DNA of 64,000 nt from Hydractinia symbiolongicarpus (Eukaryota; Cnidaria; Hydrozoa; Anthoathecata; Hydractiniidae). The position numbers and the translations under genes were made by a program. The notes under the pieces are model-generated. The model had not been told where the DNA came from. It saw only the letters and a program-made list of their open reading frames with translations, and ran no database searches. This document shows, piece by piece, positions 1-64,000 of the stretch (within the stretch, counting starts at the first letter, position 1; the number at the start of each line of letters is the position of its first letter). Where the stretch lies: contig NC_079885.1 of NCBI RefSeq assembly GCF_029227915.1, positions 7,690,001 to 7,754,000 of the forward strand, read 5' to 3'.

Positions 1-3000
1 ACAAAAATGCAGCATTTGGTGGACAATGGATAATAGATTGTGGCGTTATAAGACAATTTTAAAAATTATAGGCACAGAAATGCAGCATTTGGTTGACAAT
101 CAGACAAAAATTGCATGTTGCGGTATAATCTAATACTCCAAAATTTATGTAAACCAAAATGCAGCATTTGGTGGACACTAAGTGAAATAGTGTATTTTGA
201 CGGGATTTTTTGATATTTAAAACATTTGGTGGTCAATAAGTGAAATAATGCGCTTTTATTGCACAATATCAATTATTATAGGCTCAAAAATGGAGCATTT
301 GGTAGACAATCAGAGGAAAATTACATTTTCCGTACTATTTAATGACTTAAAATTTATATCAACAAAAATGCAGCATTTGGTGGACAATGGATGATACATT
401 GCGGCGTTATAAGACAATTTTAAAAATTATAGGCATAAAAATGCAGCATTTGGTGGACAATCAGAAAAAAGTTGCATGTTGCGGTATAATCTAACATTTC
501 AAAATTTATATAAACAAAAATGCAGAATTTGGTGGACACTAAGTGAAAAAAATGTGGTTTCATTACATAGAATCAAAAATTATAGGCACAAAATTAAAGC
601 ATTTGTTAGACAATCTGAGGAAAACTACATTTTGCCGCACTATCTAATAACATAAAATTAATATGAACAAAAATGCAGCATTTGGTGGACAATGGATAAT
701 AGATTGTGGCGTTATAAGACAATTTTAAAAATTATAGGCACAGAAATGCAGCATTTGGTTGACAATCAGACAAAAATTGCATGTTGCGGTATAATCTAAT
801 ACTCCAAAATTTATGTAAACCAAAATGCAGCATTTGGTGGACACTAAGTGAAATAGTGTATTTTGACGGGATTTTTTGATATTTAAAACATCTATATATA
901 CAAAAATTGAGCATTTGGTGGTCAATAAGTGAAATAATGCGCTTTTATTGCACAATATCAATTATTATAGGCTCACAAATGGAGCATTTGGTAGACAATC
1001 AGAGGAAAATTACATTTTCCGTACTATTTAATGACTTAAAATTTATATCAACAAAAATGCAGCATTTGGTGGACAATGGATGATACATTGAGGCGTTATA
1101 AGACAATTTTAAAAATTATAGGCATAAAAATGCAGCATTTGGTGGACAATCAGAAAAAAGTTGCATGTTGCGGTATAATCTAACATTTCAAAATTTATAT
1201 AAACAAAAATGCAGCATTTGGTGGACACTAAGTGAAAAAAATGTGGTTTCATTACATAGAATCAAAAATTATAGGCACAAAATTAAAGCATTTGTTAGAC
1301 AATCTGAGGAAAACTACATTTTGCCGCACTATCTAATAACATAAAATTAATATGAACAAAAATGCAGCATTTGGTGGACGATGGATAATAGATTGTGGCG
1401 TTATAAGACAATTTTAAAAATTATAGGCACAGAAATGCAGCATTTGGTTGACAATCAGACAAAAATTGCATGTTGCGGTATAATCTAATACTCCAAAATT
1501 TATGTGAACAAAAATGCAGCATTTAGTGGACACTAAGTGAAATAGTGTATTTTGACGGGATTTCTTGATATTTAAAACATCTATATATACAAAAATTGAG
1601 CATTTGGTGGGCAATAAGTGAAATAATGCGCTTTTATTGCACAATATCAAATATGATAGGCTCAAATATGAAGCAATTATAGGAAAATTACCCTTTGCGG
1701 TACTGTCTAATATTTTAAAATTTTTATGAACAAAAATGCAGTATTTGGTGGACAATTGCAACGTTATAACACAATTTTAAAAAATAAAGGCCCAAAAATG
1801 CAGCATTTGGTGGACAATCAGACAAAAATTGATTGTTTTGGTATAATCTAATACTCCAAAATTTATGTAAACAAAAATGCAGCATTTGGTGGACACTAGG
1901 TGAAATAGTGTATTTGGACGGGATTTTTTGATATTTAAAACATCTATATATACAAAAATTGAGCATTTGGTGGTCAATAAGTGAAATAATGTGCTTTTAT
2001 TGCACAATATCAAATATTATAGGCTCAAAAATGGAGCATTTGGTAGACAATCAGAGGAAAATTACATTTTCCGTACTATTTAATGAATTAAAATTTATAT
2101 CAACAAAAATGAAGCATTTGGTGGACAATGGATGATACATTGCGGCGTTATAAGACAATTTTAAAAATTATAGGCATAAAAATGCAGCATTTGGTGGACA
2201 ATCAGAAAAAAGTTGCATGTTGCGGTATAATCTAACATTTCAAAATTTATATAAACAAAAATGCAGCATTTGGTGGACACTAAGTGAAAAAAATGTGGTT
2301 TCATTACATAGAATCAAAAATTATAGGCACAAAATTAAAGCATTTGTTAGACAATCTGAGGAAAACTACATTTTGCCGCACTATCTAATAACATAAAATT
2401 AATATGAACAAAAATGCAGCATTTGGTGGACAATGGATAATAGATTGTGGCGTTATAAGACAATTTTAAAAATTATAGGCACAGAAATGCAGCATTTGGT
2501 TGACAATCAGACAAAAATTGCATGTTGCGGTATAATCTAATACTCCAAAATTTATGTAAACCAAAATGCAGCATTTGGTGGACACTAAGTGAAATAGTGT
2601 ATTTTGACGGGATTTTTTGATATTTAAAACATTTGGTGGTCAATAAGTGAAATAATGCGCTTTTATTGCACAATATCAATTATTATAGGCTCAAAAATGG
2701 AGCATTTGGTAGACAATCAGAGGAAAATTACATTTTCCGTACTATTTAATGACTTAAAATTTATATCAACAAAAATGCAGCATTTGGTGGACAATGGATG
2801 ATACATTGCGGCGTTATAAGACAATTTTAAAAATTATAGGCATAAAAATGCAGCATTTGGTGGACAATCAGAAAAAAGTTGCATGTTGCGGTATAATCTA
2901 ACATTTCAAAATTTATATAAACAAAAATGCAGAATTTGGTGGACACTAAGTGAAAAAAATGTGGTTTCATTACATAGAATCAAAAATTATAGGCACAAAA

Positions 3001-6000
3001 TTAAAGCATTTGTTAGACAATCTGAGGAAAACTACATTTTGCCGCACTATCTAATAACATAAAATTAATATGAACAAAAATGCAGCATTTGGTGGACAAT
3101 GGATAATAGATTGTGGCGTTATAAGACAATTTTAAAAATTATAGGCACAGAAATGCAGCATTTGGTTGACAATCAGACAAAAATTGCATGTTGCGGTATA
3201 ATCTAATACTCCAAAATTTATGTAAACCAAAATGCAGCATTTGGTGGACACTAAGTGAAATAGTGTATTTTGACGGGATTTTTTGATATTTAAAACATCT
3301 ATATATACAAAAATTGAGCATTTGGTGGTCAATAAGTGAAATAATGCGCTTTTATTGCACAATATCAATTATTATAGGCTCACAAATGGAGCATTTGGTA
3401 GACAATCAGAGGAAAATTACATTTTCCGTACTATTTAATGACTTAAAATTTATATCAACAAAAATGCAGCATTTGGTGGACAATGGATGATACATTGAGG
3501 CGTTATAAGACAATTTTAAAAATTATAGGCATAAAAATGCAGCATTTGGTGGACAATCAGAAAAAAGTTGCATGTTGCGGTATAATCTAACATTTCAAAA
3601 TTTATATAAACAAAAATGCAGCATTTGGTGGACACTAAGTGAAAAAAATGTGGTTTCATTACATAGAATCAAAAATTATAGGCACAAAATTAAAGCATTT
3701 GTTAGACAATCTGAGGAAAACTACATTTTGCCGCACTATCTAATAACATAAAATTAATATGAACAAAAATGCAGCATTTGGTGGACAATGGATAATAGAT
3801 TGTGGCGTTATAAGACAATTTTAAAAATTATAGGCACAGAAATGCAGCATTTGGTTGACAATCAGACAAAAATTGCATGTTGCGGTATAATCTAATACTC
3901 CAAAATTTATGTGAACAAAAATGCAGCATTTAGTGGACACTAAGTGAAATAGTGTATTTTGACGGGATTTCTTGATATTTAAAACATCTATATATACAAA
4001 AATTGAGCATTTGGTGGGCAATAAGTGAAATAATGCGCTTTTATTGCACAATATCAAATATGATAGGCTCAAATATGGAGCAATTATAGGAAAATTACCC
4101 TTTGCGGTACTATCTAATATTTTAAAATTTTTATGAACAAAAATGCAGTATTTGGTGGACAATTGCAACGTTATAACACAATTTTAAAAAATAAAGGCCC
4201 AAAAATGCAGCATTTGGTGGACAATCAGACAAAAATTGATTGTTTTGGTATAATCTAATACTCCAAAATTTATGTAAACAAAAATGCAGCATTTGGTGGA
4301 CACTAGGTGAAATAGTGTATTTGGACGGGATTTTTTGATATTTAAAACATTTATATATACAAAAATTGAGCATTTGGTGGTCAATAAGTGAAATAATGTG
4401 CTTTTATTGCACAATATCAAATATTATAGGCTCAAAAATGGAGCATTTGGTAGACAATCAGAGGAAAATTACATTTTCCGTACTATTTAATGACTTAAAA
4501 TTTATATCAACAAAAATGAAGCATTTGGTGGACAATGGATGATACATTGCGGCGTTATAAGACAATTTTAAAAATTAGAGGCATAAAAATGCAGCATTTG
4601 GTGGACAATCAGAAAAAAGTTGCATGTTGCGGTATAATCTAACATTTCAAAATTTATATAAACAAAAATGCAGCATTTGGTGGACACTAAGTGAAAAAAA
4701 TGTGGTTTCATTACATAGAATCAAAAATTATAGGCACAAAATTAAAGCATTTGTTAGACAATCTGAGGAAAACAACATTTTGCCGCACTATCTAATAACA
4801 TAAAATTAATATGAACAAAAATGCAGCATTTGGTGGACAATGGATAATAGATTGTGGCGTTATAAGACAATTTTAAAAATTATAGGCACAGAAATGCAGC
4901 ATTTGGTTGACAATCAGACAAAAATTGCATGTTGCGGTGTAATCTAATACTCCAAAATTTATGTGAACAAAAATGCAGCATTTAGTGGACACTAAGTGAA
5001 ATAGTGTATTTTGACGGGATTTTTTGATATTTAAAACATTTGGTGGTCAATAAGTGAAATAATGCGCTTTTATTGCACAATATCAATTATTATAGGCTCA
5101 AAAATGGAGCATTTGGTAGACAATCAGAGGAAAATTACATTTTCCGTACTATTTAATGACTTAAAATTTATATCAACAAAAATGCAGCATTTGGTGGACA
5201 ATGGATGATACATTGCGGCGTTATAAGACAATTTTAAAAATTATAGGCATAAAAATGCAGCATTTGGTGGACAATCAGAAAAATGTTGCATGTTGCGGTA
5301 TAATCTAACATTTCAAAATTTATATAAACAAAAATGCAGAATTTGGTGGACACTAAGTGAAAAAAATGTGGTTTCATTACATAGAATCAAAAATTATAGG
5401 CACAAAATTAAAGCATTTGTTAGACAATCTGAGGAAAACTACATTTTGCCGCACTATCTAATAACATAAAATTAATATGAACAAAAATGCAGCATTTGGT
5501 GGACAATGGATAATAGATTGTGGCGTTATAAGACAATTTTAAAAATTATAGGCACAGAAATGCAGCATTTGGTTGACAATCAGACAAAAATTGCATGTTG
5601 CGGTATAATCTAATACTCCAAAATTTATGTAAACCAAAATGCAGCATTTGGTGGACACTAAGTGAAATAGTGTATTTTGACGGGATTTTTTGATATTTAA
5701 AACATTTGGTGGTCAATAAGTGAAATAATGCGCTTTTATTGCACAATATCAAATATTATAGGCTCAAAAATGGAGCATTTGGTAGACAATCAGAGGAAAA
5801 TTACATTTTCCGTACTATTTAATGACTTAAAATTTATATCAACAAAAATGAAGCATTTGGTGGACAATGGATGATACATTGCGGCGTTATAAGACAATTT
5901 TAAAAATTATAGGCATAAAAATGCAGCATTTGGTGGACAATCATAAAAAAGTTGCATGTTGCGGTATAATCTAACATTTCAAAATTTATATAAACAAAAA

Positions 6001-9000
6001 TGCAGCATTTGGTGGACACTAAGTGAAAAAATCTGGTTTCATTACATAGAATCAAAAATTATAGGCACAAAATTAAAGCATTTGTTAGACAATCTGAGGA
6101 AAACTACATTTTGCCGTACTATCTAATAACATAAAATTAATATGAACAAAAATGCAGCATTTGGTGGACAATGGATGATAGATTGTGGCGTTATAAGGCA
6201 ATTTTAAAATTTATAAGCACAAAAATGCAACATTTGGTGGACAATCAAAAAAAAATTGCATGTTGCGGTATAATCTAATACTTCAAAATTATATATAAAC
6301 AAAAATGCAGCATTTGGTGGACAATGGATAATAGATTGTGGCGTTATAAGACAATTTTAAAAATTATAGGCACAGAAATGCAGCATTTGGTTGACAATCA
6401 GACAAAAATTGCATGTTGCGGTATAATCTAATACTCCAAAATTTATGTAAACCAAAATGCAGCATTTGGTGGACACTAAGTGAAATAGTGTATTTTGACG
6501 GGATTTTTTGATATTTAAAACATCTATATATACAAAAATTGAGCATTTGGTGGTCAATAAGTGAAATAATGCGCTTTTATTGCACAATATCAAATATGAT
6601 AGGCTCAAATATGGAGCAATTATAGGAAAATTACCCTTTGCGGTACTGTCTAATATTTTAAAATTTTTATGAACAAAAATGCAGTATTTGGTGGACAATT
6701 GCAACGTTATAACACAATTTTAAAAAATAAAGGCCCAAAAATGCAGCATTTGGTGGACAATCAGACAAAAATTGATTGTTTTGGTATAATCTAATACTCC
6801 AAAATTTATGTAAACAAAAATGCAGCATTTGGTGGACACTAGGTGAAATAGTGTATTTGGACGGGATTTTTTGATATTTAAAACATCTATATATACAAAA
6901 ATTGAGCATTTGGTGGTCAATAAGTGAAATAATGTGCTTTTATTGCACAATATCAAATATTATAGGCTCAAAAATGGAGCATTTGGTAGACAATCAGAGG
7001 AAAATTACATTTTCCGTACTATTTAATGACTTAAAATTTATATCAACAAAAATGAAGCATTTGGTGGACAATGGATGATACATTGCGGCGTTATAAGACA
7101 ATTTTAAAAATTATAGGCATAAAAATGCAGCATTTGGTGGACAATCATAAAAAAGTTGCATGTTGCGGTATAATCTAACATTTCAAAATTTATATAAACA
7201 AAAATGCAGCATTTGGTGGACACTAAGTGAAAAAATCTGGTTTCATTACATAGAATCAAAAATTATAGGCACAAAATTAAAGCATTTGTTAGACAATCTG
7301 AGGAAAACTACATTTTGCCGTACTATCTAATAACATAAAATTAATATGAACAAAAATGCAGCATTTGGTGGACAATGGATGATAGATTGTGGCGTTATAA
7401 GGCAATTTTAAAATTTATAAGCACAAAAATGCAACATTTGGTGGACAATCAAAAAAAAATTGCATGTTGCGGTATAATCTAATACTTCAAAATTATATAT
7501 AAACAAAAATGCAGCATTTGGTGGACAATGGATAATAGATTGTGGCGTTATAAGACAATTTTAAAAATTATAGGCACAGAAATGCAGCATTTGGTTGACA
7601 ATCAGACAAAAATTGCATGTTGCGGTATAATCTAATACTCCAAAATTTATGTAAACCAAAATGCAGCATTTGGTGGACACTAAGTGAAATAGTGTATTTT
7701 GACGGGATTTTTTGATATTTAAAACATCTATATATACAAAAATTGAGCATTTGGTGGTCAATAAGTGAAATAATGCGCTTTTATTGCACAATATCAAATA
7801 TGATAGGCTCAAATATGGAGCAATTATAGGAAAATTACCCTTTGCGGTACTGTCTAATATTTTAAAATTTTTATGAACAAAAATGCAGTATTTGGTGGAC
7901 AATTGCAACGTTATAACACAATTTTAAAAAATAAAGGCCCAAAAATGCAGCATTTGGTGGACAATCAGACAAAAATTGATTGTTTTGGTATAATCTAATA
8001 CTCCAAAATTTATGTAAACAAAAATGCAGCATTTGGTGGACACTAGGTGAAATAGTGTATTTGGACGGGATTTTTTGATATTTAAAACATCTATATATAC
8101 AAAAATTGAGCATTTGGTGGTCAATAAGTGAAATAATGTGCTTTTATTGCACAATATCAAATATTATAGGCTCAAAAATGGAGCATTTGGTAGACAATCA
8201 GAGGAAAATTACATTTTCCGTACTATTTAATGACTTAAAATTTATATCAACAAAAATGAAGCATTTGGTGGACAATGGATGATACATTGCGGCGTTATAA
8301 GACAATTTTAAAAATTATAGGCATAAAAATGCAGCATTTGGTGGACAATCAGAAAAAAGTTGCATGTTGCGGTATAATCTAACATTTCAAAATTTATATA
8401 AACAAAAATGCAGCATTTGGTGGACACTAAGTGAAAAAAATGTGGTTTCATTACATAGAATCAAAAATTATAGGCACAAAATTAAAGCATTTGTTAGACA
8501 ATCTGAGGAAAACTACATTTTGCCGCACTATCTAATAACATAAAATTAATATGAACAAAAATGCAGCATTTGGTGGACAATGGATAATAGATTGTGGCGT
8601 TATAAGACAATTTTAAAAATTATAGGCACAGAAATGCAGCATTTGGTTGACAATCAGACAAAAATTGCATGTTGCGGTATAATCTAATACTCCAAAATTT
8701 ATGTAAACCAAAATGCAGCATTTGGTGGACACTAAGTGAAATAGTGTATTTTGACGGGATTTTTTGATATTTAAAACATTTGGTGGTCAATAAGTGAAAT
8801 AATGCGCTTTTATTGCACAATATCAATTATTATAGGCTCAAAAATGGAGCATTTGGTAGACAATCAGAGGAAAATCACATTTTCCGTACTATTTAATGAC
8901 TTAAAATTTATATCAACAAAAATGCAGCATTTGGTGGACAATGGATGATACATTGCGGCGTTATAAGACAATTTTAAAAATTATAGGCATAAAAATGCAG

Positions 9001-12000
9001 CATTTGGTGGACAATCAGAAAAAAGTTGCATGTTGCGGTATAATCTAACATTTCAAAATTTATATAAACAAAAATGCAGAATTTGGTGGACACTAAGTGA
9101 AAAAAATGTGGTTTCATTACATAGAATCAAAAATTATAGGCACAAAATTAAAGCATTTGTTAGACAATCTGAGGAAAACTACATTTTGCCGCACTATCTA
9201 ATAACATAAAATTAATATGAACAAAAATGCAGCATTTGGTGGACAATGGATAATAGATTGTGGCGTTATAAGACAATTTTAAAAATTATAGGCACAGAAA
9301 TGCAGCATTTGGTTGACAATCAGACAAAAATTGCATGTTGCGGTATAATCTAATACTCCAAAATTTATGTGAACAAAAATGCAGCATTTAGTGGACACTA
9401 AGTGAAATAGTGTATTTTGACGGGATTTCTTGATATTTAAAACATCTATATATACAAAAATTGAGCATTTGGTGGGCAATAAGTGAAATAATGCGCTTTT
9501 ATTGCACAATATCAAATATGATAGGCTCAAATATGGAGCAATTATAGGAAAATTACCCTTTGCGGTACTGTCTAATATTTTAAAATTTTTATGAACAAAA
9601 ATGCAGTATTTGGTGGACAATTGCAACGTTATAACACAATTTTAAAAAATAAAGGCCCAAAAATGCAGCATTTGGTGGACAATCAGACAAAAATTGATTG
9701 TTTTGGTATAATCTAATACTCCAAAATTTATGTAAACAAAAATGCAGCATTTGGTGGACACTAGGTGAAATAGTGTATTTGGACGGGATTTTTTGATATT
9801 TAAAACATCTATATATACAAAAATTGAGCATTTGGTGGTCAATAAGTGAAATAATGTGCTTTTATTGCACAATATCAAATATTATAGGCTCAAAAATGGA
9901 GCATTTGGTAGACAATCCGAGGAAAATTACATTTTCCGTACTATTTAATGACTTAAAATTTATATCAACAAAAATGAAGCATTTGGTGGACAATGGATGA
10001 TACATTGCGGCGTTATAAGACAATTTTAAAAATTATAGGCATAAAAATGCAGCATTTGGTGGACAATCAGAAAAAGTTGCATGTTGCGGTATAATCTAAC
10101 ATTTCAAAATTTATATAAACAAAAATGCAGCATTTGGTGGACACTAAGTGAAAAAAATGTGGTTTCATTACATAGAATCAAAAATTATAGGCACAAAATT
10201 AAAGCATTTGTTAGACAATCTGAGGAAAACTACATTTTGCCGCACTATCTAATAACATAAAATTAATATGAACAAAAATGCAGCATTTGGTGGACAATGG
10301 ATAATAGATTGTGGCGTTATAAGACAATTTTAAAAATTATAGGCACAGAAATGCAGCATTTGGTTGACAATCAGACAAAAATTGCATGTTGCGGTATAAT
10401 CTAATACTCCAAAATTTATGTGAACAAAAATGCAGCATTTAGTGGACACTAAGTGAAATAGTGTATTTTGACGGGATTTCTTGATATTTAAAACATCTAT
10501 ATATACAAAAATTGAGCATTTGGTGGGCAATAAGTGAAATAATGCGCTTTTATTGCACAATATCAAATATGATAGGCTCAAATATGGAGCAATTATAGGA
10601 AAATTACCCTTTGCGGTACTATCTAATATTTTAAAATTTTTATGAACAAAAATGCAGTATTTGGTGGACAATTGCAACGTTATAACACAATTTTAAAAAA
10701 TAAAGGCCCAAAAATGCAGCATTTGGTGGACAATCAGACAAAAATTGATTGTTTTGGTATAATCTAATACTCCAAAATTTATGTAAACAAAAATGCAGCA
10801 TTTGGTGGACACTAGGTGAAATAGTGTATTTGGACGGGATTTTTTGATATTTAAAACATCTATATATACAAAAATTGAGCATTTGGTGGTCAATAAGTGA
10901 AATAATGTGCTTTTATTGCACAATATCAAATATTATAGGCTCAAAAATGGAGCATTTGGTAGACAATCAGAGGAAAATTACATTTTCCGTACTATTTAAT
11001 GACTTAAAATTTATATCAACAAAAATGAAGCATTTGGTGGACAATGGATGATACATTGCGGCGTTATAAGACAATTTTAAAAATTATAGGCATAAAAATG
11101 CAGCATTTGGTGGACAATCATAAAAAAGTTGCATGTTGCGGTATAATCTAACATTTCAAAATTTATATAAACAAAAATGCAGCATTTGGTGGACACTAAG
11201 TGAAAAAATCTGGTTTCATTACATAGAATCAAAAATTATAGGCACAAAATTAAAGCATTTGTTAGACAATCTGAGGAAAACTACATTTTGCCGTACTATC
11301 TAATAACATAAAATTAATATGAACAAAAATGCAGCATTTGGTGGACAATGGATGATAGATTGTGGCGTTATAAGGCAATTTTAAAATTTATAAGCACAAA
11401 AATGCAACATTTGGTGGACAATCAAAAAAAAATTGCATGTTGCGGTATAATCTAATACTTCAAAATTATATATAAACAAAAATGCAGCATTTGGTGGACA
11501 ATGGATAATAGATTGTGGCGTTATAAGACAATTTTAAAAATTATAGGCACAGAAATGCAGCATTTGGATGACAATCAGACAAAAATTGCATGTTGCGGTA
11601 TAATCTAATACTCCAAAATTTATGTGAACAAAAATGCAGCATTTAGTGGACACTAAGTGAATAGTGTATTTTGACGGGATTTTTTGATATTTAAAACATC
11701 TATATATACAAAAATTGAGCATTTGGTGGGCAAGAAGTGAAATAATGCGCTTTTATTGCACAATATCAAATATGATAGGCTCAAATATGGAGCATTTGGT
11801 AGACAATTGGAGGAAAATTACCCTTTGCGGTACTATCTAATATTTTAAAATTTTTATGAACAAAAATGCAGTATTTGGTGGACAATTGCAACGTTATAAC
11901 ACAATTTTAAAAAATAAAGGCCCAAAAATGCAGCATTTGGTGGATAATCAGATAAAAATTGCATGTTGCGGTATAAGCTAATACTACAAAATTTATATAA

Positions 12001-12740
12001 ACAAAAATGCAGCATTTGGTGGACACTAAGTGAAAAAATGTGGTTTTGTTACAGAATCAAAAATTATAGGCACAAAATTGAAGCATTTGGTAGACAATCT
12101 GAGAAAAATTACATTTTGCCATACTATCTAATAACTTAAAATCAATATGAACAAAAATGCAGCATTTGGTGGACAATTGCGGCGTTATAACACAATTTTG
12201 AAAACTATAGGCACAAAAATGCATTATTTGGTGGACAATCAGACGAAAATTGCATGTTGCGGTATAATCTAATACTTCAAAATTTATGTAAACAAAAATG
12301 CAGCATTTGGTGGACACTAAGTGAAATAGTGTATTTTGACGGGAATTTTTGATATTTAAAACATCTATATATACAAAAATTGAGCATTTGGTAGTCAATA
12401 AGTGAAATAATGCGCTTTTATTGCACAATATCAAATATTATAGGCTGAAAAATGGAGCATTTGGTAGACAATCAGAGGAAAATTACATTTTGCTGTACTA
12501 TCTAATAACTTAAAATTTATATCAACAAAAATGCAGCATTTGGTGGACACTAAGTGAAATAGTGTATTTTGACGGGATTTTTTGATATTTAAAACATCTA
12601 TATATACAAAAATTGAGCATTTGGTGGTCAATAAGTGAAATAATGCGCTTTTATTGCACAATATCAAATATTATAGGCTAAAAATGCAGCATTTGGTGGA
12701 CAATCAGACAAAAATTGCATGCTGCGGTATAATCTAATAC
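1..12740. repeat. Satellite array with higher-order repeat structure
   Basis: The whole stretch is built from modules of roughly 62-80 bp. Each carries a box close to ATGCAGCATTTGGTGGACA, separated by variable A+T-rich spacers (for example GGCGTTATAAGACAATTTT). By spacing there are on the order of 160-170 boxes (estimate). Blocks recur at fixed offsets: 66, 725, 1414 and 1724 recur at +2407; 6357, 6667 and 6720 recur at +1204; 9279, 9589 and 9642 recur at +1051; 2473, 5546 and 8620 are 3073-3074 apart. Copies within a block are nearly identical, while modules inside a block differ. This is the signature of unequal exchange in satellite DNA. The array is cut by the left window edge and ends near 12740. 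Minus-strand reading frames of 60-125 codons throughout are translations of the repeat and are not called as genes. Confidence 0.95.
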
Positions 12741-14520
12741 TTACAACTGTCATTGTTACGACTAAATTGAAAACGCGTGCAGTTCACCACAAGTTATAAC
12801 TTTTATTGGAAACCAAGCTATATTTAATTATCAATGACACTTAAAATTTTAATGCAACGCATTATCAATGTAACATATCTATGCATATGAAATATACTTA
12901 CAATAAGCAAAGAGTTAATCGTCCAACTTCAAAGTTTCGAATTATTTGATTAAGTAGCTATCCAGTTAGTGCCAAGTTTTACTTTGCAAAATTATCTGTT
13001 GAATCGGAAGGTTATGTTTAATATAAATAGAACTATTCGTTAGCCTGTGGAAGAACCCACGGGTGCGCCGGTCTGAGCCTGTGCTCAGATTTTCACCTAT
13101 CATGAGATTGCTGTTTTATGACCCTTTTATGTGACACAAACAGAATGCAACTATTATTATATAGCTTTACTTATGAATAAATAAAAGTTTACAATGAGTT
13201 TAAATTTGCATTTTCCTTATAAATAGAGCTAGTCTGCTTCGTGGTTTGCTCGCCTGTAACGGCGAATTTGCTTCTTCTTGACGGGGATTGCTGTTGTTGC
13301 AAGTAACGCGCATTGTTTAGTGAAACAAATTTGTGAACATTTTCTGGAAAACTAGTGGAGTCCTAAAATTTATCTTTGACTTACTGTTATTCACGTGGCA
13401 ACGTTTTCTTTGTCAATTAAAATTTGAGACATGTATTTTTTGGAAACTTCAAAGGAAAAAGAACATTTTCACTTTGGTTGTCACAGACAGATAAACATTT
13501 TTTTTACCTTTGTACTTTCTTTCGAATTTCAGCAATTTTGAGAAAACCTTCTCTTTTGTAAGTCCGAATTTTGGTCTAGTTCGGTATTTTCAGTCATAAC
13601 TTGGAAGAAAGAAAACAGACAAACGTTGTGTATTAATAAAATACCTTTTTGCATTAAATACACGCATTTCAAGTCATTAGAATATTGAATGTGTTATGTA
13701 AGAAACTTTCGCGGAAATGGAAATCAAAATAAGGCAACTGCAAATGTGTCCCCTGAGCGTATAGAGGACCTTCCATCTAGTGTGAATAATAAATTCATCA
13801 TGTGTTAGTTTGTGTTTGACCTCGTATCTCCGAAAGAAGTCAAAACATTTTATTAAAATATAAATTTTCTCATCACATGTCCACGCTTTTTTGAAAACGT
13901 TGCCTTTAAAATGGCGGAATTGCTAATGTAATGCAAGTTACTACTACGCAGACGGAAGATATGCCTAATAGGTGCAAAAGAAAAACACCTTCATCTTTTT
14001 CACTTTCTCGAATTAAAAAATCGGAGAAGAAATTATAACTATTTTTTTAGATCCACCAATATCAACAGTAGATGTTTAATAATAACAACAACGCGGTACG
14101 TAAGAGATACAAAATGAGTACTATTTTTGTGCAATAATTCTATATATTCTTATTCCTGGATTACATTTCAAGAGGAATTTCGTTTTAAAAATCATTGTAA
14201 AGGAATTCGTATCCTGGAATGTCCTCATTTCATGGCAAAATTTAGACTCGGGTTGTTTCAGTTTTAGAAGCAATATTTAAAGATTGAGGCTTTTTTTATT
14301 TTGGTTAATTTGACATCTGAGGCTCGTGTCTTTATAAAAAAGTGTGTATTCCGTGTAGTTTCTCATCATCGTAAATTCTTGTCATCGTATCAATTATTTT
14401 GCGTTATTCTCTCCTCTAGGCCTCGTGGTCTTTGAAAGAATAGCACTGGACACGAGAAGGCAATCACTACTTTAAGCCGCAATGTTGCTTCATCCCTGGA
14501 CCTACATCACATTTAAGTGT
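12741..14520. other. Intergenic DNA beside the satellite
   Basis: I see no coding frame with exon-like structure. The only recognisable item is the degraded Helitron 3' end at 13030-13066, listed separately. The rest is unique-looking A+T-rich sequence. Confidence 0.6.
13030..13066 (-). mobile_element. Degraded Helitron 3' terminus
   Basis: Read on the minus strand there is a short hairpin, CCCGTGG, loop, CCACAGG, followed by CTAACGAATAG and then TT. This aligns base for base with the cleaner Helitron end at 42070-42103, except that the terminal CTAG is here ATAG. Helitrons end in CTRR preceded by a short hairpin, so this looks like an old end whose terminal C has mutated. No partner 5' end was found. 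Confidence 0.5.
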
Positions 14521-14529
14521 TCAATTATG

Positions 14530-15830
14530 ACTTTCCTGAGAGGCCGCTCACACGTTAAATTTCATCCCAGGATGAGTTTCGTACGCGGATGAGTTCATCT
14601 CTGTGTCTACTGAAAGTCCTCACAATGTTTACATGTTTAAATCGGAATAAAATTTTATCCCGGGATGAGATCATCACGTTAAATTTCATCCCTATCCTAA
14701 AGACAGGGTAAAATCGTGTCTCGGGATGAGATTAAGAAAAAAAACAAGTGAAAACACAATAATTCTTTTCACAATGTTCACATGTTTAAAGCGGAATAAA
14801 ATTTTATTCCGGGATGAGATCATCACGTTAAATTTCATCCCTATCCTAAAGACAGGGTAAAATCGTGTCTCAGGATGAGATTAAGAAAAAAAATAAGTGT
14901 AAACACAATAATTCTTTTCATTACGGGATGAGAATGCTGAATGTACACTTTTCACACTTTTTGAACATCATTTTAAATATAAGAACTATAAAATGAATCC
15001 GATCATTCTTTTTGTGGCAATCGACGCAAAGAAGTAAAGAAAGCATTTGAAAAAAAATTATGAAGAGGTTGGTTGTAACTTTCTTCGTTAATTTATATAT
15101 GAAATAACGAAATTCCATCCTAAATTTATACGAGTTCAAATATTATTCAAGCATTAATTATGGTTCTCATGTGTTTGTACGAGAAAGTGTTTTAAAAATG
15201 CACGCCATTTTAATGTTATGCCTGCTGTATGCTAAAATGATGGTGTCTGTTTAAATTGGTAATTATTGATTTTTTATAGGAAATGTTAAAAAAAAATAAA
15301 GAGTGTACTGATTGATAGCGACGCAAAGGAAAATGAAGTGGAGGAAACTTTGCCGATTGAAAATAGTGAGGATTACACGGCCAACGGCGAGCCACCAACC
15401 TCAATCTTGCTCGTCGACATCTAGTCAATGCTTTGTTTCTACCAAACAGCTTCCCTCAGAAGAATTACATTGTTTCTATATTACTCTGCTAGTTGTATTA
15501 ATAATACTATATGCAACTGTAACAGAAGGGATGTTCTAGTTAAAATTGTTGATATATTTGTGATCAACAATATTACACTACTTCTCTCAGACGCCATCGT
15601 TCTAGGTTTCTCGTTTGACCTTTCTACTCACAAATTAAAAAATATCACTTCAAATTATCATACGCAAAATTAGCAAAATTAATGTTTCATCCCGGGATGT
15701 GATTACTCATCCCGAGATGAAAATATGCTGATTTCATCCCTCGTTGAGGCTCACGTGTAAACACTTTTCGTTTCACGCCGGGACGAGTTCCATCCCGGGA
15801 AGAGATTTTGTCCTGTATGCGTATAAACGT
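14530..15830. repeat. Repeat rich in CATCCCGGGATG palindromes, possible TIR element
   Basis: Copies of the palindrome CATCCCGGGATG and variants occur in both orientations near both ends (14565-14720 and 15685-15810). The left flank reads CACACGTTAAATTTCATCCC. The right flank, read in reverse, gives related CATCCC blocks after a TTTACACG motif. A 149-bp unit is tandemly duplicated at 14621-14769 and 14770-14918. The symmetric layout suggests a non-autonomous DNA transposon, but I could not define exact ends or a target duplication. Short frames inside (15216-15673) show no recognisable protein. Confidence 0.4.
14621..14918. repeat. Tandem 149-bp duplication
   Basis: The sequence beginning CACAATGTTTACATG at 14621 recurs at 14770 with only a few substitutions, including the block ATCCCTATCCTAAAGACAGG. 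It is internal to the CATCCCGGGATG repeat. Confidence 0.85.
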
Positions 15831-16477
15831 GGTCTAAGTTTCCTGACAAAGACAATGTAATGTTTTATTGGTTAATCTGAGCTTACAAAATTATCGTTAT
15901 CATCGTGCGTAACTTCTCACTGAAGATTATTATTGGGATGGTTTATCTAGCTTTCCAGATATAAAAGAAGACAACAGGCTCTGGGGTCGAGGTTAGAATT
16001 TGACAGCCTACAGTAGTGCAATTAGCTGATCTTAGATTATTTTTAACCGTAAAATGAAACAAATGAACAGGAAAACAAACAAATTTTACAAGGTTCTCAT
16101 GTGGAGAAACTTGTAAAATTCGCAAATCAACTATTTATAAAAAATTTATTATTTGTTGTATCATGTGCAGCTGCGAAATGGAAGCGCCAAAAAGGAAAAG
16201 AAAAACGAACTTAAGAAAAATTGCAATATCGTGGACATTAAGATACTGTTTTGGGCCATTTAATAATTACTTCATGCTAGCGGGTAGATAGATCTTCCCG
16301 TTTTTTCATGACGTAGCGTGACGGTAAATAAGGGGTCGATAGGGAATAGTAATAATTAGTGTTTTAGTTTAGAATTCGAACGTTTGTAAACATGCATTTC
16401 AGTATAGTTTTGGCTTTGAACATACTGTTTATTCGGGAGTAAAAATGGCGACTTCATTTGCCTTCATTTTCCACAGC

Positions 16478-17328
16478 GTATAAAGGCAGATTTGCTTGTC
16501 AAAACAAACACGTTGTTATTGTCAAGTGTGTGTGGCAAAACATGAGAAAGGAATCGTTCCCTGAGCTGATATCTCAAGTCATTGCTCTAATTAAAACATG
16601 GAGGCATGAAAGAAATGCTGCTTAGCCTATAAAAGGCACTATTCTATCGCCTTGGAAACACTCTTCAAAGAAAAGTAAGCGAATTTCATTTGTATTCACA
16701 ATGAATTAAATTAACAATCTTTCATAAGAATAATAATATTATTTGGACCTCTTTTCTTTGCTTTTTTAGGTGCAGCGGATTTATCAAAAACTCCGGTTAC
16801 GGCTCCCACCTCTTCTCCCGCTTCTAAAGTTAAGGAAACTTTCACAATTGATGAGGGAGAGAGTTATAGGTTGGCAGAAAAAACTTCGTCCGAACAAAAC
16901 AAAAAAAGCTGAACAATCAAATTAACATAGAAAATGAGATGTTGGTTGTATTGTATCAGAAGAGAGAACTCAATCAGTTGACCAAAAAAAAACCTTGACA
17001 GCTTGAAGAAGAAGCTGGGAGAACTAAAGTTAAACCGACAACGCCAAAAAAGTACTAAAATGAACGGAAACGCAAAATTGATGCATTAGATGAAGTAACA
17101 AGGACAAAATCACAAGCCGTGTTTGCGGACACTGCCATTTATATTTTAGAAGTATCAAATCGAAACTATTTATTATACCGCCGAACAAAAGAATCGCGTG
17201 CAGTTGCCAAAGCTTTGAAAAGTGCGACCCCAAAGAGTTGCAGCCCGCCTGCAAAGAGAATTGCTATATGCATTGCGTTTCAGGAGCTTGAAAGAAGTGA
17301 GGACTCAACCGAGCGTGACGTCACGTAA
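16478..17328 (+). pseudogene. Decayed two-exon gene, coiled-coil-like, unknown family
   Basis: A TATAAAGG box at about 16479 precedes an ATG at 16542. Exon 1 reads MRKESFPELISQVIALIKTW and onward, meets an in-frame TAG at 16623, and ends at a GTAAGC donor (16675). A pyrimidine-rich tract and TTTAG acceptor (16760-16769) lead into exon 2 in the matching phase (KTPVTAPTSSPASKVKE and onward). Exon 2 is lysine/glutamate rich and switches frame several times before a stop near 17328. The phase-compatible splice sites argue for a real gene gone bad rather than chance. I do not recognise the family. The motif ATGACGT(A/G)GCGT near 16306 and a related one near 17312 may bound a mobile element carrying it. 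Confidence 0.4.
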
Positions 17329-17399
17329 AAGGGGTCTTACATGAAAACGTGATGGAGCGTGACAAATAGGGAAGGGTGGTTCTAAAACCACCGTGACTT

Positions 17400-19690
17400 A
17401 ATTTAAAGGATAAATTGTAGTTTATTTATATAGATAGTTTTACTTCATCTTTGCCTTCCTACTATCAAGTATTCGTAGTTTGTTCTTATAAGCATTAATT
17501 TCCGCATGTAGTTTCCGGCAAATCCCCTTTTCAAATGCTATTCTGGATCCCAGTAAAAATTATTCCCTAAACATTTTATGAGAATATCCCTGTTACACAA
17601 CAGTCACATTTCATTGTAAAAATATGTTATTCTTCTCAACAGAGTTATGGTATAATCTTATTCTTGACACGATTTTAGGTATATGTAGCTATATTTTTAT
17701 TTTTCTTGCTCATGGTTACATATCTATTTTTATCCTGACAAAGCTGTGATCATTTCGATTTGTAAACTCGTCGATGGGTTTACTTCTAAATTTTCGGTTT
17801 GTATTAAGTTGAACAACCTTTTTAAGGTCATTGCTCACAATGACGAACTCAAATATTGAAATTATCAAAAAGTTAATTTTTTCATTCCGGTGAATTTTAT
17901 CCGTGAAAATAAAGTCCCTTAAAAATTGGCCCCGCAAAAACTTACCGTTTAGATTTTTGACAATAAAGTACCGCATTTTCTTTACTGATTGTAGCTTCTT
18001 TCTAATTACCGGACACTACAAAAGCCGGGCGCTTTTTTAACGGATAGACTTGGTTACGCCAGCGAAACTCCGGTCAACGTCTCAAAGAAAATTTTGTAAA
18101 AGAGCACACTATTATCCGTCCATTTCATTTACCAAATGGACTTCTTCAAGTTTGTTTTTATTTAGCGGACACATTTTTTAAATCTATTTATAATATACCC
18201 AACTAATTTTTAATCTATCTAATCAATGGAACTAAAGATGAAATTTCAATTCATCTCAACACAAGCATGAAGTTATTTCACAGCTACTATACCAAATACC
18301 TCAGTTTGTAGCTTATGTCCCTCATCGTGGCCTACCCTTTTATTCACTTTAAAATGAGGTTTGAGGTAGAGTTGGGAACTTAATGATTTAATAAAAAAAT
18401 GTCCTGAAAATAATATACTTTCTAAAACGAGGATACCTCTAATTAGTGGAACTTTTGCACCAGTGATCTTTGCTAATCTTAGGGATTACTATGAAGTTTT
18501 ACAATCTTTTGGCGCTGATTCCACAAGCTTAATTCGGCTGATGGCTTACAAACACAAGGAAAAACATTTTAACATTTCCATTTTATTTTGAAATAGTGAA
18601 ATATTTTCCACTAAGAACATTATTACGATAAAGGTTCAACCAAGGGTACTTTATCAGGAACAAAAAAGTTGGAAAAACATTAGTCGGCAAAAATAAAAAT
18701 TCACTTTTTGCCGACTAAATTTTTTAATTTAGTCAGTTTTTGCCGAGTAAGTTTTTGAATTTAGTCACTAATAAAGAATAATTGCATATTCCTCTTGTTA
18801 TTGCTACAATACAAAATAATGAGACATTTGTATTCTATTACTTATACCAGCAAAATTGAAATTTCTTTTTGCTCCAAAAGTTAAAAAAAGTAACTCCACA
18901 AGCAAACACAAAAAAACACGCTGTAATTCCTCATGTTTCAATTTTTTTTAAATGGTATTAATATGCTTCTTCAGATTACAATTCTTTCTTAGTAACAAAA
19001 AATGCTAAAAATGGCTTAAAGGTGTTCAAATGTGATTTTATTATGATAATTTGATTCATATTCACACGATAAGGCTGAAAGGTCAAGCAGTTAGTTATGT
19101 TTGCTCGAGAATTTTGAGAACTCAAAAAAATGTATTTTTCTGGATGGATAAGTAAAAGAGCCGGTGAATTATCATGGAATTCCTTAATATTCATCTTTAA
19201 ACTGACCCCTTTCCACGCCTCTTTTCATTAGCTACAAGAATAAACTTGCTCTCTAAAGTAAAACACAAACACAATTTTAAAAATAACAAAAATTTCTTAC
19301 TATAGAAGAATGTTATTATTAGCAAGAAACATCATAAAAGAACATGTTTGGACTAAAATAAATGTACAAAAACGTATCAAACTTGAATTACGCATATTTG
19401 TTATAAGTTCCCTGTGTTTCAATTTAGGGAGCTTTCTAAAAAAATAGATGAATTTACAAAAACATAAATAAAAAAAAGTTAGTTAATTAATTAATTAATT
19501 AATTAAATAGTAACCTTGCAACGGTTTTAAAATTTTGACAGTAAAACACCTAAATCTTGTTAAGTTAAATGAGGTAGTCGACAAAATGCAAAAAGTGCTG
19601 ACATGTGCAATAAAAAGCCTGGTTGACATAAAAAGTCTGTTTTTTAAATTTGACACAACTTATGCAAAATATATACATTTACTACTATAG
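17400..19690. other. Intergenic DNA, nothing recognised
   Basis: No convincing exon was found. It contains an 11-nt-loop inverted repeat at 18680-18718 and a (TTAA)n run at about 19480-19507. Confidence 0.6.
18680..18718. repeat. Perfect 14-bp inverted repeat (hairpin)
   Basis: The left arm TTAGTCGGCAAAAA (18680-18693) and right arm TTTTTGCCGACTAA (18705-18718) are exact reverse complements with an 11-nt loop. A degraded half copy (TTTAGTCAGTTTTTGCCGAG) follows directly. It could be a relic of a small foldback element. Confidence 0.7.
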
Positions 19691-19960
19691 AGGCATTTGG
19701 TAGACATGTCTACCAAATGATGCTATAAGTGATAATATATATGGTCGTGTCTACCAAATGAGCCTCTTAGGAAAGGCAGCGTTATTTGGTGGACATGACA
19801 ATGTATTTTTTAATCTCGGTAAGACCTTTACGTACCCCATGCAAAATGAAAGTTTTTGAGGTGATGCGCGAAATTATTTACTTATAAGTGACGTAAATTT
19901 TTAGAAATATGTATTGTCTACCAAATGCTTCATTTTTGGACTTTGCGACCAAATGATGCT
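19690..19960. repeat. Isolated inverted copies of the satellite box
   Basis: A perfect 26-bp palindrome lies at 19694-19719, made of two facing copies of CATTTGGTAGACA. Further boxes follow: TGTCTACCAAATGAGCCTC (inverted, 19749-19767), a forward box at about 19776-19796, and an inverted box TGTCTACCAAATGCTTC (19915-19931) whose reverse complement matches the satellite variant with GAAGCATTTGGT. These lie about 7 kb outside the array. Confidence 0.75.
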
Positions 19961-19967
19961 ATTAGTA

Positions 19968-20241
<274 letters not shown>

Positions 20242-20434
20242 TCCACCTTTTTGATGAAGCTAGGCAAAATCACAAAGGGACGAATATACAAAAATCAGAA
20301 GTGTATGTAATACATTTTATAAGACAGAAATACATGGACAAAATCCCCGAAAGCTTTTTCTTCTTTTAATAGTCCTGGAAGTGTAAATAGTCCGATAGTT
20401 GTTCTGAGGTTTAAATAAATGTAAATGTTGATTG

Positions 20435-20440
20435 TTTATT
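20435..20440 (-). terminator. Polyadenylation signal AATAAA of the LRR gene
   Basis: Minus-strand AATAAA sits 3 bases past the stop codon. A very short 3' UTR is implied. Confidence 0.55.
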
Positions 20441-20442
20441 TT

Positions 20443-21870
20443 TCACCCCGTGATTGGTTTTAGATTCCCTTTTACTGAAACAGAATAAATCCTTGGTGTT
20501 GCATCAAATGTTGAAGCTGGAATGTCCTCCAGTAAGTTATCGTTAAGGTTTAATTCACGCAAATTAACTAGTCCATTAAATCCTTCTGCACTGATGTTGG
20601 AAATTTTATTCTTATTTAGATATAACTTTCGAAGGTTGATCAGAGGAGAGAATGCATTTGGTTGGATCTTTTTGATCAAATTATTTGACAAGCGCAGTTC
20701 AAGAAGCGTCTTGATATTCTTGAAGTTGATTTTTTCTGTTGTTGTGATTTTAGTAAAATCTAAGTATAACGTTTTCAGCTTTGTTAACCCATAAAAAGCT
20801 TCAGGAGAAATTTTCTCAATCTCATTTCTTCGAAGAACCAAGGTTTGAAGATTAGGCATTCCAATAAAAACATTGTTTGGCAGTTGTGTTACATTGTTGT
20901 TGTAAAGGGAAAGAAACGTGAGTCTGTTTAAACCTTGGAATATATTCACTGACAAATGCTTGAGGCCACAACTTCTGAGAGATAATCGTTCCAATTTTTT
21001 TAATTTTGAAAATGTGTACGGATAAATTCGACTTATGTTGTTTCCATTTATAGCCAAAAAACTTATGTTACCAAGATGGTGAAAAGCGCCACTTTCAATT
21101 TCTTGTATGTTATTTGATTGCACGCTGAGAACATCTAAACTGTCCAACCCAAAAAATGTCTGATTGCTTACTTTCTCAATTTGATTAGATTCCAAATAAA
21201 GAGTTTTTAATTTCTTTAAATTTTTGAACGCATAATCGTCAATTTTCTTGATTTCGCCATTTGTCATAACAAGCTTATTAAGCTGAGTTAATCCTGACAG
21301 CCAGCTTGAACGAAGGATTTTGAATCTGTTTCCACCTAATTCTAACAAATTAAGATTTTTTAAATCTTTAAATAAGCCTTCAGGAAGATTTCTAATGCCG
21401 TTGTAACCGAAATCAAGTTCTTCAAGGTTCTTTAGTCCATCGAATAATCTTGGATCAAGTGTATCAAATTCATTATTTCTTATGTTAAGTTTTTTTAATC
21501 TCACCAAACCTCGAAATATGTCTGATGGTAGGGAACGTAGCTTATTCTTTATGATGGTAATCTTTCTCAAATATTTTAATCCACGGAAAGTAAGTCTGCC
21601 AAGGCTTTGCATTTTACCTCCAATTATTACAATCTCTTCAAGCCTAGGAAACCTTTGAAAATAATTTGCTGGTATTCTTCTGATTTCATTCATAGCAAAA
21701 AACATTTCTTTGATTTGCCCTCTAGGCATGTAGATTAATGGTAATGTCCTAACTGTCTTTTGAATACAGCTCACGCTGTCTGAATAGGTTAAGCACCCGC
21801 AGTATGAAGGACAATATTTGGCCAATGCAAGTGGTATGGCAACCACGAGTGCGAGCGTTATTCCCTTCAT
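20443..21870 (-). CDS. Secreted leucine-rich-repeat protein
   Basis: This 475-residue protein is uninterrupted from ATG to TGA. Residues 1-17 form a signal peptide (MKGITLALVVAIPLALA). Next comes an LRR N-terminal cap with cysteines at 20, 24, 26 and 35 (C-x3-C-x-C-x8-C). About 17 repeats of exactly 24 residues run from roughly 50 to 458 with the typical pattern L-x2-L-x-L-x2-N-x-I-x2-I-x3-F-x-x-L, then a short 17-residue tail. There is no cysteine C-terminal cap, transmembrane helix or GPI-type tail, so it is probably secreted. Such folds bind protein ligands in adhesion, matrix or immune recognition, but the role here is unknown. On the coding strand a pyrimidine tract with AG lies at 21899-21900, 28 bases before the ATG, and could be a 5'-UTR intron or trans-splice acceptor. 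AATAAA follows the stop at 20435-20440. It is the best intact gene in the window. Confidence 0.88.
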   Translation of the reverse strand: MKGITLALVVAIPLALAKYCPSYCGCLTYSDSVSCIQKTVRTLPLIYMPRGQIKEMFFAMNEIRRIPANYFQRFPRLEEIVIIGGKMQSLGRLTFRGLKYLRKITIIKNKLRSLPSDIFRGLVRLKKLNIRNNEFDTLDPRLFDGLKNLEELDFGYNGIRNLPEGLFKDLKNLNLLELGGNRFKILRSSWLSGLTQLNKLVMTNGEIKKIDDYAFKNLKKLKTLYLESNQIEKVSNQTFFGLDSLDVLSVQSNNIQEIESGAFHHLGNISFLAINGNNISRIYPYTFSKLKKLERLSLRSCGLKHLSVNIFQGLNRLTFLSLYNNNVTQLPNNVFIGMPNLQTLVLRRNEIEKISPEAFYGLTKLKTLYLDFTKITTTEKINFKNIKTLLELRLSNNLIKKIQPNAFSPLINLRKLYLNKNKISNISAEGFNGLVNLRELNLNDNLLEDIPASTFDATPRIYSVSVKGNLKPITG

Positions 21871-21900
21871 GATAAGAGCTGGTCTTTTGTTGCAAAATCT

Positions 21901-24290
21901 ATTAAAAAAGTACGTAACGTATTAAATCCTTATTTGTGCACATAGGAAAGCAACACCTATCTGTAATCTACCTAAATATTTCGTAATTTTATCGGAGAGG
22001 ATAAACAGCAAAACATCTTTCAACTCTTTTAGCGCTAAAGACACGAAATGGACATACAAACCAAAACACAAGTTTTTAATTTAATCAAATCAAACATCAT
22101 ATCGGAAAATGGTGTTGTTGCGGGCTTAGGCGTGGAGTGGGGTAGTAGGGGGAGACTTGGAGTAACCAGTTACCAAAAGTTTATGGTATTGCCAAAAGAC
22201 CTTGCAAGTTATGCGACGAAATGTGTGTGTATATTCCATTACTGAAAAAGTTTAAAAAAAGTATGAGATCATGGAAAGATTGTAGAATCTTATGCTGCAA
22301 GCGATGGGTTCTTTGTCTAAGTTAAGAAACAACCTTAACCTGCACAAGGAGTCCTAAGAAGAGAATCAAGAAAATAAAATACTCGTCCCCCTTCTTCCCT
22401 CCTGTTTTTTTTGTATAACTTCAGTGACGTTCTCGAAACGTTCTCACATTTTGTGTCTTTTTCTAAAATTTTATATGACTTATTACAGTAAAAAAAATTT
22501 TCTGAAAAACTTCCTAGATTTTCGGGGTAGGTACTAAAACCTTCACTCTACACACTGTATTTGTTTCAATTATTTATTATTTAAACTACGTTCATTTGTA
22601 GATCAGAATATGTGTAATTTACAAACCTGATTTTTCGAAAATTTATATAGAAATAGTCTGTGAAAGTTGTATACAGATACTGATCACTAAAAAATTCTCC
22701 TGACATAAACACCTTTGTTGTTGTTTTTACACATCTGTATCAAAAAGATTTTTGTATTGAAGTATTAGCGCAATATTGCCAATATGTTGCTTGGTGTCTT
22801 TAGCTAGTTTTTAAATTAGCTATTTTTTCCCCCGGATTTTTACTGATCAAACCATTGAAGGGAAAGTGAAATGGGATATGCCTACTAAAAAAGACGGTAT
22901 ACTTGACTATACTGCATCGATGATGTAGATTATTGATCATCTACGCATTTAATTTAAATCAGATATTTGTTACAGTTACCATATATTGTTCCGCTACTTG
23001 TCTTATGATCTTGATCAAGTGTTTCATAACAAAGTACAAAACCAACGTGGTTCTGGCGCCAATCCATATTCAGTGTTTTATTTTTAGATTGCAAAGCGTA
23101 CTAAGCTAATTGCAAATTAAAAATCACAATATGCGTGAAAATCAAAAGGGAGAAAAAAGAAACTAAAAAATGAACTTACCTATCGCTGTAAAGTAGAAAC
23201 ACAAATTAAGAAGTTATTAAATGCAAACGAGACTTATTTTCATGTACGAACAAAAATATTATCAGAAACAGTTCTTGTGGAACATTTTAATATTTTTAAA
23301 TTTTCCTTCTCAGTTATTTCTCACTTTTTTTTATTGTTGTTAACAGTCTCCATATATTTGCTTTACACAGTTTTACCCTACTTTGACGTCAATTCGTTTA
23401 AAGATAAACGGATTTGCGTTTTAATTTGTGCTGACTTCCGTAAAACTCTAAGCGCAATCCAAACAATTCTAGCGTTGCGTAATTAGGTCCACATAGCTCA
23501 TATGATTGAGAAACTAAAACCTTTGGTGTAATTTTTGACTTATAAAACATTATATTGGGGAGTTGCGGCAGAGTTGGGTTAACCATAGAGTTATATCAAA
23601 CGTGCTCCATTGTTTTACTCTCTAATGAAGTTCTTGTTGTATTGACGTAAGTGCCTCTGGTGTCCCGCACAAAACATTCTGCTTCCTATTTTGTTTTTTC
23701 TTCATCGCGACATTGATTTACACACGTGTTGTTATATGGACTCTCTCTATTTGTATTAATGCAGCAATACCCCATTACCCTACAATGTACCGCAAAATAT
23801 TATTATTTTATATAGGTGAATATTTATCATAGCACATCCGTATTTCATTCTCAACAGAGAATGCTTCACCCCGATCAGACCTCTGATCATGAAGGCGAGT
23901 ATAATGCGTGTAAGTCATATTGAAGAAGAACTACTTTGTTCATCAATAACATACTGCCAAGCGGTGAGCGGGATTCAGGTTTTTATTAACAGGGCAGGTT
24001 TTTATTAACATTCCAGAATTTAAAATTGCTAATGTAACCCAGGTTTTTTACTAAACCAAGTTGTTTAAAAATACAATTTGGTTTAAACGACTCGGCTCTT
24101 CCACGCTTGGATTAATTTTGAGTACCTTATTTTATTCACTCGCCTCGTGGTGTTTAAAATGGCGGAACAGGAGCTTAGTGGTGTATCGGGCGCTCAACGA
24201 CGAGCTTTGGCCAGGTTACCGCAAACTGAAATCATTAGCCACACGAGTACATTACGATCTATATCAATATGGACCTTTGTATTCCAACGC
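21901..24290. other. Intergenic DNA, nothing recognised
   Basis: There are short frames only, with no homology or splice structure that I can support. An ATGGCGGAACAGG start in good context at 24160 opens a short frame that runs directly into the (AAT)n tract, so it is not called. Confidence 0.55.
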
Positions 24291-24292
24291 TC

Positions 24293-24379
<87 letters not shown>
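24293..24379. repeat. (AAT)n trinucleotide microsatellite
   Basis: About 28 uninterrupted copies of AAT. Frames through it give Ile, Asn or Leu runs. Confidence 0.97.
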
Positions 24380-24382
<3 letters not shown>

Positions 24383-26163
24383 TCTCAATAGATATACAAA
24401 ATACAAATCAAAATAACAAACAAAAACAAAAATAAGAAATTGTAAATAAATTTCCACTAAACGACAAAGTTAATGCAGGATGTTTGTAAGATTAAATGGG
24501 TTACGAAAAGATTCAATAAGCTCAATCCCCGCAATTTCGAAAGAAAGTGGTGTTATAAACGGACACGGTGCAAGAAATTATACACACTTTAGAACCATAA
24601 AGACATCTACACAACCTGTTTATAAATAATTAATTTTTTATGATGAATTTGCTACATTTTTACTTATATTATCTAAAAAAAGAAGATTTTCTTCAGTATT
24701 CTTTTTGGCGTTAAAATAAGCTACGGTCTGTAAAATATATTTAATATCAGTTAATCTAAAGTTTGTTTTAACGGGGAACAGACATAATTGTGTTTGTTAA
24801 AAAATGCTATGTTGCCAGCTTTAAGAGGTAATTAATACTTTTACAAAGATTTTAAAGTCGTTTTTGTTGCTTAAACTGGCTTTATGTACAATAAACTTTT
24901 ATGTCTCCGTGCGAAATTTTTAAAGGATATAGCTAGCTAGCCTGCTAGCTAGTTCAAAAAGTTTAAAGTTTATTTTATTAGAAAGTTTGAGTTAAAAGCT
25001 AGTTAAGTACTTATATCGAAGAAATTATGGATATCCAATATTTGTAGGGAAAGTTTCTGTCATTTTCAGTTACATTTGGATGCCCAATATGATATTTAAG
25101 ATGATTTAGGTTGCTGTTTTCATAAATTTTTACACCGCCACTAGTTCAACTTTCGTGTAAGTCACTGAAGTCGAAAACCAAAAGCTGTTTCGTAACCCCT
25201 TAAACATTCTTCTTTGAACGTACAACAAAAAAATCCTCTAACATAAGAGCTTTATATTAGATTTAAATATAAGCTTTAAACGACAACTTAGTTGCTGCAA
25301 AAGTGTCGTTTACAGTAACCTAATTTCATAGTTCTCCAGCCACCCAGCTTTCTTGTTTCCTTCGTTTTATTACCTACTTCGGAGCGTTTATATTTCCTTA
25401 CTGTGGAAGCGCGCTACCAAAAATATATTCAGATGAAGGAGAGTTTAAAAAATAGATTTCATTGCATGCACTCCACTCTTGCTTATTGTCAAACATGCTG
25501 AGAAAACATAACTGTTGTAATATAAAAAACAAGTGAGGGCTACTGCCGCATTACGTTAAGATATCTGATATCAGATATCTGAAATTCTTTGCTTTGTATT
25601 ACTGGGCGATATGTGTGAAAATAGCATTAAATAGATTCTAGTAATAAATTTGAATCTAATATTTCATTTTAAAAAAGCTATATTCAAAACTTACACCTTC
25701 CAACCAAAAGAAGGTATCAATGTCGTTGACAAGAAGGCTTTTTCTCTGGTGGTAAACGAACAGCAGAAATAGAGCATGCAAGATCCTGATTTTGAGAAGA
25801 AAAGAAGGTATAAATCCGTATGGTTTCACATACATTGAATACTAGATACCGTAAGGGAGTTAATTTTCGCAAAGATATTTTTTAAAGGGAAATTAATATT
25901 TTACGCTAAGTTAGCAAGTTCAAATATTTTGCGAGATTTAATTTTCGCGAACACAGAATTTAACGAAATTTTTTTCTCAATTTAAACCGTTTTTTATGGG
26001 GTAATTTTCGCGAAATTCAAAAACCTGCGAAATTCGCGAAAATTGATTCGCCTGAAGGTAGGCTTATGAGCCCTTTTAGACAGTGTTTGCTTGTTTTATT
26101 TTGTTTTTGATTCTTTGTGTTGGCGCAAGTAACTATAACCATTGCCAAAATCATACGATTTAG
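24380..26163. other. Intergenic region upstream of the MYND gene
   Basis: No exon is recognised. It should hold the promoter and the missing first coding exon of the MYND gene. A small palindrome, ATATCTGATATCAGATATC, lies near 25560. TTTTCGCGAA-type motifs repeat at 25860-26045. Confidence 0.5.
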
Positions 26164-27853
26164 GTCAGTGAAAGAATTTAAACTTTGTTATGGCTGTTAT
26201 GACGATGAAGCAAAGTTTGTTTGTGGAGGCTGCAAAGAACGATTGTACTGCAGCAAGATATGTCAAAAAATAGATTGGAAACTACAGCACAAGAAAATCT
26301 GTCCTAGAACACCCTTTTACTCAAATGGCATAAAGAGAAATGATGACAAGTCAAATATTGGTGTTGCTAGTTGGGAAAAATATAATTTTATTGTTGCTCA
26401 TAGGAGTCAAAGAACTCTAGAAGAAGTAATAGCATCGGTAAAGTCTTGGCGAGGACCAGTGTTAAATATCCCACCCTATCATAAAGAATACTGTGAGACC
26501 TACCCCGATGAACAAGAACACTTTTTTTCCCTAAGAAAATCTTTTTATTTTGATATGCTTAATCTATTGGAGGAAAAAACAAAAATTAGATGCAAAGAAA
26601 ACTACGAACAACAATTGCCGATTATTCTTCCCAAACTAAGATTTAAATATCCGAAGAAACTTTATCAAATATTTCGAAATGCACCTGTAGCAAAAAAAAG
26701 CTTCGAGTTTGGAAAGACGTATGTTCTCATTGGTTATGTTGACTTACTCGAGTGCATGATGGGAGATTTTATTGGCAATGGTAATAAAGTAAATGTATAT
26801 GGATATGATCAATGTGAAATCAGTGTGGCGCGCTCGTTGGTTATCTACGAAATGATGAAAATGCAGAAAAATGTCGATTCAATTCTGGAAGTTTGGTTTT
26901 CGACAGGGTGGAGTGAAGAGACATTAATTGACTTTCACAGCGCTTGTGAAAATGTGGATACGTCAAGCCAACCTCCGGATGTAAGGGATTTGATAGATCA
27001 TTGGAATACTACTCAACTTTCTCTGGACAATGCAAAAGTAAAATGGAAGCAGAGCTATTTATCGAGGCTATCATTACAAGCAACGGTCAATTTTGTTAGA
27101 AAGCAAGACCGTGTTGAATTTTGCAGATACCAATTGACTGGTCAAATATTCGGTCAGTCGGATTTACATACCAGTGGAAATGTGACAATCTTCTCGCATA
27201 CCCCACCATTTGAAACATACCTCCTTGCCGCAGCGAATTTTTTCAACTCTTTTAGTTTTAAGAGAAAAGATATTCCTTCTGATGGCAATTTTGTTGAATG
27301 TGTGACCCAATACTACAAATCAAAACTTCAGCAATTGTTAAACTTGATAGCAGAAGGGAAAGTAGAATTCATATTTCGTGTGATGGACGTTCAGTTAGAA
27401 CACAAAGAAGCAATAAAACACATTCAATCGTTAAAACCAAATTACATAGATTGGAACAACGTAGGAGAGCATATGGAGAGCGAAACTTTTTTTAAATTGG
27501 CTAAAGCTTGCTCCACAAAAGAAACTATTCATTCCCAACATTTTATGAATTGGTTTTTTCGGTATGACGGAGTACGTGCTGCTGATTTTGATAATTTTGA
27601 GTTCTACATGGGATGGAAGAAACAAATTGTCGACAAGTTGGAAGATTATATTTTTCTAAGGAAAGACAATTATTTCGTCAATAATTTAATAACTTTAGTA
27701 AATGGGATTGCAAACTGGTACATAAGTGAGTTTGTGCAGTATCATTACGACGTAAAAGAAAAAATCGAGATTATTAAACTCGATTATCCGGAAATATGCA
27801 ACCCCTTACTCCGTATGGGATATATATTCCATGTAACTTTTCGATTTAAATAA
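26164..27853 (+). CDS. MYND zinc-finger protein, terminal exon
   Basis: One open stretch of about 560 codons ends at TAA 27851-27853. Near its start is a complete MYND finger: C-x2-C-x8-C-x2-C-x5-C-x3-C-x8-H-x3-C (from LCYGC to HKKIC). MYND fingers mediate protein-protein contacts, often with proline-rich partners. The remaining 500 residues match no domain I can name with confidence; they may correspond to the large domain that follows MYND in the ZMYND15/MSS51-like group. The open frame has no ATG before the finger (next Met about 100 residues downstream). It begins after a good acceptor (CGATTTAG at 26156-26163), so I place the exon start at 26164 and infer an unseen upstream coding exon. 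Confidence 0.75.
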
Positions 27854-28017
27854 TAACAAACACGAAATATTTTTTGGCAACTAGACGAAAAAATCATAAA
27901 ATACTAAAATTATGAAAAGAAAAACAAAAAACAGAACATAGCTAATAATAGCCAAATTTTGAAAAAAAATTATTTGTAGCGAAAAATAGTTTTATAGTAA
28001 GGACTTGAGACAACTTC
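27854..28017. other. 3' flank of the MYND gene
   Basis: Non-coding and A rich. No clear AATAAA was noted. Confidence 0.5.
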
Positions 28018-28023
28018 TTATAA

Positions 28024-28389
28024 CAGGGTTTCCACTCTATTTTCAAAACAAAATTTGAGAAGATTTGAGGACTTTTAAGGAGATTTTTGTGATTCTCGAG
28101 GAGCTTTTGTTAACAAAATTGAGGAGATTTAAGGAGAAAAACTTGCACTTGCAAAAATGAAGGAACACACAGACTGGCATCTCAATATTTTCTTACAAAA
28201 GATAACTGAGAAACTTTGCTTTAAATACAAACAAAACAAGAAAAAAGCAATGTTTGCAGGCCACAAGTTGTGGTTATTCAAAATATAAAATGTAAAAACT
28301 AGCATACATAAAAAATAACCATATGTCAAATTTCCAAAAAATTGAGGATTTGAGGATTTGAGGAGTTATAAGGAGGCGTGGGGATCCTG
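28024..28389. mobile_element. 366-bp MITE with CAGG termini (hAT-like)
   Basis: The left end is CAGGGTTTCCACTC, and the right end read in reverse is CAGGATCCCCACGCC. TTATAA directly flanks both sides (28018-28023 and 28390-28395), a candidate 6-bp target duplication, though TTATAA is itself palindromic. The interior is a degenerate GAGGATTTGAGGA repeat with no coding capacity. CAGG-type ends are common in hAT elements, which normally give 8-bp duplications, so the superfamily is uncertain. Confidence 0.6.
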
Positions 28390-28395
28390 TTATAA

Positions 28396-30383
28396 AGAAT
28401 ACTTGTTCATTCTTCATAATGATTAAAAACAATTACAACACTTATTGGTAAAGCAAAAAGAGAAAATGGTTTTCCCCTCCCTGTAAATAGATAACCATTT
28501 AAACAAGCGTCTGTTTCTAAAATTTTAAGCCGAAGAAATGACGCGCTTGTTGTTGAATGACTCTTTTTAAAATACTTCGCTTATAAAAAGGTAACATTAA
28601 GCAGATATTCAGCAAGATAAAATCGGATATCCGTTATTATTTAGTCGAGCGTGTGATATTCGGCGACGCGACTCGAATATTAACAAAGCGCTGAATAAGT
28701 GTTTTATCGTGCACCATTGGAAGGGAATGGGTTGTTTGTTTTGTTTTTGTCTTTTTCGTTCTTCTTGTTTCTTGTTGTTCTAAAACATTCGCACTTCAGT
28801 TATTTTCAGCTCTCCATCTGATTGCTTATCTTTTGTGTGCTACTATCGAGAACAATAAAAGACGGAGTGCGATATATTATATCCTGTGTTTAATAACTTT
28901 TTTATTTTTAATTAACTCTCCAACTGATTGACTTGCATGTAATTTTATAAATGAACTATATATATAAACGAAATATAAGTGCCGGAGAAACTGTCGAATA
29001 TCTCAAGCAAATATTTGATATTGGATATCTGCACGAATATCCCAAAATATTCCGTCAGACGCTCCCGCCTGAAGTGCATGATAAAAGCAACCATCTCGAA
29101 TTATTTGTATATTATGTCGGATTGAAAATATTTTGTAAATTTTTACTATACACTTTTCTAAGTTTTTTCATATGTAAACACAATTATACGATTAGTTTTT
29201 TAGAATATACAATTTTTATTTTCTATAAAAGATACTTATTTGTCTGAGCGCTTGAAACTTTTAACTAGGAAACTAATTCCTATGCAAGAAAAACGCCTCC
29301 GTGTTGCCCATCTTTGAGTGGACTTTAACACATTGACAAGCTAGGTGTTCGCCTTTGGCAATAATTCAACAAGGAATATCTCCCAAATATTTGTTTTTAT
29401 TATGTTTTATTAGTGATTTTCACGAACCCTTGTTTAAGTTTTACAGATAAATAAAATTCACGTGACTTGAAGTAAAAAAAACAAAGCAATAAGCAGTTTA
29501 TCAACGACGAGTTCAGGAGTTGATTTTAAACTGTTATGACAATCAGAGTGCGTTGAAAAGCGGTGGCTTCCAGGGCATCTTCCTGGACTTGTTTAGGGAC
29601 TCACAATGCCCCCAAAAACATCAGTTGTTTTTCATTTTGCCATTCCTTTTGTTAGTTACACAAATAAGGAGTGCCTTAAGGGCTCTCTGTTTATACTTAC
29701 TGCTAAAGCACAAATTAAAAACAAACAAAAATATTTCTATCCACACTACAAATCATGCTTTAAAGTTACTGCATGCTTTGTTATAAAAACATTCCAGCTC
29801 AGATTGGGTAAGTGTTTTACTTATTTTTTTTTATTACAAAAACTCTTATTCGCTTCCTTCTAAAAAAAATATAATTGGCAAAATTAAAATAATTTATTGT
29901 GTATTTTTTAAAGAAAAAGCTTCGTGTATTTTTACATTTTTTAAATAAAGTGTTTTTTAAAAATACATATGGTAAAATAAATAAAAATAATTATTTACTA
30001 TTATTTGTTTAGTGTACGAAGTAACTATGGCTGAGTACGTTTTAAATATGCCTTAAAATGTCTCCTAATATCTCAGCCTGTGTGAACCCAAGTGTTATTT
30101 GATTTGTTTAACTACAACATGTCAAATAAAATCTCTATATATAGTTACATAAATAAATAGCTAAATCGGCTTGCATAGTGTCGCCAAAGATTGACATAAA
30201 ATATAAAAAATAAACAGTTTACAACATATCAAACATTGCATAGTGCCGCTGGCAAAACTAAATATCCGAAAGTTAAAAAAAGAAATGTTTGCAAAGAGGA
30301 AATTAAACGTTTTTCGGTGTATTTCATACGGCCTCACAAGAGTTAACAGAAAATATTGAAAAATACGGTTTGAGTCATAACAA
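28396..30383. other. Intergenic DNA, nothing recognised
   Basis: Several frames of 85-98 codons (28951-29247, 29520-29863) lack recognisable motifs or gene-like composition. I do not call them. Confidence 0.5.
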
Positions 30384-30387
30384 TTAA

Positions 30388-31084
30388 GCCAAGGGGACAC
30401 GAGACAATCTTTTCAAGCAATGGTAACAAATTTAATTTGTTACTATCGCACAAAAAATTTGTTGTGTCGCCAAATCTATACAAATGCAACATATCTATAA
30501 AAAACGCCCTTTTTATTGACTTTTGATCATTTAGCAAAATTGCTGCATTGTGATTGGTCGCGCGTAAAAGTGTTGCATTAGAATTGTTGAAGCAAGTGGC
30601 GAGACGGAGAATATTTATACGCTTAACTTTCTTTGTTGTTGCTGGTAACAAGATATAAAATCAGATCGATTTAATTTTGTATCTTGATACTGGCAACAAA
30701 AATAATGTTGCGAGCAACAAAAATAATGTTGGGAGCAAAAAAAATAATGTTGCGAGCAACAAAAATAATGTTGCGAGTAACAAAAATAATGTTGCGAGTA
30801 ACAAAAATAATGTTGCGAGTAACAAAAATAATGTTGCGAGTAACAAAAATAATGTTGCGAGTAACAAAAATAATGTTGCGAGTAACAAAAATAATGTTGC
30901 GAGTAACAAAAATAATGTTGCGAGTAACAAAAATAATGTTGCGAGTAACAAAAATAATGTTGCGAGTAACAAAAATAATGTTGCGAGTAACAAAAAGCTT
31001 ATCTTGCGACACAAGTTAACAGTTTTAGGCGATAGTAATTAACATAAATTTGTTATTAAAAATATTGTCTCGTGTCCCGTGGCT
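30388..31084. mobile_element. TTAA-flanked non-autonomous DNA transposon with internal minisatellite
   Basis: TTAA lies on both sides (30384-30387 and 31085-31088). The ends are imperfect inverted repeats: left GCCAAGGGGACACGAGACAAT, right (reversed) AGCCACGGGACACGAGACAAT. The inverted similarity continues inward through TAACAAATTT and ACTATCGC to TTGTGTCGC. TTAA duplication is typical of piggyBac and Kolobok families. No transposase is present. The centre is filled by a 21-bp tandem repeat. Confidence 0.7.
30692..30997. repeat. 21-bp minisatellite, about 14.5 copies
   Basis: The unit is AACAAAAATAATGTTGCGAGT. Because 21 is a multiple of three, long frames stay open on both strands (NKNNVAS and similar). 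These are artefacts. The first three units differ (GAGC for GAGT), and the rest are identical, suggesting recent expansion from the right side. Confidence 0.95.
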
Positions 31085-31088
31085 TTAA

Positions 31089-32081
31089 ACAATAATTGGC
31101 CTTCAGTTTATTCTATGCCACTTTTTTTCAAATATGTTTATCATAAATTTTTATTTCAAAAATTTTATTTCATAAATTCTTATTTCAATCTATTGCAGAC
31201 CGTCGAATACTTAACAAAAAATTGCAAAATTAAAATATTTTCTTATAACGCCATTGTGTGTTCTTTTATTGCTTTATTGTGAATATCTAAAGTCTCCTCT
31301 TCGGGTTTAAAATAAGATTGTTCGTTCATGACCATTTTTAAAAAATTAGAAGGGATTTATATCCTTGTTAGGTTACATCAGCATAGAAAATATGAAAATC
31401 CAAATATCTTGTACTGCTAACCATGAAATTCCTTTCGTCAAGACTCTAAATTTTGTAAAAATTCGAAAAAATATTGAAATCTGACACATTAATTTTCCAT
31501 CTTGACTACTGTCAAATGTCGCACTTTTTTGAGAATGGCTCACATGGCTTTCTTAAATATTTAGTTCTAAATCAACAAAAGTCAGTAAAAGTCAGTTTTT
31601 TCGGTTACACAAAAATCTGTTCTTTCAACAATTTTCGTATTGGCTTTACCCATAAAATCTTACACAAATTTTAATCTCGTACAGCAGTCCGTCAAAGCGT
31701 TTATATATAATATACAAAAAATAAAAGCTTAAAAGGTGTAAGATTTAATAACATGGTTTTCTCTGTATTGCATACGGTACGGTGTCCTCACATTAAAGCA
31801 ACAACAATATATCTATGCAGTCCATTTTGCGCCCCTTATTCACAAAATGTTTACCAATTTTAAAACAAATTATTCGCCAACTTAATTCAGTTTTTTTGGT
31901 CTGTTGCAAAGTTTAACCAAAATGTAGACAAATCTAAAAATTTCAGAATTTAATTATTTTAGTACATTACATATATGCTCTCTAAAAGAATATTTTATCC
32001 AAAATGTCAGAGGAAAAAGTCTGCGAGAATTAATTCTAAACCAACAAAAATCCGTTATCTATATAATAAAACGCTTGTGTA
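31089..32081. other. Intergenic DNA, nothing recognised
   Basis: A+T rich with no supported genes or repeats. Confidence 0.55.
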
Positions 32082-32083
32082 CA

Positions 32084-34238
32084 GGGGCGGATCCAACATT
32101 TTTAACATGTCAGTCACATTTTTTGCAAAGCAAAAAAAGCGCAGCAATTTGCTCCGCCCAGAACAGCTAGGCGTCATGGGGGGGTGATGTAAGCCCCCCA
32201 TGGCGGGTCCGAGGTACAGCCCCGGAAACTTTCGTTATTTTAAGCCTCTACGCATTATACACGGCTTAAATAATGTCCAAATTATTAGCTTTGTTTAGAG
32301 ACGTTTTTTGCTCTAAAGTTTTGAATGGACAAGAAAATAACAAACCATCTTTAAAAAGGGTTTCAAAAAAGTGTATGAAAATTAAAAACAAGAGTTTAAA
32401 TTCAAATATTTTAAGACTGTTTCACCCAATATCAGGGCTCGTCAGCATGTCTAGGAAATGGCTAATAACGTAATGTTAGCTATTCTAGACATGGACAGTC
32501 TGCTATATGCTAAAGTAGGCTTAACTAGGGGAAGCCGAATTGTTTTAACCAGAATTACAAAAATGGTTGGCTTTAAAATTATCATCACATCCTTCATCAA
32601 CACCTTGCAGACAAAACAGAATATGAGCTTGAGCATAAGTATTTTTAGCATTTAATGATGTAAATACAGGTTTAACTTTGCACTTTGCACCACAGGTAGA
32701 GGAAATAGGAAATTTAGTTTTTGGTTTTTGATGTATCTGTACAGTCTGCAGCCACAGCATAATTTTTCTTACCACTGGGAAATTAAAGTATTTGGCGAAA
32801 GGTGGCAAAAATGTTCTGTGTTTAGAGTACTAACCATGCTACCGCAACTAGTCTATCAAAACAAACTAAACCAAGCCTGATAGTACAAGTAAAAACAGCT
32901 TCATTCCCATCAATTATATTGTGTTACACCAGTTTAATTTTGCAGAGCGTCATCATCATATGTAGGATGGAATAGATAAATGACTCACCTTGATGTTCTT
33001 CTTAGCAAGAAAGTAAAACAGAATTCCTACTATATATATACCTCAGGGTAAAGGAAAAACCCTAATGATGGAATTTTGCAGCACGTCAACAAGTGTATTG
33101 TTACCAACATGTAGCTAGGACATGTAGCTGTACAAACAAATCTCCAGTGACTTTAAGAGCTAAAAATAATTATCCCAGGAAATAGTAAATTTTCAAAACT
33201 AACTTCTGTATTATACAACATGTTGAATGTAGCACCACAGAATAAAACATATATGCACCCTTTTATCACTTAAACCGTAGTCGTAATCATGATTAAGCTT
33301 TTGCACCAACATAATTTAAGTTGAACATTCCGGTACTTTACAATTTCTTTGGACTGGTTAAAAAATTTGGGCTTAAACTAGTTTTATCAATTCCTATCTG
33401 ACTTATTTCAATCAGAAAAATTGCTTTTAATGTTTTTTGTACTTGTATCTGTGTTAAAACAGATATGCTGTAAAAAATGCCTTATCGGCGTCCGAGAAAA
33501 TGCCTAAATTAAAAAACTTAAAAACTACAATGATAGGTCAATGTATATTGCTCTCTTTTTCATCGATCTGGTCTATCAAGTTTTAAGCCATTGTTTTAAT
33601 TTTCGCACAAGTTAATGGACTTTTACCATTAGCTTTTTATGCTACCCACATAAAATTGCCACTTTGACTAATTGGTTAGGAATTATTAATTTTTTCAAAA
33701 AATTCACAGACTTGTACTAATATTAAATTTCCTCAGATGATATATCCTATTAGTAAGCTATTAACATCTGCAGGAAGTTATTATCAGTCTACGTGTGCTC
33801 TGGGTCTATTTCGTGAAAATTAAAAATTAAGTATAAAAAGAATTTTTCATATGAAAGTTAGGTGGTGCCTAATTGCTTTCGTTTGGTCGGAAATTCAAAT
33901 TACACGGCATCGGTTATAAAAAAATTCAATGATTATTGAAAAATACATGCTGTGTCACATTTCGAATGCCGTAAGTATGGGTCAAAGTCGTCAGTTTTTG
34001 TAAACCAATCAGAAAACGTTATTTCGGCCGGCAAGCCAATCACATTGCATGAAAATTCTTTGGATGTCAGTCGCTTTTTGCCGTATCCATCAACTCAGTC
34101 ACACACAAAAAAGGTCCGTAAAATAAAGGTCAACGGTCGCAGGGACTGCAGGATCACAGTAGCCTATTATTTTTTACGATTCTTAGTAAAAATTATGTCA
34201 GTCGAGTGACGGCGCTGACATACACTGGATCCGCCTCT
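32084..34238. mobile_element. Possible hAT-like element bounded by CAGNGGCGGATCC ends
   Basis: CAGGGGCGGATCCAAC begins near 32084. In reverse, CAGAGGCGGATCCAG ends near 34238. Both are followed inward by a TGTCAG...GTCAC block. This is the style of hAT terminal repeats. The flanking 8-mers do not match, so the two ends may belong to different copies or a rearranged element. No transposase frame is visible between them. Confidence 0.35.
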
Positions 34239-34738
34239 GGTGAGTCCACGACACGTGAGTCCACGACACGCAAAGTACGGGTCACTTTTTTATGACGTGG
34301 CGTTACGCTAAAATTTACTAAGTTAAAAAAAACGCAAATCAGGAGGTTATCATTTAAACATTTAACTCTTTTTTCTTATTAGTTTAAAAAATAAAACTCT
34401 TTTGTTGTTTTATTAATACTATTCTTTTATTTTAAAACGTTTTGACTTGTTTCGTTTTTTTGTTTTAAAAGCCTTACGGGTTGGTTAAAGATAAATTAAT
34501 TAAATTTTACCCCCGGTTTATTATGTGCGTGCCGTATCTAACGGAAGCAAGTTGTTTATCAACTGAAAAAAGAAAAGCGCAGCGAAGAAGGTTGTCTCTT
34601 TTTTAAAGTAATCCTGGAAAAAGTTATTTCAAACAATGTTTACTCATCATAAGGTTAGATTAAAGTTTATACTTGTTTTTCTATATTTTCAATTTTTGTG
34701 TTCTGGGACCGAGGTTGCTTCCTTTTATAGAAAATCTA

Positions 34739-35640
34739 TCGGATTCGAATATGAATGTAATTCGAACCTCAAATATAAAAAAACAAAAATGTTGTTGCAG
34801 AGCGGCTTTTGTTGTTGAGCGAGTATAAAAAGTTTATGTTGTTGTCAGAAATATTTGTTACAAAGAAGAAAAACGTACGATGATATAACGTCAAAAAAAA
34901 AACTGATTGGAAATGTATCAGACAATTGTAGCTAGCTATACATTTTCAATTTGGTTTTTTTTTGGTATGAAGCGAAGTTTAGCAATCGAAGTAAAAAACT
35001 GATTGGACTTTTATTCAGAGAACATTAACTACTACTGAAAAAGCGAAAGAAAACCAGGTGTGTTGTTTAGATTATCTGATAGAGAAATAAATTTAGGTGA
35101 ATAACGTTTTTAAGTTGTTTACACGCTTCCAGATAAATTTTCCCTTAAATATGAAGCTAAATTTTTTTTGTCTTCAGCCTGAACATATTTTTTTATAAGA
35201 ATGCACTCAGGGTCAGTTAAAGATATCTTAAAATATGTCTAACCTCAACTGTTTTAAATAAATATAAAAGAATTTGCCAATAGCTATAGCAACTTATTGC
35301 AAGCCTTATTTTATTAAGGTATTATATATTTTCAAGACATAGACATGCTAAGAATATAATTAAGAATAACGAGGATAGTGTTCGTCAAGAAAGTTAAGAA
35401 CATTTTTTGTAAGACTATATATACTTTAAACAATGGGTCATAAGTTCAGAATACATTAAGAAATTGTCTAATTTTGATTGTTTGTTCTAAATATAAAAAA
35501 AATTGCCAATACCTATATAATAGCTATATAAAATTTTATATGATGCACAAATTTAATAGAAGTTTACTTTTTCATTGCGTATATATCTCACAAACTGAAC
35601 CTTTTTCTCTCCAAAGCAATGGGCAAGTACACCAGGGAAA
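34739..35640. repeat. Dispersed repeat, copy 1 (uninterrupted)
   Basis: This shares long blocks with 35735-36121 (ACTGATTGGAAATGT, AAGTTTAG, AAAAAACTGATTGG, GTTTAGATTAT) and with 37762-38105 (AATGGGTCA, AATAGAAGTTTACTTTT, AAGCAATGGGC). Order is preserved: the part matching 35735-36121 is followed by the part matching 37762-38105. It therefore represents the repeat without the Harbinger insertion. Confidence 0.75.
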
Positions 35641-36304
35641 ATTAGAAACATGAAGGCTGAAATGAAAAAAAAAAAAAACTGTGTTCTATGTTTTTATTTT
35701 GCACCCATCATATGGACTCGATGAGAGATTCAGTGGATTCTTCGAATCTGAAATGTAAAAAACAAAAATGTTGTGTTGTTGTCGAACGAAGGAGTTAGTT
35801 AGAAATATTTCTAACGTACGATAACATCACAAAGATAACTGATTGGAAATGTTTCAGGCAATTGTATGCATCTTCAATTCGCTCTCTTTGGGATGAAACG
35901 AAGTTTAGTATTCGAAGTAAAAAACTGATTGGCGTTTTATTAGGAGAATGCTAGCAAGCTACCTACTGAGAGGTAACAGAAAAAACAGGTGCGATGTTTA
36001 GATTATTTAGTAGAGAAATGAACTTGTGTGTATAAGGAGTTTCTGGCCGTTTCTTTCAGAGCTAAATTTTCCCTTAAATATTAACTTTCTCTTTGTGTCT
36101 TGAGCTGAAAAATGTTTTCTTTAAGGGGCTATTTCTTTCATACCTGAGATTCAGATCTGTATGCTCCAACTGCTCCGGCGACCAAAGAAACAACACAGAA
36201 CCGAATCCAAGTGCTCCGACATTTTTATGTGGTTTAAAAATATAGCTTATATTTTTGCATACATTTTGCATAATTAAGAAACCACGGCTCATTTGTAAAC
36301 AAAT

Positions 36305-36487
36305 ATGGCTGTTTCAAAAGCGAAAGCGCTAGCGCTTTTAGCCTTCAGCAAATTAGAAAATGAAGAAGATAAAAGAAATGCGGAGGATATCACTGAATTA
36401 ATTTTGCCATTGGTTGCTTTAATTAGTTCTACCGACCCAAATAAAACGGCTATTTTTATAACCACAAATACAAAAAAACATTATTAA
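36305..36487 (+). pseudogene. Possible N-terminal remnant of Harbinger transposase
   Basis: A 60-codon frame starts with ATG in good context (AATATGGCTG) just inside the left end and reads MAVSKAKALALLAFSKLENE onward. Its position, convergent to the Myb-like gene, is where the nuclease gene would start. I see no catalytic motif; this assignment is inference from position. Confidence 0.3.
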
Positions 36488-36531
36488 GGCATACAACTAA
36501 AAACAAACAATTAACAAAGTCAAAAAGTTAT

Positions 36532-37394
36532 TTAAAGTTTTTCAATTAGCATTTTAAATAAATCCATTTTTTCCCGATGTTGTTCGTCTCGCTTATTTTC
36601 AAGTGCTTTTTCTTTTTCATCTTTCTTAACTTGGTACGTCTCAAGCCACGTTAAAATTGAGTTGGTGGATTGAAACGTACTTCCTTTTCCTTTTTTTTTC
36701 TTTTCTGACCACGCCAACTTCAACATCTTCCTCTTCCCGTTCACTTACACTGTTATCAGCTTCTTCCTCATCGACTTCATTTTTTCTTTGAACATTACCC
36801 ATACCCGAGGAACTAACGGTGCACATGGGCTTGACGTTTGGCCGATAACCGTAAACATTTTTTAGTTCCTCATAAAATTGGCAACTTTTTTTATCATTTC
36901 CTGATTTATTATTATGGTCGATTGTTTTCCTATATATTTTGGTAATAGTTTTCCATCTTGAGTTGCATTGTTGCCAAAATGGAAAATTTGTATATTTTAA
37001 CTTTAACAATTCCTTTTTAACTTCGTGCGCTATAATTTGCCATACTTCTTTTGCTTTATACTTTAAATTTGTCGACGGATTTCTCATACTCTGCAATTAA
37101 GATATTGGTTGCCTCTTGTTTCCAATAAATTGGAGTAGGTTCATCCTCCACTGTTGTACAAGTAGTTGATGGCACGCTTTGGTCAACTATTTCACCTGTT
37201 TTATTTTTCTTGTTTTTGTTACTTTTTTTATCCACCCCGTTTAATTTAAAAGTCATTTTAAATTTTTTTTTCGATGGAGACGACTGACGTATGGCGCTTG
37301 CATCTATCGTAGATAATTCTCCTGTTTCATCATTTCCTCCCCATATATTCTGTAAATATAAACCGTAATCTTCGCAAGAAGTGTTAAATGACAT
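36532..37394 (-). pseudogene. Harbinger Myb/SANT-like DNA-binding protein, frameshifted
   Basis: The gene probably starts at the ATG at 37392-37394 (MSFNTSCEDYG). It has a basic linker, then a trihelix/Myb-like domain split by a frameshift: ATNILIAEYEKSVDKF in one frame (to about 37060), continuing in another as EVWQIIAHEVKKELLK...CNSRWKTITKIYRK with the conserved tryptophans. A second shift near 36740 separates an acidic stretch from a C-terminal coiled coil (EKALENKRDEQHREKMDLFK) ending at 36532. Harbinger elements encode such a protein to bind the ends and import the nuclease. Two frameshifts mean this copy is dead unless the sequence has errors. Confidence 0.7.
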
Positions 37395-38199
37395 CGCGCT
37401 TTCACTTTTAATCAAGTTGTGTTTACATTTGAAGCTGTCCTGTTTGTTTATTTTTGCGTATAATTAAGTTCCGTCTCCCGTGGTTTTTTAATTTATGTAA
37501 AGTATTCAAAATGGTTTTTCACTGCAAGAGTTTCACTAGCGAAAAAATGTGCGCCAAAGAAATGTGTTTTAGGAGCAAGAAGGCTTTGACAGTAGTAAGT
37601 CAAATTATTAGTTTGGAGTGCTCTAAATGCTCCAAGTGAACTGCTCCTCGAGGAGTTCATCCAGATTCGATTCTGAATGCCCCAAATTACCAAAGAAATG
37701 ATAGTTGGAGCAGTTGGAGCATTCAGAACCGATTCTTGTGTGCAAAAGAAATAGCCCCTAAGCACTTATTTTGGAAGTACATACTCTGAAAAATGGGTCA
37801 GAAGTTTAGAATATCCTAAAAATATGTCTAAGCTTAATAGTTTGTTTTAAATATGAACATTTGTATGACGCACAAAATTGATTAGAAGTTTACTTTTTTT
37901 ATTGTATATCAAACGAACTGAACTTTTTTTGTCCAAGCAATGGGCCGTTACATGCAGTAGAATTGCCATTAGCTAGCTATAGTAACTTATAGCATGCTTT
38001 TTTCTTATTAAGTTATTATATATTTTCAGGCTACAGTCATGTTAAGAACATATTGAGAAAAATGAGGCTAGCATTTGTCAAAGAAGTTTAGAACATCGAG
38101 GCTGAAACTAAAACACACTTTTCTTATAAAAACAGCGTGTATATCCTAGCAAAGAATTTACATAAACTGTAAAAGGTAATTTTTCCGTTGTTACTGTTT

Positions 38200-40500
38200 T
38201 TAACACTACAGATTGTGTGATTCAGTGTTGATGTCGTTATAAAAAACCTTATCCTAAAACCTAAACTTAAATCAATGTTTACATCTGTTACGTTACGATC
38301 GTTTGAAATATATTCGATTCTTAAATTCGAAAGCGCTGCATTGTTATCTTTTTTGATTTTATGCGTGATTTTCTTAACTATAAGTTTGGGTCTGTTCTTT
38401 TAATATTTTAGATTGAAATATTTCCGTAGATATACAACATACCAATTGATTCAAGTTTTTATATTTCTCTTTTATGTGTTTTCAACTATTAATTTCTTAT
38501 ATTTTGAGTATAACTTTGGAAGGTTTGTGGTTTGCAATAGACTAAACAGCTGATTTTTTATGACGTTGAAAAATGCTGGATTTTTTTTTAATGTTTGGTA
38601 TCCTTTTTTCCCCTGTTGTACTTCTGGAATGGCAAAGCAAGTATATAGTTTTAGCGTATTTCGCTTTTTACGTAACGGTTGTTACACGCCTTTGATTTTT
38701 TTGGACATTTTCCATTTTTATTTCATAATTTTTTTTATTATTTTTTTGTTGCACATGCTTATATTTATAATAATAAACATAGAATGATGCAGATTGTGAA
38801 CAACCACGATCCCAGGGCTTTTTTCTCTTTTTGCCATCCCGTCATAAAAGAGACAAAGAGCCCGGGGTCAAGGTTGAAATGTGAGTTTTGAAAATTCAAA
38901 TTACTGAGTTCTATGTTTTAATTTGGTATCCCTTACATCGGTTTATTGAGAGATTCAATGGATTCTTCCACGGGAATTCAGATAACTGTTAATTTCTTAT
39001 ATTTTGTGTAAAACTTTGAAAAGATTGCTGCATGCAATAGACTGAATATTTGATTTTGTTATGACGTGTACAAACTGTACAGTGTAGAATTTTATAATAA
39101 TTTTTCTTGTATAACTTAGCAAAATATGTTGGATTTTTTAAATGTCTGATATACTTTTTTCCCTGGTGTACTGTCGGCATGGCAAAGCAAGTATAAATTT
39201 TGTATTTTGTATTTTTATTTATTAACTTTTTTTGTTGCACGTGCTTATATTTTCAACATTTTGGTTTCAACGGGTATAAATATAAAGTAATGCAGGCCGT
39301 GAGCAACCTCAATCCCAGGGCTTTTTCTCTCTTTTTCTGTCCTGTTAAAAAAAGAGACAAAGAGCCGAGGTCGGATTGTAAGTTTTAAAAATTCAAATTA
39401 CCATATGTTGTATGTTTTGTTTGGCATCCTTTACATGCATTTCATGGAGACATTCAGTGGATTCTTCCACGGGAATTCGACTTGATGACGTCAGCAAAAA
39501 TTTAAAACCCTTATATCTCCTCAACCGTTCATCAAAAGCACATGATTATGTACATTTTCTTGATCACCATTTTAAGCTAAACACAATAGAAGCAACGTGA
39601 AAGCAAGCTTATCAATTTATTTTTTGTGGATGGGTTGCTGACGTCATCAAAACTAAAATGACGGTTCTTTTTCATTTGTATCCTGCGTCAGTGGATTTTT
39701 CCACGGGCTTTCTGGGCTACTGTTTTAAGACTATAGACTGTGTGATTCAGTGTTGATGTCGTTATAAAGAACCTAAAGCTAAACCTAAAACCTAAACTTT
39801 AATCAATGTTTACATCTGTTACGTTACGATAAACATAGAAACATATTCGATTCTTAAATTCGAAAACGCTGCATTGTTATCTTCTTTGATTTTATGCGTG
39901 ATTTTCTTAACTATAAGTTCGAGTTTGTTCTTTTATACTTTGGATTGAAACATTTCGGTAGATATACAACATACCAAATTATTCAAGTTTTTATATTTCT
40001 CTTTTATGTGTTTTCAACTATTAATTTCTTATATTTTGAGTATAACTTTGGAAGGTTTGCGGTTTGCAATAGACTAAACAGCTGATTTTTTTTATGACGT
40101 TGAAAAATGTTGGATTTTTTTAATGTTTTGTATCCTTTTTTCCCCTGGTGCACTTCTGGAATGGCAAAGCAAGTATATAGTTTTAGCGTATTTCGCTTTT
40201 TACGTAACGATCGTTAGACGCCTTTGATTTTGTTGGACATTTTGCATTTTTTGTTGTTGTTGTACCTGCTTATATTTTCAAAGTTTTGGTTTCAATGGGT
40301 ACAAATATATAGCAATGCAGACTGTGAGCCACTTCGATCCCAGGGCTTTTTCTCTCTTTTTTCCGTCCCGTTATAAAAAGAGACAAGGGCCGAGGTTGTG
40401 TTGTAAGTTTTAAAAATTCAAATTACCATGCTGTATGTTTTTGTTTGGTATCCCTTACATGCATTCAATGAGAGATTCAGTGGATTTTTCCACGGGAATT
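38200..40500. repeat. Three-copy dispersed repeat with hairpin end
   Basis: Units at about 38200-38977, 38985-39478 (5' truncated) and 39725-40500 share GATTCAGTGTTGATGTCG, TTAATTTCTTATATTTTG, the block TCCCAGGGCTTTTTCTCTC with a facing AAGAGACAAAGAGCC, and finish with a GTGGATT(C/T)TTCCACGGGAATT hairpin. The first and third are offset by about 1525 bp. The terminal hairpin resembles the Helitron 3' hairpin at 42075, so these may be decayed Helitron-related units. No coding frame is supported. Confidence 0.6.
39484..39648. repeat. Short element bounded by 13-bp inverted repeats containing TGACGTCA
   Basis: GATGACGTCAGCA at 39484-39496 and its exact reverse complement TGCTGACGTCATC at 39636-39648 flank 139 bp. 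The core TGACGTCA is the palindromic CRE motif. The segment lies between copies of the hairpin-ended repeat. Confidence 0.55.
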
Positions 40501-40506
40501 TGGCTA

Positions 40507-42102
40507 TCTCTATAATAATAGCCGTCGTCTGTCTGTATCTGCGCAACATGGCGGAGCAAGTAGCGAGACCCGCCGAAAATCCCCGCGGCCCTGCAGCTTT
40601 ATTTCGAATCCCCGGCAGACCCCGTTTTTTTACCGGCCTTGCTTTGCCGCTCACGCGTAATAAACCAATCACGAGGCTCCATTTACACTAATGACCAATC
40701 CAAGTGCTTCGCGGCCTCAACATGCCGACGGGAAGAAACATGCTACCCCTAGGAAGGCCATTGTAGTTTGGAAGTGATGGTGTGAAGTTTGGAAGTGTCC
40801 TTTCAATCCTCCTTATTTCTTCTGAGTACTTCTTATCCTATAGGATTTTTTAGTTTGTTTTCACATGTTAAGGTGAATATTTCATCACGTTTTCTAGCTA
40901 CATATAAATCTTAAACAAACCAATTTTAAGTTTTTGGCTAGCTACAAAACGTAGATTTTGAGACAGTTAGCTATAGCTATCTTTATTTATTCCTATTCTG
41001 GTAAAGTTTTTATTCAGTTTGGTATATTGTTCTTTATTTTTATGTTAAAGTTGGGTCTACCTAGCTACCTCCTTTTAGCTACCTGGCTAAAAAGTGAAAG
41101 TAGCCAAATGCAGTTTGGCTGCAAGTGAAAGTAGTCAAATGCAGTTTGGCTGCAACACAATTCTTAACAATTCTTATGCTAAGCTCAATGCAGTTGGCAG
41201 CGACCACTTTTATAACTGTTTTAAAAATTTATTCTGCAAAATAAAATTGCCGAGTAATTTTTTAAACAAAACCGGGCTGATTTCTTTTAACTCCGAAGCG
41301 ATAAGGACTTTTGGAAAATAATAGTACCCCTATGCTCATGTATAACACGAAGATTTTGAAGGCTACCGTAGCCATTTAGCTAGCTCCTATCTTTGGCTAA
41401 AGAGTGAGAGCATAAAGATAAAAATGCAGTTTGGCTACAACAAAATTCTTAAGCGATAATTCTTATGCTAAATGTAGTTAGCAGCCAGCATCTTTTGTTG
41501 TTTTCCTGAAACTTTTTCTGCAAATTAAATGGCTGAGCAATTTTTTTTAGCTGGACGGACAGTCTGTTTCCTGTGTTTTCATTTAAACCGAAGTTGCAAT
41601 GAAGTTTTTTTGGAAAAGGGTACTTCTATACGCCTGTTGAACTCTGTTTAACTGTACTAAGCGGTTAGCCCAGTTTTAACCACTTTTTTTGTAAAACCTG
41701 TACTAATATTTAAACTTTCTCGAGTATCACGCCTGTACGGATGGGCAACACTGTTTACCTGAACTAACTGCTCAACCCTGTGTGTTAGCAATGGACTTTT
41801 TTTTGCGTTTTAATTTAAACAGAGTCTGCGAGAAAGTTTTTTTCAAGAGGGTATTATCCCTATATGTCTGTGTAGCACCGTTTAACTGCACTAAGCGCTC
41901 ACCTCGGTGTCATGATTAATTTTTTAACTTTTACAAAAACTTATTTCGCAAAATAAAATAATATTTTTGCCATAACACGGAAACACGAAATTTTCAAAAT
42001 GCGCGTCAATACCAAATACGATGTATTTCTGTCCACTTTGTTGAAACGGGTTAATTTAAAGGACGGGCGACCCCGTGGATTTTTCCACAGGGTAACGACT
42101 AG
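40507..42102 (+). mobile_element. Non-autonomous Helitron
   Basis: The candidate 5' end is TCTCTATAATAATAGCC after a host A (40506). The 3' end is a hairpin (CCCGTGG/CCACAGGG, 42073-42092), then TAACGA and CTAG at 42099-42102, followed by host T. Helitrons begin TC, end CTRR after a short hairpin, and insert between A and T without duplication, all of which fit. The first 200 bp are unusually G+C rich, with ATGGCGGAGCAAG at 40549. The interior has imperfect internal duplications (AAATGCAGTTTGGCTGCAA at about 41105, 41137 and 41423; TTTAACTG(T/C)ACTAAGCG at about 41648 and 41881). No Rep/helicase gene is present. Confidence 0.6.
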
Positions 42103-42409
42103 TTATCTTTATAATAGGAAATATTGAATAGTTAACATATTTCTATTTCCTGTGGTAACAAAATGTTCTTAACATTTTTTTAAAGTTGTGTTGATTGCAA
42201 CCTGATGATTGTACAAGATACATGGAAGCTTAAGGTTGTTACAATGTTGTAATGTTCTTACTTGTATGGGTATCGTACTACAGATATATAGATTTATATA
42301 GTACATGGCCATACTTATAGTGTGACACTCTGTATGCAATTTTTATAAAGTAGTGTTCTAATATTTATATTTAGAAAACAACATGGCTCGTTAGACCGGT
42401 GTAACCGTA

Positions 42410-42560
42410 AATAATTACTCCCCGAAAAAATTGCTTTCCCAGTAATAATTTTCTGGGAAATTATTATTCCTGGAGTGGTAATTTCCCAGGAAATTATTAC
42501 TCCCCAACGTAAGTTATTACTCCCTTGAAATCACTCTTTTATGAATGAAGAAGTACTTTT
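42410..42560. repeat. Inverted GGGAAATTATTA repeats
   Basis: Several facing copies of AATAATTT(T)C(T/C)GGGAAATTATTA and GGTAATTTCCCAGGAAATTATTAC create overlapping hairpins. This may be a small foldback element; ends are not defined. Confidence 0.45.
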
Positions 42561-42966
42561 TTCCCAGTAAAAACTAACTCTCACGAAGACATTCCATTGC
42601 AAATTCGAACGCGCGAGCTTCCTTTATTCATAATTCGAATGTTTATTATTATAATGGTTTATACAGTAGAATCTCGGTTATTCGAACCTGAACTTATTCG
42701 AATAATTCGGTTATTCGAAGTGAGTTGGCGTTCCCCTTGGATCTGCTTACCCAACTCAGGCAAAAACACTCTCGGTTATTCGAACTTCAGTTATTCGAAT
42801 AATTCGGTTATTCGAAGTGATTTTTATTCCCCTTGGGGCCAATTATAGGCTAAGTCACCCTCAGTTATTCGAATTTTTCTTATTGGGAGATCGTCGAGTG
42901 AGAACATTGATTTTCTGCGATTAAAACACTTTTTTTCTTCAAAAAATCAGGTTTCAATATTCATGG

Positions 42967-43389
42967 CTATTTACACTCTTCAAGCAATTTCTTCAAAAGT
43001 TCAATATTCTCCTTCGGTCCAGAGAATTGAAGCAAACAGGGGATCCTCAATCCCTTATCATCTCCAAAGTTAGTTCTTTTCCCCGTCACTTTTACTTTGC
43101 AAGTACACAACATCTCTGACTTCAGAAAGTAAAATATCGTTTTGGCAAATTTTCCTGTTTTTCCTTTAGGCAAATGACCAACAATATCTCCTTTTTTTCA
43201 GACCGCCACTGCATATTTGTCTATGTCGTTTGTTGGTTCCATTTTAGCTTCTAGGACTTCACCAATAACAGCGTTCCATTTCTTTTGATACTCATGATAT
43301 CCCATAACGGTTGAGTTACTCTCATAATACTTGATAAGAATGATTTCTATCGGCTGTGTTTCGTTGATTATCATTGAAACAAGATTCAT
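42967..43389 (-). pseudogene. HIRAN-like domain protein of Tigger copy 1
   Basis: The probable start is the ATG at 43387-43389. The frame runs through MGYHEYQKKWNAVIGEVLEA and the conserved EPTNDIDKYAVAV, then an in-frame TGA at 43198-43200, and resumes in the same frame as KKGDIVGHLPKGKTGKFAK, then FYFL, VKVTGKR and LRIPC, stopping at 42967. The pattern E-P-x-N-x2-D-x-(Y)-AVAV...VGHLP is that of HIRAN domains, which in HLTF/RAD5 bind 3' ends of single-stranded DNA at stalled forks. About 140 codons, one domain only. It diverges from the transposase with a 229-bp spacer that probably holds a shared promoter. The single TGA makes this copy inactive unless read through. Confidence 0.7.
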
Positions 43390-43617
43390 TGTAATTTTCA
43401 CTTCTTCGTCCTAATTGTGGTGTGACTGCTTTGTTGTTGTGTTGTTTCGTTTCGTTTTATAACATTCGAACGTTTTAAAAGGATCATTCAAAATCCGAAC
43501 GTTTCCTTTGATTTTCAAACGTTTCATCTAATTTTCGAACGTTTCGAAAGCTCGATTAAAAAACAAGTGGGTGGATGTAAACAAACTTTTTAAAGGCTCT
43601 TCAAATCCACATTAAAG
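43390..43617. promoter_or_regulatory. Spacer between divergent HIRAN-like and transposase genes
   Basis: The 228-bp spacer has repeats of CATTCGAACGTTT / TTTTCGAACGTTTCG type between the two divergent starts. It is inferred to be a bidirectional promoter. No clear TATA box was seen. Confidence 0.4.
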
Positions 43618-45190
43618 ATGGCAACCGCTCAGACAACGTCAAGGAAGAAAACTGTTCTGACGATCAAAGAAAAATATCTTGCTTTGAAAGAGCTTGAAAA
43701 AGAAGGAACAACTAAAAAGTCTATTGCTAAAAAGTATGGTGTCCCACCTAACACACTTTCATACTGGGTTAAGAATAAAAGTGACATTTTTACCAAGTAT
43801 GAATCAGGCCAGTATGGAGTTAAAAGACAAAAGCTTTCTTCCGGAAAATACGATAACATTGATAAAGCAGTTTACAAGTGGTTCGTTAACGCTCGTGAAA
43901 GAACTGTGCCGATTAGTGGTCAAATCATTCGAGAAAAAGCATTGGATTTTGCAAAGCAATTCAACGAACCTGATTTTAAAGCTTCAGAAGGCTGGCTAGA
44001 CAGATGGAAGTACAGACAAAACATCATTTACAGAATTATTTCTGGAGAGGAAAAGTCTTGTACACCAGGGATGACAGCAAGCTGGGAAGAAACACACCTG
44101 CCAACCATTTTGTCACGCTATGATTTACAAGACATTTTCAATGCTGATGAATTCGGCTTGTTCTACCAGATGCTTCCAACAAATACCTATCATGCCAAAG
44201 GTGAAAGATGTGCTGGTGGAAAGTTCAGCAAAGTTCGTTTAACAGGACTTGCAGCAGGAAATGCCCTAGGTGAAAAGTTGCCCATGTTCGTTATCGGAAA
44301 ATCGGTTACACCGCGCTGTTTCAAAGGAGTCAGAAGTCTTCCCTGTCAGTACAAAGCTCAAAAGAAGGCCTGGATGGATTCTGAAATCTTTACCGATTAT
44401 GTGAAAAAACTCGATGTTAAATTTGAAACTGCGGGTCGAAAGATTGTCTTGATAATTGACAATTGCCCAGCTCATCCAGAAGTCACTGGTCTTAAAGCAG
44501 TAGAATTAGTTTTTCTACCACCAAATACAACGTCTAAGACCCAGCCCATGGATCAAGGTGTAATCCGAGCATTGAAGGCATATTACCGGTCAAATCTTGT
44601 AAAACGTCAAATAAAGTTCATTGACGGCGGTGAAGAGGTCCCTAAAATTAACATTCTTGAAGGGATGCAAATCTTGGTCAAATCATGGGACGCTGTTTCA
44701 AAAGACACCGTTAAAAACTGCTTTAAGAAGGCAGGCATCTCAAAAGAAGCACAGATCACGAGTCTCAATGATGCTGATCCCATTTAAATCTCTTTCTGAT
44801 AGCATAAACGAGTTGAAAAAAAGAGAAGTTGACGGCGACATCTTTAACGCAGATGATTTTGTGGATATTGATTTTGAGGTATGCACGAGTAAATCAATTG
44901 AATTGACTGATGAGGAAATCGTGGAAATCGTACTTAATGAGGACAAAGATCAAAACGCGCCGAATCTCGAAGATGACGATGATGATGAAATTGAGGCACA
45001 TGACATCCCCCCGAAGAAGCCAAAGCAGTCAGAGTTGGAAGAGGCCTTAGAATTGTTGGAAAGATGGTCTTTGTTTGACGAGAATGGTCTTGAAATCAGA
45101 AAGCAGTTAAACATGATAACACGTACATGTCAAAAACACTACATCGATAGTAAAAAACAATGTAGCATTAAAGATTTTTTTAAGAGTTGA
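43618..45190 (+). pseudogene. Tigger/pogo transposase (copy 1), one frameshift
   Basis: The ATG at 43618 is in good context. Residues 10-55 form a CENP-B/pogo N-terminal helix-turn-helix (KSIAKKYGVPPNTLSYW). Residues 75-135 form the second CENP-B-type DNA-binding helix region (ASEGWLDRWK). The DDE_1 domain spans about 155-365 with three aspartates: D177 (NADEFG), D281 (IIDNCPAHP) and D312 (PMDQGVIR), 30 residues between the last two, as in pogo. The frame stops at 44787 after DADPI; a one-base shift in GATCCCATTT (about 44778) restores the expected continuation, an acidic tail ending at 45190. The last residues include QCSIKDFF, a canonical PCNA-interacting box. Intronless, unlike copy 2. Full length would be about 520 residues, normal for Tigger. 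Confidence 0.88.
45158..45181 (+). other. PIP box (PCNA-binding motif) at transposase C-terminus
   Basis: QCSIKDFF fits Q-x-x-I-x-x-F-F exactly, followed by KS and the stop. Tigger copy 2 has the same motif at the same place. Confidence 0.75.
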
Positions 45191-45469
45191 ACTCCTTGTA
45201 TTTACTAGATACATTTTCTTTATAACTTTCATATTTTAAAACCTGTTAACAATTTGTTCAAATTTATTCTTTCTTCAAAAAGTAAAAATTCTTTGTGTTT
45301 ACACGCTCAACTGAACCACAATGCCTCAATTACTTAAGAAAAGTCCATCCCATTAAGGTTAAGTTGAAAATCTGGCGGGAAAACGAATTTTTCAGTTATT
45401 CGAACTCCCGGTTATTCGAAGTAAATTCTTATCCCCCTTGAGGCTTCGAATAACCGGGAGTCTACTGTA

Positions 45470-46870
45470 TAATAAACTTTTGTTATATTTTATTGTTGAA
45501 CTTAATTTATGTAAAACGAATATATTTTATGAGTTTTCAGGGAGAGTTATGAGAGCTTTTTGAGAGAATAGATAAAATAATTGAGAATTTAAATTTTAAT
45601 AATAATTTGGAGGCGATATTATCGTGGTCGAGAAGTCCACAAAATCATCTTTGGATGCGCAAATTTAAAGGATGCGCAAATTTAAAAAAATACTTAAGAA
45701 AAATCTAAGGTACGCAAAAATAATCTAAGATACGCAAAAATAATCTTAAGTGCGCAAAAATAATCTTAAGTGCGCAAAAATAATCTTAAGTGCTCAAAAA
45801 TAATTTGAAGTACGCAAAAATAATGGGAACTGTCATTTCGTCTACCGGTGGCAATGACTCAGCCAAGCTCTTCTACTGTCAGGCAAGAAGTTTTCAATAT
45901 TAAGTACATTCTGAATCAACGTGTGTTGGAATCACGGTGTTTCGCCCAACATAAGCTAAATATAAGATATAATGCGTCTAACAGCAAAAACATTCACTTG
46001 TCTGTATATGAAATCTCAAAAGGTTGAATACACTATTATAAGAAACAGTTATGTTTCATGTAGCTTGTTCTAATAGTGATAAGTGCGCATTGTTACAAAA
46101 ATGTGTATTTCTTATATTTTAGTGTAAAATAAAATGTAATTCTTGCAAAAAACTTTATGGTTCTGGTGTATATTGTTTCAACTGTAGCACAAAACTTCCC
46201 ACTAACATTTTAAAAGCTACTATAACTAAGCCCTTTAGAAAAAGGTTCACATAAAAACAGGTCTTGGATCTTCTGAAACGAAAGCATGATACACATTTAG
46301 CTTAAGGACATTGAAAAGCGATTGAAATCCTATTGACTTTCTAGAAAAACCTCATTTCATTAAGTTAAACAGAGTCGACAATTGTATTCTACGGGATTTC
46401 GTTATGTCAACTCTGTCAAATTTGGATCCAGAAGGTGCAGCATTGCGCGCAGCTCACTGACGTGTATATTACTGTGAGGGCCCCAGCTATCTGTGGCACG
46501 CAGACCGATGTAGCACGCAGACCGATATGACAAGCTTGAGCCATTTGGATTTCCAATACACAGATGTATCAATTAATATTGCAGGAAAGTCATATCATAG
46601 CTTCTAATAACAATCCTATGAGTAATCTTTACTTGCAAAAATTAAAGAGCTAGGCTTTTCGAACCATTGTAGAACCGAAAATGGAATAATAGCAGCGGCG
46701 CAGTTTTCCTTCAACCGCGAGAGCAAAGAACAACCACGTCACATTTATGGATCTTAACATCACAACCAATGCGTCGAAGCTTGGTGGGTTCAGTTTCGGC
46801 GTTAAAAAGCGGATTCATGTTCGATTTCTTTAAAGATATGGTAAATGATTGTGAGATAACAAGACAACAA
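45470..46870. other. Intergenic DNA with a 20-bp minisatellite
   Basis: No coding region is recognised. About six copies of a 20-bp unit lie at 45711-45828. The segment 46080-46870 shows nothing I can name. Confidence 0.55.
45711..45828. repeat. 20-bp minisatellite
   Basis: About six tandem units of the form AAG(T/A)(G/A)CGCAAAAATAATCTT with slight variation; adjacent units at 45738-45790 are nearly identical. Confidence 0.8.
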
Positions 46871-47650
46871 GGTGTAATGATGGAACTGGTCTAACGACCC
46901 TTGAAGTTAAAATTGTAGAGGTTACACCCTCTAGAGATCACAACGCAGTGCAAGATCTCCCTTTTTGCAAAGATAGTCTGTAGATTCAAGGTAATTGAAC
47001 CAAACAACCCTCTCTACACAATATCATTCGTACAACTAACGGTCGGTACACAAAAACTGACAACATAACAACAGAAGAAAGACATTACGACAACAATAGA
47101 ACAAAGAATTTACTCTAAAAATGAATAAATAAATATATATAAAACTATAAATATGAGCAGACAACCTCCCGAGCCTCTCGACTTGTGAACCTGGCACTAG
47201 CTTTCCACATGTGTTACGGGATTCCAACACTTAACCTTACACGGGTAGTTGTCGTTTTTGCTTTGAACTAGACAGAGGTCAGGACCATCCTGAAGACAGT
47301 GGAGTAATCTACGTGTAAAGTCACGGAAACAAGAAAGATAGAAATGAAAACCCCTTATATAGCTTCTTCCAAACATCAGGTATAGCAGGATCGTTAACCC
47401 TAAGTGAGCCAACTTAGCCTCCCTACAGAACTGGGGTTATAAGTGGGGTCGTTACACTCAAAGACAAGGCAATTGCCAAGCCCCCTTGCTAAGCTTCTTA
47501 TAACTGCTTTCTAGGAAAGCGGCGAGTGAGCGAACTCATGAACAACGGTAAACTGTATCTAAAACACACATCAGGAGTAATTTCAAACCGCTAGGAAAAA
47601 GAGGTCCCTCCCTCTTTTGATATAATGTACTCTCGTTTTAGTGCGAATTC
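46870..47650 (+). repeat. Retroelement tail and downstream repeat, copy A
   Basis: This aligns in order to 50985-51670: a TAGAGGTT...CCTCTA hairpin (46916-46933), AAGATCTCCC, AACCCTCT, then CTTGTGAACCTGGC, CACATGTGTTACGGGAT and ACTGGGGT. It is followed by a ubiquitin-protease-like pseudogene on the minus strand, as in the other copy. No protein frame is supported. Confidence 0.65.
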
Positions 47651-47725
47651 ACACACATTGTGGAGTTATCTAGATCAGATGGCTTGACACTAATCACTGC
47701 CCTAACATCACATTTTAACCATGTA
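47651..47725. other. Paralogous empty site for the Kolobok insertion
   Basis: This stretch (GAGTTATCTAGATCAGATGG, then ACTGCCCTAACATCACATTTTAACCAT) matches the two flanks of the Kolobok element joined together: GAGTTATTTAA at 51676-51685 plus ATCGGATGG at 59509 onward. It shows what the repeat looked like before the insertion. Confidence 0.65.
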
Positions 47726-47837
47726 TAACACCCTGATCTCTTATGTAAGAGAATAGGAGTAACTACATCGCAATGCAGATAAAACTAGTCTTTTAAGACG
47801 GAAAGTTTAATTAAAAAAAGGAGGTTTCTCTCCAAAG

Positions 47838-47975
47838 AATAAGAAGCTGCTGGAGAACTTCTGCATTCTCCCCTTTACAGGGATAATCGGAAAGTTAATG
47901 GATTTCGACTGTACTGAAACAAACACCTATGAATGTGGAAACACGAGGATTGGTGAAATTCACTCATGCTTGGGA
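47838..47975 (+). repeat. Retroelement 3' tail with paired hairpins, copy E
   Basis: GGAGAACTTC...TTCTCC (47852-47871) is followed by CCCCTTTACAGGG, then ATGGATTTCGACTGTACTGA and ATGAATGTGGAAACA. A near copy lies at 63876-64000. Confidence 0.7.
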
Positions 47976-48029
47976 TCTGGTGCGGGCCCTTGAGTAAGCA
48001 TCCCCTGCCTCCTGCGAGACACCAGCCAC

Positions 48030-48670
48030 ATTCATTGACACCGTCCGCCAAAACCAATAACTTTTGTTAAACTTTGGAAAAAGAAAAGTCGACAGCTGCA
48101 AATCGTACCAGCCGCCAGTGTGCCTGAATGATTAATAGTGGCGGTTAATTTATAATGGTTTGTGAGTGGTATATCCTTCGCAGGATGGGAATAAACTTTT
48201 GGGGTTTGGTAACCTTGGGCGAGGCAAGAAACTGGATACAGTTCAACCTCTTCAGTTCGATGATAAGTATATCTCCACCCTGCGCGAAGACAGTTTCCTG
48301 TGTACTGTCTTGAAGGGAAGAGCACTGCGGGCACATCCATCTGTCATTTTCAGACATATATTCTGATTGCAAAAAAGCTTTAAAGGAGCCTGTTATGTTG
48401 TTTGAGACAGGGAGTGGCAGAATAGACATACTTTCCTCCCTACTAGAAGACAAGAGGCATAAATTACAAGATATTGTTGTAGGTACTTTGTTGGTAATCA
48501 TGTTGTTAGCGATAACTGATCGCCCCGTCAACTCGTTCAATATATGAGGTAGAATCTCAGGAACATCCTGCTGTGTGGTAATAATGAATTGGTTAGTTTC
48601 GGACATCTTACGTTGTAACGCTCGGAGAAAGGCGGAATGTGCTACAACTGAGGTGGATTTAGACAACGGT
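48030..48670 (-). pseudogene. Ubiquitin-specific-protease-like fragment, copy 1
   Basis: The minus frame shows QQDVPEILPHILNEL, two cysteine pairs of the USP zinc site (CNLC and CPQC about 60 residues apart), and GDILIIELKR, then shifts frame to reach HYKLTATINHSGTLAAG. These are blocks of the USP catalytic fold, which removes ubiquitin from proteins. The N-terminal catalytic-cysteine box is absent from what I can read. The GHYWAF histidine box is lost through a short deletion after GTLAAG. So it is a dead fragment. It sits in a repeat unit that also occurs at 59570-60095. Confidence 0.65.
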
Positions 48671-48903
48671 GGATTTAGACAACAAAGACATAGTCAGCAT
48701 CTGTAACTCCTGCACTTTGTGACCAAAGTGCAGGAGTTACAGATAATGCTTGCAGGATAGAATTAGCATAGCATGTGGAATACATTATTAATTAGGCCAG
48801 CATGAGTTGGTTTTGCTGAAGTGCTGTTGGTAGGCGGTTCAGGGTCCGGGTGCAAGTGACATTTATCCACAGTTGGCCTTATTTGTTGATGCTGTTGTCG
48901 TAG

Positions 48904-50400
48904 CTACGGGCTTGTAACCTTTGGCAATAGAGGGATAGGCATGGATGTTGAGCCTGACGCAAGATTACAGCTGCCTTGGTTCCACGTAATTGAGTTCCTG
49001 GCTAGCCAAATGCAGAAGGATGCTTTCATACAAGTGTCGCCTAATTTCCGGACGGCGTGGAAAGCGTTTTTGTTTGGGAAACCCAATCCTTTTAAACAAA
49101 TTGCAACCGACCGAGAGTAATATCCAGGTGCACCCACTTCAAGTGCGAACAGATTTACTTGCCATCCATTATGCCCGATGATATTTATCAAAGGGATGTA
49201 CTTAGAGAGCTTTTTCGAGTGTCAGGTTTCCATGTTTTCACCACAAGGGCAAGTAAGTTCAATTAAAATAACGCGTTTGCTGTTGTTGGAATACAGGACA
49301 AGATCTGGTGTAAACGATGTTATTGCATTATGCCGCGGAAAAGTTCACCATTTAAATCTGAAAGAAATAACCAGTCAGTGGCAACATGCAAAAGGCCTAC
49401 CGGTTTTGATTTTTTGCTAGATGGGTGACGACTACATGCTTTAACAAACTTTATATAATTTAGGTGCTTTACAGAAGAGGAAATAGCTTTGGAAAATGTG
49501 GTGATCAACTGCGAAAGTTCGCGCAAGACAGAGTCGTGACGAAACGTAAATCTACCCTGTGTTAACCCTATTCGGTCCGGGGTTTTTCGAACATACTATG
49601 ACCGGGGGGGCGGATTCCGCCCCCCCTCAATAACTTTTCATAGGGTTGTTCAAATTGAATCAAACTTGGCACACTTATAGTACGTCATAAAAGGAACAAA
49701 ATGGCGCCAAAAAAATTTTGCTTGCGTCAGCACATTTTCTGTGACGTCATCAAAAGCTTAAAAATTGTTAAAAATGCCACTATCTGCTTAAAATATAATT
49801 ACTTTTGTTCTAGAGCGAATTTTTACATTCTGTTTGAAGTTTCTGAAAGCTAAATAAAAGTTATTTAACATATCTTCCGGTTTTTATATGGATCTGATAA
49901 AAAATTGCCAAAAATTGCCCGAAAATCCGTTTCTTTCCGATTTTCGGGTAGAGTCCGACAAAATCGGGAAATCGGATTAGTCACGTGTTCAAATTAATCA
50001 AAATGATTCTTCTTAATGAAACAAAGTTGTGTTGCAAGTTTCAAGTTCTAAGGATAATCCTAACAGGAGTTATTATATTTTCTCCATTATAAGGATTTCA
50101 TAGAGATTCTTAGGGGTAGTTTCGAGTAATGGCCAATATCAAAGCCTCTGAAAGGTATGGGACCTAAAAAATTTGCATGCAGGTGTCTAATAGATAAATG
50201 TTGAAACTCAGTAAGTATCATAGCCATATAACAAAGCAATCAGGAGTTATTAAAAAAAAACCGTCAGGGGGGGGCGGAATCCGCCCCCCCCCCCCGGACC
50301 GAATAGGGTTAAAGCCGTTTTGCAGGCCGCAAAATGTGAGCTAAATGCAGACTTGTTTTCAACAGAAACAGAAGGATTCGGTACAAATATGCCAACGCCC
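48904..50400 (-). pseudogene. Retroelement ORF C-terminal fragment split by a MITE
   Basis: Reading on the minus strand from right to left: CKTALTQGRFTFRHDSVLRE is assembled across the MITE (50313 side, then 49565 side). It continues as LSQLITTFSKAI, then after a frame change TPDLVLYSNNSKRVILIELTC, one stop, KKLSKYIPLINIIGHNGWQV and LFALEVGAPGYYSRSV, ending CSFCIWLARN-like near 49000. The P-D...I-E-L-T pattern suggests a PD-(D/E)XK nuclease-like domain at the end of a retroelement polyprotein. That family link is from memory of similar invertebrate and fish repeats. Several stops show decay. Confidence 0.5.
49566..50308. mobile_element. piggyBac-like MITE, TTAA target
   Basis: TTAA lies on both sides (49562-49565, 50309-50312). 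The ends are exact inverted repeats CCCTATTCGGTCCGGGG. A second inverted pair, GGGGGGGCGGATTCCGCCCC (49604-49625) and its partner near 50268-50290, lies just inside. CCCT ends with TTAA duplication fit piggyBac. No transposase. It interrupts the retroelement fragment above; joining the flanks restores that frame. Confidence 0.85.
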
Positions 50401-50720
50401 TTAATTACTCGGAGAAGGAAGAACTTCGTAGGTGTAGCTCAAACAGAACAACAACAGGTTTGGTGGCATAGCAAGCAAAGACTTCCAGGAGAGGCAAGAA
50501 TGAAAATTACAAAGTGCACGCACAATGATAAACTCGACCAGTTAAGTCTTAAAATTTAAATTCTAGAGGTTTTGCTCCTCTAAAGAATATGCTCATATAA
50601 AGGAACACAATTCTTCCTTTCTCCAAGGAGGTAATTGCCACAAAAATTAAACAAAGAAACAGACAGAGAGGGTAGGACAGGACTTCTGTAAAGGGTACAA
50701 GGTTTTCGACTCATATTCCT
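50400..50720 (+). repeat. Retroelement 3' tail, copy D
   Basis: A short frame end (KLDQLSLKI-stop) is followed by TAGAGGTTTTGCTCCTCTA (50564-50582), CCTTTCTCCAAGG (50616-50628) and TTTTCGACTCATATTCCTGA. The same order follows the Penelope-like ORF at 63370, so this is probably the 3' end of a related element. Confidence 0.55.
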
Positions 50721-50984
50721 GAACCAAGGTACCCAAAATGTCTATCTGATATAGCTTTCCCATCTGGTCCAACTTCCTTGCACTTGTAGTTGCAAAGCAC
50801 TGCTAATATCCTTTTCACCATCAATTTTCTTTTGCGGTCGCTGATACTACTTTTCTGTAAGAATGAGACTGTCTAAGAGAAGTTCCCTTAGGTTTAGGAC
50901 AGAGACCTATACCGCCATGGAGTACTGGTATGCTATTTAACCAATACGTCTGATCAATTAAATTTTTTTATGAGATAACAAAAC

Positions 50985-51670
50985 AGCAACCTGTAGTGAT
51001 TCGACTAGTCTAATGACTCTTATTTTAAGTGGTAGAGGTTAAACCCTCTAAAGACCTCTATGCAAAGCAAGATCTCCCTTTTACAAGGGTGGTACAACCA
51101 AGTTAATTGAAAAAGCAACCCTCTGGACAATACAAATATTGCAACAACAAAACAAAAAACATACATTGACATAAAACGTATATATATACAAATAAATAAA
51201 AACTATAAAAAGGTGGCTAACAACTACCTATGCGCCAGGACTTGTGAACCTGGCTGTAGCTTTACACATGTTACGGGATCCCAACACTCAGCCTTACACA
51301 GGTGATTGATATTTAGGACCAGCCTTGGTCTGGACCAGCCTGAGGTTACTGGGGTGATACGCGTGGGCGTAAAACCACGAAGACATGAAAGAGAAATTTC
51401 ACACCCCCTTGCAGAGCTTCTTACAAGAATAACTATGGGTACAGCATGATCATTAACCCTGTAGACCAAGAGAGCAAAGTTGGCCTCCCTACTGGACTGG
51501 GGTAAAAAATGGGGTCGTCGCACCCGAGTGAAAACTCTAGGTTCACGGTAGACTGCTTGTGACAGAAACAGCCGGGGTAATACAAAACTGCTAGGGAAAG
51601 ATAACCCTCCCCTTTTATGTGAATGTAAATCAGACAATTTTTAAATTTTGACAAAAAACAACACATACAC
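50985..51670 (+). repeat. Retroelement tail and downstream repeat, copy B
   Basis: This aligns in order to 46870-47650. Hairpins are TAGAGGTTAAACCCTCTA (51033-51050) and CCCTTTTACAAGGG (51076-51089). It is interrupted at its right end by the Kolobok element, beyond which the repeat resumes at 59509. Confidence 0.65.
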
Positions 51671-54600
51671 AGAAGAGTTATTTAAAGGTACTGTCCAGTA
51701 AAAATATAATAATAAAAAAGTAGCCTGAACTGAATTCAACTTACCTTATTTGTTGCGAAAATATAAGTAATTATCTTTCTAAAGTTTTACAACTCGCACA
51801 ACATTTCCAATATGTTTACAAATTTTTCATAGTGCACGTTTTGGAAAGCATGTTTATACTGAAGCGATTCTACATGAAAGGGAGGCTAAAATAATATTTT
51901 TGTTGTGACGTAAGCGTTGGGTTCCCGGCGAATCAAAACATTGTAAATAGAAAATGATTGTTTTACTCTGAAAATTATTGCCAGATTAAATTTAATTTTT
52001 GTAATATTTTACCCCCTTTTAAAAAAAATGTAGCAATTTATGAATACATAATTTCAAAGCATGCGACTCACTTTCAGAGATAGAACTTTATGTCCCTGTC
52101 CACACAAACAGAATGTCTGTCTACAAAAATTAAAGTAGATTATTTTAAAGCAGCTTTATTTTTTGTGCCGGAACTGAGACCAGACACGGATAATATCAGC
52201 CTTACAGAATTGGAATTGTATAAATCTGTGCCATGCGTTTGTCTCTGTCTTTGATAACGATACAATTTTAAAATGTCTTGGTGTGTTGTCGTCAACTGTT
52301 CAAGTAAAAGTAAGAAGAAAAAAAAGAAAAAGAAAAACGAGGAAAGTGCAAATGTTACTGAAACCGAGAAAAAAACCTTTTTTTCACTTCCAACTGATTC
52401 TAAAATGAGGTCAATTTGGCTAAGAAATATAAATCGTACAGCTTTACCTTCCATCGTGAAGGTCTGTTCGGACCATTTTGAAGAAAGTTGTTTTGACCCT
52501 TCGTGGGATATTCAAAATTCTTGTTCTCCGTATAAGAACCGGACTCAGAGGAGAAAACTTTTACCTACTGCCATTCCAACTATTTTTCCATATAAGGATA
52601 AGCCAAAAGAGCGGGAAACATCAACTCGTAGAAGGAAAATAAAAGAACATGAAGAGGTATGAACAACTTTTATTAGATCTGGTAATAGTTTGAAAAACGT
52701 TTTAAATTTCAGCAGTGAGCATTGAAGTTGTAGCCTTATTGTAGGTAATGGTAAGTAAAAATTTGATGGTGGTCTCGTTCGAAACATACTATTTCCATTT
52801 TTCTGTCATTAGATTGTAGGGCAAGCTATAGCCTCCTTAGATGCACCCGTTATTTTTCACCCGGTGGTATGTTCGTCGTCGTCTTTCGATGAACCTGAGC
52901 CATCATCATATTCGATCGGGTGCCAGGCTGTAGTAACCACGCGCAATTCATCTACCCAATATAAAGATTATTTACAGAGAAATATATCTACGCAGACATC
53001 CGTTGGAGTGGCCAATGCCCAAACGCAGACAACATCGTGCGATGGTGAAATGAAAAAATCAGATGCCACATGTCAATTCGAATTTCTTGACGAATCTGGT
53101 AATCATTTTTTGTAACATACCAAACTATCCGCTGTTGTTGTCATATGGTACACAATTTCACATTAATTTATGTTTTAGAGCTGGACTCATCGTCAGAAGA
53201 GGAAGAATAATGAAGGTTCGTACCGTACCGTGTAATTAGTTGCGGCGCATCGTACATATTGAATTACACCAATACTTGACATTTAGATATGTTATTTATG
53301 CTTGGCTTGTCCAATATATATAAAAGGCAAAATGAGGAGTCCGAAGTCGATATGGAGTACGACACAGACGATGAATGCCAAATGGTTGGTGAAGGCGATG
53401 ATGTTTTAGATGGAGATGAGGATACAGATGATAAAAGTGACAAAAACGATTCTTGGTTATTGAAATCTTTAAGAAGGTAATTAAAACCTAATAGGGGACT
53501 GGTCGGTCTACCATTTAGTCAAATGAAAAATATACAATGCTATTTACTTTTTAAGGTGCGAAAGAGACGATCCAGATTTCGTGAACGATTACAAAATAGA
53601 CGACGATACAGATACTGATAGCGTTTCAGAAGAAGGTTGTAGTAAGGAGACAGAACCTATTTATCGTCAGTCTACATTTATAGTGTTCAAATCGAGCCTT
53701 ATGGAGTTGTTAAAGTTTTGTAACAAGTGTGGTGCTGCACTTAATCAAGCACTGACAGAAGAGCACCAAAATATGGGAAGTCAATTGTCAAATCGTTTTC
53801 GGTGTGTCAAAGGTACAACTTCTTACCATTGTTGTACCCAGGTTTAATTTTAGAAAAAACTCGCATTTTATTTGAATAAAGGCACGTGAACTGTAATGTT
53901 TGCACATTCTTCATGTAGGATGCGAATATGTTTGGTCATCACAACCAAAATGGAAAGGAACCAAAGGTGTTGGCAACCTTCTTTTAACAGCTGCAATTGA
54001 ATTGTCGGGTTCATCTTTTCACAAAGTTCGTAGATTTGCAAATTTACTCAACTTGAAGTTTATCGGAAAATCGACATATTACGAACACCGTGGGAACTAT
54101 ATTTTTCCAGAAATAAATCGGGCATGGCTTAAAAATCAAGAGGAGCAGGTCGCGGAAATGTTGTAGAGTGGGAAGTCGTTGGAACTAGCTGTAGATGGGC
54201 AATGTGATTCACCAGGACATAACGCTACATACAGTACAGTTTCTGCGATGGACACACTCACCAACAAAATATTGAACTTTAAAATTGTCCATGTAAAGGT
54301 AATTTTCTTATTTGTAGTTATGTTTTGTCAATGATATATCCACTGTGTTTTTATAAATGTTTGGAACATTTGCAAGGTTTGTATAAATATTTAGGAAGTT
54401 TCCAGTTCCCAGGCGATGGAAAAGAAGGGCTTCATAGATTGTATCGACGAAATCCAAGAAGCAAAACATCTCCCAATCAGGGTCATTTCCACCGATAGGT
54501 ACGTACAGCATTATTGTTCGCAGTTTATAAAGTATGTAACGCAAATTATATAGTCCAGATTGTTTCTTTGAAGGCATGTATCCATAAAGAAATTATTGAG

Positions 54601-56842
54601 AACTGATGAAAAATACAAGACAATAATACACCAATTTGACCCCTGGCATATTGGGAAAGGCTGTTTGAAGAAGCTGATGAAGGCTTCGAAGACCAAAAGT
54701 AATGGATGGTTGATATCTTTCACTACATTCTTTCATTGTTACTTGCAACACAACCACATACATGCTCGCTTTTTACATTTAGATATGAAGATACTTGCTA
54801 GGTGGGCTCCAGCGGTTGTCAACCACCTTTATTGGTCGATAGCGACATGCGGAGGCAATGGAAAAGAGTTGGCCGAGCGGTTTACTTCAATCGTTCACCA
54901 CTCTGTCAACAGGCATGTTTTTCCACATAATCAGTTTTATAGAAAGTGTGACTATCCACCTCTATCTAATGAAGCTTTAAGCAGGAAGGAGTGGTTAGAC
55001 ATGGGTTCGGCAGCACACGCCAAGTTAATGAAAGTAGTAACGCAACCAGTATTGGTGAAAGATTTGGAGAAGATGACTGAACATGTCAACACAACTTTGC
55101 TTGAAGTATTTCACTCGTTAAAAATACGGTATTTGCCTAAATCCACTTTTTTCAAAATGGAAAAAATGATTGCTGGTACGCAGTTAGCGATTCTAGACCA
55201 CAACAACAACGTCAACCGTGAACAGGTAAAGTTAAGTTTTTATAGGATAAGAGTAAAAACATAAATTTATTTATTCATCCATATAAATATATACAGTTGA
55301 ACTCATGTAATTCGAACTCCTATAATTCGAAAACTCACTTAATTCGAACAGATTCTGTGGTCCCCTCAGAATTTACCTTGAAAACCTTACAAGAAAACTC
55401 CTATAATTCGAACCAATGTAATTAGAAAAATCATGTAAATCGAACAGATTTTCCGGTCCCATCAAGAAATTTTAATCATGTAATTCGAATTTTTTGAGTT
55501 TTTGAAGCTTACCAACTCGATAATTTGCAATCGAATGTTTTTTTTTTACATTCGATTGGAGCTCGTCCACTGCTTTTGGCTTCCATTTCTTATCAAGACA
55601 AGATGGGGAAAAGAAAGCATAAAGAACTCACTTTAAAAACAAAATATGAAGCTCTCCGTGACTTGGAGGATGGTATGTCCAATAAAGACGCATCCATCAA
55701 GTACTCCGTTCCAAGCAGCACCTTGTCAACATGGAAGAACAATAAAGAGAAGATATTCCTTGCTTTCAAAAACTCACTAAAACGCCAGAGAGTTAAGACT
55801 GACAAGTACGAAAAATTGAATCAATCGTTGTTGACTTGGTTTACCTCAATGCGTGGTAACAACATCCCAATTAATGGACCAATTTTAATCGAGAAAGCTC
55901 GTGAATTTGCCACAGCATTCAACTATGAAGATTTTTCAGCATCGAACGGATGGTTGAGAGGCTGGAGGGAGAGGTAATACTTACTTGTCTATTATGTTCT
56001 AACAGGGTTTATTCTAATATGAATGCTTTCATTCAATGCACATAAGGATAAAAACTTCCGTAAGTTCGATATTTGCAACATGATCTTTTTTTACTATTCA
56101 GATATGGAATCACATTCAAAGAATTATCTGGGGAGTCCGCAAAAGTAACAAGTAAGATGACAGCACCTTGGGAAGAAACTACCCTACCAACTATATTGGC
56201 CAGATATGAATTAAAAGACATCTTCAATGCCGATGAATTCGGCCTATTCTACCAAGCGCTACCATCAAAGTCTTATCACTTCAAAGGAAAACGCTGTTCC
56301 GGCGGAAAGCACAGCAAAGTGCGCCTAACAGGAATGGCTGCATCCAATGCTTTGGGCGAAAGGCTTCCAATGTTTGTGATTGGAAAGTCCGCGAAACCCA
56401 GATGTTTCAAAAACGTGAGAAATCTACCCTGTCGGTATCGCTTGCAAAAAAATCCTGGCTGGATGGAGTATTATTTGAAGAATGGGTTAGAGAATTAGAT
56501 CGTAAATTCGAGCCACAAGGAAGGAAGATTGTTTTAACAGTCGACAACTGTCCCGCACACCCAAACTTCACAGAGTTAAAGGCTGTAAATCTACAATTCC
56601 TGCCACCTAACACCACTTCTTGTACCCAACCTATGGATCAAGGAGTTATCAGGTAAAATTTCTTCAAAGTTACTCATTATTCTGTTGTTTGGAAATATTT
56701 ATTTCCCATTCATTGTTTTGAAGCCATTCCAGTGTTGTCAAAGAAAAAAGTTTGTTTGGTAACACTAGAATGTCTTCCAATTACTCTCTACCAAAACAAA
56801 ACCAAATCAAAAATTTTTTTTGGCATACTAAACTTAAGTAAA

Positions 56843-57290
56843 ATGGCAATAACTAATATTGCAGAAGTTGTTGAAGTTTGTAGGAAGAAGATTTCTTTGA
56901 GTTATGAAATTCCATTGTCCGTAGTAAGGCAATTCAAATGCGAGTCAATGGTTAAAGGGTATCACGCCTATATGAATGAATGGACACCAGTTATTGGTGA
57001 ATCTTTACAAACGCGTCCTGAACCTGAGAACGAAAGAGATAAATATGCAGTTGCTGTGACAAAAGACAAAAGTTGGTCATTTAAAAAAAGGAAAAACTGG
57101 TCGATATGCAAAAACAATCTTTTACTTTTTACGATCTAAATCAACTAATGCTGCTAATATTTCTGTCACTGGAAAAAGAGTCAACCTAGGAGATGGAGAA
57201 GGCTTACAAATACCATGCACGATTACATTTGAAGGAGAAGAAAAATACTTAGACATTCTTAAGAGAGAGTTGAATTCATGCCCCTTGTGA
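56843..57290 (+). pseudogene. HIRAN-like domain protein of Tigger copy 2, within transposase intron
   Basis: ATG 56843 (MAITNIAEVVEVCRKKISLS). The frame includes VKGYHAYMNEWTPVIGESL and EPENERDKYAVAV, then a one-base shift at about 57067, after which the expected VGHLKKGKTGRYAKTIFYFL, NISVTGKRVN and LQIPC follow to TGA 57288-57290. It is closely similar to the gene in Tigger copy 1 (shared GYH-x-Y, DKYAVAV, KGKTG-x2-AKTIFYFL, VTGKR, IPC). It lies wholly inside transposase intron 2 (56653-57437), same strand. HIRAN domains bind single-stranded DNA 3' ends in fork-remodelling proteins; the role in a transposon is unknown. Confidence 0.7.
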
Positions 57291-58086
57291 ATGTAATTAT
57301 ATTTTCTTAGAAGGAAAGAAATGTAATGATTCGAAGAAAAAACAATTGTTTCCAATTTATCGAATTATAATCCCCAGAGCTATCTCAAAAAATGGATCTT
57401 AATTCATTCTAATAGACTTTCATTTTTTTTTGTTCAGGTCTTTGAAGGCAAAATACCGATCACTGGTAATTCGAAGGATCTTGATAGCGTTAGACAAGAA
57501 GGCTGAACTACCGAAAACATCAATTCTTGAAGCCATGATAATGCTCAAGACGGCTTGGGATAATGTGTAGAGTGAAACAATCGTAAATTGCTTTCGAAAA
57601 TCAGGAATCTCGGAGGTTGCAAGGAATGGTGCTATGGATGAGAATGACGATCCTTTCAAAGATACGGAAAGTGACAAGAGCGATTCAGACGACGAAAATG
57701 ATGAAACGAATGTTGTAGAAGATTTGAATCAAGACCTAGACCGATTACGAAAGATTAGACCTGACATTGCACCTGACGATCTGGATGTCGAATCGTTCAT
57801 TGATATAGATTTCAATGTTGTTACTAATGAATCACGCCCATTGTCTGTCAAAGAAATCGTGGATATGTATAAAAATCCAGAAGTATAAGTCATCGATGAC
57901 GGCTCTTCAGACGACGAAAGTGCAGAGTGTCCTGATGATGAACCAATTCCACCCCCATCGCAAAATGAGATTGACGACGCAATCGAGACTCTCAAAAATA
58001 TGACCCTTTTCGAATCATCGAACGTCATCCCATTGATTCAGAAGATCTCCGAAGAGATTTCCAAGAAACGAGAGCAGAAAATGAAA

Positions 58087-58110
58087 CAATCAACAATCAA
58101 AGACTTTTTC
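58087..58110 (+). other. PIP box at C-terminus of Tigger copy 2 transposase
   Basis: QSTIKDFF, fitting Q-x-x-I-x-x-F-F, is followed by EKL and the stop. The motif is conserved with copy 1 although the sequences just before it differ. Confidence 0.75.
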
Positions 58111-58787
58111 GAAAAATTATGAATTTAGTATTTCATTGTTCTAACTCGAAAATACAAAAAATAGTTCGAAAGTAAACCTGGGAAAGACTTTTTTCATCGA
58201 ATTAGGTCAAAAATATGAAAACTCATCTAGTTCGAAACTCATGTAATTCGAACAAAATTCTCGGTCCCTTGAGAATTCGAATTACATGAGTTCAACTGTA
58301 TTTAGAAATACAGTATTGACGAGGAAGGTGCAAAGATACCGCTATTCAAAATCGCGTACTCTAAGCCAAATCGAAGATACGGAGCAAAAATTATAAAAGA
58401 AGATAAAAGTTATGACTACTTAACTTACATCATACGCAGAGTCTTAAAACGGTCTCTATGCATGCGGAAAGCTACAAAGAAAAGTCGTTTAAAACGAAAA
58501 TGTTCATTAAAGATTGCTCCAGAAAACCGACCAGCGAAAGAACAAATTATAGAAAATGCATTGAAATACAAACGCATTAAATAAATTGTGGTTTATGTAC
58601 TTTTATATTTCCTAGATAATTATAAACCTCGTTCCCAGTACCCCTATTCTATCCCTCTCAATTAGCAAACAAAAATAAATTGGTTCCAGGTTATTCATAA
58701 TCACACTTTGTATATATATATATATATTTTAACCAACTGTAAATATTTTGAAAAATGTGCAAACTCGTTTGCACTACAGCTTTCTGT

Positions 58788-59170
58788 TTATTTTTTAATA
58801 TAAAAAAGTACTGAGTGCGAGGTTGTTTTTAATTTACAATCAAGTATTCTCGTCGTCAACTTCATTTGTCCAAACAAATCAATTTCAGGTATTTCTTCAC
58901 CTTCTTTGAAGCCAGTATACACCCTATTCGGTTAAGGTCAAGGTAAGGTCAAATTATATAGGTACCCTGTAGCTGGAATTATTTTATAGTGTCCACCTCG
59001 TTACAGCACAAACACTCAACAGCTGAAGACATCCTCTCGCACTTTTCACATAAGCACCATTCACTGACATCTATATGTGTGCGAGAAGCAGCGGGTGATT
59101 CTGGTGCGTCCGCTTTATCGTCATTATAAGAGGGAATTTGTTGTTTGTTATTGGGTCGTTCTGGCTCAAA
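58788..59170 (-). pseudogene. P2X7 ballast-like cysteine-rich gene of Kolobok, internally deleted
   Basis: An exon at about 58997-59170 follows a good acceptor (GGATTTCAG) and reads FEPERPNNKQQIPSYND onward to WCLCEKCERMSSAVECLCCN. The WCxCxxCxxM...ECxCC pattern matches the start of the zinc-binding cytoplasmic ballast domain of P2X7 receptors. A second block at 58788-58923, after an AG acceptor, reads VYTGFKEGEEIPEIDLF; P2X7 itself ends in a Y-x-G-F-K motif. The middle of the domain is missing (only about 70 bp separate the blocks). AATAAA overlaps the stop. It is convergent with the transposase, 204 bp between ends. The upstream exon was not found. Confidence 0.6.
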
Positions 59171-59569
59171 CTGAAATCCAATTACGTTTACACTTGTTTG
59201 TGAACATAATTGATAAACGTAAAAAAATTCTGTTGGGAATAACATTAACTTTTTTTTCTTCATTTCTCTTTCTGCAACCCAAAGAATACGTCATTGCATA
59301 AATTGCGCATATTAATGTTTTTACCCAGTCCTTTTCCGCGTTCGAAGTTCAGTAAAGATGGCGATTGAGAATGGCATAGTCAAGTAAACAAATTCAGTTT
59401 AAACTTATGAAAGACAATTTTGGTTGTATTTAAATGCTTTTTTCTTTACTTTTGTACCGAGATGTAAGTAATATCAAGTTTTAATTTTTTACCGGACAGT
59501 ACCTTTAAATCGGATGGTGCAACTCTAACAACTGCTTTATCGTCACATCTTAACCATAAGCCACAGCTG

Positions 59570-60095
59570 CGATCTTTAATGAATGCCCAATAGCGACCTG
59601 CTCATAGGGTGCCCGAATGATTAATAGTGGCAGCTAACAAATATTTGTTGTTAAATGATATGCCATCCGTTGGCTGAGAGCGAACTCTAAAAATATCGTC
59701 ATTTGAAGCAAGGCAGGTAACAAATTTGTTATAATTCAGGGTTCCTCCATCAAGAAACGTAAACCTCTTCAGTTGGATAATTAGAATGTCTCCACACTGG
59801 GTGAAAACCGTTTCGCTTGTACTGTATTGATAAGAAGAGCACTGCGGGCAAAGCCACCTGTCATTTCTAGACAAACTTTTGGGCTGCAAAAAACAATTAA
59901 TTGAATCTGTAATGCTGTTTGAGATAGGGAGTGGCAAAATAGGCATAGTTTCCTCCCTGATAGTTGATAAGAAGCATGCATTACATGACGTCATAGTGAT
60001 TATAATGTTGGTGATGATATTATTTGCGATAACCAAAGGGCCTGTAATTCACCCAAGACATGAAGCAGTGTTTCTGGCACGTCCTGCTGGGTATT
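59570..60095 (-). pseudogene. Ubiquitin-specific-protease-like fragment, copy 2
   Basis: Same family and same repeat unit as 48030-48670. Blocks on the minus strand: TQQDVPETLLHVLGEL, CNACFLSTIREE, RWLCPQCSS, GDILIIQLKRF and YLLAATINHSGTL. Then a TGA is followed by AGRYWAFIKD. The catalytic histidine of the GHYWAF box is arginine here, and frames change near 60035. It is dead as an enzyme. Confidence 0.65.
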
Positions 60096-60189
60096 AATGT
60101 TGAATTGGGTTATATTACAATAGACATAATGGTTATAGAAATTGCTATCTTGGTCCTAATGGATCACCTCATAATGGCACAAATAAAAG

Positions 60190-60500
60190 AAATGCCAACC
60201 CAGATAAAAATGAACGAAGACAATACTCAGAAAGAAACAACAACTTTTGCGATTATTATAAAAAGACGTACACAGTTATACTGTCATAAATTGAAAGAAG
60301 ATATGGATCAAGCACATCAAGCAGCTGAAAGAGCAGTTAACACTCCTTTGATCACGCTAAAAATCCAAATAAATCAAAACCCATATAAAATTCACCCTTT
60401 CAACTGGTCAAATATTTATAGCATTGGTAAACACTGGAGCAACAACTACTACAATTCCATATTCGGAAGCAGAAAGAATGAGTTTAAAAATCTATAAACC
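60190..60500 (+). pseudogene. LTR-retrotransposon zinc-knuckle and protease remnant
   Basis: One frame near 60240-60300 shows a decayed zinc-knuckle-like C-x2-x-K-K region and, in another frame, CHKLKED. Further on (about 60412-60480) ALVNTGATTTTIPYSEAERM resembles the active-site stretch of retropepsin-type aspartic proteases, with the catalytic D of DTG changed to N. Order (zinc knuckle, then protease) is that of Ty3/gypsy-type gag-pol. Multiple frame changes and stops; no LTRs or RT seen nearby. Confidence 0.5.
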
Positions 60501-61026
60501 ATCACTAAAGCTTGCCCAATATCCAAAATTTAAATTTAAAAATCGAAATTCAGAAATCAAAATTCCGAAAATAAAAATGACAGGTGGTACAATTGACAGG
60601 TGGTACAATTCTTGCATACCACTATTCGTACCATATTTATGATGCAAAAGCTTTAGGTTTCCTGCATTTTTCAGCTGACCCCTGGAACTTTTGCATATTT
60701 AGGGGTGGCCTAAACTGTGCATTTAAAAGGGCCTAGACCTTGCATTAGTCCCCTATTTTGGTGTGTCCTGGTACTATGTAATCCCTCCAGTGGGAGGGGA
60801 TGAGCAAGTAGCACGATTGATTTACACACAATAGAAAAAATAGATCCATCATTTATGTTTTACATTGGCCGTGACAGGCATCGCACAGAAAGAACACTGC
60901 GGAGAAGTCAAGTAGCCGTATAAAGAGTGGCAATGATTTACAAGGTATACTTTATTCACACAATTGTAGACCCATAGGGTTTAAAATAACTATAATAAAT
61001 TTATTTTTGTTTATTATACCCTGATG
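60500..61026. other. Intergenic DNA, nothing recognised
   Basis: A short imperfect direct repeat (ACAGGTGGTACAATT twice, about 60580-60610). Otherwise nothing supported. Confidence 0.5.
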
Positions 61027-61800
61027 TTACATCGGTGTATATAACAGAAGAGTTCGGTTCCTCAGAATTTCTAAATCTGGATGGGACGTTTGATTGCCTT
61101 CAGTTGCCTTCTGGCACTTATTACCAAGTGAAAGGAAAACCACTTCAAGGCATGACTCAGGTTGGAAACAATGTTGCAAACATCTTCGTACACGATGTCA
61201 ATGGGTAGAGGCGGCTGCAGTTTAAAAGTTCTTCTGGCCAATTATTAGAGAACAAAAAAAATCGGTAAGTTGATATTATTCCACACTAAACATTGTAATT
61301 TTGCACATTCATAAATTATAAATACTCATGACAGTTAATCAGAAACGAATTTCATTCTTAACAATAACAGAAGCAGAAACAAACGTCGACGCAATCACGG
61401 AGATAACGTTAGTGTTACTGCAAGAAGGTGGTTTGCGATATGAGGACTCCACAGCCACAAGAGGTGTGTGTGTATATCTGAAATTTCGGTTATGTTTTTC
61501 CTCTTCGCTTCCTTTTAAGCTTAGAAGAACAAGCACACATGCCATTAATTTTGGTGATTAGTTTTAATGCCCCTAACTTCTTTAGATGTAAAGAAATAAA
61601 GATTTCACTAAACAGTTAAATAAAAATTTGTTTTAATCATTTTCCAAATAGGTAACTAATTCTCCACGTTAAAAAATATCCATCCCTTCCAAAATATTTA
61701 ACTTTAATTTATTTTTAGAAGAAATAAAGGAAAAACTTCTAACCTCACCAGAATCGGCCAATCTGGCGAAATATTAACTTGTGAGGACCAGGATACACCA
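61027..61800 (+). pseudogene. Possible decayed exons of an unknown gene
   Basis: Exon-like blocks: 61033-61264 (TSVYITEEFGSSEFLNLDGT onward; in-frame TAG at about 61207; ends at a GTAAGT donor), 61334-61462 (after an ACAG acceptor; NQKRISFLTITEAETNVDAI; GTGTGT donor), and a block after TTTTTAG at about 61720. Phase and family are not established. Listed because the splice signals and amino-acid composition look better than random. Confidence 0.3.
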
Positions 61801-62054
61801 GAGGCAACTCAACGATCATTATCATCTGTAAGGATCTGTGAGAAGGCGAAACAAAGCTTCGAGTGCTTGATATGTCTTGGTTGAGTCGAGTTAAAGAGGG
61901 TTGAGTTATTGTTCGTGGCAAAAGATTACGAACTTTTTTTGAAACAAATAATATGATGATAAAGTGCTTGCAAAAATACGTTCTGTCTTTCCGAATTTAT
62001 AAATCTTAAAAAACACCACTGTTCTTTTTAAAAAAATATTCTAAACACTCCTTC

Positions 62055-63370
62055 TTTAACACTAAAGTTGTTCTAACCAAAACATGGTATCTGTTTAATA
62101 AGAACTTCTACACTCAAACAGACGGAGTTGCCATGGGAGGCCCTGCATTATCAGTAGTCGCAGAAATATACATGCAAGCACACGAGACAACAGTATTAGT
62201 CACATCAGACAGACGTCCAAAGGTGTGGAAAAGATTTGTTGACGACGTATTCGCCATAATCAAAAGATCTCATCTAGAAGAGTTTCATGAACACATCAAC
62301 GGCCTACATCGACAAATCAAATTCACTGTTGAGCTTGAACACGATGGAAGTATCGCTTTTCTGTACACTTTGGTCAAACGCAAGAATGGTTCCATTTCAG
62401 TTTCAGTGTATCGTAAACCAACACACACTGACCAGTACCTTAACTTCGAATCAAACCATCAGAAACCTTGCAAAGAAAGTGTCATATCTTCATTACTGAA
62501 TCGTGCCAACAGCGTAGTCAGTGATAAACAGGAGAGGAAAATAGAAATTCGAGGTGTAAGAAATGAATTAATCGCAAATGGATACAGTCATAAAGTCATC
62601 ACGCAAGTAGAAAATAAAATGAAGAAAAGATGTAACGGAGACAACAAGGAAACATCAGAGGAATTTATCGCACCAGCATTCCTACCCTTCGTACCAGGTA
62701 CCAGCGAGATCCTTCGTCAAGTTTTAAGGCAACACAAGATCAAATGCATTCTTACCTCTAAAGACACCCTAGAAGCACTTTGACTAAACCAAAAGACAAA
62801 ATAAACCTGGAAGAACAAAGCAATGTTGTTTACGAAATCCCGTGTAAAGATTGTGATGCAGTGTATAAAGGCGAAACAAAAAGAAAGTTTAAGCAACGAG
62901 TACAAGAACATATGCGCGCAGTGAGAAACGGAGATGCGAAGAAAAACAAAATTGCGAACCACAGCTGGAGCAGAAGTCATCAGTTTAATTGGGATGAAAA
63001 GAAAATCATTGACAGAGAATCCAGAACAACGGCCAGGAAGATTAAAGAAACCATCAACAGTGTAGAACGTAACAAACACAAAACAGCATCTCGTATCAAC
63101 TTCCCGAAATTTGGTTACCAGCCCTACAGAAGAAGTAGTTACCTACATCCAGATCCGAAAATGTTAATTACCGTAATTAACTGTAATTATCAGCTCGTTT
63201 CTGATTGGTTAATTTTTATGAATTTCGATCCTCTGCAATTATATAAATACATGCGCAACATCATTTTACTTTGCCCGATGATGAGAGAAGGATCTCCCGA
63301 AACGTCGCCTACTAAAGAGGTGGCAAGCCACCGCAATCATGAACTCAACCTGTTAGGTCTTTGGAAATAA
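62055..63370 (+). pseudogene. Penelope-like element ORF: reverse transcriptase plus GIY-YIG, frameshifted
   Basis: The RT part begins truncated (FYTQTDGVAMGGPALSVVAE). The catalytic motif is RFVDDVFAI. The Penelope-type FLYTLVKRKNGS and VYRKPTHTDQYL follow. The frame stops at 62783 after DTLEAL; a one-base shift at about 62775 continues into the GIY-YIG nuclease region VVYEIPCKDCDAVYKGETKR with the characteristic C-x2-C and a downstream H (EHMRAV). YIG is YKG here. It stops at 63370. Penelope-like elements combine these two domains in one ORF. The 5' half of the RT is missing, as in most 5'-truncated copies. Confidence 0.85.
63277..63306 (+). ncRNA. Degenerate hammerhead-ribozyme-like core
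   Basis: TGATGAG, a GAGA/TCTC stem with AGGA loop, then CGAAAC and GTC occur in the right order and spacing for a hammerhead core. The invariant first C of CTGATGA is A, so it is probably inactive. Penelope-like elements are known to carry hammerheads near their terminal repeats. Confidence 0.35.
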
Positions 63371-63640
63371 GCTAGAAGTTGTACTGCTCTAAAGAACATG
63401 CCTTTAAAAGCACAATTCTCCCTTTTTACAAGGAATTAATTAAAAAAAATATTAAAAAAAATAAAACGGACACAACACATTTGAAAAGATGAACAGAACT
63501 TTAATCAAGGGCAGGTAGGTTTCGACCCATATTTCTGAACCTAAGTACCCTGGATGTCTAGCTGGGTCACCTCGAAGAGGTCCGCGGACGGTCATCAGCA
63601 GAAACTAGACATCCCTATCTTCCTAAAATTAACTTTGACC
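63371..63640 (+). repeat. 3' tail of the Penelope-like element, copy C
   Basis: It starts right after the stop codon with TAGAAGTTGTACTGCTCTA (63373-63391), then CCCTTTTTACAAGGA, and GTTTCGACCCATATTTCTGA. It matches tails A, B and D in layout, which ties those orphan tails to this element class. Confidence 0.65.
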
Positions 63641-63669
63641 ACTTTCTTTTCAAATGTGCTATTCCTTGT

Positions 63670-64000
63670 TTTTAACTCAGGTAATAAGTGGAGCCGTTAC
63701 TCTCCAAAGACAAGATACTGTGTGCTATTAGTTTCAAGAAATGATAAACTTGCCACAGTAATATGAATACTGAACAGACAAACCGAAATAACATCTTCAC
63801 TAAAGTTGATAGCGTTACTGACTTTGCGCATGAACACTCTTCTTCATAGAGCCTCAAAATTTTACCTTTCCAAAGAATAAGAAGCCACTGGAGAACTTTT
63901 ATATTCTCCCCTTTAAAGGGATGATTAAAAGGTAATGGATTTCGGCTGTACTGAAACAAACACCTATGAATGTGGAAACATGAGGACTGGTGAAATTCAC
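63670..64000 (+). repeat. Retroelement tail, copy F, running off the window
   Basis: This matches 47838-47975: GGAGAACTTTTATATTCTCC (63890-63909), CCCCTTTAAAGGG (63908-63920), ATGGATTTCGGCTGTACTGA, ATGAATGTGGAAACATGAGG. It is cut by the right edge. Confidence 0.7.

What the first reader, a model, noticed from the sequence alone, without database searches (positions are those of the whole stretch)
42664..58298. Two diverged Tigger transposons both carry a HIRAN-like accessory gene
Copies at 42664-45467 and 55294-58298 have different terminal motifs (TTATTCGAA versus TAATTCGAA) and different gene layouts. In copy 1 the HIRAN-like gene is antisense and upstream; in copy 2 it is sense and inside transposase intron 2. 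The accessory proteins share GYH-x-Y, DKYAVAV, KGKTG-x2-AKTIFYFL, VTGKR and IPC. Retention in two rearranged subfamilies argues that the gene serves the element rather than being a chance hitchhiker. A two-gene pogo-type transposon of this kind is not one I know as described.
Basis: partly seen in the sequence, partly recalled or inferred. Interest (0 to 1): 0.88.

Follow-up and report, generated by a model that had tools for sequence, protein, structure and literature searches.

The report
Pogo transposons carrying a DNA-end-binding gene
Several families of cut-and-paste jumping genes in this animal genome carry, beside the enzyme that moves them, a second small gene whose protein is shaped like a known DNA-end-binding domain, and selection has kept that gene although it sits in different places in different families.

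The parts
42664..45467 (+). Copy 1: pogo/Tigger element, TIRs CAGTAGA.../...TCTACTG with subterminal TTATTCGAA repeats, TA duplication at 42662-42663 and 45468-45469
   Evidence: 12 full-length copies in the genome, this one included
42967..43389 (-). Copy 1 HIRAN-like accessory gene, 140 aa, antisense and divergent from the transposase; one in-frame TGA in this copy (frame open in 7 of 12 full-length copies, one of them with a 5-codon deletion)
43390..43617 (.). 228-bp gap between the two divergent start codons, presumably a shared promoter region
   Evidence: promoter role inferred
43618..45190 (+). Copy 1 transposase, one exon (524 aa in intact copies), frameshifted near 44780 here; DDE_1, HTH_Tnp_Tc5, CENP-B_N
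55294..58298 (+). Copy 2: pogo/Tigger element, TIRs CAGTTGAACTCATG.../...CATGAGTTCAACTG with subterminal TAATTCGAA repeats, TA duplication at 55292-55293 and 58299-58300
55603..55973 (+). Copy 2 transposase exon 1 (CENP-B_N, HTH_Tnp_Tc5)
   Evidence: splice site by eye
56102..56652 (+). Copy 2 transposase exon 2 (DDE part), frameshifted in this copy
   Evidence: splice sites by eye
56653..57437 (+). Copy 2 intron 2 (GT...AG) that holds the accessory gene
   Evidence: inferred from frame and homology, no transcript data
56843..57290 (+). Copy 2 HIRAN-like accessory gene, sense strand, about 150 aa with one frameshift in this copy
57438..58122 (+). Copy 2 transposase exon 3, with in-frame stops in this copy

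Best explanation
These are two-gene pogo/Tigger DNA transposons. Gene 1 is an ordinary DDE transposase. Gene 2 encodes a stand-alone HIRAN-domain protein that has been kept by selection across at least six families while its place and orientation in the element changed. Most likely mechanism (inferred): the protein binds the free 3'-OH strand ends that transposase exposes at the excised element and at the donor break. By occupying those ends it shields the transposase-DNA post-cleavage complex from the host HLTF/Rad5-type remodeller, which finds its targets with the same domain, so that integration can finish before the ends are stripped and processed. Shown: two genes, three layouts, predicted HIRAN fold, constraint on the frame, linkage. 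Inferred: 3'-end binding, competition with HLTF, benefit to transposition. The confidence below is for the whole statement with its mechanism; for the two-gene element under selection alone I would say 0.93.
Against: No binding or transposition data. Two base-stacking tyrosines of HLTF are not kept: Y72 is A/V/T/E in all 122 proteins and Y93 is mostly I or V; N90 is mostly E. So DNA binding may be weaker or different. Nothing ties the protein physically to the transposase. Host HLTF in this genome was not tested (the PF08797 search did not complete). No selection signal within the copy-1 burst. Copies 1 and 2, L060, L061 and L069 fall below Pfam's cut-off. L062 has no HIRAN. The transposase query came from a HIRAN-bearing family and the lists are capped, so linkage is not a census. 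Constraint shows use, not this particular use.
Confidence: 0.4

Rival explanations
1. Repair-recruiting factor: the HIRAN protein marks the donor break or a stalled fork and steers it to template-directed repair from the sister chromatid, which restores the donor copy and so raises copy number.
For: [quoted passage not shown] fork role also PMC4666394, passages). Internally deleted copies are common in these families, as expected from interrupted gap repair.
Against: Only one domain was found in the 140-150 aa protein, so nothing visible would recruit a repair factor. Internal deletions are usual in DNA transposons without such a gene (established knowledge).
Confidence: 0.22
2. Regulator: the protein binds element DNA or the transposase and tunes transposase expression or activity (autorepressor, or overproduction control).
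For: Divergent genes with a 228-bp shared gap in copy 1, and antisense placement in two of the three layouts, would suit mutual regulation.
Against: Sense placement in intron 2 of copy 2, L063 and L064 breaks that logic. The HLTF HIRAN domain bound single-stranded DNA and not double-stranded DNA (PMC4666394, passages). Subterminal repeats differ between families.
Confidence: 0.15
3. Anti-repair protein that acts on the host generally (for instance, blocks HLTF/Rad5 fork remodelling during replication) rather than at the element's own ends.
For: The free HLTF HIRAN domain is dominant-negative in vitro (PMC11237066, passages).
Against: A general block would be expected to harm the host; nothing in the sequence points to it.
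Confidence: 0.13
4. Passive hitchhiker: a host HIRAN gene captured by chance, several times, without use to the element.
For: The layouts differ, as repeated capture would give. One homologue (P0193) looks to me, by recall, like other stand-alone animal HIRAN proteins, so a host source may exist. L059 is placed differently in the two trees.
Against: Constraint in 28 of 28 non-independent pairs; HIRAN and transposase identities fall together, L068 being the most distant in both; 71 of 83 linkage.
Confidence: 0.05
5. Nested or separate parasite: the HIRAN gene belongs to another mobile unit that inserts into pogo elements.
For: Three positions in the elements. 81 of the 150 HIRAN matches had no transposase match in the capped list, so free copies are not excluded.
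Against: I did not test specifically for terminal repeats of its own. Its side and orientation are the same in the 70 linked matches, and it lies in the same intron in L059, L060 and L061.
Confidence: 0.05

Closest known systems
pogo/Tigger transposons (Tc1/mariner-IS630 group)
   Same: DDE_1 transposase with HTH_Tnp_Tc5 and, except L068, CENP-B_N; CAGT-type ends, TA target duplication
   Different: Second conserved gene. In the passages seen of the survey PMC7325037, several ORFs are described for ciliate Tec/TBE elements, additional ORFs otherwise only in general terms; the words HIRAN and intron do not occur in its main text
HLTF/Rad5 HIRAN domain
   Same: Predicted fold, Pfam family, N91/D94/H110 positions mostly kept
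   Different: Stand-alone, carried by a transposon; Y72 and Y93 replaced; 21-28% identity to HLTF
Harbinger, CACTA and MULE transposons with accessory genes (recalled, no call)
   Same: Works alike in outline: a transposase plus a second element-encoded protein
   Different: Their accessory proteins are of other kinds (for example Myb-like in Harbinger); recalled
Bacterial HIRAN genes beside diDNase and HipA genes (PMC11706625, passages)
   Same: Small HIRAN genes associated with mobile DNA
   Different: Bacterial islands, toxin-antitoxin or defence setting, no pairing with a DDE transposase described in the passages seen

Membership tests
pogo/Tigger transposon | DDE_1 transposase with HTH_Tnp_Tc5 / CENP-B_N DNA-binding part | tested here: met
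   copy 1: 4.7e-38, 1.3e-18, 1.1e-11; copy 2 exon 1: HTH_Tnp_Tc5 1.1e-14, CENP-B_N 1.2e-10; L068: DDE_1 1.2e-38, HTH_Tnp_Tc5 2e-12, no CENP-B_N at E 0.01; L059-L061 by similarity to copy 1 only
pogo/Tigger transposon | TA target-site duplication and short terminal inverted repeats | tested here: met
   11 of 12 full-length copy-1-family elements have TA on both sides, the 12th has an altered 3' end; copy 2; L059, L060, L061; for L068 only the 5' end was read, TA then CAGT
pogo/Tigger transposon | DDxD catalytic triad with about 30 residues between the second and third D | tested here: met
   copy 1 consensus: NADEFG, IDNCPAH, QPMDQGVI; 30 residues between the last two, counted by eye on the protein; like motifs in L059, L060, L061
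pogo/Tigger transposon | Single gene (transposase only) | tested here: not met
   second gene in six families read; usual, not strictly defining
HIRAN domain (PF08797) | Profile match above the curated cut-off | tested here: inconclusive
   below 24.7 bits: window copy 1 21.8, copy 2 22.5, intact copy-1 protein 23.1, L069 20.5, L060 19.8, L061 18.2; 24 of 46 members of A1 match at E 0.01 (A1 = copy-1 protein plus 45 of the 120 listed homologues); L068 gene 35.1, above
HIRAN domain (PF08797) | HIRAN fold | tested here: met
HIRAN domain (PF08797) | Binding of 3'-OH single-stranded DNA ends | not testable with these tools
   residues N91, D94, H110 mostly kept, stacking Y72/Y93 not

The most novel reading that the evidence does not exclude
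An old and widespread class of two-gene pogo transposons in which a free HIRAN protein is a required transposition co-factor: it caps the 3' ends of the excised element and acts as a natural dominant-negative of the host HLTF/Rad5 remodeller. The gene was acquired once, before the copy-1 and L068 types split, and moved inside the element at least twice (into intron 1 antisense, into intron 2 sense) without being lost.
Probability: 0.3. Interest if true: 0.92.

Novelty: new variant of a known kind. Interest (0 to 1): 0.8.

Why it matters
Tc1/mariner and pogo elements are generally thought of as one-gene transposons that need little from the host (recalled). A conserved second gene with a DNA-end-binding fold would mean that one branch carries its own end-handling factor, and would give a directly testable link between transposons and the HLTF/Rad5 end-recognition pathway. 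It would also suggest that many stand-alone HIRAN proteins in sequence databases (479, 73 and 423 homologues for three types) are transposon genes rather than host repair genes.

Tried and rejected
Within-family selection test on 12 full-length copy-1 elements: the HIRAN gene has only singletons (8 amino-acid-changing, 5 silent, 2 stop); the transposase has 72 changing (2 of them shared), 25 silent and 6 stop. It is a star-like burst with neutral decay after insertion, so it neither supports nor refutes constraint; I used between-family comparison instead.

Viral contigs: 63 stretches matched the patterns, none encodes a relative. Rfam: nothing at gathering score in the window. Trees: transposase and HIRAN trees agree on L060+L061 but disagree on L059 (with copy 2 and L068 at 0.99 in the transposase tree, with L060+L061 at 0.87 in the HIRAN tree; FastTree). 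With about 130 columns this does not decide between one acquisition and several. With HLTF added, HLTF fell beside L060 on a long branch (0.74), so the root is not resolved. A first tree run timed out.

Candidate HIRAN-free families: C4:23808015 and C4:7690300 turned out to be internally deleted copies of the L059 and L060 families, and C9:5565700 a decayed copy-2 relative. C1:8630971 (L062, 63% to copy 1) is broken, lacks the N-terminal transposase part and shows no HIRAN in the 4.2 kb read; it remains a possible HIRAN-less case. The other unlinked matches were not read.

Rows dropped: for the pocket count I kept proteins of 130-165 aa out of the 194 then held, left out P0189, P0193 and P0194, and added five genomic proteins (not L059): 122 in all. 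For A1 I gave 45 of the 120 listed homologues.

Not done because the service did not answer: linkage of the L068 HIRAN gene (asked), a PF08797 search of the genome for host HLTF, and the pogo-superfamily paper I tried to open. Host species was not determined.
Full report
WHAT IS THERE. The window is G000:C11:7690001-7754000 of an unnamed 481-Mb assembly. It holds two pogo/Tigger elements with exact ends and TA target duplications: copy 1 at 42664-45467 and copy 2 at 55294-58298. Copy 1 has a single-exon transposase (43618 onward) and, 228 bp upstream on the other strand, a 140-aa accessory gene (42967-43389). Copy 2 has a three-exon transposase (55603-55973, 56102-56652, 57438-58122; splice sites placed by eye), with the accessory gene on the same strand inside intron 2 (56843-57290). 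Both window copies are damaged: copy 1 has a TGA in the accessory gene and a frameshift in the transposase; copy 2 has frameshifts in both and stops in exon 3.

COPIES OF COPY 1. A DNA search of the genome gave 60 matches, 12 of them full length (the window copy included), 98-100% identical (40 of 208 candidates scored). Eleven of 12 have TA on both sides; the twelfth has an altered 3' end. The accessory frame is open in 7 of 12 (one with a 5-codon deletion) and the transposase in 6 of 12; both in 4 of 12 (read, agreeing). The 12-copy consensus encodes a 524-aa transposase and the 140-aa accessory protein. The copies form a star-like burst with only private changes in the accessory gene.

COPIES OF COPY 2. 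86 matches (40 of 212 candidates scored), one other full-length copy at 97%, many internally deleted copies, and relatives at about 65-83%. L030, L031, L032, L033, L034, L036 and L037 still hold HIRAN sequence on the strand of the transposase.

OTHER FAMILIES. A protein search with the copy-1 transposase gave 83 matches (82 of 1227 candidates scored). I read DNA from three families at 51-53% identity. All three have TA, terminal repeats and both genes, and here the accessory gene lies antisense inside intron 1: L059 (element at 1008-3936), L060 (996-3886), L061 (215-2991). The intron sits at the same point of the protein as intron 1 of copy 2. L060 and L061 have open accessory frames but a stop in transposase exon 1; in L059 the accessory frame is shifted. 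L063 and L064 are decayed copy-2 relatives with the gene sense in intron 2. L068 is a distant pogo family (31-36% transposase identity) with a single open frame as far as read and a divergent antisense accessory gene upstream, like copy 1. Its family looks like a young burst: 17 matches cover 446-447 of the 447 residues at 98-100% (94 of 849 candidates scored). Two L068-type HIRAN matches (C5:20882532, C2:27530299) lie antisense and 5' of transposase matches; a third (C6:8164332) has none in that capped list. L069 is a HIRAN gene beside a transposase remnant.

LINKAGE. Of the 83 transposase matches, 70 have a HIRAN match (150 matches, 150 of 695 candidates scored) within 3 kb, every one antisense and 5' of the match: 23 of 27 of the copy-1 family and 47 of 56 others. 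(150 matches, 150 of 811 candidates scored) adds one more, C8:17977641, read by eye: 71 of 83. With 150 matches scattered at random, my hand estimate is about 0.2 such pairs. These are matches, not elements: a broken element can give two. The copy-2 layout is not among the 70. Twelve matches remain unlinked; two are one element (C4:7690300 and C4:7691578). L065 and L066 are internally deleted copies that lost the accessory gene together with part of transposase exon 1; L062 is broken, with no HIRAN seen. Limits: the query came from a HIRAN-bearing family and the lists are capped, so this is not a census; 81 of the 150 HIRAN matches had no transposase match in the list.

SELECTION. Between families, codon position 3 is the most divergent in 28 of 28 pairs of eight sequences, z from 1.3 to 5.3; the pairs are not independent. 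The closest pair, copy 2 versus L063, gives dN 0.14, dS 1.19, ratio 0.12 over 105 codons. Five other pairs with finite dS (1.4-2.9, near saturation) give 0.14-0.32; nine of 15 HIRAN pairs were saturated. HIRAN and transposase diverge in parallel in that L068 is the most distant in both.

BEYOND THIS GENOME. Protein searches gave 479, 73 and 423 homologues for the copy-2, copy-1 and L068 types, with 120, 73 and 120 listed; the rows listed are 77-254 aa and show no precomputed Pfam domain other than HIRAN. Organisms are not given, so some may be from this or near species (P0001 is 95% identical to the copy-2 query). One of 314 proteins examined, P0101, runs from the transposase catalytic motif (VDNCPAHP...) into a HIRAN domain (E 4e-11 to the transposase). 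P0252 runs from HIRAN into sequence that, by eye, resembles the subterminal repeats of L068. These are single cases.

HOW IT MIGHT WORK. Transposase of this group leaves free 3'-OH ends on the element and short 3' overhangs at the donor site (established knowledge). HLTF uses its HIRAN domain to find 3' ends; the free domain inhibits Cas9 removal by HLTF (PMC11237066, passages). A transposon-encoded free HIRAN protein could do the same at its own ends. This is inference; rivals are listed. The gene stays whatever its position and strand, which argues for a trans-acting protein rather than an antisense or cis effect.

NOVELTY. Eight literature searches were answered: HIRAN with transposon (1,678 papers, 30 listed; the word-start match also takes words and names beginning 'Hiran'), HIRAN domain with pogo (1, unrelated), with transposable element (4), with HLTF (93, 12 listed), pogo/Tigger with extra ORFs (639, 20 listed), HIRAN with Tigger (0), HIRAN domain with transposase (6), HIRAN with mariner (0). 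No title or abstract start in these listings describes a transposon with a HIRAN gene. The library lacks most subscription papers and holds no preprints; I could not check Repbase. So a description elsewhere is possible. The pogo survey PMC7325037 was seen by passages only.

Noticed in passing
52258-52659 and 53527-55261, + strand: THAP-domain exon (Pfam 2.2e-16) followed by ORFs without Pfam match; by eye, copy 2 lies just after a GT at about 55226, as if in an intron of this gene.
   Followed up: partly
58979-59287, - strand: P2RX7_C domain match (4.4e-5, 23.9 vs cut-off 23.5) on a short ORF.
   Followed up: partly
48145-48690, - strand, and 59602-60048, - strand: Ubiquitin-hydrolase-like ORF (UCH_1 3.9e-5) and a second ORF that by eye looks like a diverged duplicate.
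   Followed up: partly
62010-63370, + strand: ORFs that by eye resemble a Penelope-like reverse transcriptase with a GIY-YIG part; not tested.
   Followed up: no
G000:C12:8533197-8538540 and C10:19521675-19529904: In two places a transposase match of the L068 family lies about 1.2 and 4 kb from a full-length copy-1-family element.
   Followed up: no
L065 978-3128 and L066 192-1883: Internally deleted copies that lost the HIRAN gene and part of transposase exon 1 but keep an open catalytic frame.
   Followed up: partly
about 45660-45830: By eye, short tandem repeats of a unit like AAGTGCGCAAAAATAATCTT just outside copy 1.
   Followed up: no
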